From contig NZ_JAOVZW010000024.1 of NCBI RefSeq assembly GCF_026460885.1, forward strand, positions 1-64,000: DNA of 64,000 bases, read 5' to 3'. The position numbers and the translations under genes are program-made. Every line of letters begins with the position of its first letter. Position 1 is the stretch's first letter. Source of the stretch: Chryseobacterium formosum (GTDB lineage Bacteria > Bacteroidota > Bacteroidia > Flavobacteriales > Weeksellaceae). Shown here piece after piece: positions 1 to 64,000 of the stretch. Below the pieces are notes generated by a model that was not told the DNA's origin, did no database searches, and worked only from the letters and a program-made list of their open reading frames with translations.

Positions 1-28
1 TTCGCAGGTTCGAATCCTGCTCTCCCCA
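1..28 (+). tRNA. tRNA, 3' end only (probably tRNA-Tyr)
   Basis: Only the T arm and the 3' acceptor strand lie inside the window. A T stem-loop of the GCAGGTTCGAATCCTGC type is followed by TCTCCCC and discriminator A, with no encoded CCA. The acceptor strand implies a 5' end of GGGGAGA, the usual start of bacterial tRNA-Tyr. The anticodon is outside the window, so the identity is an inference. Confidence 0.65.
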
Positions 29-112
29 CATTTTATATTAAAAAATCTTGTAGATTTTTAGGTTTATTCCTAAGTTTGTACAGCGTTTACCAATAGTTTT
101 GGAAACAAAATT

Positions 113-185
113 GCGGAAGTAGCTCAGTTGGTAGAGCGTCAGCCTTCCAAGCTGAATGTCGCGAGTTCGACCCTCGTCTTCCGCT
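113..185 (+). tRNA. tRNA-Gly (TCC)
   Basis: A complete 73-nt cloverleaf. The acceptor GCGGAAG pairs with CTTCCGC, the D arm is AGCTCAGTTGGTAGAGC, and the anticodon loop CTTCCAA carries TCC. The T loop is GTTCGAC and the discriminator is T with no encoded CCA. It sits 84 nt after the preceding tRNA and 40 nt before tRNA-Thr, so the three are probably one transcript. Confidence 0.97.
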
Positions 186-225
186 CAACAGAAATCATGC
201 TTTTTAGTGTGATTTTCTTGTTTAA

Positions 226-297
226 GCCGACTTAGCTCAGCGGTAGAGTGCTTCCTTGGTAAGGAAGAGGTCACGGGTTCAAGTCCCGTAGTTGGCT
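226..297 (+). tRNA. tRNA-Thr (GGT)
   Basis: A complete 72-nt cloverleaf. The acceptor GCCGACT pairs with AGTTGGC (one G-T pair). The anticodon stem CTTCC/GGAAG encloses TTGGTAA with anticodon GGT, and the T loop is GGTTCAAGTCC. It is the last tRNA of the cluster and is followed within 9 nt by a terminator hairpin. Confidence 0.97.
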
Positions 298-305
298 CAT
301 CTTAC

Positions 306-331
306 ATCCCGATTTCTTCGGGATTTTTTTT
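306..331 (+). terminator. Terminator of the tRNA cluster
   Basis: A 7-bp stem (ATCCCGA/TCGGGAT) with a 5-nt loop leads into a run of eight T. From here to position 545 the DNA is AT-rich and I see no gene in it. Confidence 0.82.
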
Positions 332-545
332 GTCTGAATTTCAAATATTGACTTATCTTAGACATTCAACTCTATATTTAAATTTAAAAGTTTAATATTA
401 TTTTAATCAATCTTAATATAAGCTTCAAAATACTTTAGCAATAAGTCTTTAGGAATTCTTACTATTGAACTTAAAAGCTTAATCAAATTAATTCCAGCAA
501 AAAATCTTGAAATTTTCATTAAATTCGTAATTAAATATTTCCCAA

Positions 546-1226
546 ATGAATATTCTTTTATTGGAAGACGACCTTATTCTCTCTGCTGAACTAAGTAAGT
601 TTCTAGAATCAAATCAATTTACGTGTGATAAAATCTATGACGGAGAAACTTTTCTTCGTCAGATTAAAAATAATTCCTATGATTTGTATCTTTTAGACAT
701 CAATGTTCCGAAGATTAATGGGCTTGATGTTTGTCAGACCGTTCGTTCTTTCGATAAAAATACCCCAATTATTATCATTTCTGCTTACGGCGATATTTCA
801 GATAAGAAAGATGCTTTTACAAGATTGGCAGATGATTATTTGGTGAAACCTTTTCAGTTTGAAGAATTGTTACTCCGAATGAATTCTCTTTTAAGAAGAA
901 AAATATCTTCCGAGAACATCGATTTAGATATTATAAGAATCGATGATTTAATTATCAATAAAACCGAACAGAAAGTTTTCCGTGCGGGAAATGAAATTGC
1001 TTTAACCTTAAAAGAATTCCAGCTACTGGTTTATTTGGCGGAAGCACAGGGAAGAACAGTTTCCAAGCAACAGATTACAGAGAATGTCTGGGAACATAAT
1101 TTTAATACCAATACCAATACCGTAGAAGTTTACATTAATTTCCTTAGAAAAAAGATAGACAAAGAGTATAAAGTGAAGCTCATTCACACAAGATCAGGTT
1201 TCGGATATTATCTAAATCCTTTATAG
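546..1226 (+). CDS. OmpR-family response regulator (metal-efflux locus)
   Basis: A 226-residue two-component response regulator. The receiver domain covers about residues 1-115, with the acidic pair D8/D9, phospho-acceptor D51 (in LLDINVP), switch residue S79 and K101 (in LVKPF). The C-terminal winged helix (about 130-224) ends with the typical VEVYINFLRKKI and HTRSGFGYYL stretches. Its stop codon directly abuts the ATG of the histidine kinase, so the two are co-translated. Position ahead of an RND efflux operon suggests a CusR/CzcR-like role, activating the pump when metal is sensed. The probable target is the set of TTTAAG direct repeats at 2889-2916. The metal itself cannot be read from this gene. 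Confidence 0.93.
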   Translation: MNILLLEDDLILSAELSKFLESNQFTCDKIYDGETFLRQIKNNSYDLYLLDINVPKINGLDVCQTVRSFDKNTPIIIISAYGDISDKKDAFTRLADDYLVKPFQFEELLLRMNSLLRRKISSENIDLDIIRIDDLIINKTEQKVFRAGNEIALTLKEFQLLVYLAEAQGRTVSKQQITENVWEHNFNTNTNTVEVYINFLRKKIDKEYKVKLIHTRSGFGYYLNPL

Positions 1227-2591
1227 ATGTCTTTAAAAAGAAAGATTGCGCTTACTTTAAGTGTTTCATTTTCCTTGCTTTTTGGGATTGTTTTAATCAT
1301 TATTTATATTTCGTTTAATGATTTCCGGCGTGAAGAATTCAAAGACCGATTTATAAGACGATTAGGATTTACGACCAATTTTATTTCAAAATCTAAAAAT
1401 TTTGAGGAAGAAGCGCCTATTTTTTTTAATGAAAACTCAGACAACTTTCTTTTAAACGAAACCATCTTAATTTTCAACGGTCAAAAAGAACTTATTTATA
1501 GCACCATTAAAGATCAAAAAGTAACTTGGGATAAAAATATTCTTACTGAATTAGATAAAGATAAAGACGTCTATAAAGAAAATACAATTCCGGAAATTTA
1601 TGCTTCTCTTAAAAATATCAACGGCGAAAATTATTATATCCTTACAAGTGCTTATGATACCAACGGAAGATCGAAACTGGCCTATCTTAAATACCTTTTA
1701 ATTACAGCATTTATCACCTGTACTTTGTTGATTGGATTTTTCTCCTATTATTTTATGGGAAGATTTCTTCGGCCTTTAGAAGATTTGAATAAAGAAATTT
1801 CTGAAGTCACCGCTCATAAACTTACGACACAAATTCCTGTTGAGCAGTCAAATGATGAAATTAGCATTCTTGCAAATTCATTTAATACAATGATTTCAAG
1901 GCTGAATGATGTTTTTCAGTCACAAAAAGATTTTACGGCAAGTGCGTCACACGAAATCAGAACGCCGATTACAAGAATGGCTTTTCAATTGGAAAATTTA
2001 ATTAAGCTCGAACAGCATTCTCCGGAAACACTTTCTGCTTTAAAACAAATGTCCAAAGATGTATATCAACTATCAGATTTAACAAATTCTCTATTACTTC
2101 TTACGAAATTTGACAAAGAAAATATTCAAAGCATTTATGAAGAAGTGCGAATTGATGAGGTTATTTTTGAATCTTTTGATCGGGTACAAAAAAGTTATCC
2201 CAATCTTAAAATGGATTTCGGTATTTCCGAAGAAACTCAGGAAAATGCATTTCTTACCATTAATGGAGTACAGTCGCTTTTAGATATTGTATTTATTAAT
2301 TTGCTTAAAAATGCAGCAATTTATTCTGATAACGCCGACGCAAAAATTTTAATCACAGAAACTGAAAGTCAATTAACAGTAGATGTCTTTTCTTATGGAA
2401 ATACTATTTCAATAGAAGAACAACCCAAACTTTTCGAAGCGTTTATGCGTGGAAATAATTCTCAAAATATTTCAGGCTCAGGTTTAGGTTTAAGAATTGT
2501 AAAAAGAATTTTAGAATATCACGGAGCTGATATTTTATACTCATCTCCATCTGAAAATTTAAATAAATTCAGTGTTATTTTTAATAAATAA
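1227..2591 (+). CDS. Sensor histidine kinase (CusS/CzcS-like)
   Basis: A 454-residue inner-membrane sensor kinase. Transmembrane helix 1 is at about residues 8-30, a periplasmic sensor region at 31-152 and helix 2 at about 155-177. A HAMP linker follows to about 230. The dimerisation box contains H242 in SASHEIRTPITR. The ATPase domain has the N box FINLLKNAA (N358, N362) and the G box SGSGLGLRI (417-422). The ATG follows the regulator's stop codon with no gap. The periplasmic domain is about 120 residues, a common size for metal-sensing kinases, but I see no Cys or Met cluster in it that would point to copper or silver. Confidence 0.92.
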   Translation: MSLKRKIALTLSVSFSLLFGIVLIIIYISFNDFRREEFKDRFIRRLGFTTNFISKSKNFEEEAPIFFNENSDNFLLNETILIFNGQKELIYSTIKDQKVTWDKNILTELDKDKDVYKENTIPEIYASLKNINGENYYILTSAYDTNGRSKLAYLKYLLITAFITCTLLIGFFSYYFMGRFLRPLEDLNKEISEVTAHKLTTQIPVEQSNDEISILANSFNTMISRLNDVFQSQKDFTASASHEIRTPITRMAFQLENLIKLEQHSPETLSALKQMSKDVYQLSDLTNSLLLLTKFDKENIQSIYEEVRIDEVIFESFDRVQKSYPNLKMDFGISEETQENAFLTINGVQSLLDIVFINLLKNAAIYSDNADAKILITETESQLTVDVFSYGNTISIEEQPKLFEAFMRGNNSQNISGSGLGLRIVKRILEYHGADILYSSPSENLNKFSVIFNK

Positions 2592-2633
2592 ATTTGCCGT
2601 CAATTATTGAGGTTTATAGGCATTATAAAATTC

Positions 2634-2719
2634 ATGCGCATAAGTTCGTTAAATGATGCGCATAACTTTATAAACTCATGCGGGTGACTTTATAAACTCA
2701 TGCGGATGAATTTTTGAAC
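2634..2719 (+). repeat. Four 22-bp tandem repeats
   Basis: Four units begin at 2634, 2656, 2678 and 2700, each starting ATGCG; the best-conserved pair reads ATGCGGGTGACTTTATAAA. They lie between the kinase and the efflux genes, just before a long palindromic element. Function unknown. Confidence 0.7.
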
Positions 2720-2848
2720 CATTAAGATTAAATTAAGGAGTTGAGAATAGTTAAGTTGAGCTTTGCTTTAAGCGAATTGCTTCATAAAATCTAATTGATT
2801 TTTCCTTAATGAAACTTAACTTGTTCAATCTCCTTAATGGTTCAAAAA
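2711..2848. repeat. Palindromic element with 16-bp inverted ends
   Basis: The ends TTTTTGAACCATTAAG (2711-2726) and CTTAATGGTTCAAAAA (2833-2848) are perfect inverted repeats. Inner segments are partly complementary too, so the RNA could fold into one long hairpin. A second copy with AACCATTAAG ends is at 5391-5499. It has no coding capacity and looks like a non-autonomous mobile element. Confidence 0.65.
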
Positions 2849-2888
2849 AACTTTTCAATTTATTGTAAAAATTACAATTTAATTTTTT

Positions 2889-2934
2889 TTTAAGCCTCCT
2901 TTAAGTTCGTTTTAATCGAGCAGCCGCACTTTTG
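2889..2934 (+). promoter_or_regulatory. Probable activator box and promoter of the efflux operon
   Basis: TTTAAG, TTTAAG and TTTAAT start at 2889, 2900 and 2911, exactly 11 bp (one helical turn) apart, as OmpR-family regulators need. A -7 element CACTTTTG (2927-2934), one mismatch from TAnnTTTG, follows with the ATG 18 bp on. There is no -33 TTTG at the right distance, which fits an activator-dependent promoter. Binding by the adjacent regulator is inferred. Confidence 0.5.
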
Positions 2935-2951
2935 TCATTAAAATAGAGAGA

Positions 2952-4193
2952 ATGAACAAAATTGCAGGACTGTTCGTGGTTATTTCTTCGGTAATCACTG
3001 CGCAGCAGCAAATGTCGCTTTTGGAGTGCGAAAATGCCTTTCAGCAAAATAATCTCCAGCTTCTTGCCGAGCAATACAGCATCAATATGGCAGATGCAGA
3101 TATTCTGCAGGCGAAAATATGGGAACTTCCACAGATGAACGGTTACATCAACGGATATAATCCTGAAGACAAAAGATTTTTAGACGCCGGAAGAGCAAAA
3201 GGTTTCGAAGTTACCCAGTTGATTTACATGGGTGGAAAGAAGAAAAATGAGATTGCTTTCGCAAAATCAAATAAAGAACTTTCACAATTACAGTTTTCAC
3301 AACTTTTGGTTGAGCTGCGAACTCAGCTTCATACCAATTACTATGATCTTTATTACGAAAAGCTCAAGCTTGAAAATACCAATAAGCAATTAGGTTACAT
3401 GAATGACCTTCTGAAGGCGTATAAAGTGCAGTCTGCAAAAGGTAACGTTTCTTTAAAAGATGAAGTAAGACTTCAAAGCATTGTTATTCAGTTAAATAAT
3501 GATAAAGTCGGAATCAATAAAAACATTCTTGAATTTGAGCAAAACTTAAAAGTTCTTACAGGAATTACAGAAAAAATAGAACCTCAGATTTCAGAAGAAG
3601 AAGCAAAAGATATTTTGGCGGCTCAACCTTTTGGCGATGAAGCTGAATTGAAAAGAAAAGCTCTCGAAAACAATGCAGATTATTTATTCATTTTAAAACT
3701 GATTGATAATTCTAAACTATTTGCACAGTGGCAAAAATCATTGAACGTTCCGGATTTGAATGTCGGAATGGAATACGATCAGGCTTCGGGAACGTTTAAC
3801 AATGAGATCAATTTAAAAGTGGGAATCCCGATTCCTTTGTGGAAAAGCAATAAAGGAAATGTAGCAAAAGCCAATTTCGCCATTAAACAAAATCAGAAAA
3901 ATGCAGAGTTCCAAAAACTTGATTTGGAAACAAAAGTAGAATCTGCCTTTCAAATCTGGAAAACCCAATACGAACAGTTAGCCGAAATTAAAGCAACCGA
4001 CTTGAGTAATCTCGATTTGGTTTATAATGGAATGCTGAAAAATTTCAGAAACGGAAACATCAGTTTAATCGAGTTTACAGATTTCATGGAAAGTTACCGT
4101 CAAACGGCACTGCAGATTTATGACATGAAAAACGAACTGATTCAGTCTGCGGAAAAGCTTAATCAATTGGTACAAACTAAAATCTTCTATTAA
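2952..4193 (+). CDS. TolC-family outer-membrane efflux channel (CzcC/CusC-like)
   Basis: A 413-residue outer-membrane channel subunit of the tripartite metal pump. It has a signal peptide (about 1-17, ending ISSVITAQ) and two related halves rich in long amphipathic helices, as in the outer membrane efflux protein family. Recognisable pieces are VTQLIYMGGKKKNEI in the first half and VGIPIPLWKSNKGNVAKANF in the second, the usual strand-helix transition. Length matches CzcC/CusC proteins of Bacteroidota. It is the first gene of the efflux operon, behind the putative activator box. The adaptor and pump genes follow in the same direction. Confidence 0.9.
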   Translation: MNKIAGLFVVISSVITAQQQMSLLECENAFQQNNLQLLAEQYSINMADADILQAKIWELPQMNGYINGYNPEDKRFLDAGRAKGFEVTQLIYMGGKKKNEIAFAKSNKELSQLQFSQLLVELRTQLHTNYYDLYYEKLKLENTNKQLGYMNDLLKAYKVQSAKGNVSLKDEVRLQSIVIQLNNDKVGINKNILEFEQNLKVLTGITEKIEPQISEEEAKDILAAQPFGDEAELKRKALENNADYLFILKLIDNSKLFAQWQKSLNVPDLNVGMEYDQASGTFNNEINLKVGIPIPLWKSNKGNVAKANFAIKQNQKNAEFQKLDLETKVESAFQIWKTQYEQLAEIKATDLSNLDLVYNGMLKNFRNGNISLIEFTDFMESYRQTALQIYDMKNELIQSAEKLNQLVQTKIFY

Positions 4194-4200
4194 GTATTAA

Positions 4201-4292
4201 AATTGCGGTCTTTGCTAAGTGAAACGCCTTTGCGAACTTAAAAACAGCGTGTTATTTAAAAAAATCTTTGCGCCCTTTGCGTTTAAAATAAT
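4201..4292 (+). repeat. Decayed dispersed repeat between efflux genes
   Basis: The gap holds pieces such as CCTTTGCGAACTTAAAAA and CTTTGCGCCCTTTGCG. They resemble a short intergenic repeat common in Flavobacteriia as I recall it; no second copy was found in this window. No gene or terminator is seen. Confidence 0.4.
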
Positions 4293-4299
4293 AATCTAA

Positions 4300-5382
4300 A
4301 TGAAAAAAATAATTATACCCCTATTTTCAGCTTTCCTTTTATGGTCATGCTCGAAGCCTGAAATTGCAAAAGCACCCGAACCGAAAGGTTTTGAACTAAG
4401 CAATACCATGCTTGAATCTATTTCCACGGCAAAGGTCGAAAACAGATTGATCGAAGATTCTTACAGTTTTTACGGTAAAATTGCGGCAGATGCCAATTCA
4501 TACATTGATGTTTTCCCTTTGGTTGGCGGAAACGTGATGAGTGTAAATGTTGAGCTTGGAGATTATGTGAAAAAAGGACAGGTTTTGGCAACAATTCGAA
4601 GTACAGAATTAGCAGAAATTCAGAAAGATGTAAGTGATGCTAAAACCGATTTGTTGGTTGCACAAAACAATTTGCGTGTTGCCAAAGAAATGTATGAAGG
4701 AAAACTAAATACCGAAAGAGATGTTTTAGAAGCAAAAAGTCAAGTGCAAAAAGCTCAGGATCAAATGCATCGATCTTCAGCGGTGAGTACGGTTTACAAT
4801 GTGAAAAATGGAAATATTTACAGCGTTTTAGCACCAATCAGCGGTTATATTGTGCACAAAGACATCAATAAAGATATGCAGCTGAGAAGCGACCGAAGCG
4901 AAAATATTTTCGATGTTGCCAATACAACAAACGTTTGGGCAATTATGAACATCAACGAATCTGATATCAATAAGATAAGCCTTGGAATGCCGGCTCAGGT
5001 TTCCACATTGTCTTATCCCGATAAAGTTTTTGACGGAAAAATTGATAAAATATTTAAAATTATCGATCCGCAAACCAATGCGATGCAGGCAAGAGTAGTT
5101 TTGGATAACGCAAACGGATTGTTGATTCCCGACAGTAAAGCAACGATTAAAGTTTCTAAATCTGAGGACAAAACTGCACTTTCAATTCCTTCAAAAGCGG
5201 TTATTTTTGATGACAACAGAAGTTATGTGGTGGTTTTCAAATCAAGAACGGATGTGAAGATAAAAGAAATTCAGGTTTTAAAACAGCTTGGAGAAGTGAC
5301 TTACATTTCAGAAGGGCTGAAAGAAGGTGAAGAAGTGATTACCAATAATCAATTGTTGATTTACCGTTCGCTAAACAATTAA
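4300..5382 (+). CDS. Periplasmic adaptor (membrane fusion) lipoprotein of the RND pump
   Basis: A 360-residue membrane fusion protein linking the RND pump to the outer-membrane channel. The N-terminus is a lipoprotein signal with Cys17 (LLWSC), so it is anchored in a membrane by lipid. The lipoyl-like half is GGNVMSVNVELGDYVKKGQ (about residues 78-96). A coiled-coil hairpin (about 107-155) follows, then the second half-motif LAPISGYIVHKD and the beta-barrel domain. No extra C-terminal metal-binding domain is visible. It lies between channel and pump genes in the usual C-B-A order. Confidence 0.9.
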   Translation: MKKIIIPLFSAFLLWSCSKPEIAKAPEPKGFELSNTMLESISTAKVENRLIEDSYSFYGKIAADANSYIDVFPLVGGNVMSVNVELGDYVKKGQVLATIRSTELAEIQKDVSDAKTDLLVAQNNLRVAKEMYEGKLNTERDVLEAKSQVQKAQDQMHRSSAVSTVYNVKNGNIYSVLAPISGYIVHKDINKDMQLRSDRSENIFDVANTTNVWAIMNINESDINKISLGMPAQVSTLSYPDKVFDGKIDKIFKIIDPQTNAMQARVVLDNANGLLIPDSKATIKVSKSEDKTALSIPSKAVIFDDNRSYVVVFKSRTDVKIKEIQVLKQLGEVTYISEGLKEGEEVITNNQLLIYRSLNN

Positions 5383-5390
5383 TTTATTTC

Positions 5391-5499
5391 AACCATTAAG
5401 ATTTGAGATCAATAAGCAATTGAGAATTAGCCTATTATTTAACCACAGCATCATTTGATGTTACTTAATTCAGCTTTAAATTTCATTTTCTTAATGGTT
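5391..5499. repeat. Second copy of the AACCATTAAG palindromic element
   Basis: It is bounded by AACCATTAAG (5391-5400) and CTTAATGGTT (5490-5499), matching the ends of the element at 2711-2848, with a diverged interior. It fills most of the gap between the adaptor and pump genes. Confidence 0.55.
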
Positions 5500-5571
5500 T
5501 TAAATCATTTAGATAAAATTAAAAACTTAGGTATTAATCTGATATCTAAAGTCTAACATCTAATTTCTATC

Positions 5572-8500
5572 ATGAATAAATTCATAAAAAATATAATTTC
5601 CTTTTCACTCAAAAATAAAGCATTTACCTTCATTTGGGTCGCAATTTTGGCGGTGGCGGGATTTATCAGTTTTAAAAATATGCCGATTGAGGCATTTCCT
5701 GATGTTACGAATACTCAAATCGTGATAATCACCCAATGGGACGGAAGAAGTGCCGAAGAAGTCGAACGTTTTGTAACCACACCGATTGAATTGGCAATGA
5801 GCCCGGTTCAGAAAAAAACAAGTGTGAGAAGTACGACGATGTTTGGGCTTTCCATTGTGAAAATTCTTTTTGATGATGGCGTAGATGATATGTTTGCCCG
5901 AAATATGGTCAACAATCAGCTTCGAAACATCAGTCTTCCTGAAGGAATTGATCCGGAAGTTCAGCCACCTTATGGCCCGACAGGTGAAATTTTCAGGTAT
6001 ACTTTGGAAAGTAAGAAAAAAGATTCCCGGGAATTATTGACTTTACAGAATTGGGTTATTGACAGAGCGCTTCGTGGTGTTCCCGGAGTTGCAGACATCA
6101 ATGTTTTCGGAGGTCAGGATAAAGTTTTTGAGCTGAGTATTGATCCTAGAGCTTTGGATAAATACAACTTAACACCGCTTCAGGTGTATGAAGCTGTGAC
6201 GAAAAGCAACTTAAATGTCGGTGGAGACGTTATCGAAAAAAACGGACAAGCCTATGTCGTTCGAGGAATTGGTTTGGTGCAATCAACGGATGATATCGCC
6301 AATATTACGATTCAAAATGACAATGGAAATCCTGTTTTAGTAAAAAATGTTGCTGAAGTACATGAAAGTTCACGACCAAGAGTTGGACAGGCTGGATTAA
6401 ACAATCAGGATGATACCGTTGAAGGAATTGTCGTGATGAGAAAAGGTGAAAATCCGCGTGAAGTTTTGGTGGGTGTAAAAGCTAAAATTGCAGAACTGAA
6501 TGAAAAAATCCTTCCGAAAGATGTAAAAATGGTGACGTTTTACGACCGTGATCATTTGATGGATTTCACCACGGAAACTGTAATGCACAATTTACTGGAA
6601 GGAATTATCCTTGTAACGGTTATCGTTTTAATATTCATGGCAGACTGGCGAACGACGCTTACCGTTTCCATTATTATTCCGCTGTCTTTGCTTTTTGCAT
6701 TTTTATGTTTAAAACTTTGCGGGATGAGCGCCAATTTACTGTCTCTTGGAGCAGTAGATTTCGGAATTATCATTGACGGAGCCGTCGTTATGGTGGAAGG
6801 GATTTTTGTAATGCTCGACCACAAAGCCAAAAAATACGGTCCGGAAAGATTCAACAAAATGGCGAAAGCAGGTTGGATTAAACAAACCGGAACAGGATTA
6901 GGAAAGGCTATTTTCTTTTCTAAATTAATCATAATCACCTCATTGATTCCGATTTTTGCATTTCAGAAAGTGGAAGGGAAAATGTTTTCTCCTCTAGCAT
7001 TTACGCTAGGTTTCGCTTTGATGGGGGCTTTGATTTTTACGTTGACTTTGGTTCCGGTATTAACGCATTTGCTTTTAAATAAAAATGTAAGAGAAAAGAA
7101 CAACCCATTTGTGAATTTCTGGGACAGAATTGTTTTGAAAGGTTTTAGGTTCACATTTAAAAATAAGAAAATTAGTCTAATTGTTTCCATTTCAATTGTT
7201 GCAGTGGCTTTATTTTCAGGGAAATTTTTAGGAACAGAATTTTTACCTCAATTAAATGAAGGCTCGCTTTGGATTACTGCCGAAATGCCGATGAGTTCAT
7301 CTTTAAAAGAATCTTTGAAAACTGCAGATATTTTGAAGAAAGATATTATGAGTGTTCCCGAAGTGACTGATGTTTTGGCTCAAACCGGACGAAGCAACGA
7401 TGGAACAGACCCGAACGGATTTGGATTTGTGCAGTTTGCGGTTAATCTAAAAGATAAAGATGAATGGACTCGAAAGATTAGTTACGAACAATTAACGGAA
7501 GAAATTGATAAAAAACTGAGTAAATATCAGGGAATTACTTTCAATTATTCTCAACCTATTTCTGATAACGTTGCTGAAGCAGTTGCCGGATTTAAAGCTG
7601 AAAACGGAATTAAAATCTATGGTGACAATCTCCAAACTTTAGATGAATTGGCAGATAAAGTTTTAAAATCAATCAAAGATGTTGATGGAGTTCGTGATGC
7701 CGGAATTATTAAAAATATTGGTCAGCCCGAAGTAAATGTGGTTTGGGACAGAAATAAAATGGCAGCATACGGCGTAATGCCTGAAGATGCGCAAACCGTT
7801 CTGGAAATGGCTTTTGGTGGAAAAACGGCTTCTGAAATGTATGATGGTGAAAGAAAATTCCCGATTCGTCTGAGATATTCTCACGAGTACAGAAAAGATG
7901 AGAACGACATGGCTTCACTGATGATTCCTACGCAGGACGGAACGATGATTCCTCTGAAAGAAGTTGCAACTATCGAAAAAAACAATGGTGCTGCGTTTAT
8001 TTATCGTGATGATATCAAACGTTATATTGGGATTAAATTTTCAATTCGTGACCGTGATTTAGGTGGAACAATTTCTGATGCCCAAAAAGAAGTGGCGAAA
8101 ATTGATCTTCCTGAAGGGTATAAAATAGGGTGGACCGGTCAGTTTGAAAACCAGCAGAGAGCAACGAAAAGATTAACGGAAATAGTACCCATCAGTATTT
8201 TAGGAATATTTTTCTTGTTATTTATCCTTTTCGGAAACATGAAAGATTCATTCTTAGTTTTGGCAAATGTACCTTTTGCTTTAATTGGTGGAATTATTGC
8301 GCTGCATTTAACAGGAATGAATTTTGGAATTTCTGCCGGAGTCGGAATGATTGCTTTATTAGGAATCTGTATTCAAAACGGGGTAATTCTAATCACAGAA
8401 TTTCATCAAAATATTAAAGACGGGTTAAAATTGGATGAAGCTGTTTTGAGTGGAGTAAAATCCCGAACAAGACCTGTAATTATGACTGCTTTAATGGCAT

Positions 8501-8673
8501 CCATCGGATTATTGCCGGCTGCACTATCCACAGGAATTGGTTCTGAATCTCAAAAACCTTTGGCAATTGTTATCATTGGAGGTTTAATAACAGCAACGGT
8601 TCTTACCTTGTTAATATTCCCAATCATCTTTTGGATTTTTAACAGATCCAAAAAGACCGAGGAAATTATTTAA
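5572..8673 (+). CDS. czcA: Heavy-metal RND efflux pump, CzcA type
   Basis: A 1033-residue inner-membrane proton antiporter of the heavy-metal-efflux RND family. It has twelve membrane segments with two large periplasmic loops and the family opening KNMPIEAFPDVTNTQ. The helix-4 proton relay reads DFGIIIDGAVVMVEG, with D396, D402 and E409. That DFGxxxDGAxxxVE pattern is the one described for divalent-cation exporters (Co, Zn, Cd, Ni), whereas CusA-type Cu/Ag pumps lack the first acidic residue. The specificity is therefore inferred as divalent metal. The final N of the usual VEN is a G here. It is the last gene of the operon, with a bidirectional terminator behind it. Confidence 0.92.
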   Translation: MNKFIKNIISFSLKNKAFTFIWVAILAVAGFISFKNMPIEAFPDVTNTQIVIITQWDGRSAEEVERFVTTPIELAMSPVQKKTSVRSTTMFGLSIVKILFDDGVDDMFARNMVNNQLRNISLPEGIDPEVQPPYGPTGEIFRYTLESKKKDSRELLTLQNWVIDRALRGVPGVADINVFGGQDKVFELSIDPRALDKYNLTPLQVYEAVTKSNLNVGGDVIEKNGQAYVVRGIGLVQSTDDIANITIQNDNGNPVLVKNVAEVHESSRPRVGQAGLNNQDDTVEGIVVMRKGENPREVLVGVKAKIAELNEKILPKDVKMVTFYDRDHLMDFTTETVMHNLLEGIILVTVIVLIFMADWRTTLTVSIIIPLSLLFAFLCLKLCGMSANLLSLGAVDFGIIIDGAVVMVEGIFVMLDHKAKKYGPERFNKMAKAGWIKQTGTGLGKAIFFSKLIIITSLIPIFAFQKVEGKMFSPLAFTLGFALMGALIFTLTLVPVLTHLLLNKNVREKNNPFVNFWDRIVLKGFRFTFKNKKISLIVSISIVAVALFSGKFLGTEFLPQLNEGSLWITAEMPMSSSLKESLKTADILKKDIMSVPEVTDVLAQTGRSNDGTDPNGFGFVQFAVNLKDKDEWTRKISYEQLTEEIDKKLSKYQGITFNYSQPISDNVAEAVAGFKAENGIKIYGDNLQTLDELADKVLKSIKDVDGVRDAGIIKNIGQPEVNVVWDRNKMAAYGVMPEDAQTVLEMAFGGKTASEMYDGERKFPIRLRYSHEYRKDENDMASLMIPTQDGTMIPLKEVATIEKNNGAAFIYRDDIKRYIGIKFSIRDRDLGGTISDAQKEVAKIDLPEGYKIGWTGQFENQQRATKRLTEIVPISILGIFFLLFILFGNMKDSFLVLANVPFALIGGIIALHLTGMNFGISAGVGMIALLGICIQNGVILITEFHQNIKDGLKLDEAVLSGVKSRTRPVIMTALMASIGLLPAALSTGIGSESQKPLAIVIIGGLITATVLTLLIFPIIFWIFNRSKKTEEII

Positions 8674-8702
8674 AAATTATCTTTCATTTACATTATATAG
8701 TT

Positions 8703-8742
8703 AGAAGGGCTGAAAAATTAATTTTTCAGCCCTTCTTTAATA
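8703..8742. terminator. Bidirectional terminator
   Basis: A near-perfect palindrome (AGAAGGGCTGAAAAATT and its complement, 8703-8736) is flanked by T-rich sequence on both strands. It lies between the pump gene and the convergent minus-strand gene and can end both transcripts. Confidence 0.85.
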
Positions 8743-8767
8743 ATAAAAACTATGTTTGAATGTGTAT

Positions 8768-10273
8768 TTAGAAACCAAGACCTACTGTAAATCCTCTTAC
8801 AGCATTAGGATAGTTTGCTAAAGAAGCTGCAGCTCCGGTTGTTGTATTTACAGTGTATAATTTTGTTTCTGCACCAACTGTTGCAACTAAATATGCTTTT
8901 TGGCTTGTACTTCCGATATCAAAACCATTGGCTCCTGTGATATTTAATCCTAAAGCACCCACTTCAACCAATGTTCCATTGTTTGGTGGATTTTGAAGAT
9001 ATAATTTATCCGTAGAATGATCAATTACAAATAGGGAAGTACTTGTTGCTCCTGCAAAGTTATTGGTATAGGCTGCAGAACCTAAGGTTGGAGTTCCAGG
9101 GTTAATTGCTCCGTCAACTGCGGTAACAGCTCCTGTAACTGGATCTAATCTTAAATTTTGTCCCAAATTACTTACAACTCTGATTTTATCAACTGTCGGA
9201 TTAAAATCAAAACCGAATTCTGTTCCGACAAGTGCCGTAGTAAGTGCTCCTGTTCCAACTTGAGTTGCTGCTCCGGTTCCTAAGTTAATTGTATAAATTC
9301 TGCTTGAATTTCCTAAAGCGTATAATTGTCCGTTTAACGGTCTGAAATCAATACCTAAAATATTTTCTCCTGTCTGAAGTCCTGTGATAGCTTTAGCTAC
9401 AGGTTGAGGATTATTAGGATTAAAAATTTGAAGAGCATTTGCTTCATTTACAGCGTAAGCTACAGCATTTGTAGGAATGGCTAAATCAAGAATTTTCTGT
9501 GAAAGGTTTCCGATGTTTGTTGCTTTTCCGTTAGATAAATCAACTCTGTAAAGACTGTTTTGGCTTCCAGATGTTGCCGCCATTAATGCAACAGTACTTT
9601 CTGGATTAATGTCGAAAGCAGCTTGTCCTGTAAAAGTAATACCTAAACTTCCTACTTCCACTAAAGTTCCGTTGTTTGGAGGATCTTGTTTAAATAGTTT
9701 TCCTGAAGTTGCATCTAAATCATATAAAACGGTTGATGCAGCTCCTGAAACACTATTTGTATAAGCAATACCCATAATAGATGAAGAAGTTGCAATACTT
9801 GTGTCCATTGCGGCAAGAGCTCCAGTTTCAGGGTTTAGACGAAGATTTTGACCGGTATTTGTTACCAATCTGATACGGTCTACTGTTGGATTAAAATCAA
9901 TTGAAGTAACCGTTCCTGAAATTGCAGGGGTGAAAGCTGTTGTACTCACAGGTCTTGCGCTTCCCGTTGAGGTATTGATAATATAAAACTTACTTGCATT
10001 AGAAACAGCATAAAGCTCTCCTGTTGCAGGTCTGAAATCAATACTTAATAATTTTTCACCAGATGGTAAACCAGCAATTGCTTTAGTTGAGGCAAAGGAA
10101 GCAGAATTGTTTGAGTTGAAAGCAACCAACTGATTGTTGTCGATCAATCCATAGACCATCATGTCGGGAGCTGGAGTAATCAATTCTGGAAGCATTTCAG
10201 CCACATCATCGTCACAAGAGATTACCGAGACAAAAGTAAATGCAGCTAAGCAGATGTAGGATAGTTTTTTCAT
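8768..10273 (-). CDS. DUF4394 lipoprotein, two tandem repeats
   Basis: A 501-residue secreted lipoprotein (lipobox VISC, Cys20). The body is two copies of a DUF4394 domain, about residues 40-265 and 270-500. Each has blocks like LLSIDFRPATGELYAVS and DFNPTVDRIRLVTNTGQNLR and a PPNNGTLVEVG block. The repeated short motifs suggest a beta-propeller-like fold. Function is not known for the family. A minus-strand TATTTTTG (10313-10320) is a good -7 box. The gene is monocistronic and convergent with the pump operon. Confidence 0.85.
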   Translation of the reverse strand: MKKLSYICLAAFTFVSVISCDDDVAEMLPELITPAPDMMVYGLIDNNQLVAFNSNNSASFASTKAIAGLPSGEKLLSIDFRPATGELYAVSNASKFYIINTSTGSARPVSTTAFTPAISGTVTSIDFNPTVDRIRLVTNTGQNLRLNPETGALAAMDTSIATSSSIMGIAYTNSVSGAASTVLYDLDATSGKLFKQDPPNNGTLVEVGSLGITFTGQAAFDINPESTVALMAATSGSQNSLYRVDLSNGKATNIGNLSQKILDLAIPTNAVAYAVNEANALQIFNPNNPQPVAKAITGLQTGENILGIDFRPLNGQLYALGNSSRIYTINLGTGAATQVGTGALTTALVGTEFGFDFNPTVDKIRVVSNLGQNLRLDPVTGAVTAVDGAINPGTPTLGSAAYTNNFAGATSTSLFVIDHSTDKLYLQNPPNNGTLVEVGALGLNITGANGFDIGSTSQKAYLVATVGAETKLYTVNTTTGAAASLANYPNAVRGFTVGLGF

Positions 10274-10446
10274 AATAATTTATTTTAAGGTTTTGTAATT
10301 CTATATACGAGGCAAAAATAATGCTGGATTTTAATAAACAGTTTTTTTTAAAACATTTTTTTGTTTAAATTTGCAATTCTGTTTACAGAAAACACCACGG
10401 TTTGTAACTTTCTGGGTTTAATATAAAACTTTTTTTCATAAAAAGA

Positions 10447-10475
10447 TTTTGGTATATAAAAATTCATTATATTTG
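10447..10475 (+). promoter_or_regulatory. Promoter of tuf
   Basis: TTTTG (10447-10451) and TATATTTG (10468-10475) match the Bacteroidota -33/-7 elements with a 16-nt spacer, slightly short. The start codon of tuf is 46 nt downstream. A second possible -7 box, TAAATTTG, lies upstream at 10366-10373. Confidence 0.65.
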
Positions 10476-10520
10476 CACACCGAAAATTTGAATAAAACAA
10501 TAAAATAAATAATTTAAATC

Positions 10521-11735
10521 ATGGCAAAGGAAACGTTTAATCGTAACAAACCACACTTGAACATTGGTACTATTGGTCACGTTGACCATGGTAAAACTAC
10601 ACTTACTGCAGCTATTTCTGCTGTATTGGCGAGCAAAGGTCTTGCTGAGAAGAAAGATTTCTCTGCTATTGACTCTGCTCCAGAAGAAAAAGAAAGAGGG
10701 ATTACTATCAATACTGCTCACATCGAGTACGAAACTGAAAAAAGACACTACGCTCACGTTGACTGTCCAGGTCACGCGGATTACGTAAAGAACATGGTAA
10801 CTGGTGCTGCTCAGATGGACGGTGCTATCGTTGTATGTGCTGCTACAGACGGACCAATGCCTCAAACTAGAGAGCATATCCTTCTTTGTCGTCAGGTAAA
10901 CGTACCAAGAATCGTTGTTTTCATGAACAAAGTTGACATGGTTGACGATGCTGAGTTATTAGAGCTTGTTGAAATGGAACTTAGAGACTTATTGTCTACT
11001 TACGAATTCGACGGAGATAACTCTCCAGTAATTCAAGGTTCTGCTTTAGGTGCTCTTACAGCTGCTACTGCTGAAGGAGGTGCTAAAACTGATGACCAAT
11101 GGTTCAAATCTGTTGAGCAATTAATGGATGCTGTTGACGAATGGATCGAGCAACCACCAAGAGATACTGATAAGCCTTTCTTGATGCCAATCGAAGACGT
11201 ATTCTCTATTACAGGTAGAGGTACTGTTGCAACTGGTAGAATCGAAGCTGGTATTATCAACACAGGAGATCCTGTAGATATCATCGGTATGGGTGAAGAA
11301 AAATTAACTTCTACTATTACAGGAGTTGAAATGTTCAGAAAAATCCTAGATAGAGGAGAAGCTGGAGATAACGTAGGTCTATTGTTGAGAGGTATTGAAA
11401 AAACTGACATCAAGAGAGGTATGGTTATCGCTAAGAAAGATTCTGTGAAGCCTCACAAGAAATTCAAAGCTTCAGTTTATATCCTTTCTAAGGAAGAAGG
11501 TGGACGTCATACTCCATTCCACAACAAATATCGTCCTCAGTTCTACGTAAGAACTACTGACGTTACAGGTGAGATCTTCTTACCAGAAGGTGTAGAAATG
11601 GTAATGCCTGGTGATAACTTAGAAATCACTGTAGAATTGTTACAACCAATCGCTCTTAACGTAGGTCTTAGATTTGCGATCAGAGAAGGAGGTAGAACAG
11701 TTGGTTCAGGTCAGGTAACTGAAATCTTAGACTAA
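10521..11735 (+). CDS. tuf: Translation elongation factor Tu
   Basis: A 404-residue GTPase that delivers aminoacyl-tRNA to the ribosome. It shows G1 GHVDHGKT (19-26), switch-2 DCPGH (from D81), G4 NKVD (136-139) and a complete three-domain layout ending [11 protein letters not shown]. It is a few residues longer than E. coli EF-Tu because of an insertion around [14 protein letters not shown]. It heads the tuf-tRNA-Trp-secE-nusG block typical of many bacteria. Codon use is strongly biased, as expected of a highly expressed gene. Confidence 0.99.
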
Positions 11736-11790
11736 TCATCTTAAAATAAATTAAAGTTCCGTAAGGAAACTTACGGAACTTTATAAATCT

Positions 11791-11861
11791 ACGGGCATCG
11801 TCCAATGGTAGGATACCGGTCTCCAACACCGTTGATCAGGGTTCGAATCCTTGTGCCCGTG
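11791..11861 (+). tRNA. tRNA-Trp (CCA)
   Basis: The acceptor ACGGGCA pairs with TGCCCGT and the discriminator is G. The anticodon loop CTCCAAC has CCA, and the T loop is GGTTCGAATCC. One mismatch is seen at the top of the anticodon stem. It lies between tuf and secE, its standard position, only 12 nt before secE. Confidence 0.95.
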
Positions 11862-11873
11862 CAAATATAAATT

Positions 11874-12080
11874 ATGAGTGCATTTGTCGATTTTTTAAAA
11901 GGTTCTTATAACGAATTTAGACATAAAGTGGAGTGGCCAAAATGGTCAGACTTACAGTCTTCTACTATTGTAGTTACTGTTGCAACTGTTATTTTAGCGT
12001 TATTTACTTTCGGCGTTGATGAGTTGTTTTCAAAATCAATCAGCAACATCTTAGGAATATTAATTAACAGCTTCAACTAA
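11874..12080 (+). CDS. secE: SecE, preprotein translocase subunit
   Basis: A 68-residue inner-membrane subunit of the Sec translocon. It has the conserved amphipathic segment FRHKVEWPKWSDLQSSTIVV (about 17-36), followed by a single transmembrane helix (about 32-53). It belongs to the short, one-helix SecE type found in most bacteria. It sits between tRNA-Trp and nusG, 19 nt upstream of nusG. Confidence 0.95.
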   Translation: MSAFVDFLKGSYNEFRHKVEWPKWSDLQSSTIVVTVATVILALFTFGVDELFSKSISNILGILINSFN

Positions 12081-12099
12081 CAAAAAGTAATTTCCCATA

Positions 12100-12642
12100 A
12101 TGAGCGAATTAAAATGGTATGTGCTGAAAGCAATCAGCGGACAGGAAAATAAAGTGAAAAACTATATTGAGACGGAAATCAAACGTTTAGGATTTGAGCA
12201 GTACGTTACTCAGGTGGTTATTCCTATGGAAAAGGTAATTCAGCTTAGAAATGGCAAGAAAGTTCCTAAAGAAAGACCTTATTACCCAGGTTATCTGATG
12301 GTTGAAGCAGACTTAATGGGAGAGATTCCTCACGTAATTAAAAATATTCCGGGTGTAATTTCTTTCTTAAGCTTAACTAAAGGTGGAGATCCTGTACCGA
12401 TGAGAAAATCTGAGGTAAACAGAATGTTAGGTAGAATGGATGAACTTTCAGAATTTGCTACTGATGCTGAAATTCCGTTTATCGTTGGTGAAAACGTTAA
12501 AGTGATCGATGGTCCTTTCAACGGATTCAACGGAACAGTTGAAAAAATTCTTGAGGATAAGAAGAAAATTGAAGTTTCAGTTTTAATCTTCGGAAGAAAA
12601 ACTCCAATGGAGTTGAGCTACATGCAAGTAGAAAAAGTATAA
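12100..12642 (+). CDS. nusG: Transcription antitermination factor NusG
   Basis: A 180-residue transcription elongation factor that links RNA polymerase to Rho or the ribosome. The N-terminal NGN domain starts WYVLKAISGQENKVKNYIE and carries PYYPGYLMVEA. The C-terminal KOW domain contains VIDGPFNGFNGTVE. Its usual next gene, rplK, is displaced here: a terminator and a minus-strand gene intervene. Confidence 0.98.
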   Translation: MSELKWYVLKAISGQENKVKNYIETEIKRLGFEQYVTQVVIPMEKVIQLRNGKKVPKERPYYPGYLMVEADLMGEIPHVIKNIPGVISFLSLTKGGDPVPMRKSEVNRMLGRMDELSEFATDAEIPFIVGENVKVIDGPFNGFNGTVEKILEDKKKIEVSVLIFGRKTPMELSYMQVEKV

Positions 12643-12660
12643 AACAATACTTAATTATAT

Positions 12661-12689
12661 AAACCACCTTTTTTAAAGGTGGTTTTTTT
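12661..12689 (+). terminator. Terminator after nusG
   Basis: A stem AACCACCTTT/AAAGGTGGTT is followed by seven T. It separates the tuf-nusG transcript from the ribosomal protein genes, which therefore need their own promoter (found at 14811-14841). Confidence 0.88.
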
Positions 12690-12769
12690 ATGCCGTAATC
12701 ATAAGTATGTTTAGAACGAGTTATTATTTAAATAAAACTGTTAGTTAAATTTAATTAGGTATAATAAGA

Positions 12770-14632
12770 TTAATTGTTTTGCCATCTTTCATGATAGGCA
12801 TCTGGTCTGGTGCAATGGTATTCGGTAATACTTTTAGATTCATTATCTGTAGTATGATCTAAAATTAATTTATTTCCAAATGTATCCAGCAAAATGTACG
12901 ATGGTCTATAATGATTAGAATCTTGTATTTGTCCGCAAGCAATTCCGTTTTGAACCACTGTTATGCTTTCGTACTCTGGTTTTGTAATAATGTTAGAGCT
13001 TTCATCTTTCAATCCGTACAGAAACTGCTCAGTTTCTCCTTCTTTATTTGCTTTAATCTGAAAAGGAAAGACCCTTCTCTGATTTCTGAAAAACTGCTTT
13101 ATTTCGCTAAAATCGCCTTTTAGATCAGAAATGATCACTTTTTTATCTGGAGCAATCAGTTGTGTGAGATTTTCAGCTTTAGCAATAAAATAGTTTCCGT
13201 AATTTCCCTCATTGTCAAAAAAACTTTCAATGTTTTTATAAATCGTAGGTAGAATAGATTTCCCTTTATAATTGATAAGCCCATATTTATTGTTACTTAT
13301 TACTATGATGTTTTCTCCATAGTTTCGAATTTCATCATATATAAATGGTGTGAGTATTTTTCCATCCCGGCTTATTATCCCGCTTTTCTTAAAATTGTCC
13401 GTTTTGGCTGTAGCATAATTATAATTCTCAAAACTATCAATCATGTCATAAGTCGGTTTGGCAAGTATTTTTCCTGACTCATCCATAATTCCCCATTTTC
13501 CATTTTGTGAAAAAACAATTCTGCCATTTCGGACATGAGAATTTTCTGCTGTTATAGCAATTTTCATGAAATCTTTTGTGAAGTAAACTATAGAATCATT
13601 ATGTTTTCTTGCATAAAAATTCATCAGCTTATCTTCTTTTCCGGAAGAAAGGCCTACATCTTTATAAATGCTGTCAATTACCAATTTTCCCGTACTATTA
13701 ATAAGACCAAAGTTTTTATCATTTTTAATCGTGTAATATTCATCTGAGGATTTTCCGAGATAATTTGCTGTGATGATCGTTTTCCCGTCTTTTCGTAAAA
13801 GTGTATATTTTTCTCCGGATCGTACTATGAAAACATCCATGTCATTTCCGTAATTAGAGTAGTTATCTTGGTCTGAAAAATTGTAATTGATATTAATTTT
13901 CACATCACTCAGTCTTTCACCTGTTTGTTGATTAAGAAGATAACGAGCGCCATCTTGTTGCCCAAAAAGAAAGTTCTTGTGCTCATTAATGTAGTAGAAG
14001 ATAAAATCAGTGAGCTGCTTGCCATCTTTGTTTATCAGAGCCCATTTACCATTGTTTTTTATTGCAGTGACTTTTTTAAATGACAAAATATCGTCAAATT
14101 CTGTAGGAATTATTTCCGTTCCGGATTTATCAATTAACCCTTTTTTATTACCAGAGGTTGTTACTATTGAAGCATAAGGATTAAAGAATGGCTCAGAATT
14201 ATTATAAGCAAAATAAAATGTAATGTCATCATAATCTTTGTAAGTCAACATATTTCCATTGATGTCTAAAAGACCTGTAAGGTTTACATTACCTAAATTT
14301 CCGGTTCTGGGATGTTTTCTTTGAGCAGTATATGTTGCTTTGCAAATGCCATCGTGAAAATCTGTCAGGAAGATATACTTTGTTTCTATCACTTCATTTC
14401 CGTTTTCATCGATATATCCCCACCCTTTGTATTTCTTAAATACTTTTGCCAGTTTCTTTAAAGGTTTTTTCTGTGCGACAAAAAAGTCACCTACAAGATC
14501 ATATTTTCCAGATTTTGCAATTTCAGGTAAAATATTTTCTGAATTTTTATTCTTAGTTAAATCTGATTTTTGACTAAAAACAAGAATGCTGTTAAAAAAA
14601 ACTGACAGAAAAAAGATGATTCTTATTAACAT
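12770..14632 (-). CDS. Secreted WG-repeat protein
   Basis: A 620-residue protein with a signal peptide (1-20, ending LVFSQ). The body is a long run of WG/KWG-type repeats, for example GWGYIDENGNEVIETKY, GKWALINKDGKQL and GKWGIMDESGKILAKPTY, spaced by roughly 40-60 residues. Repeats of this kind are assumed to form beta-rich surfaces; function is unknown. It is on the strand opposite to its neighbours and splits nusG from rplK, which is unusual. No T9SS sorting tail is visible, so it may stay periplasmic or be exported by another route. Confidence 0.85.
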   Translation of the reverse strand: MLIRIIFFLSVFFNSILVFSQKSDLTKNKNSENILPEIAKSGKYDLVGDFFVAQKKPLKKLAKVFKKYKGWGYIDENGNEVIETKYIFLTDFHDGICKATYTAQRKHPRTGNLGNVNLTGLLDINGNMLTYKDYDDITFYFAYNNSEPFFNPYASIVTTSGNKKGLIDKSGTEIIPTEFDDILSFKKVTAIKNNGKWALINKDGKQLTDFIFYYINEHKNFLFGQQDGARYLLNQQTGERLSDVKININYNFSDQDNYSNYGNDMDVFIVRSGEKYTLLRKDGKTIITANYLGKSSDEYYTIKNDKNFGLINSTGKLVIDSIYKDVGLSSGKEDKLMNFYARKHNDSIVYFTKDFMKIAITAENSHVRNGRIVFSQNGKWGIMDESGKILAKPTYDMIDSFENYNYATAKTDNFKKSGIISRDGKILTPFIYDEIRNYGENIIVISNNKYGLINYKGKSILPTIYKNIESFFDNEGNYGNYFIAKAENLTQLIAPDKKVIISDLKGDFSEIKQFFRNQRRVFPFQIKANKEGETEQFLYGLKDESSNIITKPEYESITVVQNGIACGQIQDSNHYRPSYILLDTFGNKLILDHTTDNESKSITEYHCTRPDAYHERWQNN

Positions 14633-14810
14633 ATTTTTGCAGGATTGATTTATCTAAAGTAAAAAAATAAAAGTAATAATTTGAAATGCTATTTAAATGT
14701 AATATAGAAGGCTGACTGATAAAATTATTTAGCAAGTAAATTTATTAAAATGAATTTCGATATTTTATTATTAAATAATATTTAATTTCTGAAATTTAAT
14801 GAGTTAAGTA

Positions 14811-14841
14811 TTTGCTAATTAAAATTTATTTCATAATTTTG
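14811..14841 (+). promoter_or_regulatory. Promoter of the rplK-rplL operon
   Basis: TTTG (14811-14814), a 19-nt spacer and TAATTTTG (14834-14841) match the Bacteroidota consensus exactly. Transcription would start near 14848, giving a leader of about 90 nt. Confidence 0.85.
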
Positions 14842-14851
14842 CAGTCCGAAA

Positions 14852-14886
14852 AGTAGGTTTACTTTATGTGAGTGCGGTAACCTGCT
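14852..14886 (+). other. Leader hairpin upstream of rplK
   Basis: AGTAGGTTT and TAACCTGCT flank a loop of about 17 nt and can pair (with G-U). The position, just after the transcription start and before rplK, suits an autoregulatory ribosomal protein leader, but no known L1/L10 motif was confirmed. Confidence 0.4.
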
Positions 14887-14938
14887 GAATAATAAATGCT
14901 TCCAAACTCATTAATTATTCAAATTTAAAAAACAAACA

Positions 14939-15385
14939 ATGGCTAAAAAAGTCTTTAAAATGGTTAAGCTCCAAGTAAAAGGAGGAGCAGCAAACCCATC
15001 TCCACCAGTAGGTCCAGCTTTGGGTTCTGCAGGTGTGAACATCATGGAGTTTTGTAAGCAATTTAACGGAAGAACTCAAGATAAGCCAGGACAAGTTTTA
15101 CCTGTAGTAATTACAGTATACGAAGACAAATCTTTTGAATTCGTAATTAAAACTCCTCCTGCAGCAATCCAGTTAATGGATGCGGCTAAAATCAAGGGTG
15201 GTTCTGGAGAACCAAACAGAAACAAAGTAGGTGCTGTATCTTGGACTCAGGTTCAAAAGATCGCTGAAGACAAGATGACTGATCTTAACTGTTTCACAAT
15301 GGATTCTGCAGTTTCTATGGTTGCAGGTACTGCAAGATCTATGGGATTAAGAGTAACAGGAACTAAACCAACTTTTAACGCTTAA
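14939..15385 (+). CDS. rplK: 50S ribosomal protein L11
   Basis: A 148-residue protein of the GTPase-associated centre. The start [20 protein letters not shown] and the C-terminal RNA-binding part [12 protein letters not shown] are characteristic. It is the first gene of rplK-rplA-rplJ-rplL, 11 nt before rplA. Confidence 0.98.
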
Positions 15386-15396
15386 TACTTAGAGAA

Positions 15397-16089
15397 ATGG
15401 CAAAATTGACTAAAAAGCAAAAAGAAGCTGCTAGCAAAGTAGAAAAAGGAAGAATCTATAACCTTGAAGAAGGTTCTGCTCTTGTAAAAGAGGTGAACAC
15501 TGCAAAGTTTGATGCTTCTGTAGATATCGCTGTAAGATTGGGTGTAGATCCAAGAAAAGCAAACCAAATGGTAAGAGGTGTAGTATCTCTTCCTCACGGA
15601 ACTGGTAAAGATGTTAAAGTTTTGGCTTTAGTAACTCCAGATAAAGAAGCAGAAGCTAAAGCGGCTGGTGCTGATTATGTAGGTCTTGACGAATATTTAC
15701 AAAAAATCAAAGAAGGTTGGACAGATGTTGACGTTATCGTTACAATGCCGGCTGTAATGGGTAAATTAGGACCATTGGGTAGAGTATTAGGACCAAGAGG
15801 TTTAATGCCTAACCCGAAATCAGGTACTGTTACTATGGAAATTGGTAAAGCAGTAACTGAAGTAAAAGCTGGTAAAATTGACTTTAAAGTAGACAAATAC
15901 GGTATTATCCACGCTGGTATTGGTAAAGTATCTTTCGATGCTGCTAAAATCAAGGAAAATGCTCAGGAATTGATCTCTACTTTGATCAAAATGAAGCCAA
16001 CTGCAGCTAAAGGTACTTATGTGAAGTCTATCTATTTGTCTTCTACAATGAGTCCTGGTATTGCAATCGATACTAAATCTGTTAACTAA
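15397..16089 (+). CDS. rplA: 50S ribosomal protein L1
   Basis: A 230-residue L1-stalk protein, also a translational repressor of its own operon in many bacteria. Signature segments are [15 protein letters not shown] and [20 protein letters not shown]. Length is normal. It lies between rplK and rplJ with short gaps. Confidence 0.98.
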
Positions 16090-16106
16090 TACTAAATCCT
16101 AAGACA

Positions 16107-16694
16107 ATGACAAAAGACCAAAAAGTTGTAGCGATACAAGAGATCAAAGACTTGCTTCAGGATGCTAAAGTAGTATATGTTGCAGATCTTGAAGGATTGA
16201 ATGCTGGTAAAGCTTCAGACTTCAGAAGACAAGCTTTCAAGCAAAACATCAAAGTAAAAGTTGTGAAAAACACACTTTTGCAAAAAGCAATGGAACAAAT
16301 TGACGGAGTAGATTTCTCTGAAATGTTTGGTACTTTCAAAGGTAACTCTGCTTTAATGATTGCTGAAACTGCTAACGCTCCAGCAAAATTAATCAAAGAC
16401 TTCAGAAAGAAAGAAGAAAAGCCGGCTTTAAAATCAGCTTTCGTACAAGAAACTTTCTATGTTGGTGACAATAACCTTGATGCTCTAGTAAGCATTAAGT
16501 CTAGAGAAGAAATGATCGGTGAAATCATCGGATTACTTCAGTCTCCAATCCAAAGAGTTGTTTCTGCTCTTCAAAACAAATCTGAAACTGTAGAAGCTAG
16601 CGCTGAAGAAGTTGCTGCACCTGCTGTGGAAGAAACTCCAGCTACTGAAACTCCAGAAGCTGCTGCAGAAGGAGAAGCTCCAGCTGCAGAATAA
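16107..16694 (+). CDS. rplJ: 50S ribosomal protein L10 with acidic tail
   Basis: A 195-residue base of the L7/L12 stalk. The N-terminal domain has VYVADLEGLNAGKASDFRRQ and KVVKNTLLQKA. The C-terminal helix that binds L7/L12 dimers covers about 135-155. After that comes an Ala/Glu/Pro-rich extension of about 35 residues (EETPATETPEAAAEGEAP) that E. coli L10 lacks. I do not know its role. Confidence 0.97.
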   Translation: MTKDQKVVAIQEIKDLLQDAKVVYVADLEGLNAGKASDFRRQAFKQNIKVKVVKNTLLQKAMEQIDGVDFSEMFGTFKGNSALMIAETANAPAKLIKDFRKKEEKPALKSAFVQETFYVGDNNLDALVSIKSREEMIGEIIGLLQSPIQRVVSALQNKSETVEASAEEVAAPAVEETPATETPEAAAEGEAPAAE

Positions 16695-16742
16695 TTAGAC
16701 TCTCAAAAAAATCAATCAATAATCAACAAAAACATTACAACA

Positions 16743-17108
16743 ATGTCAGATTTAAAAAATTTAGCTGAAACGCTAGTAAACTTAACAGTAAAAGACGTAA
16801 ATGAATTAGCTACTATCCTTAAGGATGAGTACGGAATTGAGCCAGCTGCTGCTGCTGTAGTAGTTGCTGCAGGTGGTGCTGAAGCTGCTGAAGAAAAGAC
16901 TGAATTCGACGTAATTCTTAAGTCTGCAGGTGCTTCTAAATTAGCTATCGTTAAATTGGTAAAAGATTTAACTGGTGCAGGTCTTAAAGAAGCTAAAGAT
17001 ATCGTAGACGGAGCTCCTTCTGCTATTAAAGAAGGTATCTCTAAAGACGAAGCTGAAGCTCTTAAGAAGCAATTAGAAGAAGCTGGTGCTGAAGTAGAAT
17101 TGAAATAA
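16743..17108 (+). CDS. rplL: 50S ribosomal protein L7/L12
   Basis: A 121-residue stalk protein that recruits translation factors. It has the N-terminal dimerisation helices, an Ala-rich hinge (about 36-52) and the C-terminal domain with [13 protein letters not shown]. It would normally be followed by rpoB; here a terminator and about 46 kb of accessory DNA follow. Confidence 0.98.
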
Positions 17109-17128
17109 TTTTCAATTTTTAAATATAG

Positions 17129-17163
17129 AGAAGCGATAAACTTAGTTTATCGCTTCTTTTTTG
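17129..17163 (+). terminator. Strong terminator after rplL
   Basis: A 13-bp perfect stem (AGAAGCGATAAAC and its complement) with a 3-nt loop leads into seven T. It closes the ribosomal operon before any rpoB. The 17164-17432 stretch after it holds no gene that I can see. Confidence 0.92.
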
Positions 17164-17432
17164 TTTTGTAAAAGTAATTTTGAATCCATAATTGTTTAAA
17201 AATCTTTATAATTTTAAAAATTAGTTTAGTTACGAAAGGAAATATTGGCTCTTACTAGTCAAAAATAATATCAAGCTTAGTCTCAATAAAGCTTTTATTG
17301 AAAGTGATTTCAAGTTCTAATTGATGTGATTTAAAATAAAATATTTTTACTTTTTTTTGCACACCTGATGAAATTTATTCATTATAAATGTACAATTATC
17401 ATAAATGTTATGACTTAAATCATAAAGTTGTG

Positions 17433-17440
17433 TAAATTTG
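17433..17440 (+). promoter_or_regulatory. -7 box of the gene at 17484
   Basis: TAAATTTG matches the Bacteroidota -7 element 43 nt before the start codon. No clear -33 TTTG is seen at the usual distance. Confidence 0.45.
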
Positions 17441-17483
17441 CAAACGAAATTCCTTCAAATCTAATAAATACATCTTCTTTATT

Positions 17484-17858
17484 TTGGAAAAAACAAAAAT
17501 TCTTTTTTCGGTACTGCTTTTCATCCTTTTATCCTTTACAAATACTTTGTTTGCACAATCAAAAGATTCGGTAGCTCAACTGAAGATGCCCAAACCAACA
17601 ATTGCTTTAAAAGACGGTGCAACACTTTTTTCGGCCGATAAATCATTTAATAGCCAAATTTCTGATAATAAAATTGTGCATGACAAAGCAAGTATTGCCA
17701 ATTATGATAACAAAAAAGATTCAAAAAAACTAGAAATGGTGACTCCAAAGCAAAGTAGCAGAACAGTAACAAAAAATACTGAGACAAAAAAACAAAAGGA
17801 AAGTAATAAAGAGAAAGATAAAAACACTGAAAAGAGAGAAAAAAAAGGTGTGCCATAG
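17484..17858 (+). CDS. Small secreted protein, paralogue of the gene at 63295
   Basis: A 124-residue unrecognised protein with a signal peptide (about 1-24, ending TLFAQ). The mature part begins PTIALKDGATLFSADKSFN, which matches PTISLKGGAAIYSADQNFN in the gene at 63295. The C-terminal 50 residues are Lys/Glu-rich and low in complexity. The frame opens at a TTG codon; no ATG gives the signal peptide. It is the first gene after the ribosomal operon. The shared motif marks a family, but I cannot name a function. Confidence 0.65.
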   Translation: MEKTKILFSVLLFILLSFTNTLFAQSKDSVAQLKMPKPTIALKDGATLFSADKSFNSQISDNKIVHDKASIANYDNKKDSKKLEMVTPKQSSRTVTKNTETKKQKESNKEKDKNTEKREKKGVP

Positions 17859-17915
17859 ATTTGTACTATATCTTATCAATTATAGAACAAACATACCTCT
17901 TATAATCTAATAAAT

Positions 17916-17948
17916 ATTCCCCTTGCATATTAGTAAGGGAATTTTTAT
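17916..17948 (+). terminator. Terminator after the gene at 17484
   Basis: ATTCCCCTT and AAGGGAAT pair (one bulge) and are followed by TTTTTATTT. From 17949 to 18520 I see no gene, only AT-rich sequence with fragments resembling the dispersed repeats. Confidence 0.65.
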
Positions 17949-18547
17949 TTACTACCATTAAGTTTTATTTTGTAGTGATCGTTGTCAATAAATAAGTTTA
18001 AAATTGTCATATCTTGACCAATATAAAATATGTTGCGAATGTAATTGTTTTTATTTATTTTTAAATAAGCATAAAATGTTATACGTAAAATAGTTTACTG
18101 TTAATGAATGCATTATTGTAAAATAAATATTTAGTCGAAAATAATCAACTTGAAGTTATGGCTTATTCTACGAAACAAAATTTTTCAAATCCTCATTCTT
18201 TAAAATAATTAAACGTTGATATGTAATCCTTCACCTGAAATCTACGCAGTAGTTAGTTTACAATAAGAAATAAAATTCTCCATCCTCAGAGGGGGTGGAT
18301 ATGATAGGGATAGCTAAAAAGTATACCAACACAGATGAAGATAAATTATGCATTTGAGTTTTTACAGAGCAAATTGTATGTACGTTAAATATTTTTTTCA
18401 ATGTTATCTCCAAGTGTAAAACAACCTTCAATAAAATACTGTTACTGCATTTGATAGATAACTTTGTACATGATTACAGAAATTCAAGTGTTAATTTTTT
18501 AAATTCTTAAAAATTATTCTTATCTATGTGAGTAAAATCATTATAAA

Positions 18548-18652
18548 TTGTTTAAAATTGATTTATACCAAGTTATTGGTGCTGTAATTATTGGTTTAGT
18601 TTTTGGGTTTATTGTAAGATATTATTTGAAAAACAAAAGCAAAAAATTGTAA
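18548..18652 (+). CDS. Tiny one-helix membrane protein (copy 1 of 3)
   Basis: A 34-residue frame opening at TTG, with core YQVIGAVIIGLVFGFIV and a basic tail (KNKSKKL). The same protein is encoded at 40173-40271 (ATG start) and, frameshifted, at 28414-28511. A -7-like TATCTATG lies at 18521-18528, a similar distance upstream as in the other copies. The layout is a short N-terminus, one Gly-rich membrane helix and a cationic end. It resembles the N-terminal helix of the larger proteins at 34832 and 40324. Function unknown; the non-ATG start may mean this copy is decaying. Confidence 0.5.
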   Translation: MFKIDLYQVIGAVIIGLVFGFIVRYYLKNKSKKL

Positions 18653-18659
18653 ACTTATA

Positions 18660-18935
18660 ATTCCCACTCCCGCACATTTCTATCTTATGGTTTGTTTTAT
18701 AGAAACAAATTTTTCAAATCCTCAGTTTGTATAAAAATCATTAAGCACTTTTATATATAGCCTTCTGCACCAAGAAAAAAATTCCCTTCCCTAGGAAGGG
18801 TGAATTATTTCGCAGAAATAAGACGGGGTGGTTGAGCTCAATTCCCCTCACTCCCCTCAAAATCTGTCTTAAGCTTTCAATCCCACAACAATCATCTAAT
18901 GTTGCCTATCTGAGCAAAGACTCTTGGTTTTGACC
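18660..18935 (+). repeat. Hairpin-rich dispersed repeat, copy 1 of 8
   Basis: The core (18781-18832) has two hairpins, CCCTTCCCTAGGAAGGG and TTATTTCGCAGAAATAA, followed by GACGGGGTGG. Downstream parts (CAATCATCTAATGTTGCC and others) match the full-length copies at 25463, 35588 and 38992. It is more diverged than the others. The short frame at 18942-19139 beyond it does not look real. Confidence 0.85.
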
Positions 18936-19140
18936 AGAATATTATCTCTTTTGTATCATCCCACAGTCAGTAGGTACGGGAAAGCGGGAAATGGTTACAT
19001 TCATACCGATTAATAGGATAATCATTACCCTCAATCCCGCAATAACTCTTTCATAAATACCAATACGAAAACTTCTTGCTTTTCCATCTCTCAAACAAAA
19101 ATTATTTATAGATTTTAGGCTCATGTAATTTTGAAGCATT

Positions 19141-21402
19141 CTAAAATCCTAAAAGTTTCAGTTTAAATTGTATCGCAAAATTATCCTTAAAACTTGATGT
19201 GTTATAATGCCCTACTCTGTAAAAGAATCCTAAATTAAACTGGGAAGACAAAAAATTATTCCATTCCAATCCCACTTCATTATAAAGATGATCCAGTTTC
19301 TCAAACTCAAATTGATGATATTCCGGGTTTTTCATATCGCCAATTACCCCGCGATAAATAAAATCGAAACTGGAAACATTTTTACCAAAGCTCTTAAAGT
19401 ACCAAGGAAGTCTATGGGTAAGATAAGTTCCTGCAAATCGATCATTAAAGTATTTTCCTCCTTCCATGGTGGCAAAGCCTAGATAAGAAGTTAGATTAAA
19501 GTTGAGGCCGTTTCTGCCATTTGCGAGACCGTTCATTGTAAAGTTTTTCCATATCGGAGCATCGCCTACAAGCAATCCGCCATATGCCCTGATGCCTGTT
19601 ACACCAAGTTTTGTCTTGAAATTTTGCGTAAACAGAACATCAAATCTACTGAAGTTAAAATTTCCATCCAATCCCTTAAATCCCTGTTCATAGTTGAAAT
19701 ATACTTCCGGAAAATTCTGCTCATAAGTGAATTTTCCTTCTGGCGTCATAATATTTTTTGACTTGGGTGAATATTTCAAAGTAATAACCGCTGATGAAAT
19801 ATCAAATTGATTCCCAAGATCCTTATAGTTGTAAGCAAATAAAGATTGTTCCTCACTTTTTTTAGCCGCTACATTTACGGTGAGGCCGTTGGTCAGGTCA
19901 TTTTCATAACTTACTTTAAAACCTTGATAACGGTAGAATACATTATTGTTAATTGCTACTCCCGAACTCATAATTTTCATTCTGAAGTTCCATAAGTTTT
20001 CGGTAAATCTTCCCGCAGCCATGACATCATTGAAATATTCAATGCGGAAAAAAGAATTCTTTTGTAATGAAGTACGTAGATCTACACCTGCACCAAACTT
20101 AAATTTTTCATCATATATGCCGTACGCAAAATAGGCATCAGGAGAAATGTATTTACTGAATCTCTCATTGAGTTTAATGCCGGCTCCTAGTCTGAAATGT
20201 TCATATTTGTTATAACCGATTACTCTTGCAAGATCAAAATCGATAATTCCTACACGTATTTTCCCTTTTAATAAACCGGTTAATGCTTTTGCTTTGCGGT
20301 CCAGTTTATATTTGCTGCTTAAACTGTCGATGGTAACGTAGGTTTCTTCCTCACGTTTTGATAGTTCAGAGGTTCGGTACTGGTCGATCAGAGTGCCGTC
20401 AGAATTTTTTACATCAATAGTATACCCTTGGAAGTCTTTTGAGCTGCTGTTGATATTTGTTTTAAAGTCAAAATAATCAGCGGTAGCATAGGCGTATTGA
20501 CCAAATTTCTTTGTATTTTCATGATCTCTTTTTTTCTCCTCTTTGTTTTTCTTACGGTCAGGGTTCAAACCGGTATTCAGAAGATTATTATTTAATTTCA
20601 GTTTATAATCTTCTTTTAATAAAAACCATTTTCCTCCATTGTAGATCCAGGTACTGGTGATGCTTCCTTCATTTTCTATGGTACTGTTACTTTCTATTTT
20701 TTTTAATCCAAAAGTCTCCTTGTCTACATAGATATATCCGGTAAATTTTTTCTTGTCGGCAGTTTCTCTGTAGTTGGTTTGTCTGAATCTGATAACGTAG
20801 TTTTCTCGTCCGTCAATATCTAGAGAGTCTGTTAGGAAATAGCGGTAAAGATTGCGGTTTTCTTCTTTTATTTCCTTGGGAATTTGAGTTCTGTTGGAGC
20901 GGAATGCCATCAGTTCATACAAGGGTTCTTTGAGGCCGGAAATTTTATTATCGAGGATATTTATTTTTTCTCCATATTTGCTGGAAAATAAAATTTCTGA
21001 AGCTCTTTCCCATAGAAACAATTTGCTTTGACCAGCAAGTTTAGCAAACTGTACAGATTCTATAGAGTCTTTTCTTTCTGTGGCTTTTAAAGGTCTTTCC
21101 GGTAACCTTTTCAAAGAGTCTATTCTTTGGGTGATAAAATCATTGTAGGCCTTGATGCTGTCTTGGTCAAAATCAAGAGATATTTTTTCATAAGATTTAT
21201 AAGAATAAGAAGGAAGGCTTTCTGGCGAGTTGAATAGATAATTATTATTCACCTTACGTAAAATTTCAAGCGCGCGCGGATCACTTTTGTCCTGTAAAAT
21301 GACAGCTTCAATATCTTTTGTCTTTACTTCCCCATTATTATTAGTCTGAGAAAAAGTGAAGTTAGATACTAATGCAAGTAGTAAAAGATAGTATTTGCTC
21401 AT
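19141..21402 (-). CDS. DUF5686-family outer-membrane protein
   Basis: A 753-residue protein with a signal peptide (1-18, ending FTFSQ). It has the family's opening of the type SYSYKSYEKISLDFD (about 65-80) and a long C-terminal half with alternating beta strands ending in hydrophobic residues, as in an outer-membrane barrel. Many family members also carry an N-terminal carboxypeptidase-regulatory-like domain; this one lacks it. Function is not established. It stands alone on the minus strand. Confidence 0.78.
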   Translation of the reverse strand: MSKYYLLLLALVSNFTFSQTNNNGEVKTKDIEAVILQDKSDPRALEILRKVNNNYLFNSPESLPSYSYKSYEKISLDFDQDSIKAYNDFITQRIDSLKRLPERPLKATERKDSIESVQFAKLAGQSKLFLWERASEILFSSKYGEKINILDNKISGLKEPLYELMAFRSNRTQIPKEIKEENRNLYRYFLTDSLDIDGRENYVIRFRQTNYRETADKKKFTGYIYVDKETFGLKKIESNSTIENEGSITSTWIYNGGKWFLLKEDYKLKLNNNLLNTGLNPDRKKNKEEKKRDHENTKKFGQYAYATADYFDFKTNINSSSKDFQGYTIDVKNSDGTLIDQYRTSELSKREEETYVTIDSLSSKYKLDRKAKALTGLLKGKIRVGIIDFDLARVIGYNKYEHFRLGAGIKLNERFSKYISPDAYFAYGIYDEKFKFGAGVDLRTSLQKNSFFRIEYFNDVMAAGRFTENLWNFRMKIMSSGVAINNNVFYRYQGFKVSYENDLTNGLTVNVAAKKSEEQSLFAYNYKDLGNQFDISSAVITLKYSPKSKNIMTPEGKFTYEQNFPEVYFNYEQGFKGLDGNFNFSRFDVLFTQNFKTKLGVTGIRAYGGLLVGDAPIWKNFTMNGLANGRNGLNFNLTSYLGFATMEGGKYFNDRFAGTYLTHRLPWYFKSFGKNVSSFDFIYRGVIGDMKNPEYHQFEFEKLDHLYNEVGLEWNNFLSSQFNLGFFYRVGHYNTSSFKDNFAIQFKLKLLGF

Positions 21403-21566
21403 GCCTGCGATGGGTGTTTTTTGTATTTAATATTGATTCAGAGAATGACGGCATTCCGTAAGTATCTCAGCATTGGCAAAAAAGATGCCGATTAGAAATT
21501 ACAATTGATCGTGGGGTATGGTATAGCAGTTGTAGGTAATGCAGAACACATTACAAAATAATAGAT

Positions 21567-22019
21567 ATGGAAAACACTAAAACAGTAGCAACGCTGAACG
21601 ATTTGCTAAACATTACAAATGATAGAATTAAAGGTTTTACTAAGGTTGAAGACAAAGTTTGGGATTCTTATTCGGCTCTAAAAGTTGATTACGATCAAAT
21701 GGTCAGACAGTCAAAAGTGATGAGAGCTGATTTAATTGATCTTATAAATGAGCGTGGGGGTGAAGTTAATGATAGTTCAACAGTGGCAGGCGCATTGCAT
21801 AGAGGATGGATTGATGTTAAAAACGCATTTTCAGGAAACAACGCTGAATCTACAATCGAAAATGTAATCTTTGGTGAGAAAGCTGCTATAGATTCTTATC
21901 AGGAAGCGCTGCAAAGCGGAAATCTTTGTCCCCAAAGCACGGTAGTTGTTGCCGACCAGCATATGCAGCTGCAGGAGTCCTACCGCAAATTTGAAAATAT
22001 TGAAAAGTCGGTTGACTAG
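21567..22019 (+). CDS. PA2169-type four-helix-bundle protein (DUF2383)
   Basis: A 150-residue, all-helical cytosolic protein without a signal peptide. It matches the PA2169 family layout: LNDLLNITNDRIKGFTKVED in helix 1, RGGEVNDSSTVAGALHRGWI between helices 2 and 3 and DSYQEALQSG in helix 4. The family is ferritin-like in fold and often stress-induced; a biochemical role is not established. It is a single gene with its own terminator. Confidence 0.85.
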   Translation: MENTKTVATLNDLLNITNDRIKGFTKVEDKVWDSYSALKVDYDQMVRQSKVMRADLIDLINERGGEVNDSSTVAGALHRGWIDVKNAFSGNNAESTIENVIFGEKAAIDSYQEALQSGNLCPQSTVVVADQHMQLQESYRKFENIEKSVD

Positions 22020-22038
22020 TACTGGATAGAAAAATCTG

Positions 22039-22073
22039 AAACTCCTGATAATAACTAAATCAGGAGTTTTTTT
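22039..22073 (+). terminator. Terminator after the PA2169-type gene
   Basis: A 10-bp stem AAACTCCTGA/TCAGGAGTTT with an 11-nt loop ends in seven T. Confidence 0.85.
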
Positions 22074-22113
22074 ATAAATGTCAATAAAGCCAATAGGTTA
22101 AATACAATTTTAG

Positions 22114-22335
22114 CCCGTTATGCATTTGAACTATTGTCTTTCTAAAATAAGTGAAACGGATTTGTTTAGCTTTATATCAGTATTTTTTTACAATTCTTTG
22201 TATAGCCTTGCGTTTTTAATCGCTTGAAAAGGACAAGTAGTTATAATAATATGATTTCTTAAGATAAACAATGGCATTTCAATGAGCAAGGAAATACAAA
22301 GATTTTAATGTATAAAAATCAGTTCTGAAATCATG
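22114..22335 (+). repeat. MITE-like repeat, partial copy
   Basis: It starts CCCGTTATGCATTT and continues with GTCTTTCTAAAATAAGTGAA and GTATAGCCTTGCGTTTTTAA, shared with the copies at 23377 and 59877. Its later part (ATGATTTCTTAAGATAAAC) matches the end of the copy at 59877-60322. It has no coding capacity. Confidence 0.75.
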
Positions 22336-22453
22336 ATATTTTCTTTGAAAATCAGTGTTTTGCAGTGTTTTTATATCGTGATATTTCACAAATTTTTACG
22401 TCACTATTTATAAATGACACCCGGTGAATGTTTTTTTTAATAGTCTTTCATTT

Positions 22454-22672
22454 TATATTTGTTTCAGAAATAAGATATCAGGTTATCAATAATAAAAATT
22501 TCATCATTCAGTTTTCTTGTAGAATAGCAGGGTTCATATAGTCTAGGAAACCGAGCCCTGTTCTCTGCAGATTTAGAAATGCGTTTGCAAAGAAATCAAA
22601 TCATACTACACCAAATTACATCATATATTTTTTAAAAACAGGATCCTCGAAGAGGATCCTGTTTTTTTTGAA
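22454..22672 (+). ncRNA. Candidate small RNA (promoter and terminator, no ORF)
   Basis: TATATTTG (22454-22461) is a good -7 box. About 200 nt later a 15-bp hairpin (AACAGGATCCTC and its complement) runs into eight T (22634-22670). Between them lies an internal stem CAGGGTTC/GAGCCCTG, and no frame of useful size. Size and layout would suit a regulatory RNA such as 6S, but I could not match any family, and no -33 box is obvious. Confidence 0.35.
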
Positions 22673-22912
22673 AGAACAATAAATTTATAAAAGAATTGAT
22701 GAGCATTTTCAATAAAAGCATTTTTGTTGTTCACCACATGATCACAAAAATTCTGTTAAAAAATAATTTTAATTTTAAACAGTAGCAAGGCAGTAAATAA
22801 AAAATCCATCTTTAAAAATACCACTTTAGGGGTATTTCATTTTTATTTCCGAAAATATATCTTTGAGCGTATTTAAATATAAATTTGGAAAATCAAAACT
22901 AATAAAGTCAAC

Positions 22913-23368
22913 ATGAAACAAAAAATATTTTTATTATTGATTCTTTGTACCGGCATGGCAGCGTATGCTCAAAATCTATCACTAAATCAAGTTATTGAAA
23001 TTCAAAAGCAGAACGTAGACAATGCTAAAAAGGTATTGTTACAAAATGGGTGGGAATTTTTAGATTACAATAAAAGCAATTTCGAATCTACTTTCGGATT
23101 TCATCCCGATGCTTCAGGAAATGCAGAGAACTATTTTACATATAAAGATGATCCCGCAAGGGGAGTTGAAGTAACGATTGCTGCAACCACTAAAGCGGTC
23201 TATAACGAGTATAAAAAATTTCTTTCTGATAATAAGTTCCAGTTGATCTATTCAGAACCAAATGGAGAAAATACAGAACGATTGTATGAAAATGCAACGC
23301 ATTCGGTTCGTACACTTTCAAGTTATTCTAATGACATAAGTTATTTTATAATCTCTAAAAAAAAATAA
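22913..23368 (+). CDS. Secreted hypothetical protein
   Basis: A 151-residue protein with a clear signal peptide (1-19, ending AAYAQ). The mature part is mixed alpha/beta with AKKVLLQNGWEFLDYN and a Tyr-rich C-terminus. No domain recognised. TATCTTTG about 50 nt upstream can serve as the -7 box. MITE-like repeats lie both upstream and right behind it. Confidence 0.7.
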   Translation: MKQKIFLLLILCTGMAAYAQNLSLNQVIEIQKQNVDNAKKVLLQNGWEFLDYNKSNFESTFGFHPDASGNAENYFTYKDDPARGVEVTIAATTKAVYNEYKKFLSDNKFQLIYSEPNGENTERLYENATHSVRTLSSYSNDISYFIISKKK

Positions 23369-23376
23369 TACATAAT

Positions 23377-23688
23377 CCGTTGTACATTTTAAATCATTGT
23401 CTTTCTAAAATAAGTGAAACGGCTTTGTTTAGCTTTATATCAGTATTTTTACAATTCTTTGTATAGCTTTGCGTTTTTTATCTTTAGGAAAGGCAAAATA
23501 TTATATATAAACCCGTTGTACGTTTTAAAATACTTTCGTCACTTCGAGTAGATTTTTGAAAAAAATCGTATCGAGAAGTTTGTAATTTTGAAGATAAATC
23601 TATTCTCGATACATTTTTTCTCCACTTTTACGAAAAAATACTCGATCTGACGAATGCAATATTGAAATTTTTCAAAATGCGTGACGGA
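23377..23688 (+). repeat. MITE-like repeat, nested copy
   Basis: An outer segment opens with CCGTTGTACATTTT (23377). Inside it sits a 177-bp unit (23512-23688) with ends CCCGTTGTACGTTTT and AAAATGCGTGACGG, an imperfect inverted pair. The inner unit is closely similar to 60037-60214. It fills the gap between two secreted-protein genes. Confidence 0.8.
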
Positions 23689-23712
23689 TTATAAACAAAT
23701 AAATATAAACAA

Positions 23713-24147
23713 ATGAAAATAAAAATCACAATTTTAGGAGTACTGTGGTCTATTATGTCGTATAGTCAGGGTATTCCTCCGGTATACAGTACGCAATCAG
23801 ATGATAAAAATAAAACAGATGTTTTAGCAGATCAAAATAGAGTGTATTCAGACGTTGATCAGGCTGCAGAATTCCCAGGAGGAATCAATAGTTTAAGAAG
23901 TAAGTTTGCAAGCGCATTTAAAAGTTCGAAAATAAAAGCAGCAGGAAACATATCAACTGTTGTAAGCTTTATTGTAGAAAAGGATGGTTCTATCTCTAAT
24001 GTAAAAGCAGATGGAAGCAACTCACAGTTTAACACCGAAGCAGTTAGAGTAATGAAGTCAATCAAAAATAAATGGGCACCTGCAAAGATGAATGATGAAG
24101 TTGTGCGTTCTGCCTTCAGAATTCCTTTAAAAATGAATTTTGAATAA
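23713..24147 (+). CDS. Secreted TonB C-terminal-domain protein
   Basis: A 144-residue protein with a signal peptide (1-19, ending MSYSQ) and a TonB C-terminal-like domain (about 50-142). Recognisable parts are AAEFPGGINSLRSKF, STVVSFIVEKDGSISNVKA and NKWAPAKMNDEVVRSAFRIP. True TonB needs an inner-membrane anchor and a Pro-rich spanner, both absent here. It is therefore a free periplasmic domain, common in Bacteroidota, of unknown partner. Confidence 0.75.
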   Translation: MKIKITILGVLWSIMSYSQGIPPVYSTQSDDKNKTDVLADQNRVYSDVDQAAEFPGGINSLRSKFASAFKSSKIKAAGNISTVVSFIVEKDGSISNVKADGSNSQFNTEAVRVMKSIKNKWAPAKMNDEVVRSAFRIPLKMNFE

Positions 24148-24246
24148 ACCAGCCTATTGTCTATATGCTACTCTAAAAAAGTTAGGAAAGTTCCGGAATG
24201 GGTGGCAATGTCATAAATTTTGATAGTTCCTGAATGTTTTTTTACT

Positions 24247-24348
24247 GTTTTCTTTAATAAAGCACTTTAATACATAGCCTTCACCACGAAAAAAATTCCC
24301 CTCCCTCGGAGGGGTGGATTATTTCGCAGAAATAAGATGGGATGGTTC
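24247..24348 (+). repeat. Hairpin-rich dispersed repeat, copy 2 of 8 (short)
   Basis: The core (24294-24348) has CCCCTCCCTCGGAGGGG and TTATTTCGCAGAAATAA. It lacks most of the right-hand part of the full-length copies. Frames read through it (such as 24342-24575) have no credible start or domain; I see no gene between 24349 and 24643. Confidence 0.88.
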
Positions 24349-24643
24349 CAATTCGCTTTATCGTTATGAGAGGCATGTTTTATTGTACACCACTCATCGC
24401 CACCACACATTTCTATTATGTATCAATCTGCTTAGCTAAGACAGGCTTACATTTGAATCCCCAAAAAAGCTGTCTTCAATTTTACTTTATTTTCAGTTTC
24501 TTTTCTCTCTGCTGCTGTACTATATGCCAAAACAAATCAGTGAGTGGTTTAATTCTGTTTCTAAAAGTCTGGTAGCGATTCATATTGTAAATTTAATTGT
24601 TCATCCTAAATATACAGTTGATGCGACAAAACTTGACGTGTTA

Positions 24644-24672
24644 TAAAAAAAGGCTTCCACAAAGTGGAAACC
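24644..24672 (-). terminator. Terminator of the minus-strand lipoprotein gene
   Basis: On the minus strand AGGTTTCCAC/GTGGAAGCCT (one mismatch) is followed by seven T. Confidence 0.75.
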
Positions 24673-24696
24673 TGATATACATTCTGATTCAATTAT

Positions 24697-25293
24697 TTAT
24701 TGCATACAATCCCAAATACCGTCGTGATTATTATCAATAGGTACTAAATTTTCATCATAGCAAGAATCTGGCTGATTGAAAGGCCTTGAAAAACAATTAT
24801 TGATATATCCATCGTAATCAACTCTATTATAATTTTGTAATGTCTCAACATTGCTATTTAATACGGATAAAATTCTAATCTTCACATCACCTACTTTTGA
24901 AGATTCATTATTAAATATAATTACATTTTCAGACACATTTTGATAAGCAGGTATCGTTAACGGTTGAACAAAATAAAGAGCAGTGCCTTTAATTATTGTT
25001 GAATGCACCACTCTGTCATAAGAAACTACATCACTTGCAGATACGTAATATCTATAATTATAGCCATAGCCTGAAGCTAGAGAATAGCAGGTTTGTCCTG
25101 TGGTGAAAATTGTTGCGTTGATGGTGGGTTTGGTAAATGTTGTATCGATAATTAGAGAGTCTAAGGGAGGCTTCATCATCATCTGAGAATCTGATACTTC
25201 TTGTGCTTCATCTAACAATTCATCTCGTCCGCAAGAGATTATAATAACAGACAAGAACATAGAGAGACATAATAAAAAAACATGTTTTTTCAT
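24697..25293 (-). CDS. Hypothetical lipoprotein
   Basis: A 198-residue lipoprotein (lipobox IIISC, Cys21). Four further Cys residues (in TCYSL, NNCFS, DSCYDEN and the penultimate region WDC) could form disulphides. The C-terminus has DNNHDGIWD, resembling a calcium-binding loop. No known domain. It probably sits on the cell surface or in the periplasm. Confidence 0.72.
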   Translation of the reverse strand: MKKHVFLLCLSMFLSVIIISCGRDELLDEAQEVSDSQMMMKPPLDSLIIDTTFTKPTINATIFTTGQTCYSLASGYGYNYRYYVSASDVVSYDRVVHSTIIKGTALYFVQPLTIPAYQNVSENVIIFNNESSKVGDVKIRILSVLNSNVETLQNYNRVDYDGYINNCFSRPFNQPDSCYDENLVPIDNNHDGIWDCMQ

Positions 25294-25462
25294 AGTTATT
25301 TTGTTTTGGTTTAGATGGCTAATATAATATTATTTTTAATATAATTCTACATTAAGATGACTTAATATAAAGAAAAAAGGCAGGATATTTTTTAATAAAA
25401 AAAGCCAAGTTGAAGGTTCGTAATATATTGGCTAAAAATTTAAAATGGATCAATTAAAAAAA

Positions 25463-25700
25463 TCCCCCCGCTCCCGCGCGATTGTATCGCGTGCACTATC
25501 TAAAAAGATTTACAAATCCTCCTTCTATAATAAAGCACTTCTACACATAGTCTTCACCACGAAAAAAATTCCCCTCCCTCGGAGGGGTGAATTATTTCGC
25601 AGAAATAAGACGGGGTGGTGCAACTCCCCTCACTCCCACAAAAATCTGTCGTGTGGCTTCAATTCCACAACAATCATCTAATGTTGCCTATGCTGAGGTA
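25463..25700 (+). repeat. Hairpin-rich dispersed repeat, copy 3 of 8
   Basis: A near full-length copy. The left hairpin is CGCGATTGTATCGCG, the core (25567-25620) has CCCCTCCCTCGGAGGGG and TTATTTCGCAGAAATAA, and the right part has CAATCATCTAATGTTGCC. Frames at 25445-25681 and 25587-25784 are read-through of the repeat and recur in other copies; I do not count them as genes. Confidence 0.9.
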
Positions 25701-25868
25701 AGTCTCATAAAATGTTATCTTCTTGTATTCCTTCAAAGTAAAGAGATGTCGAAGAGCGAGGAAATTTATTTTATCAAAGTCTAATCTGATAGTTTATAAA
25801 AAAGGTGTCAATAATAAGGGTAAGTATACTCAGCCAGAATTATTTAGTAAACATTTTCTTTCAATATA

Positions 25869-25897
25869 AAAACTCCTAAGTCGAGAGTCTTAGGAGT
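25869..25897 (-). terminator. Terminator of the minus-strand OMP gene
   Basis: ACTCCTAAG and CTTAGGAGT pair. On the minus strand they are followed by TTTTTAT. It ends transcription from the gene at 26006-26743. Confidence 0.7.
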
Positions 25898-26005
25898 ACA
25901 ACGAATATATCAATGAAATGATTTCCGGAATTTTTAATGAATAAAAATCATACTTAAATGTATAGGAATTTATAAATAAAAAACGATACTATTTATAATT
26001 GAATC

Positions 26006-26743
26006 CTATAAAATATAGTATGTCAGCCTGATACTTGGATAGTAAATAGTACCTACGTATTTTAATTGATGGAGATAGTTTTTATTCTTATAATTCCACA
26101 AATATTGGTAATTTGATTCTTTTGTCTGAATTTTCTGAAACGGTAAATTCATAGACAACCCCATATCAAACTGATTTCTAGATCCGAAATTTAATCCAAT
26201 TCCTATATTGGAACTTATTGTGTAACTCTTTTCTCCCAAGTTGGTATCGTAAAAATTTTCAAAATTTAAAACACTATTTAAAGCTTCTTGTGATTCACCA
26301 TTTCCTTCATTATAGCTCATAACGTTATTGTTATAATCAGCTCCCACACTGCCTTCAACATAAATAGCGTTCTCATTTAGGAAAAATAATCTTCTATATC
26401 CTACAAATAAAGATATGCAATCATATTTTTGTCCGAACTTTTCTTTGTTGTTAAAAGGAATTTCTGCTTCATTAAGCCGATAATCAAATTCTATTTTTTT
26501 TCTCGTAATAAAAAGTTCAGTATAAAGTTTATTTTCTTCATCTAAATTTTTAGACAATCTTACACCAAAATTAAGTGACAAAGGTTGGCGTGTCTTAAAA
26601 TGGCTTTTGTCAGCATATAGATTATTGTGATAAAGGTTTAAGCCGCCACCCAAAGTTATTCCAAGTGAATAATCGGATTGGGAAAAGCAAAAGTTCCAAA
26701 AAAGAAAAAAAATTATTGAAACAATATTTGAAAATGATTTCAT
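26006..26743 (-). CDS. Outer-membrane beta-barrel protein
   Basis: A 245-residue protein with a signal peptide (1-21, ending NFCFSQ). Alternating polar/hydrophobic strands begin DYSLGITLGGGLNLYHNN and end with SIRLTYYIL, as in small PorT-like barrels of Bacteroidota. No specific function. It lies 52 nt behind the T9SS-sorted protein gene on the same strand, with a hairpin between them, so it may be partly co-transcribed with it. Confidence 0.72.
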   Translation of the reverse strand: MKSFSNIVSIIFFLFWNFCFSQSDYSLGITLGGGLNLYHNNLYADKSHFKTRQPLSLNFGVRLSKNLDEENKLYTELFITRKKIEFDYRLNEAEIPFNNKEKFGQKYDCISLFVGYRRLFFLNENAIYVEGSVGADYNNNVMSYNEGNGESQEALNSVLNFENFYDTNLGEKSYTISSNIGIGLNFGSRNQFDMGLSMNLPFQKIQTKESNYQYLWNYKNKNYLHQLKYVGTIYYPSIRLTYYIL

Positions 26744-26761
26744 AGAGTATAGATAAAAGAG

Positions 26762-26787
26762 CTTCCTGCATAAAAATGCAGGAAGTC
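26762..26787 (-). terminator. Intergenic hairpin between two minus-strand genes
   Basis: CTTCCTGCA and TGCAGGAAG form a 9-bp stem with a 6-nt loop. On the minus strand it is followed by CTCTTTTAT, a weak T-tract. It may end or attenuate the upstream transcript. Confidence 0.55.
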
Positions 26788-26795
26788 TTCTAAAA

Positions 26796-27857
26796 TTAGT
26801 TTTTAATTATTTGCTTTGAAAGTTTTTTACCATTATTATCAACTAAAATGAGATATACTCCCTTAGGATATGATGAGATATCAACTTTTATTGATTGCGA
26901 TTTGCCTCTATTGCTAATTTCAGCAAATACATCCTTCATCTTTACTCCTGATAGACTGTAAATTGAGATATTTGTCTGACCTGAAGATTGATTATTTGAG
27001 TATTCGATATTGATAAAGTCAGATGTTGGATTAGGATAAACCTTAAATTTAAAATCATTATTGGATATTGCCAAATCAGTACTGTTTGACATTTTAGCCA
27101 TATTTGATTTAGTATCAGGAGCTCCGTCTCCTTCAATTTCTACTGCGATATCTTCAAGTGCGATATTAGAATCAACAGGAATTTTCAAAGAAACATCATT
27201 AAAAACAACATATATTTCTCTTCCATTGTCTACCACAGTAAATTTTGATTTAAGCTCTTCACTTACTAAATCTCCCTTAAAAATTAACCCGTCATCTGTT
27301 AACTTTATTGAAAGTCTACTCAAAATTTCTGATTCATCCATTTTTTCGTCCTGAACCATATTCACATTATCATCGTTTGGTTTCCAAACTGAAAATCGTA
27401 TGTCAGAATAAAAACCATTATTTTTCACAAGTTTAATTTTACCTGAAATATTAGGTATAACTACTGTATGTGAACCTGGGTCAAAAATAGTTGCATCAGC
27501 AGTGATTTCTGATTCCTCAATATTTTCTTCAATGTCATCAACCATAGGTAAAAAGAACTGATCGAAATCTGTCACGACTTCTCCTCTTGAACAAAACTTA
27601 TTACTAACGCCACCTTGTGCCCAAACACCATTGTCACCACGAGAAGCTTTTTGCCAAGCACAATTTTTAATTTTTTCAGCATAAGCATATCCGCAATTAC
27701 CTGTAGTTTGAACGGCAGGAAGACCTGTGAATACTCGTGCTGTTGCATGGTATTTACGAGCCCACCATTTACAACTGTTTCTTTCTGATGTACTCCATCC
27801 AGCAAAGACGCTATTAGAAAATAATAGCATAAATAAAATAATTACTAGTTTTTTCAT
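26796..27857 (-). CDS. T9SS-sorted secreted protein
   Basis: A 353-residue protein with a signal peptide (1-19, ending SVFAG) and a type A sorting domain at the C-terminus (about 272-353). The sorting domain shows FKVYPNPTSDFINIEY, SIYSLSGVKM and YPKGVYLILVDNNGKKLSKQ. It should be exported across the outer membrane by type IX secretion and attached to the surface or released. The N-terminal 80 residues are Cys- and Trp-rich (NSCKWWARKYHATARV, GNCGYAYAEKIKNCAWQ) and match nothing I know; the middle is acidic. It is the first gene of the pair with the barrel protein. Confidence 0.82.
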   Translation of the reverse strand: MKKLVIILFMLLFSNSVFAGWSTSERNSCKWWARKYHATARVFTGLPAVQTTGNCGYAYAEKIKNCAWQKASRGDNGVWAQGGVSNKFCSRGEVVTDFDQFFLPMVDDIEENIEESEITADATIFDPGSHTVVIPNISGKIKLVKNNGFYSDIRFSVWKPNDDNVNMVQDEKMDESEILSRLSIKLTDDGLIFKGDLVSEELKSKFTVVDNGREIYVVFNDVSLKIPVDSNIALEDIAVEIEGDGAPDTKSNMAKMSNSTDLAISNNDFKFKVYPNPTSDFINIEYSNNQSSGQTNISIYSLSGVKMKDVFAEISNRGKSQSIKVDISSYPKGVYLILVDNNGKKLSKQIIKN

Positions 27858-28390
27858 AAATTTTTTTTTATTTCCTACTTTCAGAGTTTTTTAGTCGCTG
27901 TTTCGGGAATTCCGACTCATAAAAGAAAAAATGGATACAAAATATTTTGATAGTTCAACAATATTTCCTGTCAATAAATCACTCCCTCGCATATACTACA
28001 TTTCATCTGCGTTTCTGCCAAGATTAGTAGTCAGACTTACCCGATAACTTCTTTCATTGGCTAAATATAATTTAATATTTCAATCGATGATCTTTTTTTT
28101 CACAAAAAAAAGATTTAAGTTTTAAAATGCTGTAAATGAGCTATTTATTTTTTTTTAAATTGTTTTTTTAAAAGAAAAATTAAACATAAGTAATTGTTTT
28201 GTGAAAAAAAAAATAACCTTATTTCTAACAGGAGAAGATATATTTTTTTAATTTTAATCTAAACCTTTACAATTATTAGTATTTCATTATTCATTTTTAT
28301 TGGAAATTCAGTTTGCGTCATCTTTGCAGGAAGTCAAAAGAATTAATGTAAGTTAAAACAGGAGTGTTTTCATTTTTTAGTGATAATTTT
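27858..28390. other. Gene-free AT-rich stretch
   Basis: No frame or RNA gene stands out. Long A and T runs dominate. Confidence 0.6.
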
Positions 28391-28511
28391 TATATTTGTG
28401 AAAATTATTTTAAATGTTTAATATTGAAATTTATCAGTTGGTTTTAGGTGTAGTTGGGGTGTTGTTTTTGGCTTTATTGTAGGAAAGTTATCGAAGAATA
28501 AAAAACATTAA
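28391..28511 (+). pseudogene. Tiny one-helix membrane protein, frameshifted (copy 2 of 3)
   Basis: TATATTTG (28391-28398) is followed by ATG at 28414, which starts FNIEIYQLVLGVV. The frame then breaks. Reading on in another frame gives VFGFIVGKLSKNKKH up to a stop at 28511, the same ending as the intact copy at 40173 (FGFIVGRFSKNK). A single-base loss in the GTTGGGGTGTTG region explains it. This copy is therefore probably dead. Confidence 0.65.
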
Positions 28512-28742
28512 GGGGTCTTTTGGCACTAATATATCTAGATGATGTAGTGCTTATGACACTGCTTATTTTTTTTGAGACAGTATTAGGCTTAATTCAGTTT
28601 CTTCTACAAGAACTGAATTTCAATCCAAATAGACATATTATTTCTGCAAGTCTATTAATATTTCTGAGGTGGCAAAATTAATGTTCGCCGCTGCCGCACG
28701 AAATGCAATTCAACGAAGTCAATCCTTTCTTGTTGCTACAAT

Positions 28743-28950
28743 CCCCCCGCTCCTGCCCGATGGTTTCGCGTGGTCTATCCTAAAGAAATTTTACAAATCC
28801 ACCTTCTTTAATAAAGCACTTTAATACATAGTCTTCACCACGAAAAAAATTCCCCTCCCTTGGAGGGGTGGATTATTTCGCAGAAATAAGACGGGGTGGT
28901 TCAGCTCAACTCCCTTCGCTCCCGCAAAAATCTGCCTTGTGGCTTCAATC
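28743..28950 (+). repeat. Hairpin-rich dispersed repeat, copy 4 of 8
   Basis: The core (28848-28902) has CCCCTCCCTTGGAGGGG and TTATTTCGCAGAAATAA. The left part is GGTTTCGCGTGGTCTATCC and the right part contains CCTTGTGGCTTCAATCC. A piece of the alternative left arm (GCTTCTAAATTTCTATAA) lies beyond at about 29003. Confidence 0.88.
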
Positions 28951-29048
28951 CAAGAATTTTTTAATATTATTCTTATTCAAAGTCTTCCACCTTTAAGCTG
29001 GAGCTTCTAAATTTCTATAATTTTCACTATTTATTTTTAACAATCCAA

Positions 29049-29246
29049 GTGAAAGTGTTTGATAAAGTAATAAAAAATGAAGTTAACCTATGTTTTTTTA
29101 GTAATGTTGGGTTTCGAAAATTCGAAACTCAAGGTTATTTAATATTATACAGGATAAATTGTTTTAATTATGTTGAACTTTCTTATGAATACGACTATCA
29201 TAAAAAAGGTAAAATCTTCTTAATCTTCAAAGGAAAAAACTCTTAA
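29049..29246 (+). CDS. Doubtful small frame, possible gene remnant
   Basis: A 65-residue frame from GTG. The second half (YVELSYEYDYHKKGKIFLIF) reads like real protein, with no start of its own, so it may be the tail of a lost gene. No domain recognised and no promoter seen. Confidence 0.25.
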   Translation: MKVFDKVIKNEVNLCFFSNVGFRKFETQGYLILYRINCFNYVELSYEYDYHKKGKIFLIFKGKNS

Positions 29247-29318
29247 TAAAACATGAGGTCATTGATGTTTAGCGTACAACGATTAACTAATTTATAGATT
29301 AAAAAAATAAAATAAAAC

Positions 29319-29349
29319 TTTGGGTGTGTGAATTATTTTTATATATTTA
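29319..29349 (+). promoter_or_regulatory. Promoter of the gene at 29386
   Basis: TTTG (29319-29322), a 19-nt spacer and TATATTTA (29342-29349), one base from TAnnTTTG. Transcription would begin about 30 nt before the start codon. Confidence 0.65.
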
Positions 29350-29385
29350 CAATTCAAATTTAATATTTATTATATTAAAAAAATT

Positions 29386-29679
29386 ATGTTATTAGCTGCA
29401 ATAGGTGTAGCTGGGTTAGTAAGCGCTAATACGACTCTACCAAAAAATGAAACTGATAAAAAAGAAATCGTTTCAAAGAATGAGGAATTAAAAGTTGAAA
29501 AGGAAGAAACAATAACCTTAGAAACGGAGCGTCGATTACAAGAGGATAATTGTAGAACTGTAGTAGTAACTTGCACTTCTGCATATACTTGTCAGAATTG
29601 GTCTGAAGCTCAATGGCAAAATTGGGGTTCACAAATACAGACTAATTATTGTATGTATGACAGTCCTTTTACTCCTTAA
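29386..29679 (+). CDS. Small secreted Cys-containing protein
   Basis: A 97-residue protein with a short signal-like start (LLAAIGVAGLVSAN). A Lys/Glu-rich linker follows, then a C-terminal Cys part: EDNCRTVVVTCTSAYTCQNW and a final NYC. In frame just upstream stands ATT-AAA-AAA-ATT before the ATG. Read from that ATT the N-terminus would be a normal KKIMLLAAIGVAG signal. Either ATT at 29374 is the start or an original ATG was lost. Family unknown; it looks like a small secreted peptide precursor of Flavobacteriia. Confidence 0.6.
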   Translation: MLLAAIGVAGLVSANTTLPKNETDKKEIVSKNEELKVEKEETITLETERRLQEDNCRTVVVTCTSAYTCQNWSEAQWQNWGSQIQTNYCMYDSPFTP

Positions 29680-29706
29680 ATAATTTCATCTTAAACAAAT
29701 TTACAG

Positions 29707-29745
29707 AACCGCACAAAAATCTCTGAGATATTTGTGCGGTTTTTC
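29707..29745 (+). terminator. Terminator after the small secreted protein
   Basis: AACCGCACAAA and TTTGTGCGGTT pair, followed by TTTT. The next gene starts 19 nt further on. Confidence 0.85.
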
Positions 29746-29763
29746 ACTAAATAAAATAGAGTA

Positions 29764-30587
29764 ATGCATTTTATAAAAAAACATGTTTTAGTAGTCATAT
29801 TTTTATTTTTATCGATTATATCATTTTCTCAAAAAGTCGATAAAGATTCACTAAGAGGAGAATTTAGTTATTTACTTCAATACAAACCGAATACTTTAAA
29901 TCAAGATAATATTACAAAAGAATTTTTTTCATTACAGGTGAGCGACACTCGTGCCTTTTTTATAAGTGAAAATAAATTAAAATTTGATTCTGCTTTCAGT
30001 GCAGAATTTAATAAGAAGCAAAGCGTAATTAATGTGAGCAATATTCCTGCTTCAAAGTCTAACTTTCTGATTATTCAGAATAATCAACATTCACAATTTT
30101 ACGAAGCGGTTGGAATGACACTTCTATCGTATAATAGTCCTATAATAAACAATTGGAAGCTTGTGAATGAAACAAAAGTAATTAATTCTCTTGTCTGTAA
30201 AAAAGCAGAAGTTAGATATAAGGGAAGAGATTGGATTGCTTGGTATTCCACTGAAATCCTTTTCCCTATGGACCATATAAATTTAGTAATCTTCCAGGAT
30301 TAATTGTGAAAATTACGGACAGAACAGGAGATTACGATTTTGAATTAATAAAATCAGTTTCAAATTCTAATCTAAAGGGAAAATTAGTTCGGGTAAGTAA
30401 TGCTCGATATCAAAATATTAAAATAGTTACGAAAGAAGAATTATCAGAAGCTAGAACAAACTTTAGACAAAATGCTAGACGAGAATTAGAAGGGATGGGA
30501 ACTCTCTTTTTAGAGGATCAAAAACCAAAACAGATGGTTAGAGAAACCGAAAAAAAAGGACATAATCCTATAGAATTAGAAGATTGA
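29764..30587 (+). pseudogene. GLPGLI-family protein gene with one frameshift
   Basis: The first frame (29764-30303) has a signal peptide (ending SIISFSQ) and GLPGLI-family features such as KPNTLNQ and LVCKKAEVRYKGRDWIAWYS. It runs off frame at STEILFPMD. In the next frame, from 30261, the sequence reads FPYGPYKFSNLPGLIVKITD, the diagnostic motif of the family, and continues to 30587. Loss of one base near 30257-30260 joins them (EIPFPYGPYKF expected). The repaired protein would be about 275 residues, normal for the family. Members are secreted proteins of unknown function. It is a pseudogene unless this is a sequencing error. Confidence 0.82.
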
Positions 30588-30600
30588 ATAGTTTACTAAA

Positions 30601-30639
30601 ATTTAAAAATTAATATAATATTTATATTAATTTTTAAAT
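30601..30639 (+). terminator. AT-rich hairpin after the GLPGLI gene
   Basis: A 17-bp perfect stem made only of A and T (ATTTAAAAATTAATATA and its complement) with a 5-nt loop, then TTTTATTC. It is a plausible but weak terminator. Confidence 0.45.
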
Positions 30640-30747
30640 TTTATTCTTTGAAATAATGATAATAGTTGCTACAAAAAGTCTACTCATTTTGAAGTAAATC
30701 TGTAATAACTCCAAAGTTATGAGACTTCGGATAGTAGTACAATAAAC

Positions 30748-30852
30748 CGACGCTTCTAAATTTCTATAATAATCACTAATTATTTTTAACACCAAAAAAA
30801 TTCCTCTCCCTTGGAGGGACTACTTATTTCGCAGAAATAAGTCGGGGTGGTT
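30748..30852 (+). repeat. Hairpin-rich dispersed repeat, copy 5 of 8
   Basis: It uses the alternative left arm CTTCTAAATTTCTATAATAA shared with copy 6. The core (30799-30852) has the hairpins, slightly diverged, ending in GTCGGGGTGG. From here to 31118 no gene is seen. Confidence 0.85.
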
Positions 30853-31118
30853 AAAACGAGAGTAATCCCTTTTAGGCGAAATCTATTGCCTCACCAATCC
30901 ACTCTGGAACTTCTCCACCACATTCCAGACCTCATAAAAAACACCTTATTTCCCTCATTATCCGAAAAGTTAGTTTTAAAAATAATGATTCTTCTTACCC
31001 TTAGTTTTCGAATCAAAAATTAACATTGCCATCGTTCTGGGATTTCCATCTTTCTGGGCGTTGTAGCAAGTTATACCAAAGCCAATCAAGAACAGACGGG
31101 CAGAAATAATTTAAGGTT

Positions 31119-31700
31119 CTATTTTATTTTTCTGAAAGTCGAGGTTAAAATTGATTGATCAATTAATTTTCTGTCTTTTTCGTTGACACTTGCTGCAACA
31201 ATCATAAATTCTTTGCCGTCAATATCAGCTATATAGAAATACTTTGATCCAATATGATTATCTTTTTTAAAAACAACAGTCTCTCTAATCACTTTAAAAT
31301 TTATTTTATCAATAACAATGTCTTCAACTACCATCGTAACATCATCATCGGGGTATTGCATCTTTTCTACATCCAGCATCGAGTTCTTCATTAATTCAGC
31401 ATAACCGCCTAATGTCAGTTCATCAATTGAGCTGTTGTCTCTGTAGCTTACCATAATGATGTTACTTGTTTTATCTTTTTTTTCAAGAGTTAGCAAAACA
31501 ACATCATCATCACTGGGTTTTATATCTTTTTCTTCAAGATATTTTGTACCTGCTTTTATTTCCTTTTCAAACTGGTCAATTTTGGGGATATAGTCTTTTG
31601 GTGAATCAAAAGACCAGACGTACTGTTCAATTTTATATTTTTTTTGAGCGAATAGATAATTACAAAGAATCAGTGTTGCGACGATAAGAATTTTTTTCAT
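31119..31700 (-). CDS. Secreted hypothetical protein
   Basis: A 193-residue protein with a signal peptide (1-18, ending YLFAQ). The mature part is mixed alpha/beta, with KYFYIADIDGKEFMIVAA and a final helix plus strand. This faintly recalls the PsbP/DcrB fold, but I cannot confirm it. Its ATG overlaps the stop of the gene at 31697-31957 (ATGA), so the two are translationally coupled. Confidence 0.68.
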   Translation of the reverse strand: MKKILIVATLILCNYLFAQKKYKIEQYVWSFDSPKDYIPKIDQFEKEIKAGTKYLEEKDIKPSDDDVVLLTLEKKDKTSNIIMVSYRDNSSIDELTLGGYAELMKNSMLDVEKMQYPDDDVTMVVEDIVIDKINFKVIRETVVFKKDNHIGSKYFYIADIDGKEFMIVAASVNEKDRKLIDQSILTSTFRKIK

Positions 31701-31957
31701 GTTTTGATTTTAGTTATTAATAGTTTTATAATGTTACTGCCTTCTTCAGTTGTTAGTCCTACGGTTTCAGCTATATCTTTTAAATAACTGAATATATTTT
31801 CTGCATTTTTCGTTTGAATGGCAGATTTTACAATTTGAATTCTGCTTTCATTATAAGAATAAGATTTACCGTTATTTTTATAAGTTACACTGCACTTCTC
31901 ACCAACGAAATTATAAGATTCTATTTCATAAGTTCTGTCTTTGCCGTCGATATACAT
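31697..31957 (-). CDS. Small protein sharing a domain with the gene at 40823
   Basis: An 86-residue protein. Residues 4-45 (GKDRTYEIESYNFVGEKCSV through YSYNESRIQIVKSAIQ) match the gene at 40823-41173 closely; the tails differ. A minus-strand TATATTTG (32014-32021) is the likely -7 box. From memory, similar sequence opens large helicase-nuclease proteins of Bacteroidota, so this may be a detached N-terminal domain. Similarity to the paralogue extends a few residues before this ATG (HLKSQA versus HKLRKEA), so the original start may be lost. The stop overlaps the next gene by 4 nt. Confidence 0.6.
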   Translation of the reverse strand: MYIDGKDRTYEIESYNFVGEKCSVTYKNNGKSYSYNESRIQIVKSAIQTKNAENIFSYLKDIAETVGLTTEEGSNIIKLLITKIKT

Positions 31958-32040
31958 AGCCTGAGATTTTAGATGTGAGGTCGCAATTTTTTAAATAGGT
32001 TTTTAGTTCATTTCAAATATAGTGAACTGTGCATAAATAA

Positions 32041-32067
32041 AAACTCCAAAGTAGGGAGACTTTGGAG
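32041..32067 (-). terminator. Terminator of the minus-strand lipoprotein gene
   Basis: CTCCAAAGT and ACTTTGGAG pair. On the minus strand TTTTTATTT follows. Similar hairpins occur in the dispersed repeats. Confidence 0.65.
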
Positions 32068-32184
32068 AGCAGGTATATTAACTTGGTCGAACGTTATCAT
32101 TTCACATTTAAGACCTAAATTTACTTGAAGCAGTCTTAAATCTACTTTACTGCTTATATAAGTTGTTAAGGATCTCAAAAACTA

Positions 32185-32709
32185 CTATTGACTGAATTTT
32201 TTGTCAAACCTACCATCTGCGACGGTTACAATCTCTCCATTTGAATTTTCAGCTTTAAAGCTAAATGTTCCGGACACAACTTGTTTGAAGATATCAAAAT
32301 GTGTGATTGTAACAGAGCCGCCCGTTGATGAAGTTATATCGTATTTAACAAAATTTTTATCAGTGTAATATCCTTCTACATTTGAGGAAGAATTAACATT
32401 GTACGTTTTTGCTGCTATATCCTGTACATCTCTGATATATATTTTGATTTGAGAGCTCTGGTCATTAACTTCCTGGAGCGTGATTTCCATTTTATATGCA
32501 TTGCCAACATGACTATAAGAAGTAATATTTCCACCTGCAATGGAACTTGGTGCCTGTACTTTTGCAACCCATAATTTACTGTTTACGATAGCTCCACCGG
32601 TATTTTTTCCCGATTGCGTTGTTTCAGGAAGTACGTCGGTGTCTTGATCACGGTCTTTGCAATTAAGTAACATTGCAGTTGTTAAAACTAGAAAGAAGAT
32701 TTTTTTCAT
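32185..32709 (-). CDS. DUF6252-like lipoprotein
   Basis: A 174-residue lipoprotein when started at the internal ATG (32709) that begins KKIFFLVLTTAMLLNC (lipobox LLNC, Cys17). The longer frame would bury the signal. The pattern GKNTGGAIVNSKLWVAKVQ near the N-terminus and VVSGTFSFKAENSNGEIVTV near the end resembles DUF6252 proteins, small surface lipoproteins of Bacteroidota with unknown role. The 32710-33002 stretch upstream holds no gene. Confidence 0.62.
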   Translation of the reverse strand: MKKIFFLVLTTAMLLNCKDRDQDTDVLPETTQSGKNTGGAIVNSKLWVAKVQAPSSIAGGNITSYSHVGNAYKMEITLQEVNDQSSQIKIYIRDVQDIAAKTYNVNSSSNVEGYYTDKNFVKYDITSSTGGSVTITHFDIFKQVVSGTFSFKAENSNGEIVTVADGRFDKKFSQ

Positions 32710-33002
32710 ATTATTGTTTAATGAGATTGGATTATACACATAATGGATTGGAAGATACAAATCTTTCATTAATAAATCATTACTATCTTAATACCGTCAC
32801 TTTAGTATCATCTAATGCTACATAAAATTTAAAATCTTATACTTCTTAAAAAATACAGGAATTTTAAAGTTACTGATATTTAGTTTTTAGAAATTATCAA
32901 GAATAATTAACTCAAGGAGATGAAAGCAAACATTACTGCTGATTATCTTTCTGTTTTTTTTAAAAGTTTAAAGTAAATTAAATCTTTTTGTATAAAACTA
33001 TC

Positions 33003-33371
33003 TTATTTATTTAGCTGCATAGTGAGTTTTTCAATCAATCTTTCCCTCTCCCCACTTCCCGTAGTCGAAAACCTCAATAAGGGAATACCATACTTTTCTA
33101 AAATCTTATTTTTCATCACATCCCTTTCACCTTGTCGGCTTTCTGCTCTGTGATACTCGTAGCCATCAACCTCTATCGCTAACACAGGATTTTTCCCAAG
33201 CTTGTTGTAGATAATAAAATCTGGATGAGTGGCGTGATGTCGGGCATATTTTTCTTCTTCATGATAGAGTTTGCTGAAATCTGATGTGAAATTTCTCAGC
33301 GGAAAATACAGAACAACATCATATTTTGAAAATTCTTCTATTGATAAAACTTCTTTGATTAAAAAGTACAT
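33003..33371 (-). CDS. DUF2726-like nuclease domain, probable C-terminal fragment of a helicase-nuclease
   Basis: A 122-residue frame. ATHPDFIIYNKLGKNPVLAI followed by EVDGYEYH is a PD-(D/E)xK-type nuclease core (D, then E-V-D). NKILEKYGIPLLRFSTTGSG is the usual ending. In Bacteroidota this domain typically closes large AAA/superfamily-1 helicase proteins; the helicase part is absent here. The frame before it is broken, so it is probably a leftover rather than a stand-alone gene. Confidence 0.55.
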   Translation of the reverse strand: MYFLIKEVLSIEEFSKYDVVLYFPLRNFTSDFSKLYHEEEKYARHHATHPDFIIYNKLGKNPVLAIEVDGYEYHRAESRQGERDVMKNKILEKYGIPLLRFSTTGSGERERLIEKLTMQLNK

Positions 33372-33561
33372 AAGATTCTCTACCTGTTTTTAAATGAGCT
33401 TCAGTCATTTTAGGATGATTATTAACAAATTTTTCTTTTAATTCAATCATTGCTTTTTCATAAATAACTAATTGTTCATCTGATAGTGATCTTTTCAATG
33501 GTCTTATTCTACAAGATAATGCTGCAATTGAAATTTTTAATGAAAGTAAATCTATAATCTT
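33319..33561 (-). pseudogene. Coding remnant upstream of the nuclease domain
   Basis: On the minus strand an open stretch without a start codon reads SCRIRPLKRSLSDEQ, then YEKAMIELKEKFVNNHPKMT and EAHLKTGRESYV, clearly protein-like. It ends at a stop at 33319, overlapping the nuclease frame out of register. No family recognised. It looks like a piece of another gene fused by rearrangement. Confidence 0.35.
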
Positions 33562-33648
33562 TTAGTTTCCTCAAATATAGATATTTTCAAGGTTGAAGAC
33601 TTACGCAAGTCTTACGCCTTTTTCATTATATTTGGAAAAATATAAACC

Positions 33649-34071
33649 ATGAAAAAACTTCTATCTCTATGCGCAATAATTTGCGGCTTTCTTTATTCTT
33701 GCGAGAAAAAACCAGTTCTACCTCAAAAATATACCGTTGAAATCCGAGTAAATAATTGGACCGATATCAATGGCGATGATTATGATACAAAAGAAGAAGA
33801 AATTACTGCTAAAAATTTAAAAGAAGCCTATGCAACGGGGTACAAAAATTACATGATCAGTAAAAGAGTTTCTCAAGCCACCAATAATCATATGGCTCGT
33901 CGAATGATTATCAGTTTTCGGGTTTTAAATGAAAAACGAAAAAATATTGTCGATCAAATATCAAAAAACAGCTTAGATTCAATACACACTACTGTCGACA
34001 AGGAAACAGCTTACATTACGGAAGACCTGAAAAATAAAATTGAAAACCATAGAAATAACACAACAAATTAA
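33649..34071 (+). CDS. Hypothetical lipoprotein
   Basis: A 140-residue lipoprotein (lipobox FLYSC, Cys18) rich in Lys, Asn and Glu. The segment YTVEIRVNNWTDINGDDYD begins a beta-rich region and the C-terminus is helical. No known domain. A -7 box TATATTTG lies about 15 nt before the ATG. It is followed after 14 nt by a truncated gene on the same strand. Confidence 0.65.
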   Translation: MKKLLSLCAIICGFLYSCEKKPVLPQKYTVEIRVNNWTDINGDDYDTKEEEITAKNLKEAYATGYKNYMISKRVSQATNNHMARRMIISFRVLNEKRKNIVDQISKNSLDSIHTTVDKETAYITEDLKNKIENHRNNTTN

Positions 34072-34085
34072 TATGTAGCAATGCC

Positions 34086-34192
34086 ATGAAAAAACTATTA
34101 TTAATTTTATTAGCATGTCCTGTATTCACTTTTGCGCAGGAAGAATGGGAAAAAGTATCAACGTTAGAAACCGGAGCCTCAAAATTTCTATA
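34086..34192 (+). pseudogene. 5' fragment of a secreted-protein gene cut by a repeat
   Basis: ATG opens KKLLLILLACPVFTFAQ, a perfect signal peptide, then EEWEKVSTLETGA. After this the DNA switches to the left arm of the dispersed repeat (AAATTTCTATAATAATCACT) and the frame stops. The rest of the gene is missing, so repeat insertion or repeat-mediated deletion probably destroyed it. Confidence 0.6.
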
Positions 34193-34300
34193 ATAATCAC
34201 TAATTATTTTTAACACCAAAAAAATTCCCCTCCCTCGGAGGGGTGGATTATTTCGCAGAAATAAGACGGGGTGGTTCAGCTCAGATCCCTGTCACTCGAC
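34178..34300 (+). repeat. Hairpin-rich dispersed repeat, copy 6 of 8
   Basis: It has the alternative left arm (AATTTCTATAATAATCACTA) and the core 34222-34278 with CCCCTCCCTCGGAGGGG and TTATTTCGCAGAAATAA. It joins directly onto the broken gene at 34086. No gene is seen between 34301 and 34529. Confidence 0.88.
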
Positions 34301-34529
34301 GCCTCTAAAAATCATGTTTGTTGACCTTTTTCACAATTTCAATTGGTGTTACACGCAATCGAGAAATGATTGTGAGAAGAAAAAATAAGCCTTATTTCTT
34401 GGAGGAAAATAAAGAAAAACTAAAGCTTATTATGTAAAATGTAACTTTAAACACGCTTAATCATTGATTGGGAGCAAACCATGTAAAATTATATCTCATG
34501 CATATATTGCAAACATTAAATAATTGTTT

Positions 34530-34760
34530 ATGTTTATAAATATTTCTGGTAGAAAATACCACATGAGAGTAAGAAGAGTAAATGGTCAATTAAAATTATT
34601 CTTCAAAACAAATCTAGAGAGTTACAATGAGAAAGGATTTGATTTTCCACATTGTAGATGTAACAACAGACGGCATCGTTTAGATTCTTGGAAGAGATTT
34701 AAACAATTCTTGATAGAGGGTCATTATTCAAGTATTTTAATATTATTTCCAGAGTTTTAA
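34530..34760 (+). CDS. Small basic hypothetical protein
   Basis: A 76-residue protein from the ATG at 34530; an upstream TTG at 34524 adds two residues. It is rich in Arg, His and Phe, with HCRCNNRRHRLDSW in the middle. No domain recognised. It has its own terminator, which supports it being a transcribed unit. Confidence 0.4.
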   Translation: MFINISGRKYHMRVRRVNGQLKLFFKTNLESYNEKGFDFPHCRCNNRRHRLDSWKRFKQFLIEGHYSSILILFPEF

Positions 34761-34782
34761 ATAAAAACTTAGGAAAAATGTA

Positions 34783-34808
34783 AGCCATCTATTGTAGATG
34801 GCTTTTTG
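34783..34808 (+). terminator. Terminator after the gene at 34530
   Basis: A 9-bp stem AGCCATCTA/TAGATGGCT with a tight loop, then five T. Confidence 0.82.
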
Positions 34809-34831
34809 TTATATTTGTGAAAACTATAATT

Positions 34832-35353
34832 ATGGAGGATAAATTGGAATTATTTAAAGCATCTGTTCCGTTTGCAACGATTACTGGTGTCATTATAGGT
34901 GCATTATTAAATTCAAGACTAGGCAGAAGGGATAAGATCAGGGATCATCTATTTAGTTATAAAGTGAAGTCGTATACTATTTTAGCAGAATCCACCTCAG
35001 AAATAAAGAGAGATGTTTTAAATATCAGAACTGATTTAAGATTAAATAAACCAAAGAGCAAATATATAAATGATATTTGGGAAGCTTTTATAAAGACATC
35101 AAACGAACAATCGTTGTTTTTAAGTAATCAAACTAAACACGACTTATTTATCTTAGAAGGTGTTATATTTGACGCTTTCAATAAAGAGATAGATGAACTC
35201 ATTGACCCTGAGAGTTATTCTACAGACGAAATGATATTTGAGTGTGATAACATTTTAAAAGCATGTGATATTTTTGTTTCCAAGATTCAGAAGGAATTGG
35301 GAATCGACAAATTAAACAATAAGAAGATATTTAGCTGGAATAGAAAGTATTAA
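34832..35353 (+). CDS. Membrane-anchored helical protein, paralogue of the gene at 40324
   Basis: A 173-residue protein. One membrane helix (VPFATITGVIIGALL, about 11-25) is followed by NSRLGRRDKIRDHLFSYKVK and a helical cytosolic domain. The paralogue at 40324 has NSRLQRKDKLQEHLFTYKVK at the same place. The GTG at 34817 overlaps the -7 box TATATTTG (34810-34817), so the ATG at 34832 is the start, with a very short leader. Function unknown; the shape resembles phage-exclusion or stress effectors, but that is a guess. Confidence 0.65.
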   Translation: MEDKLELFKASVPFATITGVIIGALLNSRLGRRDKIRDHLFSYKVKSYTILAESTSEIKRDVLNIRTDLRLNKPKSKYINDIWEAFIKTSNEQSLFLSNQTKHDLFILEGVIFDAFNKEIDELIDPESYSTDEMIFECDNILKACDIFVSKIQKELGIDKLNNKKIFSWNRKY

Positions 35354-35453
35354 AGCCCAAAAATTTCTTTCAGTAAATCAAATGCTTCTTTTCCACTAAA
35401 CCCGTCGTCAATGCTTTGATATACCTTTCTTCATATTCTTCAGGAGTCTGCAT
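35350..35453 (-). pseudogene. Small frameshifted gene
   Basis: From ATG (35453) it reads QTPEEYEERYIKAL. In the next frame it continues IDDGFSGKEAFDLLKEIFGL to a stop at 35350. One missing base near AAAGCATTGACG explains the break. The whole protein would be about 35 residues. It overlaps the end of the gene at 34832 by 4 nt on the other strand. Confidence 0.4.
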
Positions 35454-35587
35454 TAAATATTCTTCTTATTTGTAAAAAGATTAAACTTCGCTCACCCATT
35501 TAAGCAAACATTTTCCGAATAAGTATTCGATGAATTAAAAATAGTAAGGTGTCATCTAGCATTATATAATCTAGATATATTGGTGCC

Positions 35588-35905
35588 CACGCTCCCGCGC
35601 GATTGTATCGCGTGGTCTATCTTAAAAAGATTTTCCAAATCCTCCTTCTTTGATAAAGCACTTCTATACATAGTCTTCACCACGAAAAAAATTCCCCTCC
35701 CTCGGAGGGGTGGATTATTTCGCAGAAATAAGACGGGGTGGTTCAACTCCCCTCACTCCCACAAAAATCTGTCGTGTGACTTCAATTCTAAAACAATCAT
35801 CTAATGTTGCCTCTGCTGAGCAAAATCTCCTGGCTTGAGCAGATGTTATTTTCTTATATTACTCCAAAGTCAGGAGACTTCGGAGAGCGGGGGCAATTGC
35901 CAGAG
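35588..35905 (+). repeat. Hairpin-rich dispersed repeat, copy 7 of 8 (full length)
   Basis: The order of parts is the left hairpin CGCGATTGTATCGCG, the core (35690-35744), CTGTCGTGTGACTTCAATTC, CAATCATCTAATGTTGCC and the right hairpin ACTCCAAAGTCAGGAGACTT ending CGGAGAGCGGGG. It matches copy 8 along about 300 bp. No gene is seen from here to 36229. Confidence 0.9.
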
Positions 35906-36229
35906 TTTTACACGGCTGTGATTAATATTCTTTTAGCTCCCGGTAATAAATGGTGGTGGCACATGAGCTGGAATAATTACTTACTTTTGCTACATTGAAT
36001 TTTGGAACCCGAGGCCAAGGCCAGAGCTTCCCAAAGCTATCGGGCCGGATTGAAAGTTCTTTTGATCTGATCATATTTTGGTTACAAATAACCATTGACC
36101 GTAGTACAGAATAACTTTAAATTTGTTTAGTATTAAATATTCAAATCACAGAACAGGGTTTCTGAAAAAAAATACAGGCCTGCCGATCAATCTATTTCTG
36201 CTGGTCATTAAAATAAATTATTATTCTTT

Positions 36230-37333
36230 ATGAAGATTTTCTTTCTGCGCTATATCTTGATATCCGCTCTTGTCTACTCAGTCCAAAGTAAAGCGTGCTC
36301 GGCATTTTTGCTGACAGGGAACAATTATAACGTCGTTGGCTTCAATGAAAACTGGAAAACAATGCCCGGAATGATCGTCATTAATAAGCGGGATGTCCTG
36401 AAAAGGAATATCAGCTGGCAAAATCTGACAACTGATCAAACACAAGCCAATAAACAATGGACTTCAAAATTCGGTTCCGTTACGTTTAATCTTTTGGGAT
36501 ATGACCTTCCCTGCTACGGCGTCAATGAAAAAGGTCTTTTTTTGGTTGAATTATATCTCGAAGAGACCAGTAAAGTATATAATCCAAAACAGCCTGATAT
36601 GTTCTGGGCACAATGGATCCAGTATCAGTTGGACAACTACAAAACGGTAAAAGAAGTAGTAGATCATCTGAATGATGGTCCAAACATTAACTGGTGGCCC
36701 AATGCAGCCGGAAGTCATTTTTTCCTGACCGATGCCAAAGGAAATTCTGCAACGATTGCCTTATTAAACGGGAAATACACCGTACTTACCAATAAGGAAA
36801 TGCCAATGCCATTGCTATGCAACAATCAGTACCATAAGGATCTGACCGCTGCTAAAAAATTTGATTTTCTTGGCGGAAATGAAAAATTTGATTTTGAACA
36901 GAACATAAAATGGGAAGACCGCTACAGCCGTGCGTACTACATGCTAAAAAATTATACGTACGATGAAAAGCCTGTCGACTATGCGTGGAATATTTTAAAC
37001 TCCATACATCCCGGTGAATGGCAGACGGTCATTGATACCAGGAAAATGAATCTGTATTTCAGATCTGATCTGAAGAAAGAGGTAAAGACCATAGATATCA
37101 GGAAGTTGGATTTCTCCAGAAATGGGGCTATAAAATACTTGGATATCCATACTAATGAGACCGGAATTGTGAACGGGGACTTTCAAAATCTTACAACTCT
37201 AAAAAATAATCAATATGTGGAGAAAGGATTTCCAATAGGCTATGACAATAAAGAATTTGGCGAATCGGACATTTTTGAAAAACTGAAGAAGAACATTGCA
37301 AAGTTCTTTGAAAATATCCTTCCGGCTTCATAA
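36230..37333 (+). CDS. Choloylglycine hydrolase-like linear amide C-N hydrolase
   Basis: A 367-residue Ntn-type hydrolase. A signal peptide (about 1-22, ending QSKA) is followed directly by CSAFLLTGNNYNVVGFNENW, with Cys23 as the expected N-terminal nucleophile after cleavage. Bile salt hydrolase and penicillin V acylase share this start and the later YDLPCYGVNEKGLFLVEL and SHFFLTDAKGNSATI stretches. It should cleave an amide bond in the periplasm; the substrate (acyl-homoserine lactone, N-acyl amino acid, beta-lactam side chain) cannot be told. The next gene, a CPBP protease, follows after 25 nt. Confidence 0.78.
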   Translation: MKIFFLRYILISALVYSVQSKACSAFLLTGNNYNVVGFNENWKTMPGMIVINKRDVLKRNISWQNLTTDQTQANKQWTSKFGSVTFNLLGYDLPCYGVNEKGLFLVELYLEETSKVYNPKQPDMFWAQWIQYQLDNYKTVKEVVDHLNDGPNINWWPNAAGSHFFLTDAKGNSATIALLNGKYTVLTNKEMPMPLLCNNQYHKDLTAAKKFDFLGGNEKFDFEQNIKWEDRYSRAYYMLKNYTYDEKPVDYAWNILNSIHPGEWQTVIDTRKMNLYFRSDLKKEVKTIDIRKLDFSRNGAIKYLDIHTNETGIVNGDFQNLTTLKNNQYVEKGFPIGYDNKEFGESDIFEKLKKNIAKFFENILPAS

Positions 37334-37358
37334 GGCTGCAAACTATACTCTTAGAAGG

Positions 37359-38018
37359 ATGACAATGAAATTGCTGCTACAAACTAAATGGATATCACTA
37401 GCGTTACTTGCAATATCTTTTTTACTGATCTATAATCCACTGACCAAATTTCCATATACTTTTTGTGTCATCATTATTTTTATCCTGATCAGTACCTACT
37501 TGCAAAATGGCGATCTGAAATCACTCAATTTCAAGAACCTGAAATCAGTTGACATAAAGATTATTTTAGTTTCATATCTGATCTTAGAATTGAGTGTGGA
37601 TTTTATGATCCAGCCGCTGGTCAATTGGCTTTGTAACGAACCAGCTGATTATTCTACTTTTGAGCATATCAAAGGTGACACAGCACAGTATCTCAAGTGG
37701 TTGTACAGAATGTGGATCAGCGCTGCGATTGGAGAGGAATTGCTGTTCAGGGCATTTGCTTTCGCTCAACTGAAAAATATCTTCGGTGATAAAAAAATTC
37801 TTATAGTCATCCTTTCCGCATTGATGTTCTGTCTGCCTCATTTGTATCAAGGTACGGCAGGACTCATCATGACATTCGTATTCGGGATCGCTTTTGGATT
37901 TTTATATCTTAAATTCAAAAATATCTGGATCAATATCATTGTCCACGGACTGATCGATACTGTTTTTCTCACGTTAAGCTACTTGGGATACATAGAGTTC
38001 TACCAGTTTATCTGGTAG
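37359..38018 (+). CDS. CPBP-family intramembrane protease
   Basis: A 219-residue multi-pass membrane protein. Family motifs are AAIGEELLFRAFAFAQL (the EExxxR glutamates), LMFCLPHLYQG and NIIVHGLIDTVF, with conserved Arg and His residues. These proteases cleave within membranes (Rce1-like), and some protect against bacteriocins. The ATG at 37359 (or 37365) is preferred to a TTG inside the previous gene. It is probably co-transcribed with the amidase gene upstream. Confidence 0.78.
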   Translation: MTMKLLLQTKWISLALLAISFLLIYNPLTKFPYTFCVIIIFILISTYLQNGDLKSLNFKNLKSVDIKIILVSYLILELSVDFMIQPLVNWLCNEPADYSTFEHIKGDTAQYLKWLYRMWISAAIGEELLFRAFAFAQLKNIFGDKKILIVILSALMFCLPHLYQGTAGLIMTFVFGIAFGFLYLKFKNIWINIIVHGLIDTVFLTLSYLGYIEFYQFIW

Positions 38019-38117
38019 CCAATGTGCTTCTCTCATAAAATACTTATAGTTTTTCTTTTGAGGGATCCCTTATCTTAAGTGATATTAGAATTAACTTATA
38101 GAACCTATTATACAGAA

Positions 38118-38146
38118 AGAAGCAGCTATAAAGCTGCTTCTAAATT
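38118..38146 (+). terminator. Terminator after the CPBP gene
   Basis: AGAAGCAGCT and AGCTGCTTCT form a 10-bp stem. The trailing sequence TAAATTTT is only a weak T-tract. Confidence 0.55.
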
Positions 38147-38163
38147 TTAAGATTTATCCAACT

Positions 38164-38304
38164 CTAATCCCCTTTTTCATGTTCATGAGGTTTCAGTTTT
38201 GGATGTTTAGGCTGGTTTGGAGAATTTACCCTCCTTCTTCTGTCGGGTTCCCCATCTGGTTTTTTGGGTTTTGGTCCCGGCTTGATCGCTTCGATTGAAT
38301 TCAT
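38164..38304 (-). CDS. Small Pro/Lys-rich peptide
   Basis: A 46-residue frame from ATG (38304): NSIEAIKPGPKPKKPDGEP, then RRRRVNSPNQPKHPKLKPHE to the end. It is highly basic, disordered and without a signal peptide. Nothing overlaps it, and the composition is unlike random AT-rich DNA, so it may be real. Function unknown. Confidence 0.4.
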   Translation of the reverse strand: MNSIEAIKPGPKPKKPDGEPDRRRRVNSPNQPKHPKLKPHEHEKGD

Positions 38305-38462
38305 AGCGTAAAAAAAATGTTGTTAGTAATTACTTTTTAATATCAAAACAGATTGATATCGATTCCAAAAGTAAATTATCGCAGGTAAGTTTCATTACGG
38401 AAAACCGTAACACTTGAGATTTAATATTTATAGAGTAATTTCCACCAAAGTCAAGCAATACT

Positions 38463-38873
38463 TTATCTTCGTCTGGGAGCACTTCTGGTGTGAGGACTTA
38501 CATACGTTCCATTTTTTCGGGTATAACCTTTTACCTGTACGGAGCCTCCTGAACTCGACTTCGAATTATAACTGGAAGATGATCTTGATTGCGGAGATGA
38601 TGAATAAGACGATGCTTTAGAATAACCAGTGTAAGATGTGTAATTAGGTTTATTAGCCCATCCATAATAATTTCCCCATTTAAGCTTCCTGAAGTTTTTC
38701 TTATCAGCTTTTAAGGATAGGAAAACTTCCGTGTCTTTAGGAATGATAGTCACTGACGATTCACCTTCACTGCTGGAATAAAGCGGTGTATCTTCCTGAA
38801 GTCTAACTGTGTAATAGTTTGTACATGAAATTACCGATAAAAGTAATACAAGATAAAGTAATGATTTTTTCAT
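38463..38873 (-). CDS. SH3-like-domain lipoprotein
   Basis: A 136-residue lipoprotein (lipobox SVISC, Cys17). It has an SH3-like segment (TVRLQEDTPLYSSSEGESSV through WGNYYGWANKP), a Ser/Tyr-rich linker and a C-terminal VKGYTRKNGTYVSPHTRSAP motif seen in many small envelope proteins. A role in cell-wall binding is likely but unproved. Confidence 0.7.
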   Translation of the reverse strand: MKKSLLYLVLLLSVISCTNYYTVRLQEDTPLYSSSEGESSVTIIPKDTEVFLSLKADKKNFRKLKWGNYYGWANKPNYTSYTGYSKASSYSSSPQSRSSSSYNSKSSSGGSVQVKGYTRKNGTYVSPHTRSAPRRR

Positions 38874-38991
38874 TGTTAATAATTTTTATATCTACAAATC
38901 TAAATCAACTTCTTAGAAACTAATTATGGTTTTCCGTATTTAAGAAATGTTAAAATTACATCTTTGTAAAGTCTCAATCAATTTTTTTTGC

Positions 38992-39310
38992 TCTCCCCGC
39001 TTCCGTGCGATTGTCTTGCGTGGTCTATCTTAAAAAGATTTTCCAAATCCTCCTTGTTTGATAAAGGACTTCTACACATAGCCTTCACCAAGAAAAATAT
39101 TCCCCTCCCTCGGAGGGGTGGATTATTTCGCAGAAATAAGACGGGGTGGTTCAGCTCAACTCCCTTAGCTCCCACAAAAATCTGTCGTGTGGCTTCAATT
39201 CCACAGCAATCATCGAATGTTGTCTCTAAAAGAAAAGTCTCCAATCTTGAGCAGATGTTATTTTCTTATATAACTCCAAAGTCAGGAGACTTCGGAGAGC
39301 GGGGTTTGCA
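38992..39310 (+). repeat. Hairpin-rich dispersed repeat, copy 8 of 8 (full length)
   Basis: It has the same parts as copy 7, with core 39098-39151. The right hairpin CTCCAAAGTCAGGAGACTTC ends at about 39302. Two frames in it on opposite strands encode the same repeat-derived peptides as in other copies and are not genes. Nothing else is seen up to 39669. Confidence 0.9.
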
Positions 39311-39669
39311 ACACCGAGATGCGATAATGTTTGCTCTTCCATTTTTAATAGAATAAGATTAATAATTTCTTCTTTTTTGCTCTCTTCTGAAGATGAACTA
39401 TGCAACTTGTCGAAAAGTAATATTAGTTCTGTCTTAACCTTTCTGTTTCCTCAGTCTTGTTATTTTACATAGCCGAAACATAACAATCTTTAAATTCCTA
39501 ATTATTTTGAAAAAAACTAAACCTTATTTCTTAGAGGAAAATAAAAAGTTTACGAAATAGCGTGTATGTGCCTATTAATAGCATCAGGCTTAAATTTGTG
39601 GATAAAATAGCAATAAAAAATCAATAAAAAAGTAATTTATATTACGGAAAAGTGTAATTTTGAAAAAAC

Positions 39670-39695
39670 AAAACCACCTCTTTTTAGAGGTGGAA
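39670..39695 (-). terminator. Terminator of the small peptide gene
   Basis: CCACCTCT and AGAGGTGG pair; on the minus strand TTTTGTTTTTTC follows. It lies 13 nt after the stop of the peptide gene at 39708-39800. Confidence 0.8.
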
Positions 39696-39707
39696 ATTGA
39701 AAAGAAA

Positions 39708-39800
39708 TTACCAGATGATTTCAACAAGCTCCTTCACAAGCTTTGTTATTTGAAGAACTGGTTTTAAAATCTTAACAATTTGGTTTAAAAACTTTCTCAT
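39708..39800 (-). CDS. 30-residue amphipathic cationic peptide
   Basis: ATG at 39800 opens RKFLNQIVKILKPVLQITK, then LVKELVEIIW and stop. Lys/Arg and hydrophobic residues alternate with helical spacing (six positive, two negative charges). It has no signal peptide. A strong terminator follows, and a TTTG about 100 nt upstream with an imperfect -7 suggests its own promoter. The form fits a leaderless bacteriocin or a type I toxin peptide; neither is shown. Confidence 0.5.
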   Translation of the reverse strand: MRKFLNQIVKILKPVLQITKLVKELVEIIW

Positions 39801-40172
39801 GGGATTTAAATTAATTGTTAATGATCAGGGGCTTAAGGTTTTATATAGTCGTACCAGACTGCAATAATCTTAAGCCTTTCTGCTATTACAAAGTTCGAAA
39901 AATTTATTGATTTAAAATGGAGGTAAAGAGTAAATGGCTGGATTTTAACCTTAAAAGTTTTCCACATTTGCATGAAACGCCCTCTACCATTGGATAACAG
40001 CAATTTAATCAAAGGTTACAAAATAAGAATCTATGTTTCAATTAAACAAGAGCATTAAAAACGTTTATTTACAGTACTTACAGGCTTAAACAATAAAAAT
40101 CCCCAACCTTAGCCGAGGATAAAAATTTATCAAATTAAATAATTTTCATATCTATGTGAAAAATTATTTAAA

Positions 40173-40271
40173 ATGTATAATATTGAATTGTATCAACTTA
40201 TTGGCGGTGTTGTAATTGGTTTGGCATTTGGTTTTATTGTCGGAAGATTTTCCAAGAATAAGAGACAGTGA
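40173..40271 (+). CDS. Tiny one-helix membrane protein (copy 3 of 3, intact)
   Basis: A 32-residue protein: YNIELYQL, the Gly-rich helix IGGVVIGLAFGFIVG, then RFSKNKRQ. A -7-like TATCTATG (40149-40156) precedes the ATG by 16 nt. The ATG start and open frame make it the best-preserved member (others at 18548 and 28414). The gene at 40324 starts 52 nt downstream and has a similar membrane helix. Confidence 0.6.
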   Translation: MYNIELYQLIGGVVIGLAFGFIVGRFSKNKRQ

Positions 40272-40323
40272 GATGTCAGATTAAATTTTTATTTATTTTT
40301 TATATTTGAAGAAATCTATTTCC

Positions 40324-40812
40324 ATGTCTGATAATATTGAATATTTTAAAGCATCATTACCAATCGCCGCTCTCATAGGTGTTGTAGTTGGAGCATTTTT
40401 AAATTCTCGATTACAGAGAAAAGATAAACTTCAAGAACACCTTTTCACTTATAAAGTAAAGTCCTATATGGAAATTGCTAGGATTGTTACCGAAACCATA
40501 AGAAGGATGGAAAAGATCAGAGGCTCTTATTATTCCAAAAAAGATGGAGAAAGTTTTTACCAGGTTTACAACAACTTAGTTGATACAATTTCGGAACAAT
40601 CTCTTTTTATAAGTTCAAAAACAAAATTAGATATTGATGAATTATTAAAATCTTTACATAAAGTTTATGACAGCGAACTATTTGGTGAGGATTATGATGT
40701 TCGTATTGTTCATTACATATCATCAATATACTATTGTAGACAATTCCTCCAAAAGCTCCAAAATGATATTGGGTTTGAAAAGAACTCTTTTATAAATCGT
40801 AAAATTAATTGA
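40324..40812 (+). CDS. Membrane-anchored helical protein, paralogue of the gene at 34832
   Basis: A 162-residue protein. One membrane helix (SLPIAALIGVVVGAFL) is followed by NSRLQRKDKLQEHLFTYKVK and a helical domain (SEQSLFISSKTKLDIDELL is shared in outline with the paralogue). The ATG at 40324 is chosen because the TTG at 40306 overlaps the -7 box TATATTTG (40301-40308). It follows the tiny one-helix gene closely. Function unknown. Confidence 0.65.
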   Translation: MSDNIEYFKASLPIAALIGVVVGAFLNSRLQRKDKLQEHLFTYKVKSYMEIARIVTETIRRMEKIRGSYYSKKDGESFYQVYNNLVDTISEQSLFISSKTKLDIDELLKSLHKVYDSELFGEDYDVRIVHYISSIYYCRQFLQKLQNDIGFEKNSFINRKIN

Positions 40813-40822
40813 GCAGTATAGT

Positions 40823-41173
40823 TTACTCAGACTTTAGTTTAAAGTTTGCCGAAGTAGAAAATTTAATTTCATTTCTTATTGAAGCATCCTTAATCGCTTC
40901 TTGCATACCATCTTCACCTAATTTAGTATTGAAGTATAATAGCAATGTAGAAAACTTTCCAATTGCTGATTCTTTGCCTAATCTCTCACTTTGAATAGCA
41001 GATCGCACCATCTTAATTCTACTTTTAGGGTAAGAATAGGCTTTATCGCTGCTTTTATACACTATTACACACTTATTACCCTCAAAAAAGTAAGATTCTA
41101 TTTCATCGGTTTTGTCTTTGTTGTCGATGCAGATTGCTTCTTTTCTAAGTTTATGTGGAGTAAAATTTTGCAT
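40823..41173 (-). CDS. Protein sharing an N-terminal domain with the gene at 31697
   Basis: A 116-residue protein. Residues 17-60 (DNKDKTDEIESYFFEGNKCV through YSYPKSRIKMVRSAIQ) match the gene at 31697; the C-terminal 55 residues are different and helical. A minus-strand TATATTTG lies about 25 nt upstream. It is convergent with the gene at 40324 (10-nt gap). As with its paralogue, it may be the detached front domain of a larger helicase-type protein. Confidence 0.6.
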   Translation of the reverse strand: MQNFTPHKLRKEAICIDNKDKTDEIESYFFEGNKCVIVYKSSDKAYSYPKSRIKMVRSAIQSERLGKESAIGKFSTLLLYFNTKLGEDGMQEAIKDASIRNEIKFSTSANFKLKSE

Positions 41174-41355
41174 TGGTTACTAGGTTGAATACAAATATAT
41201 GAAACTGAAAAAGTATAAATCTGAGGATAACTCAACGGTATTTTATTTATAATTATTTAACTAAAATATTCTAGCTGTATAAGGATTTTATTTACCGTAA
41301 AAATACGTATTAAATTTTATCTTTTTTTTTTTAGATTTGCGAAAATCATATCAAA

Positions 41356-41625
41356 ATGACACATATTAATGATATTATGTATGTATTGAATAGCTTCTAT
41401 ACATATGAATATAGTTTTAAAAGCATGAGTGGTAAAATGATTACAGAATTTATTCACTGTATTTTAAAAGAACGGTTAAACGAAGATGCTGGTTACTCTC
41501 CTAAAGAAATTAAAGTTCAGCAGATACACAATTTGGAAAGATTTGACAAATACGGCTGTGAAGAAGAGAATGTTTCAATGAGAATATTAAAAACTGATAA
41601 TATTCAGCGTGGAACATTATTATAG
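41356..41625 (+). CDS. Small hypothetical protein
   Basis: An 89-residue soluble protein without a signal peptide: NDIMYVLNSFYTYEYSFKSM, then a helical part and KYGCEEENVSMRIL. No family recognised. TAGATTTG (41334-41341) is a -7 box 14 nt before the ATG. It lies between a half site (TTACCGTAAAAAT at 41292) and a full palindrome (41627) of the same sequence, so one regulator may control this gene and the island behind it. Confidence 0.5.
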   Translation: MTHINDIMYVLNSFYTYEYSFKSMSGKMITEFIHCILKERLNEDAGYSPKEIKVQQIHNLERFDKYGCEEENVSMRILKTDNIQRGTLL

Positions 41626-41626
41626 G

Positions 41627-41648
41627 TTTTTACGGTTAACCGTAAAAA
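41627..41648. promoter_or_regulatory. Perfect 22-bp palindrome (terminator or operator)
   Basis: The 22 bp are fully self-complementary, each half being TTTTTACGGTT. It starts one base after the stop codon of the gene at 41356. It could end that transcript, or act as an operator before the six-gene operon. Half of it recurs at 41292-41304. Confidence 0.5.
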
Positions 41649-41763
41649 TATCTTAATTTTTTCCAATACTTTAGTTTCAAATTATATTTTTTTGAAGAAT
41701 AACTTTTTTATGAAATTAAATTGATACCTAATAGGGCTTTTATATTTTATTTACAGTAAGCAA

Positions 41764-42723
41764 ATGTCAAGAGTAACAAAAAATTCAATAAAAGTATGGC
41801 CATACTTAGATAATATATCTAACAATATTATAACATATTCTAGTGAACATTTAAATAAGTCGAATGTCGTTAGTATTGATTTATCGTCATTAAAAACAAT
41901 TACAACATCAGGTGCAGCAATTTTATTAACTAAGCTTATAAAGACTTTAGAGGATTATACTTGTAGAATAATTAGGCCTGAAAATAAAGAGATAGATAAT
42001 TTTCTTAGTAAGATAGACTTCTATTATTTTATTCAAGAAAATTTAAAAATTGAAACTGAAAATCTTTTCGAGAGTTTTGTCATTAAAAAAGAAACCGAAG
42101 AACAAGTATTTGAAAAAAATGGAAGCAATTATATTATGTTTCCTATTTTCAAACTTAATTTTGATGTAGAAAAAGAGAGAATTGGATATGAAAATTTTAC
42201 TGATTGGTTTGCAGATGTTTTATTAAAAAAAGAATTTGATATAATAAAAGATAAACGGGATAAATTAGGTACAGTATTATTTGAAATTGCAAAAAATTCT
42301 CAAGACCATACTGATAATATTGCTTTCTTTGGATTAGATTTATTATTAGATAATGATACCCAAGGCAGGCTTTCGTTTTCGTTCTGTGATTTAGGAGTAG
42401 GAATTTCACGAAATGTTAGAGATTCTTTAGATGGTAAAGATAACGGGTTAAGAAAAGATGCTGCCAAGCATTTTTCATTTTCTGATTCCTATCAATTTGC
42501 ATTCGGAATTGGAAATACAACATCAAAAAACAAGAAAAATAAAGGAATCGGAATGTCTATGATAAAAGATGCTTGTCACTATTTGAAAATGGAATTATCA
42601 ATTTGGGACGCTAGAAGTATGTTACTTATTCCTGAAAAAATCACACATACAGAATTAAGAAAAAATGTATATGACACAGGAAATAACGTTGGATTTTATT
42701 ATTATGGAATATTAAATTTTTGA
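41764..42723 (+). CDS. STAS/HATPase switch protein
   Basis: A 319-residue cytosolic protein. The N-terminal part (about 30-90) looks like a STAS domain (VVSIDLSSLKTITTSGAAIL). The C-terminal part is a GHKL-type ATPase with N box EIAKNSQDH (174-182), DLGVGIS (209-215) and NKGIGMSMI (260-268). There is no phospho-acceptor His domain, so it resembles anti-sigma-factor kinases rather than a sensor kinase. It heads six tightly packed genes; 3 nt separate it from the STAS-like partner. Confidence 0.75.
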   Translation: MSRVTKNSIKVWPYLDNISNNIITYSSEHLNKSNVVSIDLSSLKTITTSGAAILLTKLIKTLEDYTCRIIRPENKEIDNFLSKIDFYYFIQENLKIETENLFESFVIKKETEEQVFEKNGSNYIMFPIFKLNFDVEKERIGYENFTDWFADVLLKKEFDIIKDKRDKLGTVLFEIAKNSQDHTDNIAFFGLDLLLDNDTQGRLSFSFCDLGVGISRNVRDSLDGKDNGLRKDAAKHFSFSDSYQFAFGIGNTTSKNKKNKGIGMSMIKDACHYLKMELSIWDARSMLLIPEKITHTELRKNVYDTGNNVGFYYYGILNF

Positions 42724-42726
42724 TAT

Positions 42727-43134
42727 ATGAAAAAAGTAGATTTTAGTAACCAAAAACTTCATAGAGAATCTTATTATTCCCCTATGCTGAAGGAAATACA
42801 ACTTAATAATGAAGATTTTGAAATAGATATAGATATAAGAAATTGTTTTATAGATTATCCTGCGACTCCCCATTTAATAGATTATTTTTTAAAACATTTA
42901 AAAAGTCTTGATATATCTGAAAAGAAACTTATAATCAATTCAACTTCTTTAGATAATCTCGAGCATTATGTATTGTATTATCTTGTTTTTGAAAGTGATT
43001 TTTTTGATATAAGAGAAAAAATAAGTTCTGAAGAAGAATTGAATTTGTGGATAGAAAGGATTAATCAAAGATTACAAGAAAATAATATTAAACTAATAAT
43101 TAAAACTGAAAATAAAGAATTTAATTATGGATAG
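42727..43134 (+). CDS. STAS-like partner protein
   Basis: A 135-residue cytosolic protein with an alpha/beta layout: EIDIDIRNCFIDYPATPHLI, KKLIINSTSLDNLEHYVLYY and a final helix plus strand. This resembles STAS-like (DUF4325-type) proteins, which often lie beside HATPases and could be its phosphorylation or binding target. No obvious conserved Ser/Thr can be named with certainty. It overlaps the next gene by 8 nt. Confidence 0.55.
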   Translation: MKKVDFSNQKLHRESYYSPMLKEIQLNNEDFEIDIDIRNCFIDYPATPHLIDYFLKHLKSLDISEKKLIINSTSLDNLEHYVLYYLVFESDFFDIREKISSEEELNLWIERINQRLQENNIKLIIKTENKEFNYG

Positions 43135-45253
43135 AAAGATTATATCAGATATTTTATATGAAATTATTGAACGACTAGTTAGATTCCGTACACACTTCAA
43201 TGATATAGAAAATCAATTCTATAATGGAAACGAGGACAAAAAAGAATTGATCGAAAATTACAGAAATGTTCTTCAGGAGTTATATGAGTTTTCAATAAAA
43301 ACTTATAACGAGAAATCAACTGATATAAATGTGTTTAAAGGTATTCTTCAACTAATTAATGATTTACATATTACATATTTGTCTAAATTGCCTAGACCTA
43401 TAGAACCAGTAGAGCTAACTCGTTTTGAAAGAGTCATTTCTAAGCAAATTATGAAATTAAATAATGATGAAGATAATCCTCTTGTGAATGAAGAAAGAGA
43501 AGTCTCAATATTAATGAATGAAACAATAGGTGAAACTTTAGATTTTGATTATTTGTCCGAATTTAAAAAAAAGATTAAAGAAAGTATTAATCTAGATATT
43601 AAATCTGTAGAGCAGAATAGTAAAAAGTTTCATGTAACTATTCCTAGAATTGATGCTTCAAATACTTTTAGATGGCCATCTCTCATACACGAAATGGCTC
43701 ATCATTCTTTCTTGAAAGCTAAATTTGAAGACGAAAATATTGAATTAGATTTCATTAAAAAGACTGGGATTAATAAAGAATTGGCTTTTAATAAATATTT
43801 TGCATCTAATCTTGCCGAAGGGGTATTTGATCAAGAATCTAAACTTTTTTGTTGGCTAAAAGAATGCTGGTGTGATTTGTTTGCATGCATACTGATAGGA
43901 CCTTCACTTTATTTTTCACAATATCTTGTGTTTTTGAATGGCGAAAGTATCTATTCTAGTAATTTAGGTACAACAACAGACAGGTCGACTCATCCTAATC
44001 CTTTGTTAAGACTTTATTTAATTAACTCCATTATATCGCACAGATTTCCAACAATATCTACAATAATTGATGATTTTTGTAATGATTGTAGTAATGTTAT
44101 AGAGCATTTTATCGATGATTCTGATATTAATAAAGAAATATTTAATAGTTTTAATCTTTATTTTACATCTCATTTTTTCACAAAAGACACACAAAAAGAC
44201 AATGAGAATCTTAGTGCATCATTAAGCAAATTAATGCATAAGTATGTTAATTTGCAGCCTGAAATAATTGAGCAATTATCAGAAAATTTATCTCAGGGAT
44301 TACCAATACCAAGTATAAAAATATTTAATGATAAAAATGAATATGAAGAAATCCCAACATATGTACAAGAAATATTTTTAAGCAGTTGGGTGACAAGATT
44401 AAAATGTATTAAACAAAATATTTTAAATATTGTAGAGAAAGTAGGTGATATTAAACAACAATATGAAGATATTGAAAAAATTGTTTTGCGTCATGATCAA
44501 GCAATTCTAAAATCTATTCAAGTTTCTGAGTGGTTTGATTATTTAATTGATCAGTATGACAGAAAAGAGAATATTGAGATTTATAAAAAAGCTGATACAC
44601 AAAGGGCTGACAGAAATATGTTTGAGGGAGTTCTTGTGGACAAAGAAATCAAAGAATTGATATTGGAAAATGAAATAAAGATTATTCCGTTAATGTATTC
44701 AGGACAAAATGTCAATGGAAAAGAAGTAAATCAGATAGGAACAACATCATTAGATATAAGATTAGGAACAAGTTTTCAGGTTTTTTTTCCAGATCAGTAT
44801 GGACTTGTAGATTTTACGGATAAAGAAAATTTTAATTTTGAGAAAAACTCCCAAAGAATAAATTTAGATTTTATGAAAGGCATTACAATTGCTCCTGGAC
44901 AATTTTTGCTCGCTCATTCGATGGAATATGTAAAGATTCCAGATTATTTATCTGGGAATTTGGAAGGTAGAAGTAGTTTTGCAAGGCTAGGGATAGAAAT
45001 TCATATGACTGCAAGTTATATAGATCCAGGTTTTGAAGGTGTAATCACATTTGAAATTTACAATGCCGGACCAAGTACCGTTAAACTTTATCCAGGAATG
45101 AGAATAGGTCAATTAAGATTTGAAAAAAATAATATCCCTGAAAAATCATATTCAAAGAAACATTCTGTTAAGTATATTGGTTTACTCGAACACAATTTAA
45201 GTAAGCAGAATATGGATCTTGAAGTTGATTTAATTAAAAAATATAAAAAATAA
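43127..45253 (+). CDS. Metalloprotease-like domain fused to a dCTP deaminase domain
   Basis: A 708-residue protein of two parts. The N-terminal part (about 1-490) has SLIHEMAHH (H188, E189, H192), the HExxH zinc-protease motif, then KECWCDLFACILIGP (E246, D250) and THPNPLLRL (289-297), an order seen in M48-like proteases. The C-terminal part (about 498-690) is a dCTP deaminase: GTTSLDIRLG, EGRSSFARLGIEIHMTAS, YIDPGFEGVITFEIYNAGP with catalytic E643, and PGMRIGQLRFE. Stand-alone dCTP deaminases are about 190 residues, and such enzymes are known to deplete dCTP in phage defence. Fusion to a protease-like module is unusual. Cleavage releasing or activating the deaminase is one guess. Confidence 0.75.
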   Translation: MDRKIISDILYEIIERLVRFRTHFNDIENQFYNGNEDKKELIENYRNVLQELYEFSIKTYNEKSTDINVFKGILQLINDLHITYLSKLPRPIEPVELTRFERVISKQIMKLNNDEDNPLVNEEREVSILMNETIGETLDFDYLSEFKKKIKESINLDIKSVEQNSKKFHVTIPRIDASNTFRWPSLIHEMAHHSFLKAKFEDENIELDFIKKTGINKELAFNKYFASNLAEGVFDQESKLFCWLKECWCDLFACILIGPSLYFSQYLVFLNGESIYSSNLGTTTDRSTHPNPLLRLYLINSIISHRFPTISTIIDDFCNDCSNVIEHFIDDSDINKEIFNSFNLYFTSHFFTKDTQKDNENLSASLSKLMHKYVNLQPEIIEQLSENLSQGLPIPSIKIFNDKNEYEEIPTYVQEIFLSSWVTRLKCIKQNILNIVEKVGDIKQQYEDIEKIVLRHDQAILKSIQVSEWFDYLIDQYDRKENIEIYKKADTQRADRNMFEGVLVDKEIKELILENEIKIIPLMYSGQNVNGKEVNQIGTTSLDIRLGTSFQVFFPDQYGLVDFTDKENFNFEKNSQRINLDFMKGITIAPGQFLLAHSMEYVKIPDYLSGNLEGRSSFARLGIEIHMTASYIDPGFEGVITFEIYNAGPSTVKLYPGMRIGQLRFEKNNIPEKSYSKKHSVKYIGLLEHNLSKQNMDLEVDLIKKYKK

Positions 45254-45256
45254 TGT

Positions 45257-46036
45257 ATGCATCAATTTTTATTATTAAAAGCGACTGTGAATAATTCAAT
45301 GGAAAATCAAATAGATTTACTCTTATTTTACAATTTAGCAATTGTTTTTTTTATTGGTTGTATCTGCGGTTCTACAGAAGTCTTAAGTAGATATAAGGAA
45401 ACTAAGTATATATTTAGACAAGGTGTATGGCTTTGGGTTTTATTTTATATTATATTTAATGGATTAGTTTCTGTTCTTGCTTTATATTTTATCAAATATT
45501 TTCGTGGTCAGGAATTTCTGAGTTCTTTTAAATCGATTGAGATAAATAATATTTTCGCAGCTGGATTCGGAGGAATGATGATTTTAAGAAGTTCAATATT
45601 TAGTATTAATAACAATGGAAAAAAAATAGCAATTGGCTTGGAGGCAATTGTAAAAACTTTTTTAGATACGATAGAACGTCAAATTAAGAATATAACTGCT
45701 GTAAAGAGAGTTGATGATCTAGAAGCTATAATGAAAGGTTTGGATTTTCAAAAAATAAAAGATGAATTACCACAACTTTGTATAGATTTTGTAGATAATT
45801 TTAAAGAAGAAGATTCTAAAGTTATAAAAAACCACATAAATACTATTGACAATTTTAATAATATGACTAACTTTGGGAAGTGTTTATCATTAGGAAGAAT
45901 AATTGCTATGTACTGTGACACAGGTGTAATTAAATCATTAGTAGAGAAAAATGCTGAATTTAAATTAAAAGTTAATAATGAAGATATAGATCCAATCACT
46001 GAAATACAAAATATACAAGATAATTTAAGAATTTAA
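45257..46036 (+). CDS. Two-helix membrane protein of the defence-like operon
   Basis: A 259-residue protein with two clear membrane helices (LLFYNLAIVFFIGCICGS, and WLWVLFYIIFNGLVSVLALY). A short loop and a mostly helical cytosolic part of about 150 residues follow. An alternative ATG at 45299 would drop the first 14 residues. No family recognised. Membrane proteins in defence operons are often the killing effector, but nothing here proves that. It starts 3 nt after the fusion gene. Confidence 0.6.
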   Translation: MHQFLLLKATVNNSMENQIDLLLFYNLAIVFFIGCICGSTEVLSRYKETKYIFRQGVWLWVLFYIIFNGLVSVLALYFIKYFRGQEFLSSFKSIEINNIFAAGFGGMMILRSSIFSINNNGKKIAIGLEAIVKTFLDTIERQIKNITAVKRVDDLEAIMKGLDFQKIKDELPQLCIDFVDNFKEEDSKVIKNHINTIDNFNNMTNFGKCLSLGRIIAMYCDTGVIKSLVEKNAEFKLKVNNEDIDPITEIQNIQDNLRI

Positions 46037-46046
46037 AATTTGCAAA

Positions 46047-46415
46047 ATGGAAACAAATATAAAATACAATAACTTTATTGAGGACATTAAAGCAAATAAT
46101 ATATCCTCTAATATTTCATTTTTAAAAACTATCACACAACTTATTAAAGACGACTTGAGTAAGATGCAAAACGATAATGTTATCAAATTAAGAGAAATTA
46201 TCGACATGATAAACAAGTTGGACGATAAGCAAATCATTGATGAATATATCTCTTTTGGTTATTATCTAAAGTCAATATTAACAAAAAGTTTTATTTCAGA
46301 GAATAAAGAAATTCTTAAAAAAATTACGATTCAATATTTAGAAATTGCGAAATGGACTAAAGATACTAGAATCAAAAATTTAGGATTTGATATAGCAAAA
46401 GAATTAACAAGTTAA
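46047..46415 (+). CDS. Small helical protein of the defence-like operon
   Basis: A 122-residue soluble, all-helical protein rich in Ile, Lys and Asn (KTITQLIKDDLSKMQ, IKLREIIDMINKLDDKQIID). It has no known domain. It may be an adaptor or regulatory subunit. Its stop overlaps the methyltransferase ATG by 1 nt, so the two are coupled. Confidence 0.58.
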   Translation: METNIKYNNFIEDIKANNISSNISFLKTITQLIKDDLSKMQNDNVIKLREIIDMINKLDDKQIIDEYISFGYYLKSILTKSFISENKEILKKITIQYLEIAKWTKDTRIKNLGFDIAKELTS

Positions 46416-47665
46416 TGTTAGATTATAATTTAAAGGAAAGAGTAGATTCTAATATTATTTCAAATGCTTCTGGTTATAACAATGAACATCGTTTTAGATG
46501 GTATCCTTACAAGGAAGGATTTTCTAAGTCTCTTGTGCAAGAAGCAATTAATAGTATTAAATTAGACGAGAATGATTATATTCTAGACCCCTTTAATGGA
46601 AATGGTACAGTTACTCTAACCTCATCTCTGAATAATATTTCCTCACTTGGTATTGAATCTAATCCTTTTTCTGCATTTCTAGCTAAAACGAAAAGTGTAA
46701 ATCTTTCAACTAAGGAATTGGACAAAGATTTTAATAAACTTTTAAAAAGTATTAAAAATGGCAAAAAATCAAAGTTATTAGAATATTCTACATTTTCAGA
46801 GTATAGCGGTAAGAAAAAATGGTTATTTAATAGTGAGGTTTTAAATGCTTTTGAAGGTGGTTGGCAATATACTGATAGAATTTATGATATAAATAAAAAA
46901 AAACTTTTACAATTATCACTAATTTCTTCGGCAATCGATAATTGTAATGCAGTTAAGGATGGTAAGTGTTTAAAATATAAACAGGAAAGGATAAATAAAA
47001 ATTTTTCTGCTGAAAGCTTTCTCAATTCCTTTGAGGGAAAAATTAATTTAATTAGAGAGGATCTACAAGAGTCTATTATTAGTACAAAACCCTCAATAAT
47101 AAATGGAGATTCGAGAATAATTTTAGATTCTATACCCCATTATAAATTATGTATCACCTCTCCTCCATACTTAAATTCATTTGATTACACAGATATTTAC
47201 CGACCTGAATTATTTTTAGGAAAATTTATAAAATCTAGTGAAGAATTAAAGAATTTAAGATATAATACAATTCGATCTCATAAACTTATTTACAGTAATC
47301 AAATACCTGATAATATTTTGCTGGGACAATTATTTGAGGCTGTTATTAATAGTCTACCAGTAATAAAAAAAGGTTGGAATAAAACAATTCCACACATGAT
47401 AAAGGGATATTTTGAGGACATGAGCATCATATTATCAAAATTGTTTGCTACTGCAAAAAAAGGAGGTGAATTATGGATTGTTATTGCTAATTCAGTTTAT
47501 TTGAATACTGAAATACCTGTCGATCTAATTTTAGCTGAAATCGGATCATTACATGGTTGGAAATTAAAGAAAATAGAAGTATTACGATATATATATAGAA
47601 GAAAAACAAAATATTCAGGCGACCACACAAAACTAAGAGAAAGTCTAATTGTTTTTGAAAAATAA
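46415..47665 (+). CDS. DNA methyltransferase (N4-cytosine/N6-adenine type)
   Basis: A 416-residue SAM-dependent methyltransferase. Motif I is DPFNGNGT (58-65), motif II acidic E81 is in GIESNP, and motif IV is CITSPPYLNSFDY (246-258). TSPPY is commonest in N4-cytosine enzymes but does not exclude N6-adenine. About 180 residues sit between motifs I and IV and may recognise the target. No restriction endonuclease is seen beside it. In the operon it could mark self DNA for a system whose attack is done by other genes. Confidence 0.8.
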   Translation: MLDYNLKERVDSNIISNASGYNNEHRFRWYPYKEGFSKSLVQEAINSIKLDENDYILDPFNGNGTVTLTSSLNNISSLGIESNPFSAFLAKTKSVNLSTKELDKDFNKLLKSIKNGKKSKLLEYSTFSEYSGKKKWLFNSEVLNAFEGGWQYTDRIYDINKKKLLQLSLISSAIDNCNAVKDGKCLKYKQERINKNFSAESFLNSFEGKINLIREDLQESIISTKPSIINGDSRIILDSIPHYKLCITSPPYLNSFDYTDIYRPELFLGKFIKSSEELKNLRYNTIRSHKLIYSNQIPDNILLGQLFEAVINSLPVIKKGWNKTIPHMIKGYFEDMSIILSKLFATAKKGGELWIVIANSVYLNTEIPVDLILAEIGSLHGWKLKKIEVLRYIYRRKTKYSGDHTKLRESLIVFEK

Positions 47666-47726
47666 TGCGTAAATTCTTCTAAACAATTGATAATGTGTTG
47701 TTTCTAGAATAGAAATTATTAATATA

Positions 47727-47753
47727 AACCTAACCCATAAGTTAGGTTTTTTT
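47727..47753 (+). terminator. Terminator of the defence-like operon
   Basis: AAACCTAAC and GTTAGGTTT pair, followed by seven T. It closes the six-gene operon just before the convergent XRE gene. Confidence 0.88.
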
Positions 47754-48012
47754 ATTCGTCAATTTTATATTTCTTAATATCAAAATCAAAGTCAAAGAGT
47801 TCTTTAGGAGTTATACCAAAAGCTGATGACATTTTCAACATAGTTTCTATAGTAGGATTGCCCTTACCATTTTCAAATTTATTGTAATTGCTTGAATCGA
47901 AATTTGAATTCTTCGCAACCTCATCCATCGAATTATATTTTGTAGCTCGAATCCTCTTCAAATTTTCTGAAAACTCAAGCATAAATAATTTTAAGACTTC
48001 TTTGCTATCCAT
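47752..48012 (-). CDS. XRE-family transcriptional regulator
   Basis: An 86-residue protein from the ATG at 48012; the upstream TTG adds only a few residues. A helix-turn-helix covers about 12-66, with ENLKRIRATKYNSMDEVAKN and SSNYNKFENGKGNPTIETM, then an acidic tail. It is convergent with the methyltransferase gene. A perfect 20-bp palindrome 46 nt before its start is a likely binding site. Such regulators often keep defence operons silent, but it could instead control the RNA gene on the other side. Confidence 0.85.
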   Translation of the reverse strand: MDSKEVLKLFMLEFSENLKRIRATKYNSMDEVAKNSNFDSSNYNKFENGKGNPTIETMLKMSSAFGITPKELFDFDFDIKKYKIDE

Positions 48013-48057
48013 AAATAATGTATTTATGAGCAATTTTGGATTTTTGATTTAAAAATT

Positions 48058-48077
48058 CATGGTAATATATTACCATG
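48058..48077. promoter_or_regulatory. Perfect 20-bp palindrome, candidate XRE operator
   Basis: CATGGTAATATATTACCATG is fully self-complementary. It lies between the XRE gene and the divergent promoter at 48096-48128, 18 bp before that -33 box. There are no T-runs, so it is not a terminator. Confidence 0.6.
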
Positions 48078-48095
48078 TAGTAAAAAATTTCTATA

Positions 48096-48128
48096 TTTGT
48101 AAAATAAGTTACAGAATATGTAATTTTG
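48096..48128 (+). promoter_or_regulatory. Promoter of the structured RNA region
   Basis: TTTG (48096-48099), a 21-nt spacer and TAATTTTG (48121-48128). Transcription would start near 48135. Confidence 0.65.
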
Positions 48129-48134
48129 CGATAC

Positions 48135-48430
48135 TTCAAAGAATAATAGAAGCTATTGCTTAGAATCTCGCTCCGAAAACTGGCACTTTTCAATTAACCA
48201 CGAGATGATAAGTATAAAGCTCACGACCTAGGCGTGGGCTCTCTTATCTGTGGTTTAAGGTATGCCAGTACCTCAGAGCTGATAATGTAGAGTTCCACGC
48301 CGTCTTTTTTCCAATGCTGTTAGCCCGCCACTACATTATATTCTAAGCCTCGCTTTAAACATAGTATCATGACACTATACAATAGGAAGGTACAACCTAT
48401 TGCGGCTTTTAAAGCTTACACGGGACACAG
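48135..48430 (+). ncRNA. Candidate structured RNA, about 300 nt
   Basis: At least six helices can be drawn. ACTGGCA (48179) pairs with TGCCAGT (48263). Inside it AACCAC (48196) pairs with GTGGTT (48250), and within that AGCTCACG (48218) pairs with CGTGGGCT (48233). ATAATGTAG (48282) pairs with CTACATTAT (48331). GCTTTAAA (48352) pairs with TTTAAAGC (48408), enclosing AATAGG/CCTATT (48381/48396). The GC content is above that of the island, there is no convincing frame, and a good promoter stands in front. No known family fits. It may be a free RNA or the leader of the SusC gene. Confidence 0.5.
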
Positions 48431-48660
48431 ATTTCATTCATATTAAATTCTTTCCGGTGCCTTGCGGTCACTGCTTACAGAACCTCACCAGTCCTTTTTC
48501 ATACCAAAGGGCATCAGGAAAGTTTTTATCCATCGATGAATACATCACATTAATTACAAAAAATATAAAAAACAAAAAAGCCCCTTCCCAAACAGTTTGA
48601 CGACACAGGGAAAGAGCAGATCAGTAATTAATTTAACGATTAAAAACCTTTTACAAATCT

Positions 48661-51654
48661 ATGAAAAATTCCTATTACAAGATAGGAGGTATTTTCTTTG
48701 GCCTTATGCTGACCGCTGTCAGCACCAATACAAAAGCCCAAACACGCACCATTTCAGGTACCGTTACCGCATCCAACAAACCACTTTCGGGAGTAACCAT
48801 CTCCCAAGAGGGAAGTGATCAGGTAACGACCACCAGCGAAAACGGAACCTATACATTACAGGTTAAAGCAGAAAATCCCATCCTATTGTTCAGACATCCT
48901 GATTATGCTGAAGAACGAATCTCAGCCACTGATCAGACCGTCGTCAATATCAGCTTAGAACAAAAAGTAAAGGGAATCGAAGAAGTTATTCTCAACGCCG
49001 GCTACTACAAGGTCAAATACAAAGAACGAACCGGTAGCATCGCCAAAGTTTCAGCAAAAGACATAGAAAACCAACCCGTCACCAATGTCTTGTCAGCAGC
49101 ACAGGGTAGAATGGCCGGGGTCAGCATTACCCAGAATTCAGGTACACCCGGAGGTGGTTTTGATGTTCAGATAAGAGGAAGAAACTCACTCCGTAACCGG
49201 ACCAACTCCGAGTTTGACGGGAATGTACCGTTGTATATTATTGATGGCGTTCCGGTGGGCGGTAGCATCAATTCAAGATATGGCGGGGCAGTATTACCCA
49301 ACGGTGATGTCAACCCGTTAAATGCCATTAACCCTAATGATATTGAAAGTTTCGAGATTTTAAAGGATGCCGATGCGACGGCAATTTACGGTTCCAGAGG
49401 CGCAAATGGAGTCGTCTTGGTCACTACAAAAAAAGGAAAAAAGGGAAAGGTAAAAGTTTCGCTCAATTCTTCCTACGGACTGAGCCATGCAGTATCAAAC
49501 CTCGAAATGATGAATACCGAGGAGTACATTGCTATGAGAAAGCAGGCATTCGCCAACAGCAATATATCGGTATATCCGGCTACGGCCTATGACATCAACG
49601 GAACATGGGATGCCAACCGTTACACCGATTGGCGAAAAGAGCTCTTGGGCAATCAGGCAACCTTATCAGCCAATCAGCTTTCCCTTAGCGGGGGAAGTGA
49701 AACCACTTCTTTTCTATTAAGTTTGGGGCACAATCAGCAGACCACGGTGTTTGGTCAGGATTTCAGGTACAGGGCAACCACGGTGTCGGGAAATGTCAGT
49801 CACCGCTCCGCCGACAGAAAGTTCAGCTTCAACATGTCGAATCAGTTTTCTGCAATGGATAATAACCTCATCAGCTCAGATATTACTCGGGCTGCTCATA
49901 TTCTGTCACCCAATGCGCCGGCCTTGTATTCTGCAGACGGTAGCCTGAACTGGGAAAACAACACTTTCACCAATCCTGTGGCTGCCTATGAGAATTCATA
50001 TACCAATGATCAGCTTCAGTTTCTCAACAACATGAGTGCAGAATATGAAGCCTTTACAAATTTCAGGGTCAGGCTGAACGGAGGGTTTACCTACCAGACT
50101 TTTGAAGAATGGTCACTGCGTCCCAATACGGCATTTAATCCTGCATTAGGAAGTACTCCCGCAATGTCTCAGTCCTCAAAAAGCAATCAGGATCGTTTCT
50201 CACTCATTATAGAGCCGCAGATCAGCTGGCTCTACAAAAAAGAGACGCATCAGTTTGATGTATTGGCAGGAGCAACCTATCAAAACGATAAGGTGGGGCA
50301 GGGCGCCATTCAGGGGATCGGTTTTGAAAGCAATGCATTGATAAAAAACATAGGCGCGGCACAGACCAAAACGATTTTAGATCACATCAATACCGAATAC
50401 CGATATGCGGCATTCTTCGGCAGGATCAATTATCAGTTCGATAAAAAATACATTCTCAACATCACAGGCAGAAGAGACGGGAGCAGCCGTTTCGGGCCCA
50501 ACAATAAATACGCAGACTTTGGAGCGATAGGGGCAGCCTGGTTATTCTCCGGGGAAAACTGGCTGAAAAACAGCGCGTGGCTGAGCTTCGGGAAACTGCG
50601 GGGAAGTTACGGGACTTCGGGAAGCGACAACATTGGAGATTATCAGTATCTCGATACCTTTACCACCTCTGCATTGATCTACAATGGAGTCACCGCATTG
50701 TTGCCCTCAAGATTGTACAACCCTGATTTCAGTTGGGAAAAGACGGTGAAATTGGAAGCTGCCTTAGAACTGGGTTTCTTCGATAACCGATTAAATGTGA
50801 GTGGTGCTTATTATAGAAACCGTTCAGGCAATCAGCTGGTGGGGTATCAGCTCCCTTCGGTAACAGGATTTACATCGGTACTCTCCAATCTTGATGCAGT
50901 CATTCAAAACACAGGGTTGGAAGTTGAGGCCAACGGAAAAATAATACAGTCAAAAGCAATATTATGGAATACATCGTTCAACATCAGTTTCCCGAAAAAT
51001 AAGCTGATTTCCTTTCCCGGTTTGGAAGGATCTACCTACGCCAATACGTATGTGGTCGGGCAGCCCGTTGGTATCATCAAGCTGTATGAACTCAATGGGG
51101 TAAATCCATCGACTGGGCTGTATCAGTTCACAGATTTTAACGCTGACGGGAAAATTGCGGCACCCGATGACAGACAGGTCATTAGAAATGTAAGTCAGAA
51201 ATTCTTTGGGGGTTGGAGTAATGAAGTCACATACAAAAACTGGAACCTGTCTTTCCTCATTCAGTTTGTGAAGCAGCAAGGAAGAAATTATAATGCTTCT
51301 ATACCGTCTCCCGGAATTATGAACAATCTTCCGGTTCAGGCATTGGATGTCTGGTCACCGGAAAATCCCGACGGATTGTACATGCCGTATCGGTCTTCTG
51401 CTTCTTCTGCAAATACGCTGTTTCAGACAAGTGATGCTTCCGTTTCTGATGCGTCATTTATCCGCCTTAAAAATGTACAGGTCAATTACAGAATACCGGT
51501 AAAAGGTAACGTCTTCCGTGAGGCAAAACTATATTTTCAGGGGCAGAATCTTGTGACGTGGACAAACTATTTCGGAATCGATCCCGAAAATCCCACCACA
51601 ACTTTCCTCCCTCCCCTCAGAACATATTCCCTGGGACTACAGCTTACCCTCTAA
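48661..51654 (+). CDS. SusC/RagA-family TonB-dependent receptor
   Basis: A 997-residue outer-membrane receptor. A signal peptide (1-26, ending NTKAQ) is followed by a carboxypeptidase-regulatory-like domain (about 28-105) and the plug (IRGRNSLRNRTNSEFDGN, PLYIIDGVPVGG, GSRGANGVVLVTTKKGKKGK). The 22-strand barrel fills the rest to YSLGLQLTL. With SusD it forms a nutrient importer powered by TonB. The neighbouring S9 peptidase suggests peptides rather than glycans as cargo. The region is less AT-rich than the preceding island. Confidence 0.93.
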   Translation: MKNSYYKIGGIFFGLMLTAVSTNTKAQTRTISGTVTASNKPLSGVTISQEGSDQVTTTSENGTYTLQVKAENPILLFRHPDYAEERISATDQTVVNISLEQKVKGIEEVILNAGYYKVKYKERTGSIAKVSAKDIENQPVTNVLSAAQGRMAGVSITQNSGTPGGGFDVQIRGRNSLRNRTNSEFDGNVPLYIIDGVPVGGSINSRYGGAVLPNGDVNPLNAINPNDIESFEILKDADATAIYGSRGANGVVLVTTKKGKKGKVKVSLNSSYGLSHAVSNLEMMNTEEYIAMRKQAFANSNISVYPATAYDINGTWDANRYTDWRKELLGNQATLSANQLSLSGGSETTSFLLSLGHNQQTTVFGQDFRYRATTVSGNVSHRSADRKFSFNMSNQFSAMDNNLISSDITRAAHILSPNAPALYSADGSLNWENNTFTNPVAAYENSYTNDQLQFLNNMSAEYEAFTNFRVRLNGGFTYQTFEEWSLRPNTAFNPALGSTPAMSQSSKSNQDRFSLIIEPQISWLYKKETHQFDVLAGATYQNDKVGQGAIQGIGFESNALIKNIGAAQTKTILDHINTEYRYAAFFGRINYQFDKKYILNITGRRDGSSRFGPNNKYADFGAIGAAWLFSGENWLKNSAWLSFGKLRGSYGTSGSDNIGDYQYLDTFTTSALIYNGVTALLPSRLYNPDFSWEKTVKLEAALELGFFDNRLNVSGAYYRNRSGNQLVGYQLPSVTGFTSVLSNLDAVIQNTGLEVEANGKIIQSKAILWNTSFNISFPKNKLISFPGLEGSTYANTYVVGQPVGIIKLYELNGVNPSTGLYQFTDFNADGKIAAPDDRQVIRNVSQKFFGGWSNEVTYKNWNLSFLIQFVKQQGRNYNASIPSPGIMNNLPVQALDVWSPENPDGLYMPYRSSASSANTLFQTSDASVSDASFIRLKNVQVNYRIPVKGNVFREAKLYFQGQNLVTWTNYFGIDPENPTTTFLPPLRTYSLGLQLTL

Positions 51655-51657
51655 CCC

Positions 51658-51714
51658 AAAAACCATCAACCATCAACCATCAACCAACAACTGACAACTG
51701 ACAACCATCAACTA
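51658..51714 (+). repeat. Short AACCATC tandem repeats
   Basis: The gap between susC and susD contains ACCATCA repeated several times with ACAACTGACAACTGACA inserted. It is simple-sequence DNA and may be slippage-prone. Confidence 0.7.
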
Positions 51715-51725
51715 AAAATAAAAAA

Positions 51726-53104
51726 ATGAAAACACACCTTAATAAAATAATAATCACATCCATGCTCTCTACCCTCATCACCTGTTTCTCATGTGAGAAA
51801 ATGCTGGAAACAGACGTGCCCGAAAATCAGATGCAGTCACAAACGGTATTTGAAAATGTACAGACCGCCAATTCCGTTCTTTCGGGTCTGTACGCAGGAT
51901 TATTTGATGCATCACCGGTTTCCGGTGATCAGAGCGGATATTGTCTCAGTATGTATACGGATGATACAGACTTTTATGCTTTGAGCAATACAAGTGGTCT
52001 TTTGGAAATTGCCGGCAATACACTCATCGATTCAAACAATACTACGGCAACATTCTGGGCATCATCATATCAGAAAATATATCTCTGCAATACAATTCTG
52101 GAAGGAATTGAAGATTCTAAAGGAATACCGGAAGCCGATAAAAATAGAATCAAAGGCGAAGCTTTAACCATCCGCTCTCTCCTGTTATTTTATCTTCAGC
52201 AGCTCTATGGCGATATTCCGTATCCCGTAACCACCAATTATATGATCAATCAGTCAATCTCGAAGACACCGTCACAGGAGGTTTTTTTCAGATTAGAAAC
52301 CGATCTGCAGGAAGCATCCGGTTTACTGCCCGATACGTATCGCCATGCGGAAAGAATTTTTATCAACAAAAAAGCAGCGCAGCTTCTCTTAGGCAAAGTC
52401 TATATGCGCAGCAAGGCAAATCGTCACAGGCGGAGATCGTATTGAAAGCAATTGTTCAAAGTCCGCTGTATCAGTTTCAGAATGATATCACTAAAGTATT
52501 TACTAAAACAGGAACTCACATCCTGTGGCAGCTGAAACCTAAAAACAATGCAGATGCTGTAAAAGAAGCTTCATTGTATTATTTTGCGAATGCTGCTCCG
52601 TTGTATGTCGCCCTTTCTCCGTCTTTGGTAAGCTCCTTGGCAGCAGTAGATCTCAGAAAACAGAATTGGACTGCTCCCGTAACGGTCGGGGCAAACACCT
52701 GGTATCGGGCAGAAAAATACAAAGCCAGATCTAATAATTCAACTGAATATTCCATCATATTCAGACTGGAAGAAGCTTATCTTCTGTTGGCAGAATCTTT
52801 AGCAAGGCAAAACAGGATCGCAGATGCACTGCCATACATCAATCCAATCAGGCAGAGAGCAGCACAGCCTTTACTCAGTGCCTCTATATCTCAGCAAGTT
52901 TTGTTGAATGAAATTGTTTCAGAAAGCAGGAAAGAATTTTTTACCGAGATGGGGCATCGTTTTTTAACATTAAAGCGATTTGGCTTGCTCAGCAATTTAA
53001 TGCAGACAAAGCCAAATTGGAAAGACCATCACAGGTTATGGCCTGTGCCTCAAAAAGACATCCTCCTGAATTCCAATTTGAATCCTCAAAATCCAGGGTA
53101 CTGA
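51726..53104 (+). pseudogene. SusD/RagB-family lipoprotein gene with one frameshift
   Basis: The first frame (51726-52445) has a lipoprotein start (Cys23 in CFSCEKML) and SusD features (NSVLSGLYAGLFD, RIKGEALTIRSLLLFYLQQL, YGDIPYPV). It drifts out at LGKVYMRSKANR. In the next frame the expected sequence continues as AQQGKSSQAEIVLKAIVQSP, then SIIFRLEEAYLLLAESLARQ and KEFFTEMGHRFLTLKRFG, to 53104. One missing G at about 52407 (ATGGCG to ATGCG) explains it. The repaired protein is about 460 residues. If real, the importer lacks its surface subunit. Confidence 0.88.
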
Positions 53105-55605
53105 TGAAATGCTTTTGGGGACTTTTGTTTTTCTGTGCATGGCATCTTATCCATGCACAGAAAAGCAATGCTGAAATTGAAAAATGCATGTCCGGTTTTG
53201 CAAACATAAGGGTTATTGCCGTATCAGGCGATCAGCGGTTTTTAGCAGTGCATAAAACATACGAAAAAAATAAAGATACAGTACTGGTGTTTGATCGCAC
53301 CTACCCGGAGAATCCGGTAGATACAATCGTAAAGAAACCTTTTGTTTCCTTTCTTGGCAGTCATATAATAATAGCTTCAGGCAGTGATGCTGCACAGCTG
53401 ATTAATCTGAAATCAAAACAGAGAAAATCATTTGAAAACGTTAGAAGTACCGCTGTACTGTCAAAAAAAAGACAGTATCTTATTGAAGATGGGAATAAAA
53501 TGGTAAGGGTATACAGTGAGGAGGGTAAGCTGCTGTCTACAGTGATGGGCACTTCACAATGGGTAACCGGTACCGATGGCAGATGCTATATACTAAGAAC
53601 GGAAAGAGAAAAAGAGGAGGTCATTAGGTGGGACGGGCAAAAATTGAAGACGCTCTACCAATCTGATGATAAAATAAAGAAAATAAATCTTCTTCCGTCA
53701 GAAAGATTTGTAATGATGACTGAAAAAAAACATCAGAAACCTGAAGGGCTCACCATTACATTATTGAGAACAGAAGATTCAGAAATTTTTAAAAACGCTT
53801 CGGTCATTTCTGATAAAAAAGACCGTTTTTTGATCACCGAAATAGGAAATACAGAAACATTCCTGATTGATTTTCAGCAAAATAATAAACCTGTACAGGA
53901 AGATATGGTGGAGGTTTGGTATGCAGGAGACAAAACCTTGAGGGATAGAGGCAAGGATACCAAAATACACGATTTTTGGCTGTGGAATTTGAATAAAGGG
54001 GTTGCGGATAAGATTTCTGATAAACGGTTTTCAGAATATATCGCAATGCTGGATGATCGGTTTCTTTGGGCGTACCATACGGATGAAGCATTCTCCTACA
54101 CGGGAGACAGAGAGTTTGATTTTTTTCTCTACGATACACAAAACCAGACGGCAGAAAAAGTTTTTGAACGCACAAGGGGTCTCATCGCATCGGTTGATGG
54201 CAGGTTTACGCTGGCCTACACCAAAATCGGAAAAAAATGGATATTGTATGACCTTAAGTATAAGAAAAAAATGGTGATGCCATTTGGGAGTAAGTATTCT
54301 AATCCCATATTTACTGCGGAAAATACCGTCCTCTTTGAATCGGAAACGGATATTGCAAAATACAGTCTGAAAACGGGACAATGGGAATTGTTAAATTGGG
54401 GCAAAGGGAATACAGTGGTCTTTCATAATTTTATTCCCAAAACCGTTCATGAATTGACAGGGGTTACGGCCGATATAAGACAATGGGAAAGCTCAGAACC
54501 GCTATTTTTAAAAATCAGCAGGGATCAGAATAACGACAGTGGGTATTTTGTATACGAAAACAATCGGATAAAAGAAATAATACCTTTTACGGCTAATAAA
54601 GTAAAATATTTCACATATTCCAACCATAGCAGAAACTTCTTTTCAATGGAAGAAAATTTTAAGATGGCGGGAGATTTATTTGAAAGAAGGATTGCTGAAT
54701 CTGAGAAGAAAAATATATACAGAAGCAATCCCGGGGATAAGACCGTCCTGGAAATGAAGCAGGAAATTATTCGTTTTAAAAATAGTTTTGGACGAGAGCT
54801 GAAAGGTATTTTATACTATCCGGCAAGATTTGATGCATCCAAAAAATATCCTGTGGTGGTTCATATTTACGGCGTTTTGCATACGCATGCAGATAAATTC
54901 CTTCAGCTGGAATGGGGAGATAATGGGTTCAGTAAAAGACTGCTTTTAGAGAATGGGTACTTTGTATTCCAGCCAGACACCGTCGTCGATGAAAGGGGGC
55001 CGGGTGTGTCGGCATTGGATGACGTCCATTCAGGGTTGGATGCCCTGATGGAGAATATCAATATTGATAGCACCAGGATGGGGTTGATTGGTCATTCTTT
55101 TGGCGGTTATAAAGCTAATTATATTGCGGCTCATTCTAAGAGATTCAAAGCGTTTGTTTCAGGAGCAGCAGTAGGGGAACTGGTAAATTTCTATTTTTCA
55201 TTCAGTGATCTTTTTAAAATTGCAGATTATGCAAGATTTGAAACAGGGCAGTTTGCCTTTAATGTTCCCTATGCAGACAACAAAGAATTGTATTTTAAAA
55301 ATAATCCGATAAATTACGTTGAGAATGTAACCACTCCCTTGCTCATATGGTCGGGTAAAAAAGATGCCAATACCAAGACGGCAATGACGATGAATTGGTA
55401 CATGGCGCTGGTCAGAAACAAAAAGAAAGCGGTTGCGCTGCTGTATCAAAATCAGAAGCATAATTTTACAAAAAACTCACCGGAGATTATTGATCTTAAT
55501 AATAAAGTGATGGAGTGGTGGGATTATTTCCTAAAGGAAAAAAAAGATATTCCGTGGATCGATAGAGAGATGATCGGGAATGAGTTGAATCTGCCGTTGA
55601 AATGA
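53104..55605 (+). CDS. S9-family (prolyl oligopeptidase-type) peptidase
   Basis: An 833-residue secreted serine peptidase. The ATG at 53104 overlaps the susD stop and gives a signal peptide (WGLLFFCAWHLIHAQ); the longer frame starts inside susD. The N-terminal 500 residues are propeller-like. The C-terminal alpha/beta-hydrolase domain has GLIGHSFGGYKANYI with Ser665, WSGKKDANT with Asp754 and QKHNF with His786. It probably trims peptides in the periplasm for import. The susC-susD-peptidase order points to a peptide-utilisation locus. Confidence 0.88.
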   Translation: MKCFWGLLFFCAWHLIHAQKSNAEIEKCMSGFANIRVIAVSGDQRFLAVHKTYEKNKDTVLVFDRTYPENPVDTIVKKPFVSFLGSHIIIASGSDAAQLINLKSKQRKSFENVRSTAVLSKKRQYLIEDGNKMVRVYSEEGKLLSTVMGTSQWVTGTDGRCYILRTEREKEEVIRWDGQKLKTLYQSDDKIKKINLLPSERFVMMTEKKHQKPEGLTITLLRTEDSEIFKNASVISDKKDRFLITEIGNTETFLIDFQQNNKPVQEDMVEVWYAGDKTLRDRGKDTKIHDFWLWNLNKGVADKISDKRFSEYIAMLDDRFLWAYHTDEAFSYTGDREFDFFLYDTQNQTAEKVFERTRGLIASVDGRFTLAYTKIGKKWILYDLKYKKKMVMPFGSKYSNPIFTAENTVLFESETDIAKYSLKTGQWELLNWGKGNTVVFHNFIPKTVHELTGVTADIRQWESSEPLFLKISRDQNNDSGYFVYENNRIKEIIPFTANKVKYFTYSNHSRNFFSMEENFKMAGDLFERRIAESEKKNIYRSNPGDKTVLEMKQEIIRFKNSFGRELKGILYYPARFDASKKYPVVVHIYGVLHTHADKFLQLEWGDNGFSKRLLLENGYFVFQPDTVVDERGPGVSALDDVHSGLDALMENINIDSTRMGLIGHSFGGYKANYIAAHSKRFKAFVSGAAVGELVNFYFSFSDLFKIADYARFETGQFAFNVPYADNKELYFKNNPINYVENVTTPLLIWSGKKDANTKTAMTMNWYMALVRNKKKAVALLYQNQKHNFTKNSPEIIDLNNKVMEWWDYFLKEKKDIPWIDREMIGNELNLPLK

Positions 55606-55615
55606 GAAATAATAA

Positions 55616-55640
55616 AGGGACGCTGCTGCGTCCCTCTCTT
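55616..55640. terminator. Bidirectional terminator
   Basis: AGGGACGC and GCGTCCCT form an 8-bp stem, with CTCTTTT after it on the plus strand and a T-rich tract on the minus strand. It lies between convergent genes. Confidence 0.7.
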
Positions 55641-55647
55641 TTAACGG

Positions 55648-55920
55648 TTAAGGTAATTCATAAAGGTTCTCACCGCACATCGTCTCAGATGCCGCACTGT
55701 GCAGTTCTACAGAAGAATCATCCGCCCAGAGACAGACGTTCCCGTTATTCACGGTACTGCAGTCTTGCTGCGTGTTTTGACATTCAAACTGGCCGCCGCC
55801 CACGGCTACAATTCTGTAGCCTTTTACGATGGCTTTGTTACTCTCTGTTGCCATCTTTGTGGCAAACGCAGACCCTGTGCCTAGTAATACCAGAACTACA
55901 GGAAAAAGAATTTTTTTCAT
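55648..55920 (-). CDS. DUF6520-family small secreted protein
   Basis: A 90-residue protein with a signal peptide (1-20, ending GSAFA). The mature part has the family pattern NKAIVKGYRIVAV, then four Cys in FECQNTQQDCSTVNNGNVCLW and AASETMCGENLYELP. Several such small proteins exist per genome in Flavobacteriia; function is unknown. Here it is the last gene of a minus-strand set with a MauE-like membrane protein. That suggests its cysteines are oxidised by that system. Confidence 0.8.
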   Translation of the reverse strand: MKKILFPVVLVLLGTGSAFATKMATESNKAIVKGYRIVAVGGGQFECQNTQQDCSTVNNGNVCLWADDSSVELHSAASETMCGENLYELP

Positions 55921-55930
55921 AATAAAAAAA

Positions 55931-57463
55931 TTAATAATTGTGCCTACTCTCAGGAACGGTTTTCGGCTTCCCCGTATTAAAATGCTTGGTCAGACTGTGA
56001 GTTAATTGATATCTCACCAGACGATTTCCTATAACAGCATAGAGATGTTTTTCAGTAACTATAAAATCACTCATCCCTTTGTTATGGTCTTTTTCGATGT
56101 ATAAACTGCCCGCATATTCATTCGAAGTGGTGTTGTACAGGTCTACTACAGTGTTGTTTTTCCACCTCTTCACAGATTCGTTTCTTCCTCTTAGCTCGGA
56201 AGGGTTGAAGAGAAGCCCTCCGTAAGAAATACCTCGGCCGTTTACTTTCATCGGTATGTTTTTTATTTTATGGCGGCCGTCTGATAAAGATTCGGTAATG
56301 AGTTGCGCTGTTTTTATGGTGTCAATGGTCGAAGCTTTTCGCTGTAACTGCAGCAGCGTATCCATGATCAGAAATTGGTTTCGGTAAGTATAGATATAGG
56401 AAAGTGTTTTTCTGCTTTGGTCAAAAGATAAATATCCGTCCGAGTCAAAAACTCCGTCTTTCTGCTTTTGAAGAAGGTTGCTAAACAGCTCAACTTTATT
56501 TTTTCCGTCAGCTTGTATTTTGATTTTTCCTAATAGCAATTCTTTTGTTTTCGAAGATTGTGTTCTGATGCCGAAAGTGTAGTCATTCAATACTTCCATT
56601 TGGGTAAAGAAAGCATCATTATAGCTAATGGTGGTCACAGTGGGATTCCCTATTGTACCCCTCATTAGGATAGGTACGGTTCCGTCATAAACATAGTAAT
56701 TCCCTTTGTGGATCTTTATTTCAAGTTTTCTGTAGACATGTTTCGTCACGTCAAGATCTATTTTCATTTGATCGGATTTTGCAAGCGCTGTATCATAGCT
56801 GATTAGATTCTGAGGGAAGTTTCGGTCGCCTAAATAGATTCTGCCGTCTGAAAATCCGGCAAAATAAAAACCAGTGTGCGCAAGATCTGCAGTATGGGTT
56901 TTTAATAAAGGATGCATCAGAAAGCGTCTGGTAAAATTGTTTTCTTTTTTGATGATGTACTCAGAATCCAGAAACAGGAAAACAATGAGTGCACAGCTTA
57001 AAAGATTAGAACACAGAAGTGCAAAAGTGATGGTCGCATAAGATCTCATGCTGTATTTTTCGGAAATAAAAACCGCAGCAATTCCGAACAGAACACAAAA
57101 GATATTGAAAATTAAATGTTCCGTCCATCCCAGTTTTTCCAATAGGCCGCCGCACGAGCAGGGTACAAAATCACTGTAGTTTAAGATAAGATAGATGTAT
57201 AGAGTAAAAGCGCTCATAAGAGCGGTAGAGGAATATAATCCTGCAATTTGGGTCCTTGGGAAAATAAGAAGCAAAACAATAAGCAGCTCAGTAAAAATAA
57301 CAACATACGAAATGGAATCAGCATAAGCGCTCAGAAGTGGAGACTGTCCGATTTGAATCTGGAAGTTTTCAAAGTCAGAGGCTTTGCTTACTGCGGCATA
57401 GCAAAACAGCAGAATAAAAAAATAAACGGCTGACGTCTTGAGATAAAGGGTTGTATTTTTCAT
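55931..57463 (-). CDS. MauE/DoxX-like redox membrane protein with C-terminal repeat domain
   Basis: A 510-residue protein. The N-terminal four-helix membrane part (about 8-165) is of the MauE/DoxX type and has PCSCGGLLEKLGWTEHLIFN with C102 and C104, a typical redox pair of this group. The remaining 340 residues look periplasmic and propeller-like (IYLGDRNFPQNLISYD, GVFDSDGYLSFDQSRKTL). The family moves electrons or forms disulphides. It overlaps the preceding small gene by 4 nt (ATGA) and precedes the DUF6520 gene by 10 nt. Confidence 0.75.
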   Translation of the reverse strand: MKNTTLYLKTSAVYFFILLFCYAAVSKASDFENFQIQIGQSPLLSAYADSISYVVIFTELLIVLLLIFPRTQIAGLYSSTALMSAFTLYIYLILNYSDFVPCSCGGLLEKLGWTEHLIFNIFCVLFGIAAVFISEKYSMRSYATITFALLCSNLLSCALIVFLFLDSEYIIKKENNFTRRFLMHPLLKTHTADLAHTGFYFAGFSDGRIYLGDRNFPQNLISYDTALAKSDQMKIDLDVTKHVYRKLEIKIHKGNYYVYDGTVPILMRGTIGNPTVTTISYNDAFFTQMEVLNDYTFGIRTQSSKTKELLLGKIKIQADGKNKVELFSNLLQKQKDGVFDSDGYLSFDQSRKTLSYIYTYRNQFLIMDTLLQLQRKASTIDTIKTAQLITESLSDGRHKIKNIPMKVNGRGISYGGLLFNPSELRGRNESVKRWKNNTVVDLYNTTSNEYAGSLYIEKDHNKGMSDFIVTEKHLYAVIGNRLVRYQLTHSLTKHFNTGKPKTVPESRHNY

Positions 57464-57654
57464 AATATACTTTTTTTAGAACGTATTGCTCGGTCAGGAA
57501 GAATAAGAATCCATTCTATAGGGCTTCCGCAATAGCTGGGCATCTCATTTCCGCTCTTCATTGGAATTGTTGTCTTAAAATGCCCCATACTTTGCCATAG
57601 ACCGCTGGTCGGACATGGTTGACCTGTACTGCTTACGGTGGTATGGGGCTTCAT
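57460..57654 (-). CDS. Small Cys-containing protein upstream of the MauE-like gene
   Basis: A 64-residue protein with SSTGQPCPTSGLWQSMG in the front and EMPSYCGSPIEW in the back, so two Cys in conserved-looking contexts. Its stop overlaps the ATG of the MauE-like gene (ATGA), strong evidence of coupling. I have the impression that similar small proteins occur beside such loci in Chryseobacterium, but I cannot name the family. Confidence 0.6.
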   Translation of the reverse strand: MKPHTTVSSTGQPCPTSGLWQSMGHFKTTIPMKSGNEMPSYCGSPIEWILILPDRAIRSKKSIL

Positions 57655-57677
57655 CTGTGTTTTATGTCTGAATGATA

Positions 57678-57884
57678 TTAAGGAGCGCTTTTCCAGTCAT
57701 GCCCGTCTCTGATCGGTGGGTCGGGATAGAGAGAGTGTTGACGGGTAGAGTCTCCTGATCTTTTCTCGGAGATAGTACTTGCGGCAGAAACATCCTGTTC
57801 TGAAACAATAAGATCAGAACTCCTGCAGTCTTGTAAGGCACATAAAAATGTGCTTAGGATCATCACGTAAATCAATTTTTTCAT
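57678..57884 (-). CDS. Small secreted protein or lipoprotein, first gene of the minus-strand set
   Basis: A 68-residue protein from the ATG at 57884 (KKLIYVMILSTFLCALQDC); the longer frame to 58082 hides this signal. A lipobox is doubtful, because Asp precedes Cys20. The short mature part ends YPDPPIRDGHDWKSAP. It lies 23 nt before the Cys-containing gene. It probably forms an operon with that gene, the MauE-like gene and the DUF6520 gene. Confidence 0.55.
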   Translation of the reverse strand: MKKLIYVMILSTFLCALQDCRSSDLIVSEQDVSAASTISEKRSGDSTRQHSLYPDPPIRDGHDWKSAP

Positions 57885-58157
57885 TGTATTGGAATTTGAG
57901 TTAAAAATTCCGGCCGGTGGTTTCTTTGAGATTCTCAGGTCAAATGTAGAAGGCTCTGGAGCGATAAAAAAATGATTGTGGGAGCGTTTGGGGAAAGCAG
58001 ACGTCCTGATTTGCGAAAAAAGACAACAAGGAAATTGCAGGAAAACACCATGGATAAGGCATTTTCTCATCTGTAGCAACATCCGTTACAGAATTATCAG
58101 AAACCCCTATTGGGGCATGCTCAAATTTTTTTTACTTTTGATAGAACACCAAACATA

Positions 58158-59873
58158 ATGATGATGATGAAACTTATTCTTTTAGCTTTATTCTTATCCT
58201 GCACATCGGCATTGGCTGTGATGACCCAAGATGGTTCTTTTCAGGATATTCGCAGAAATTATGAGATGAGCGATACTGGTGATCACCGGGCACTGCCTTT
58301 TGTACAGATGTATATTGATAAAGCAAAAAAAGAAAGGAACTATGAAAAGTGGGTGCAGGGATACCGTGACGGCGTGCAGTTTTCAGATGATATTCAGAGC
58401 AAAATAAAGTATGCTGATTCCACTATTACGGTGGCGCTTCTGTCAAAAAACAAAGTGCTGATTGCAAACGCATACCTGGGAAAAGGAATAATTTATTATT
58501 TCAACATGAAAAAATTTCAGCCCGCCCTCGAAGAATATCTGGTGGCGCAGGAGTATGCGGAAAATACGGATGATGAGTACCTCAAAAATAAAATTGTTTA
58601 CCATATTGGCGTAGTGAAAAGTTATTTGGGGTTTTACGAAGAGGCATCAGAACATTTTTTAGCCTCCACTGCTTTTTTTCAGAGAAAAACAAAACAGATG
58701 AAAGAGCCTGTAATGCATTACAATTACAAAAAGGCATACCTCAACTGCCTCCACCAGCTCACCGTAGTATACAGAAGACTGGGGCAATGGAAACGTTCAG
58801 ACAGTATTATTAAAGTAGGCTTGGCGGCAATAGGCGGCAGTCAGGATTTTAAGTTGGAGAAAGCCTATTTCTTCAAATGCAGGGGTATTGCTGAATATCA
58901 TAATAAAAACTTTAATGCATCATTGTTTTATCTTAATAAAGCTTTGCCCCAGCTACTCAAAAAAGACGATTTTGCTTGGGCTTCTGTAGCGTATTTATAC
59001 AAAGGGAATATTTTTTGGGACGCTGGTGATAAAGAAAAAGCAATAAGAAATTTTAGCTATATCGATTCGGTCTTTGTTAAGCATCATTTTATATTGCCGG
59101 AAGCGAGACCGGTATATGATAAATTCATTCTGTATGCTGAAGAAACACAAAATTTAAAAAAAGAAAGATATTACACAAAGCAGCTCCTCAGGGTAGATTC
59201 TTTTTTGACAAAAGATTTTGCCTCCCTCTCATCAAGAATACATAAGGGCTACGATCGGAAAATAGTGCTTCAGGAAAAAAAGCATTGGCAGATAACAAAA
59301 ATTACGGGTTTGAGCTTTGTCACAATATTGCTTATTGTTGCACTGATATTGTTTTATGCACTGGTAAAGTACCGCAGAAAGAAAAATGAAATCGTACGGA
59401 AATATAATCTTTTGCAGGAAAAGTTAAGAACAGGCAAGGGCTTACTGCATGCACAGGAAAATAATACGGAAAATACTCCGAAAAGATCAGCACTGCCTCA
59501 GGAGATTATAAATGATTTAACCCGGAAACTATCTCGCTTTGAAGAAAAGGAAGGGTATAGAAACAGAGGCCTTACCTTGAATGAAATGGCAAAAGAGTTG
59601 GGTACGAATGCAAACTATTTGTCGGCATTCATTAATGATACCAAAGCCATGCACTTTAAACCGTACTTGATGAATCTTAGAATAAACTACATCGTAAATA
59701 AAATGAATGAGGATCGAAAGTATCTTCTCCTCACCATTGCGGCTTTGGGAGAGGAAGCGGGATTCAATCATAGACAAAGTTTTTCTGACGCATTCCTTGA
59801 AATAACAGGCTTGAGACCTGCAGAATACATCAGACAGCAGAAAATGAAGTCTCGCAATAGTACAGAAGATTAA
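58158..59873 (+). CDS. TPR-containing membrane regulator with AraC-type DNA-binding domain
   Basis: A 571-residue protein. The start lies among four consecutive ATG codons from 58158; the TTG at 58110 would hide the signal sequence (KLILLALFLSCTSALA). Residues about 40-360 are TPR-like helix pairs, presumably periplasmic. A membrane helix (GLSFVTILLIVALILFYALV) follows. The C-terminal 110 residues are an AraC-type helix-turn-helix (LTLNEMAKELGTNANYLSAF, EAGFNHRQSFSDAFLEITG). It probably senses a signal outside and controls the SusC/peptidase or redox genes beside it. Confidence 0.85.
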   Translation: MMMMKLILLALFLSCTSALAVMTQDGSFQDIRRNYEMSDTGDHRALPFVQMYIDKAKKERNYEKWVQGYRDGVQFSDDIQSKIKYADSTITVALLSKNKVLIANAYLGKGIIYYFNMKKFQPALEEYLVAQEYAENTDDEYLKNKIVYHIGVVKSYLGFYEEASEHFLASTAFFQRKTKQMKEPVMHYNYKKAYLNCLHQLTVVYRRLGQWKRSDSIIKVGLAAIGGSQDFKLEKAYFFKCRGIAEYHNKNFNASLFYLNKALPQLLKKDDFAWASVAYLYKGNIFWDAGDKEKAIRNFSYIDSVFVKHHFILPEARPVYDKFILYAEETQNLKKERYYTKQLLRVDSFLTKDFASLSSRIHKGYDRKIVLQEKKHWQITKITGLSFVTILLIVALILFYALVKYRRKKNEIVRKYNLLQEKLRTGKGLLHAQENNTENTPKRSALPQEIINDLTRKLSRFEEKEGYRNRGLTLNEMAKELGTNANYLSAFINDTKAMHFKPYLMNLRINYIVNKMNEDRKYLLLTIAALGEEAGFNHRQSFSDAFLEITGLRPAEYIRQQKMKSRNSTED

Positions 59874-59876
59874 TAT

Positions 59877-60322
59877 CCCGTCGTGCATTTTGAATACCTG
59901 TTGGGCATTTTAATCATTGTCTTTCTAAAATAAGTGAAACTGCTTTGTCGGGCTTTATATCACTATTTTTTTTACAATTCTTTGTATTGCTTTGCATTTT
60001 TTATCGCTAGGAAAGGCAAAGTAGTTATAATTAACACCCGTTGTGCATTTTAAAATACTTTCGTCACTTCGAGTAGATTTTTGAAAAAATCGTACCGGGA
60101 AGTTTGTAATTTTGAAGATAAAATCTATTCTCGATACATTTTTTTCCACTTTGTTATGAAAAAACACCCGAATTGACGAATCCAATATTTAAATTTTTCA
60201 AAATGCACAACGGGTTAATTGATATGATTTCTTAAGATAAACGATGGCATTTCATTGAGCAGAAAAAAACAAAGACGCTACCTACCGGTCACTTCACGGG
60301 TATCTGCAAAATGCAAAGCGGG
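59877..60322 (+). repeat. Nested MITE-like elements
   Basis: The outer ends are CCCGTCGTGCATTTT (59877) and AAAATGCAAAGCGGG (60308). Inside lies a 178-bp unit (60037-60214) with perfect 15-bp inverted ends CCCGTTGTGCATTTT and AAAATGCACAACGGG. The inner unit closely resembles 23512-23688. There is no transposase. The minus-strand frame at 59955-60185 is a product of the repeat. Confidence 0.85.
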
Positions 60323-60402
60323 TATAAATATTGAGTTTTGAAACCTCTCTTTATTTCACACTTACAGGGCTATTTTGTAAATTTCTCTGAAAATTTAAGG
60401 TC

Positions 60403-61254
60403 ATGTCACAAAAAAATCTATTGACAGAGATTCAGAATCTGTCAGAACTGCTTACAGAAGAGCTTGATGCACTCACACAAAATGAAGATAATTGGATTAC
60501 GGTTTGCGAAGCATCATTGATGAAAATTGATGAGGTGGTGAGACAAACGAAGGCATTAATCACATCTTCCGAGTTTGAAACAACAGCAGATGAAGTATAT
60601 TTTTTTAAGCAGCTGAAGCCGGCGCTGATCTCAAAATTTATTTACTACACAAAGGTTCTAAGTATAGAATCATTGAAACCGGTACTGGGAAAAGAGCCCT
60701 TGATAAAATACTATGAGGCGGAAGAGAAAAAACTCAACGGCTTCTATAAAGAAAATGCCGACTTTTACAGCTATTACAGACGAGGGGCTACTTATCTTGA
60801 TCATAAATATTTTGTCAGAAATTCATTTGATATGAAGATGAGACTGTCTTCAGAATTTTACAACCTCGATGTGTCATTCACCACATCACACGATCATCTT
60901 GTAGCACATATTCTCGCAAATACGGAATTAGATAGGTATTTGAAAAACGAGCTCGTAAAAGTGAAAAACGAGGTGGTCCGGTTGAAGGATTACAAATCAA
61001 TCTTGGTGTGGTCTTCTTCAAAAGTCTCACTGATTGAGTTGATTTACAGTTTACATCTGATGAAATGTTTCAACGCGGGAAACATTGAGCTCAATGAGGT
61101 CATCAGGACTTTCGAAAAAATACTGGGCGCAGATCTTTCCAATTTTCATAAAATACTGGGCGAAATAAAACTCAGAAAAATAAATCGTACAAAATTCCTG
61201 CAATCTCTCTATCAAAATCTTGAACAGCATTTTACAGATCTCGACGGAAAATAA
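60403..61254 (+). CDS. RteC-family protein
   Basis: A 283-residue cytosolic, helical protein matching the RteC family: VYFFKQLKPALISKFIYYTK, FYSYYRRGATYLDHKYFVRN and KYFVRNSFDMKM. RteC controls excision of tetracycline-regulated conjugative transposons in Bacteroides. In Flavobacteriia many copies stand alone, as here, with no integrase or conjugation genes near. A role in mobile-element control cannot be claimed. Confidence 0.78.
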   Translation: MSQKNLLTEIQNLSELLTEELDALTQNEDNWITVCEASLMKIDEVVRQTKALITSSEFETTADEVYFFKQLKPALISKFIYYTKVLSIESLKPVLGKEPLIKYYEAEEKKLNGFYKENADFYSYYRRGATYLDHKYFVRNSFDMKMRLSSEFYNLDVSFTTSHDHLVAHILANTELDRYLKNELVKVKNEVVRLKDYKSILVWSSSKVSLIELIYSLHLMKCFNAGNIELNEVIRTFEKILGADLSNFHKILGEIKLRKINRTKFLQSLYQNLEQHFTDLDGK

Positions 61255-61508
61255 ATCCCTCCAACTCTCCAACTCTCCATCCCTCCAACTCTCCAACTCA
61301 AAAACTCCCACTTAAAGCCCACTTTAATGCCACTTTGAAAATCTACCGCCTTGTGTATCGCATAAAATAGATCAAAAAAATCTTTCGGTACTACCGAACT
61401 GGTACCGAAAAATATTGATTCCGAATCCTAAACTTTGTCTTGCCAATCAGAAACAGTTGCAACACTTCAGAATGGTTAAAAAATGTTTAACACTAAAAAA
61501 TTAAAACA

Positions 61509-62267
61509 ATGGCAAGACAAAAAGGTATTTTTAAAATCACGGGCACCATAGGAGATGTCACATTCTACAAATCAAAAAACGGATACTTGGTGCGTGAAAG
61601 AGGAACACTCGATGCTAAGAGAATTGCTACAGACCCTGCATTTCAGAGAACCCGGGAAAACGGTATGGAATTCGGCAGAGCCGGAACTGCAGGCAAAACA
61701 TTAAGAGCGGCCTTAAGGCCGTTGCTCACAAATGTAAAAGCAACCACAATGGTGAGTCGGCTCACACAAATGATGATCAAGGTGATTCAGGCAGATACCG
61801 TGAGTGAAAGAGGACTTAGAAATGTAATTGACGGCGAATCGGAACTTTTAATAGGTTTTGAATTTAATGAAATGGGTAAATTGGCGACCACACTGCATGC
61901 TTCTTTTACATCAGAAATCAACAGAGCTACAGGCGAAATGAAAGTCGATATACCTGCGTTCAGTCCGGCAAATATGTTGACGGCACCACAGGGCACCACG
62001 CATTTCAAGATTATGTCCGGTGCTGCAGATATTAATTTCGAACAGGAGCTGTTTGCAAATGCCGTTCAGAGCACCGCCATATTGCCTTATACATCGGTGG
62101 ATACGATGGCAATAAGCCATACTTTGGCTTTATCGCCAAATTCCCTGAATCCGCTTTTCTTAGCTGTCGGCGTAGAATTTTACCAGGATGTGAACGGAAC
62201 CATGTATCCTCTGAAAAACGGATCATACAACCCTTTGGCAATAATCAAAGTAGACGGTGGAGTATAA
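61509..62267 (+). CDS. Hypothetical protein, possibly phage-related
   Basis: A 252-residue protein without a signal peptide: KITGTIGDVTFYKSKNGYLV and RTRENGMEFGRAGTAGKTLR near the N-terminus, then a beta-rich C-terminal domain. The opening resembles DUF6266-like proteins (GxxGxVxFY layout), but the match is weak. TAAACTTTG-like sequence lies upstream. It abuts the DUF5675 gene (1-nt overlap), so they form one unit. Confidence 0.6.
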   Translation: MARQKGIFKITGTIGDVTFYKSKNGYLVRERGTLDAKRIATDPAFQRTRENGMEFGRAGTAGKTLRAALRPLLTNVKATTMVSRLTQMMIKVIQADTVSERGLRNVIDGESELLIGFEFNEMGKLATTLHASFTSEINRATGEMKVDIPAFSPANMLTAPQGTTHFKIMSGAADINFEQELFANAVQSTAILPYTSVDTMAISHTLALSPNSLNPLFLAVGVEFYQDVNGTMYPLKNGSYNPLAIIKVDGGV

Positions 62268-62662
62268 TGGAACTCAAGATACTTAGAACTTATCTTTCTG
62301 CGGGTACCAATGGCAGCTTATTTCATAATGGTTTTTTAATTTGCCGTACCATAGAGCTCCCTTGGAGAGATAATCAAAGACGGATATCCTGTATTCCCGA
62401 AGGAAAGTACAGGGTGATGAAGCGCTACAGCCCTAAGTTTGGGAACCACTTGGAACTGAAGGATGTGGAAAACAGAAATCTGATTCTTTTTCATCCTGCC
62501 AATAATGCCCGCAAAGAACTTAGAGGATGTATTGCCCCGGTAACCCACATCGTGGGTGCAGGCATGGGAACGATGTCACTGAATGCATTTGAAAAACTCA
62601 AAGAGTACGTAGAGGACACGTTGAATAATAATGAAGCCGTATGGCTGATAATAACTTCCTAA
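62267..62662 (+). CDS. DUF5675-family protein
   Basis: A 131-residue protein with family blocks CRTIELPWRDNQRRISCIPE, GKYRVMKRYSPKFGNHLEL and LILFHPANNARKELRGCIAP. The His and Cys in HPAN...GCI resemble the active site of LD-transpeptidase-like folds, so a cell-wall role is possible but unproved. It is common in prophages and tail-like particle loci of Bacteroidota. The stop is close to the first small membrane protein gene. Confidence 0.8.
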   Translation: MELKILRTYLSAGTNGSLFHNGFLICRTIELPWRDNQRRISCIPEGKYRVMKRYSPKFGNHLELKDVENRNLILFHPANNARKELRGCIAPVTHIVGAGMGTMSLNAFEKLKEYVEDTLNNNEAVWLIITS

Positions 62663-62673
62663 ATTTTTTTAAA

Positions 62674-62931
62674 ATGACAATTATCAATAGAGCGAAAGCG
62701 CCGACTCCGAAGTTTTTCAGAATCTTGAGAAATATAGGGCTCCTTTCAGCAGGATTTGGTGGCGTATTGATTGCATCACCGGTAGAGCTGCCGCTGATTC
62801 TTACAAATGTCTCTCAATATTTGGTGTTAGCAGGCGGAATTATATCTGCAGTAAGCCAGGTAACGGTTGACGACCATGCACTGCAATTGCGGCTGGAAGC
62901 ATTTGATCTGAAAAATAAAGATCATGAATAA
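62674..62931 (+). CDS. Small two-helix membrane protein, holin-like
   Basis: An 85-residue protein from the ATG at 62674; an ATG at 62641 inside the previous gene would add 11 residues. Two membrane helices (ILRNIGLLSAGFGGVLIASP and LVLAGGIISAVSQVTV) are followed by a charged tail. The layout and position after DUF5675 recall a phage holin. It overlaps the next small gene by 8 nt. Confidence 0.6.
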   Translation: MTIINRAKAPTPKFFRILRNIGLLSAGFGGVLIASPVELPLILTNVSQYLVLAGGIISAVSQVTVDDHALQLRLEAFDLKNKDHE

Positions 62932-63103
62932 TGTGGATCTCAGAATGGGAACTCTTACAGGAACAATTTTGAGCATCTCAATGACAATCAACTTACAAAA
63001 TCTTCTGGAAACTGCTGTACTCGCTGCTATAGGAGCTAGTATAAGTTTTTTTGTCTCGCTTGTATGGAAGAAATTATACAGGAAAAATGACAGAAATCCA
63101 TAA
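62924..63103 (+). CDS. Small two-helix membrane protein
   Basis: A 59-residue protein from the ATG at 62924, overlapping the preceding stop. Hydrophobic stretches TLTGTILSISM and ETAVLAAIGASISFFVSLVW, then a basic end (KKLYRKNDRNP). The two overlapping membrane genes behave like a holin/antiholin pair, by position only. Confidence 0.55.
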   Translation: MNNVDLRMGTLTGTILSISMTINLQNLLETAVLAAIGASISFFVSLVWKKLYRKNDRNP

Positions 63104-63143
63104 AGTCTGAAACCTTATAATTTCGAATATAATTCTTAATCGT

Positions 63144-63190
63144 ATGATGTACTAGCCTCTCCCGTTCGGAGAGGCTAGTACATCATTTTT
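63144..63190. terminator. Long bidirectional terminator
   Basis: A 19-bp perfect stem (ATGATGTACTAGCCTCTCC and its complement) with a 5-nt loop and five T. It ends the phage-like cassette. Confidence 0.88.
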
Positions 63191-63294
63191 AGCAATTATT
63201 ATTCCTAGTAAGGTAAGGTGATAAAATTCAGGTAATTAACGATAAAATAATATGGGATTCTAAAAATATTGATTAATTTTGCAACTGTAAAAAC

Positions 63295-63993
63295 ATGCGA
63301 TTGAAAATAAATCTACAGAGGTCTTATAAGATTACGAAAATATCAAACTTCACAGGAAGTTTGATCGCTTATCGTATTCTTATCATAAGTCTTCTGTTTT
63401 CTTTTCCTGTTTCTTCCTATGCACAGGAAGGTTTTGGGAATTCCTCTGTGCCAACTATTTCATTGAAAGGGGGAGCTGCTATTTACTCAGCCGATCAAAA
63501 CTTCAATAAGCAGATTGAAAATCAAAATTTAAGGATTGTAAATGCAGAGATTATAATTAAAAAGAATGCTGATGATCAGGAAATTTTAATAGCGGGTACA
63601 GTCAAAAAAAATATTTCGTCACCTGAAATGCTACACCAAAAACTGGCATCACAGGAAAAAACTTTTCAGGATGAAAATACAAAGGCAATTAAAAAAAAGA
63701 TTGCTGAATACGAATCCCGAAAGAAAGAGTCCAATGTAGAGAATATTAAAGTTTTCCCTTCTTCTGAAAAGTTTATCATATCCTCTCATATCAACCGAGA
63801 TTATGTAGCTCCAAGTCAAAATCAACACGATTTATCTAAAATAAACTTTGTTCAAAATCAATATGTGATAAAATCTGCTTTAGATTTTCTTCACCAACAG
63901 AAATACACATTCTACAACAATAAATCTTTAGATTTTTGTTTCTCTCAGGTATTTTATGTGAGACCGCCGCCATTTTTATTAGCTTTAATATAA
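63295..63993 (+). CDS. Secreted protein, paralogue of the gene at 17484
   Basis: A 232-residue protein with a long N-terminus and signal sequence (IISLLFSFPVSSYAQ). The mature start PTISLKGGAAIYSADQNFN matches the gene at 17484. A Lys/Glu-rich helical middle follows, and a C-terminal part (HQQKYTFYNNKSLDFCFSQ) absent from the shorter paralogue. A -7 box TAATTTTG (63274-63281) lies 13 nt before the ATG. Function unknown. The frame closes 7 nt before the window edge. Confidence 0.65.
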   Translation: MRLKINLQRSYKITKISNFTGSLIAYRILIISLLFSFPVSSYAQEGFGNSSVPTISLKGGAAIYSADQNFNKQIENQNLRIVNAEIIIKKNADDQEILIAGTVKKNISSPEMLHQKLASQEKTFQDENTKAIKKKIAEYESRKKESNVENIKVFPSSEKFIISSHINRDYVAPSQNQHDLSKINFVQNQYVIKSALDFLHQQKYTFYNNKSLDFCFSQVFYVRPPPFLLALI

Positions 63994-64000
63994 TTCAATA

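Follow-up and report, generated by a model that had tools for sequence, protein, structure and literature searches.

A pseudoknotted RNA with two mutually exclusive helices, common to many Bacteroidota, as a candidate attenuator leader for horizontally acquired genes

On contig NZ_JAOVZW010000024.1 of Chryseobacterium formosum, a divergent regulator gene (47752–48033, minus strand) and a SusC gene (48661–51654, plus strand) flank a stretch of DNA in which the first-pass annotation of the window, that is, of the whole 64,000 nucleotides analysed, had proposed a candidate structured RNA at 48135–48430, with nested helices, a promoter in front, no convincing coding frame and no fit to tmRNA, RNase P RNA, a cobalamin riboswitch or group II intron domain 5. 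The locus raises the question of whether such an RNA is real and, if so, what it does between a regulator and a SusC gene. The helices, the promoter and the lack of a convincing coding frame are all present, and comparison with homologues confirms the RNA as such, but its limits have to be moved: the core occupies about 48106–48310, opening with a 5' hairpin and closing with a T-run, and the promoter TATATTTG stands in front of it at 48092–48099; a start at 48135 loses the 5' hairpin at 48106–48126. What the earlier reading lacked is the large size of the family, the preceding regulator gene with its palindrome, and the attenuator layout of the 3' half before SusC.

The single sequence folds only mildly better than its shuffles (z –2.14 for 48105–48545 and –1.74 for 48125–48425) and by itself is therefore little proof; the proof comes from comparison. 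The alignment used contains 140 copies (effective number 88), thinned from 190 of 199 copies, which have the strict P6 pattern (see below) and enough flank, together with the window. On these copies RNAalifold predicts 35 pairs, of which 14 have double changes, and in a model-free, de novo covariation analysis the top ten column pairs all fall inside the helices P2, P3, Pc and PK. The modelled structure of 34 pairs, including a pseudoknot, has 97.6% of its cells paired vs 88.1% in shuffled alignments, 437 double-changed cells vs 116.6 in shuffles, and 19 pairs changed on both sides; none of 500 shuffles reaches the paired, pair or cell figures, and paired cells fall to 37–45% when the structure is slid along the alignment as a control. 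The covariation among homologues on which the original claim had been made to depend is thus present, and it is near certain that the RNA structure is real. A coding gene was considered as well and rejected, the gaps in the alignment, judged by eye, not coming in threes and the paired positions covarying.

The 5' hairpin P1 (48106–48112 with 48120–48126), at the expected transcript start, is supported by base-pair exchanges: 48108–48124 is GC in 69 and AT in 25 of 136 copies, and 48109–48123 is TA in 82 and CG in 21 of 137. It is followed, on the same plus strand, by a stack composed of P2 (48171–48175 with 48274–48278; 96.2% paired, up to 62 double-changed sequences per pair), P3 (48179–48185 with 48263–48269; 99.9% paired, up to 26 double-changed sequences per pair), Pc (48197–48201 with 48250–48254; 89.5% paired, double changes in all five pairs) and P5 (48207–48212 with 48243–48248; 97.1 and 99.1% paired). 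The pseudoknot helix PK (48166–48169 with 48202–48205) crosses P2/P3, and its pair 48169–48202 is CG in 96, UA in 43 and UG in 1 of the 140 copies. At the tip stands the hairpin P6 (48219–48239, GCTCACG-ACCTAGG-CGTGGGC), whose strict core is found in 76 of the 81 copies obtained by similarity; in the 140-copy alignment it is identical except for a U-G/U-A pair, an invariance that arises because the copies were selected by their P6 sequence. On the 3' side of the T-run a second domain (48356–48430, plus strand), missing by eye from the more distant copies, contains a hairpin (48380–48386 with 48396–48402) that is found in 72 of the 81 copies, its three variable pairs being all standard in 66. 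An additional hairpin-rich stretch before SusC (48450–48610) is kept in several copies, and near 48574–48610 a stem followed by a T-run can be read on the minus strand.

The RNA is a member of a multi-copy family, without a match in Rfam, that is common to many Bacteroidota. The same genome contains a second copy at 77% identity and a third, divergent one (L272, at G000:C3:172286–172431), which, judged by eye, precedes genes for secreted and RHS-like proteins; copies L330 and L331 have a similar arrangement. In a similarity search of related genomes, 53 of 98 matched at E 0.001, with one to six matches each; the set taken from this search comprises 80 match rows, nearly all above 188 bits and one of them from another genus, and leaves out at least one match (G058:C27). 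Named genomes contain a 23-nt core, GCTCACGACCTAGGCGTGRGCTC, in at least 119 stretches, and its carriers among the matches listed (80 titles) are all Bacteroidota, including the genera Chryseobacterium, Epilithonimonas, Kaistella, Elizabethkingia, Empedobacter, Cloacibacterium, Flavivirga, Lutibacter, Myroides, Mesonia, Niabella, Terrimonas and Sunxiuqinia. Among Bacteroidota genomes, a first covariance model (E 1e-5) found divergent copies in 27 of 247, and a second one (E 1e-4) found matches in 41 of 296 genomes and 24 of 139 genera. The 34 divergent copies discussed below are a subset of these covariance-model matches, and, since several are related to each other, they do not represent 34 independent events.

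The view that the RNA belongs to no known class held when the search that had been proposed along with it was run: over the core, Rfam 15 returned neither a known riboswitch nor any other family, whether at the gathering score or with the E limit relaxed to 5, and the RNA of ten other copies (L272, L278, L283, L317, L325, L330, L334, L125, L143 and L111) likewise matched no Rfam family. An exact match to a 21-nt core pattern was absent from viral contigs, and no similar stretch was found in 72,556 plasmid and 50,697 phage records; at the sensitivity of these searches, which cover the non-divergent form of the RNA, a phage or plasmid origin was rejected. No description of the RNA was found in the open-access literature, as judged by title and opening of the abstract. 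Flavobacterial 5' elements without an Rfam match are reported in PMC9723704 and may or may not include the present RNA.

The 3' half of the core has the layout of an attenuator. The 3' arm of P6 is complementary to a strand located 57 nt further on, with which it can form an alternative, terminator-like helix, P7 (48231–48237 with 48295–48301), followed by a T-run at 48305–48310. In the 140 copies, 99.3% of the P7 cells are paired, chiefly via G-C/G-U exchange; only one of the seven pairs has double changes (18 sequences vs 5.9 in shuffles), and shuffles too reach one pair, so that P7 in the main family rests on the G-C/G-U exchanges and on the divergent copies. In several of the latter, the letters of P6 are quite different and the pairing is kept (for example, GCGTCC...GGACGC in L278). 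When the 16 distinct 3' arms of the 34 divergent copies, in which the chosen hairpin often takes in part of P5, were paired with their own 3' ends, the mean energy was –22.59 kcal/mol vs –14.82 (sd 1.01) with swapped ones, and none of 10,000 permutations was as low. The 3' arm therefore fits its own downstream strand far better than a swapped one, as expected if P6 and P7 compete for one strand, and three strands changing in concert are the hallmark of two pairings that exclude each other, as they do in an attenuator. P6 and P7 are mutually exclusive, conserved helices on a shared strand, with energies in the window of –9.0 kcal/mol for P6 alone and –20.8 kcal/mol for the P7 duplex, the latter without the cost of its loop. 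A T-run of at least four follows P7 in 138 of the 140 copies and is only four to five long in 92 of them. P7 has the stem and U-run of a terminator, but its loop measures 57 nt in the window and is interrupted by helices, an uncommon feature among intrinsic terminators. With P6 and P7 in competition, the polymerase would be expected to terminate at P7 and, when P7 is not formed, to read through into the gene that follows.

If the RNA is a leader, a promoter in front of it and a gene behind it should lie on one strand, and this is the arrangement found. The box at 48092–48099 (plus strand) is of the flavobacterial sigma-A type TAnnTTTG, the consensus given in passages of PMC9723704, and would place the transcript start near 48104. 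All 76 copies with the strict P6 core have the same consensus 95–150 nt ahead of P6; in front of the divergent copies, its strict form is found only in 18 of 34, with a background of 3.9% per 80 nt. Between the RNA and the next gene, five boxes were seen vs 15.3 expected from the whole loci (20,671 nt in 72 intervals), and in the window 48312–48660 contains no TAnnTTTG. The next ORF of at least 100 aa shares the strand of the RNA in 76 of the 81 copies, lies on the opposite strand in four, and is absent in one. Among the divergent copies, the next ORF is codirectional with the RNA in 13 of 14 of a first set (the exception being L284) and in 18 of 20 of a second (the exceptions being L321 and L331, the latter a doubtful frame of 75 aa). 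This ORF often begins 170–220 nt after the start of the model; in L323 and L325 it begins 827 and 1,177 nt away, and in the window SusC starts 350 nt past the T-run.

The same observations bear on a different reading, in which the RNA would be a free-standing, trans-acting molecule of about 205 nt ending at the T-run, its neighbouring genes being kept through shared mobility. In agreement with it, the RNA has its own promoter box and strongly conserved stretches, such as TTTGCGATACTTC near the 5' end, and in distant genera the similarity stops, by eye, near the T-run. A trans-acting RNA does not account for the next gene being on the same strand in nearly all copies, with genes that are mostly unrelated, nor for the scarcity of promoter boxes ahead of that gene or for the competition between P6 and P7, and we regard it as unlikely.

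What, then, lies behind the RNA? In the window, it is followed on the plus strand by a SusC/RagA-type TonB-linked outer-membrane protein (Plug and CarbopepD_reg_2 domains), a putative SusD-like protein, assigned by clustering, in two overlapping frames (51726–52445 and 52442–53104), and an S9 peptidase (53017–55605). In most other copies, the SusD-like protein is a single frame of about 460 aa. In 47 of the 81 copies (C0-type, L033–L110), the gene behind the RNA encodes a protein of about 176 aa, C0, to which similar-looking proteins are found in Niabella. C0 has no family of weight in Pfam and NCBIfam, its best match among PDB sequences is at E 0.22, and its structure model, all-helical with a mean pLDDT of 79.1, gave no match at E 0.001 in a fold search. 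Genes downstream of the divergent copies are mostly unrelated to each other. The SusC modules, C0, the secreted and RHS-like proteins and the others, many of them named by eye, share no pathway or transporter theme, and a metabolite riboswitch is therefore unlikely; no single ligand suggests itself for genes so diverse.

Such variety, at the 5' end of foreign-looking genes and behind a pseudoknotted RNA with no shared metabolic theme downstream, would also be expected of a processive antitermination element of the EAR, put or RfaH/LoaP type, a folded RNA that equips the polymerase for long acquired operons. That model does not predict a conserved P7 strand and a T-run straight after the fold, nor was an antiterminator gene noticed near the RNA, and it seems to us a quite improbable one.

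On the other side of the promoter stands the regulator, a small XRE/Cro-C1 helix-turn-helix protein of 93 aa (Pfam HTH_3 at 3.6e-10, HTH_26 and HTH_19), and between its gene and the promoter a perfect 20-bp palindrome, CATGGTAATATATTACCATG (48058–48077), is a candidate for its operator, as read from the DNA. In front of the RNA, a small divergent ORF is found in all 81 similarity-found copies (79 by a stricter ORF caller) and, among the matches listed (at least 119, nine of them too short), in all 110 named copies with enough DNA; a Pfam search of these 110 ORFs at E ≤0.01 found HTH_26 in 80 and HTH_3 in 71, HTH_26 being missing from the other 30. Clustering at 70% identity divides the regulators of the 81 copies into 31 groups, of which 15 have a single member, and most of the 12 XRE groups shown have, by eye, their own palindrome-like stretch before the promoter. 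With 31 groups before one conserved RNA in 81 copies, the regulator and its operator behave like an exchangeable module, and the promoter before the RNA is probably controlled by a repressor, predicted to be the XRE protein acting via the palindrome. Several regulator groups stand before both kinds of downstream gene, and the idea that the XRE protein regulates one particular cargo was rejected, the same group being found with different cargo at groEL. Beside the divergent copies an XRE gene was seen in none of 14 and, by eye, in 4 of 20 of the second set. Three of these copies (L273, L282 and L327) have, just upstream and divergent, at the XRE position of other copies, a gene for an IS1595-like transposase, with a zinc-ribbon match below the cut-off.

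An array of regulator groups, most with a palindrome of their own, before one constant RNA that borders on mobile and defence-like cargo, would also suit an addiction pair, in which the XRE protein silences a harmful RNA and loss of the module is punished. The regulator is mostly missing from the divergent copies, and the avoidance of shared regulators within a genome is not significant, which makes this reading very unlikely: copies in the same genome share a regulator group in one of 69 pairs vs 2.9 expected (P 0.19). Heteroimmunity within genomes was likewise set aside, the figures showing a trend only.

Beyond the regulator, the cargo is variable and often defence-like. In the window it spans 41764–47665 on the plus strand and includes, besides small ORFs without a Pfam match, a weak HATPase match (41764–42723), a protein of 708 aa with a C-terminal dCTP deaminase domain (43127–45253) and a DNA methylase (46415–47665). 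An N-terminal HEMAHH motif in the 708-aa protein resembles, by eye, that of a zinc protease. A Pfam search of 140 upstream genes (two per locus, thinned) returned AAA/OLD-type ATPases, Mrr and Eco57I nucleases, reverse transcriptases and SIR2 domains, in two to six genes each. On the same genes PADLOC returned 623 families, largely overlapping related models on the same few ATPases and none in more than 6 of the 140, with Gabija-, PARIS- and Septu-type ATPases among the commonest, in five to six genes each. The 82 control genes beyond C0 on the other side, which come from C0-type loci only and do not form a matched set with the 140 genes of both locus types, gave one PADLOC family in one gene, an unlikely match, and mostly ordinary Pfam families.

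Some copies probably lie in conjugative elements, others in a variable slot beside groEL. To the right of the RNA, the 21 SusC-type stretches have SusC and SusD-like genes in all 21, MauE in 20, a TPR-type regulator in 20 (by eye), an S9 peptidase in 18, an RteC-like protein in 18 (23.3 bits on fragments, under the Pfam cut-off of 25.3) and a DUF6520 peptide in 16; further to the right, part of the 21 have an excisionase-like HTH protein (10), a YWFCY coupling protein (9) or a relaxase (7). Such a gene set resembles that of a Bacteroidota conjugative element, with mobilisation genes in part of the 21; in the window, the right-hand module is present up to the RteC-like gene, with no mobilisation gene in view. 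The left border of the cargo is mixed: a DUF4099 gene is found in 12 and topB in 7 of the 21, and groEL in ten other loci, which are of the C0 type and in which between one and five variable genes separate groEL from the regulator, some of these genes looking defence-like by eye. The C0-type copies appear to be chromosomal. In two species, the MauE-like gene of the SusC module has an Rfam DUF805b RNA (RF02914) close by, encoded on the minus strand (55941–55976 in the window and L111:15922–15957). At 10521–17105, left of the variable region of the window, are tuf, tRNA-Trp, nusG and rplK-rplA-rplJ-rplL, the proteins being named by eye.

A position at the border of variable cargo, both in the probable conjugative elements and at groEL, might also mark a recombination or mobility site that acts as folded single-stranded DNA, like attC, and labels cassettes; the transposase beside three divergent copies, a weak family match, would fit as well. 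Such a site is the most improbable of the readings weighed here, as G-U pairs are common and kept (48221–48237 is U-G in 116 and 48234–48298 G-U in 81 of the 140 copies), the promoter box stands before all 76 copies with the strict P6 core and no constant recombinase was noticed.

The explanation to which we give somewhat better than even credence is that the RNA is a cis-acting attenuator leader, under XRE control, for horizontally acquired genes. The divergent Cro/C1-type protein would bind the palindrome beside the promoter and control its firing, and the polymerase would then make a leader of about 205 nt, which has the structure described above: the 5' hairpin, the pseudoknotted P2-P3-Pc-P5 stack and P6 at its tip. 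The conserved pairings would allow the 3' arm of P6 to swap to the downstream strand, giving P7 and the T-run. As long as P6 is intact, the polymerase would continue into whatever gene follows, namely SusC-SusD-peptidase in the window and C0 or others elsewhere; once P7 is formed, it would stop. The choice between P6 and P7 would lie with the factor that binds the pseudoknotted part or makes it more stable, a switching by the RNA that we infer from the strand sharing.

A broader proposal would see in the phylum-wide RNA switch and the interchangeable regulator-operator modules together an "immunity-type" control region, located at the edge of anti-phage and conjugative cargo, which reads a cellular or infection signal and opens surface and mobility genes; we consider it rather unlikely. 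The company that the RNA keeps with anti-phage cargo may be functional or may reflect only shared mobility. In either case the RNA often marks one edge of such cargo in Chryseobacterium genomes, and new defence genes can therefore be sought beside it. To our knowledge, the regulatory RNAs of Bacteroidota are poorly charted, and a large, well-supported family is here added to them, together with covariance models that find its copies. If the switch is real, its signal is directly testable.

Among the known systems, attenuator and riboswitch leaders are structured 5' leaders in which terminator and antiterminator pairings share one strand and a U-run follows the second. The present RNA resembles them in its location between promoter and gene, in its strand-sharing pairings and in the U-run after the second of these; it differs in its very long P7 loop, in a pseudoknotted upstream fold that lies outside Rfam, and in being tied to XRE-type regulators and mobile or defence-like cargo rather than to a common gene function. 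EAR, put and the LoaP- and RfaH-type leaders are antitermination RNAs that head operons, as the present leader RNA does, whereas the latter has a conserved terminator-like strand after the fold and no Rfam match. RteR of CTnDOT is a short trans-acting RNA adjoining rteC in a Bacteroides conjugative element; the present RNA likewise lies, in part of its copies, in a probable Bacteroidota conjugative element that also encodes an RteC-like protein, but it has a promoter, a divergent regulator and an attenuator layout, and lies about 12 kb from the RteC-like gene. Finally, in ICEBs1 (ImmR) and in lambda-type immunity regions, a small Cro/C1 protein is encoded divergently from a promoter and its groups differ between related elements. 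Both features recur at the present loci, with the difference that heteroimmunity is a trend only and that the transcript is predicted to begin with a structured RNA.
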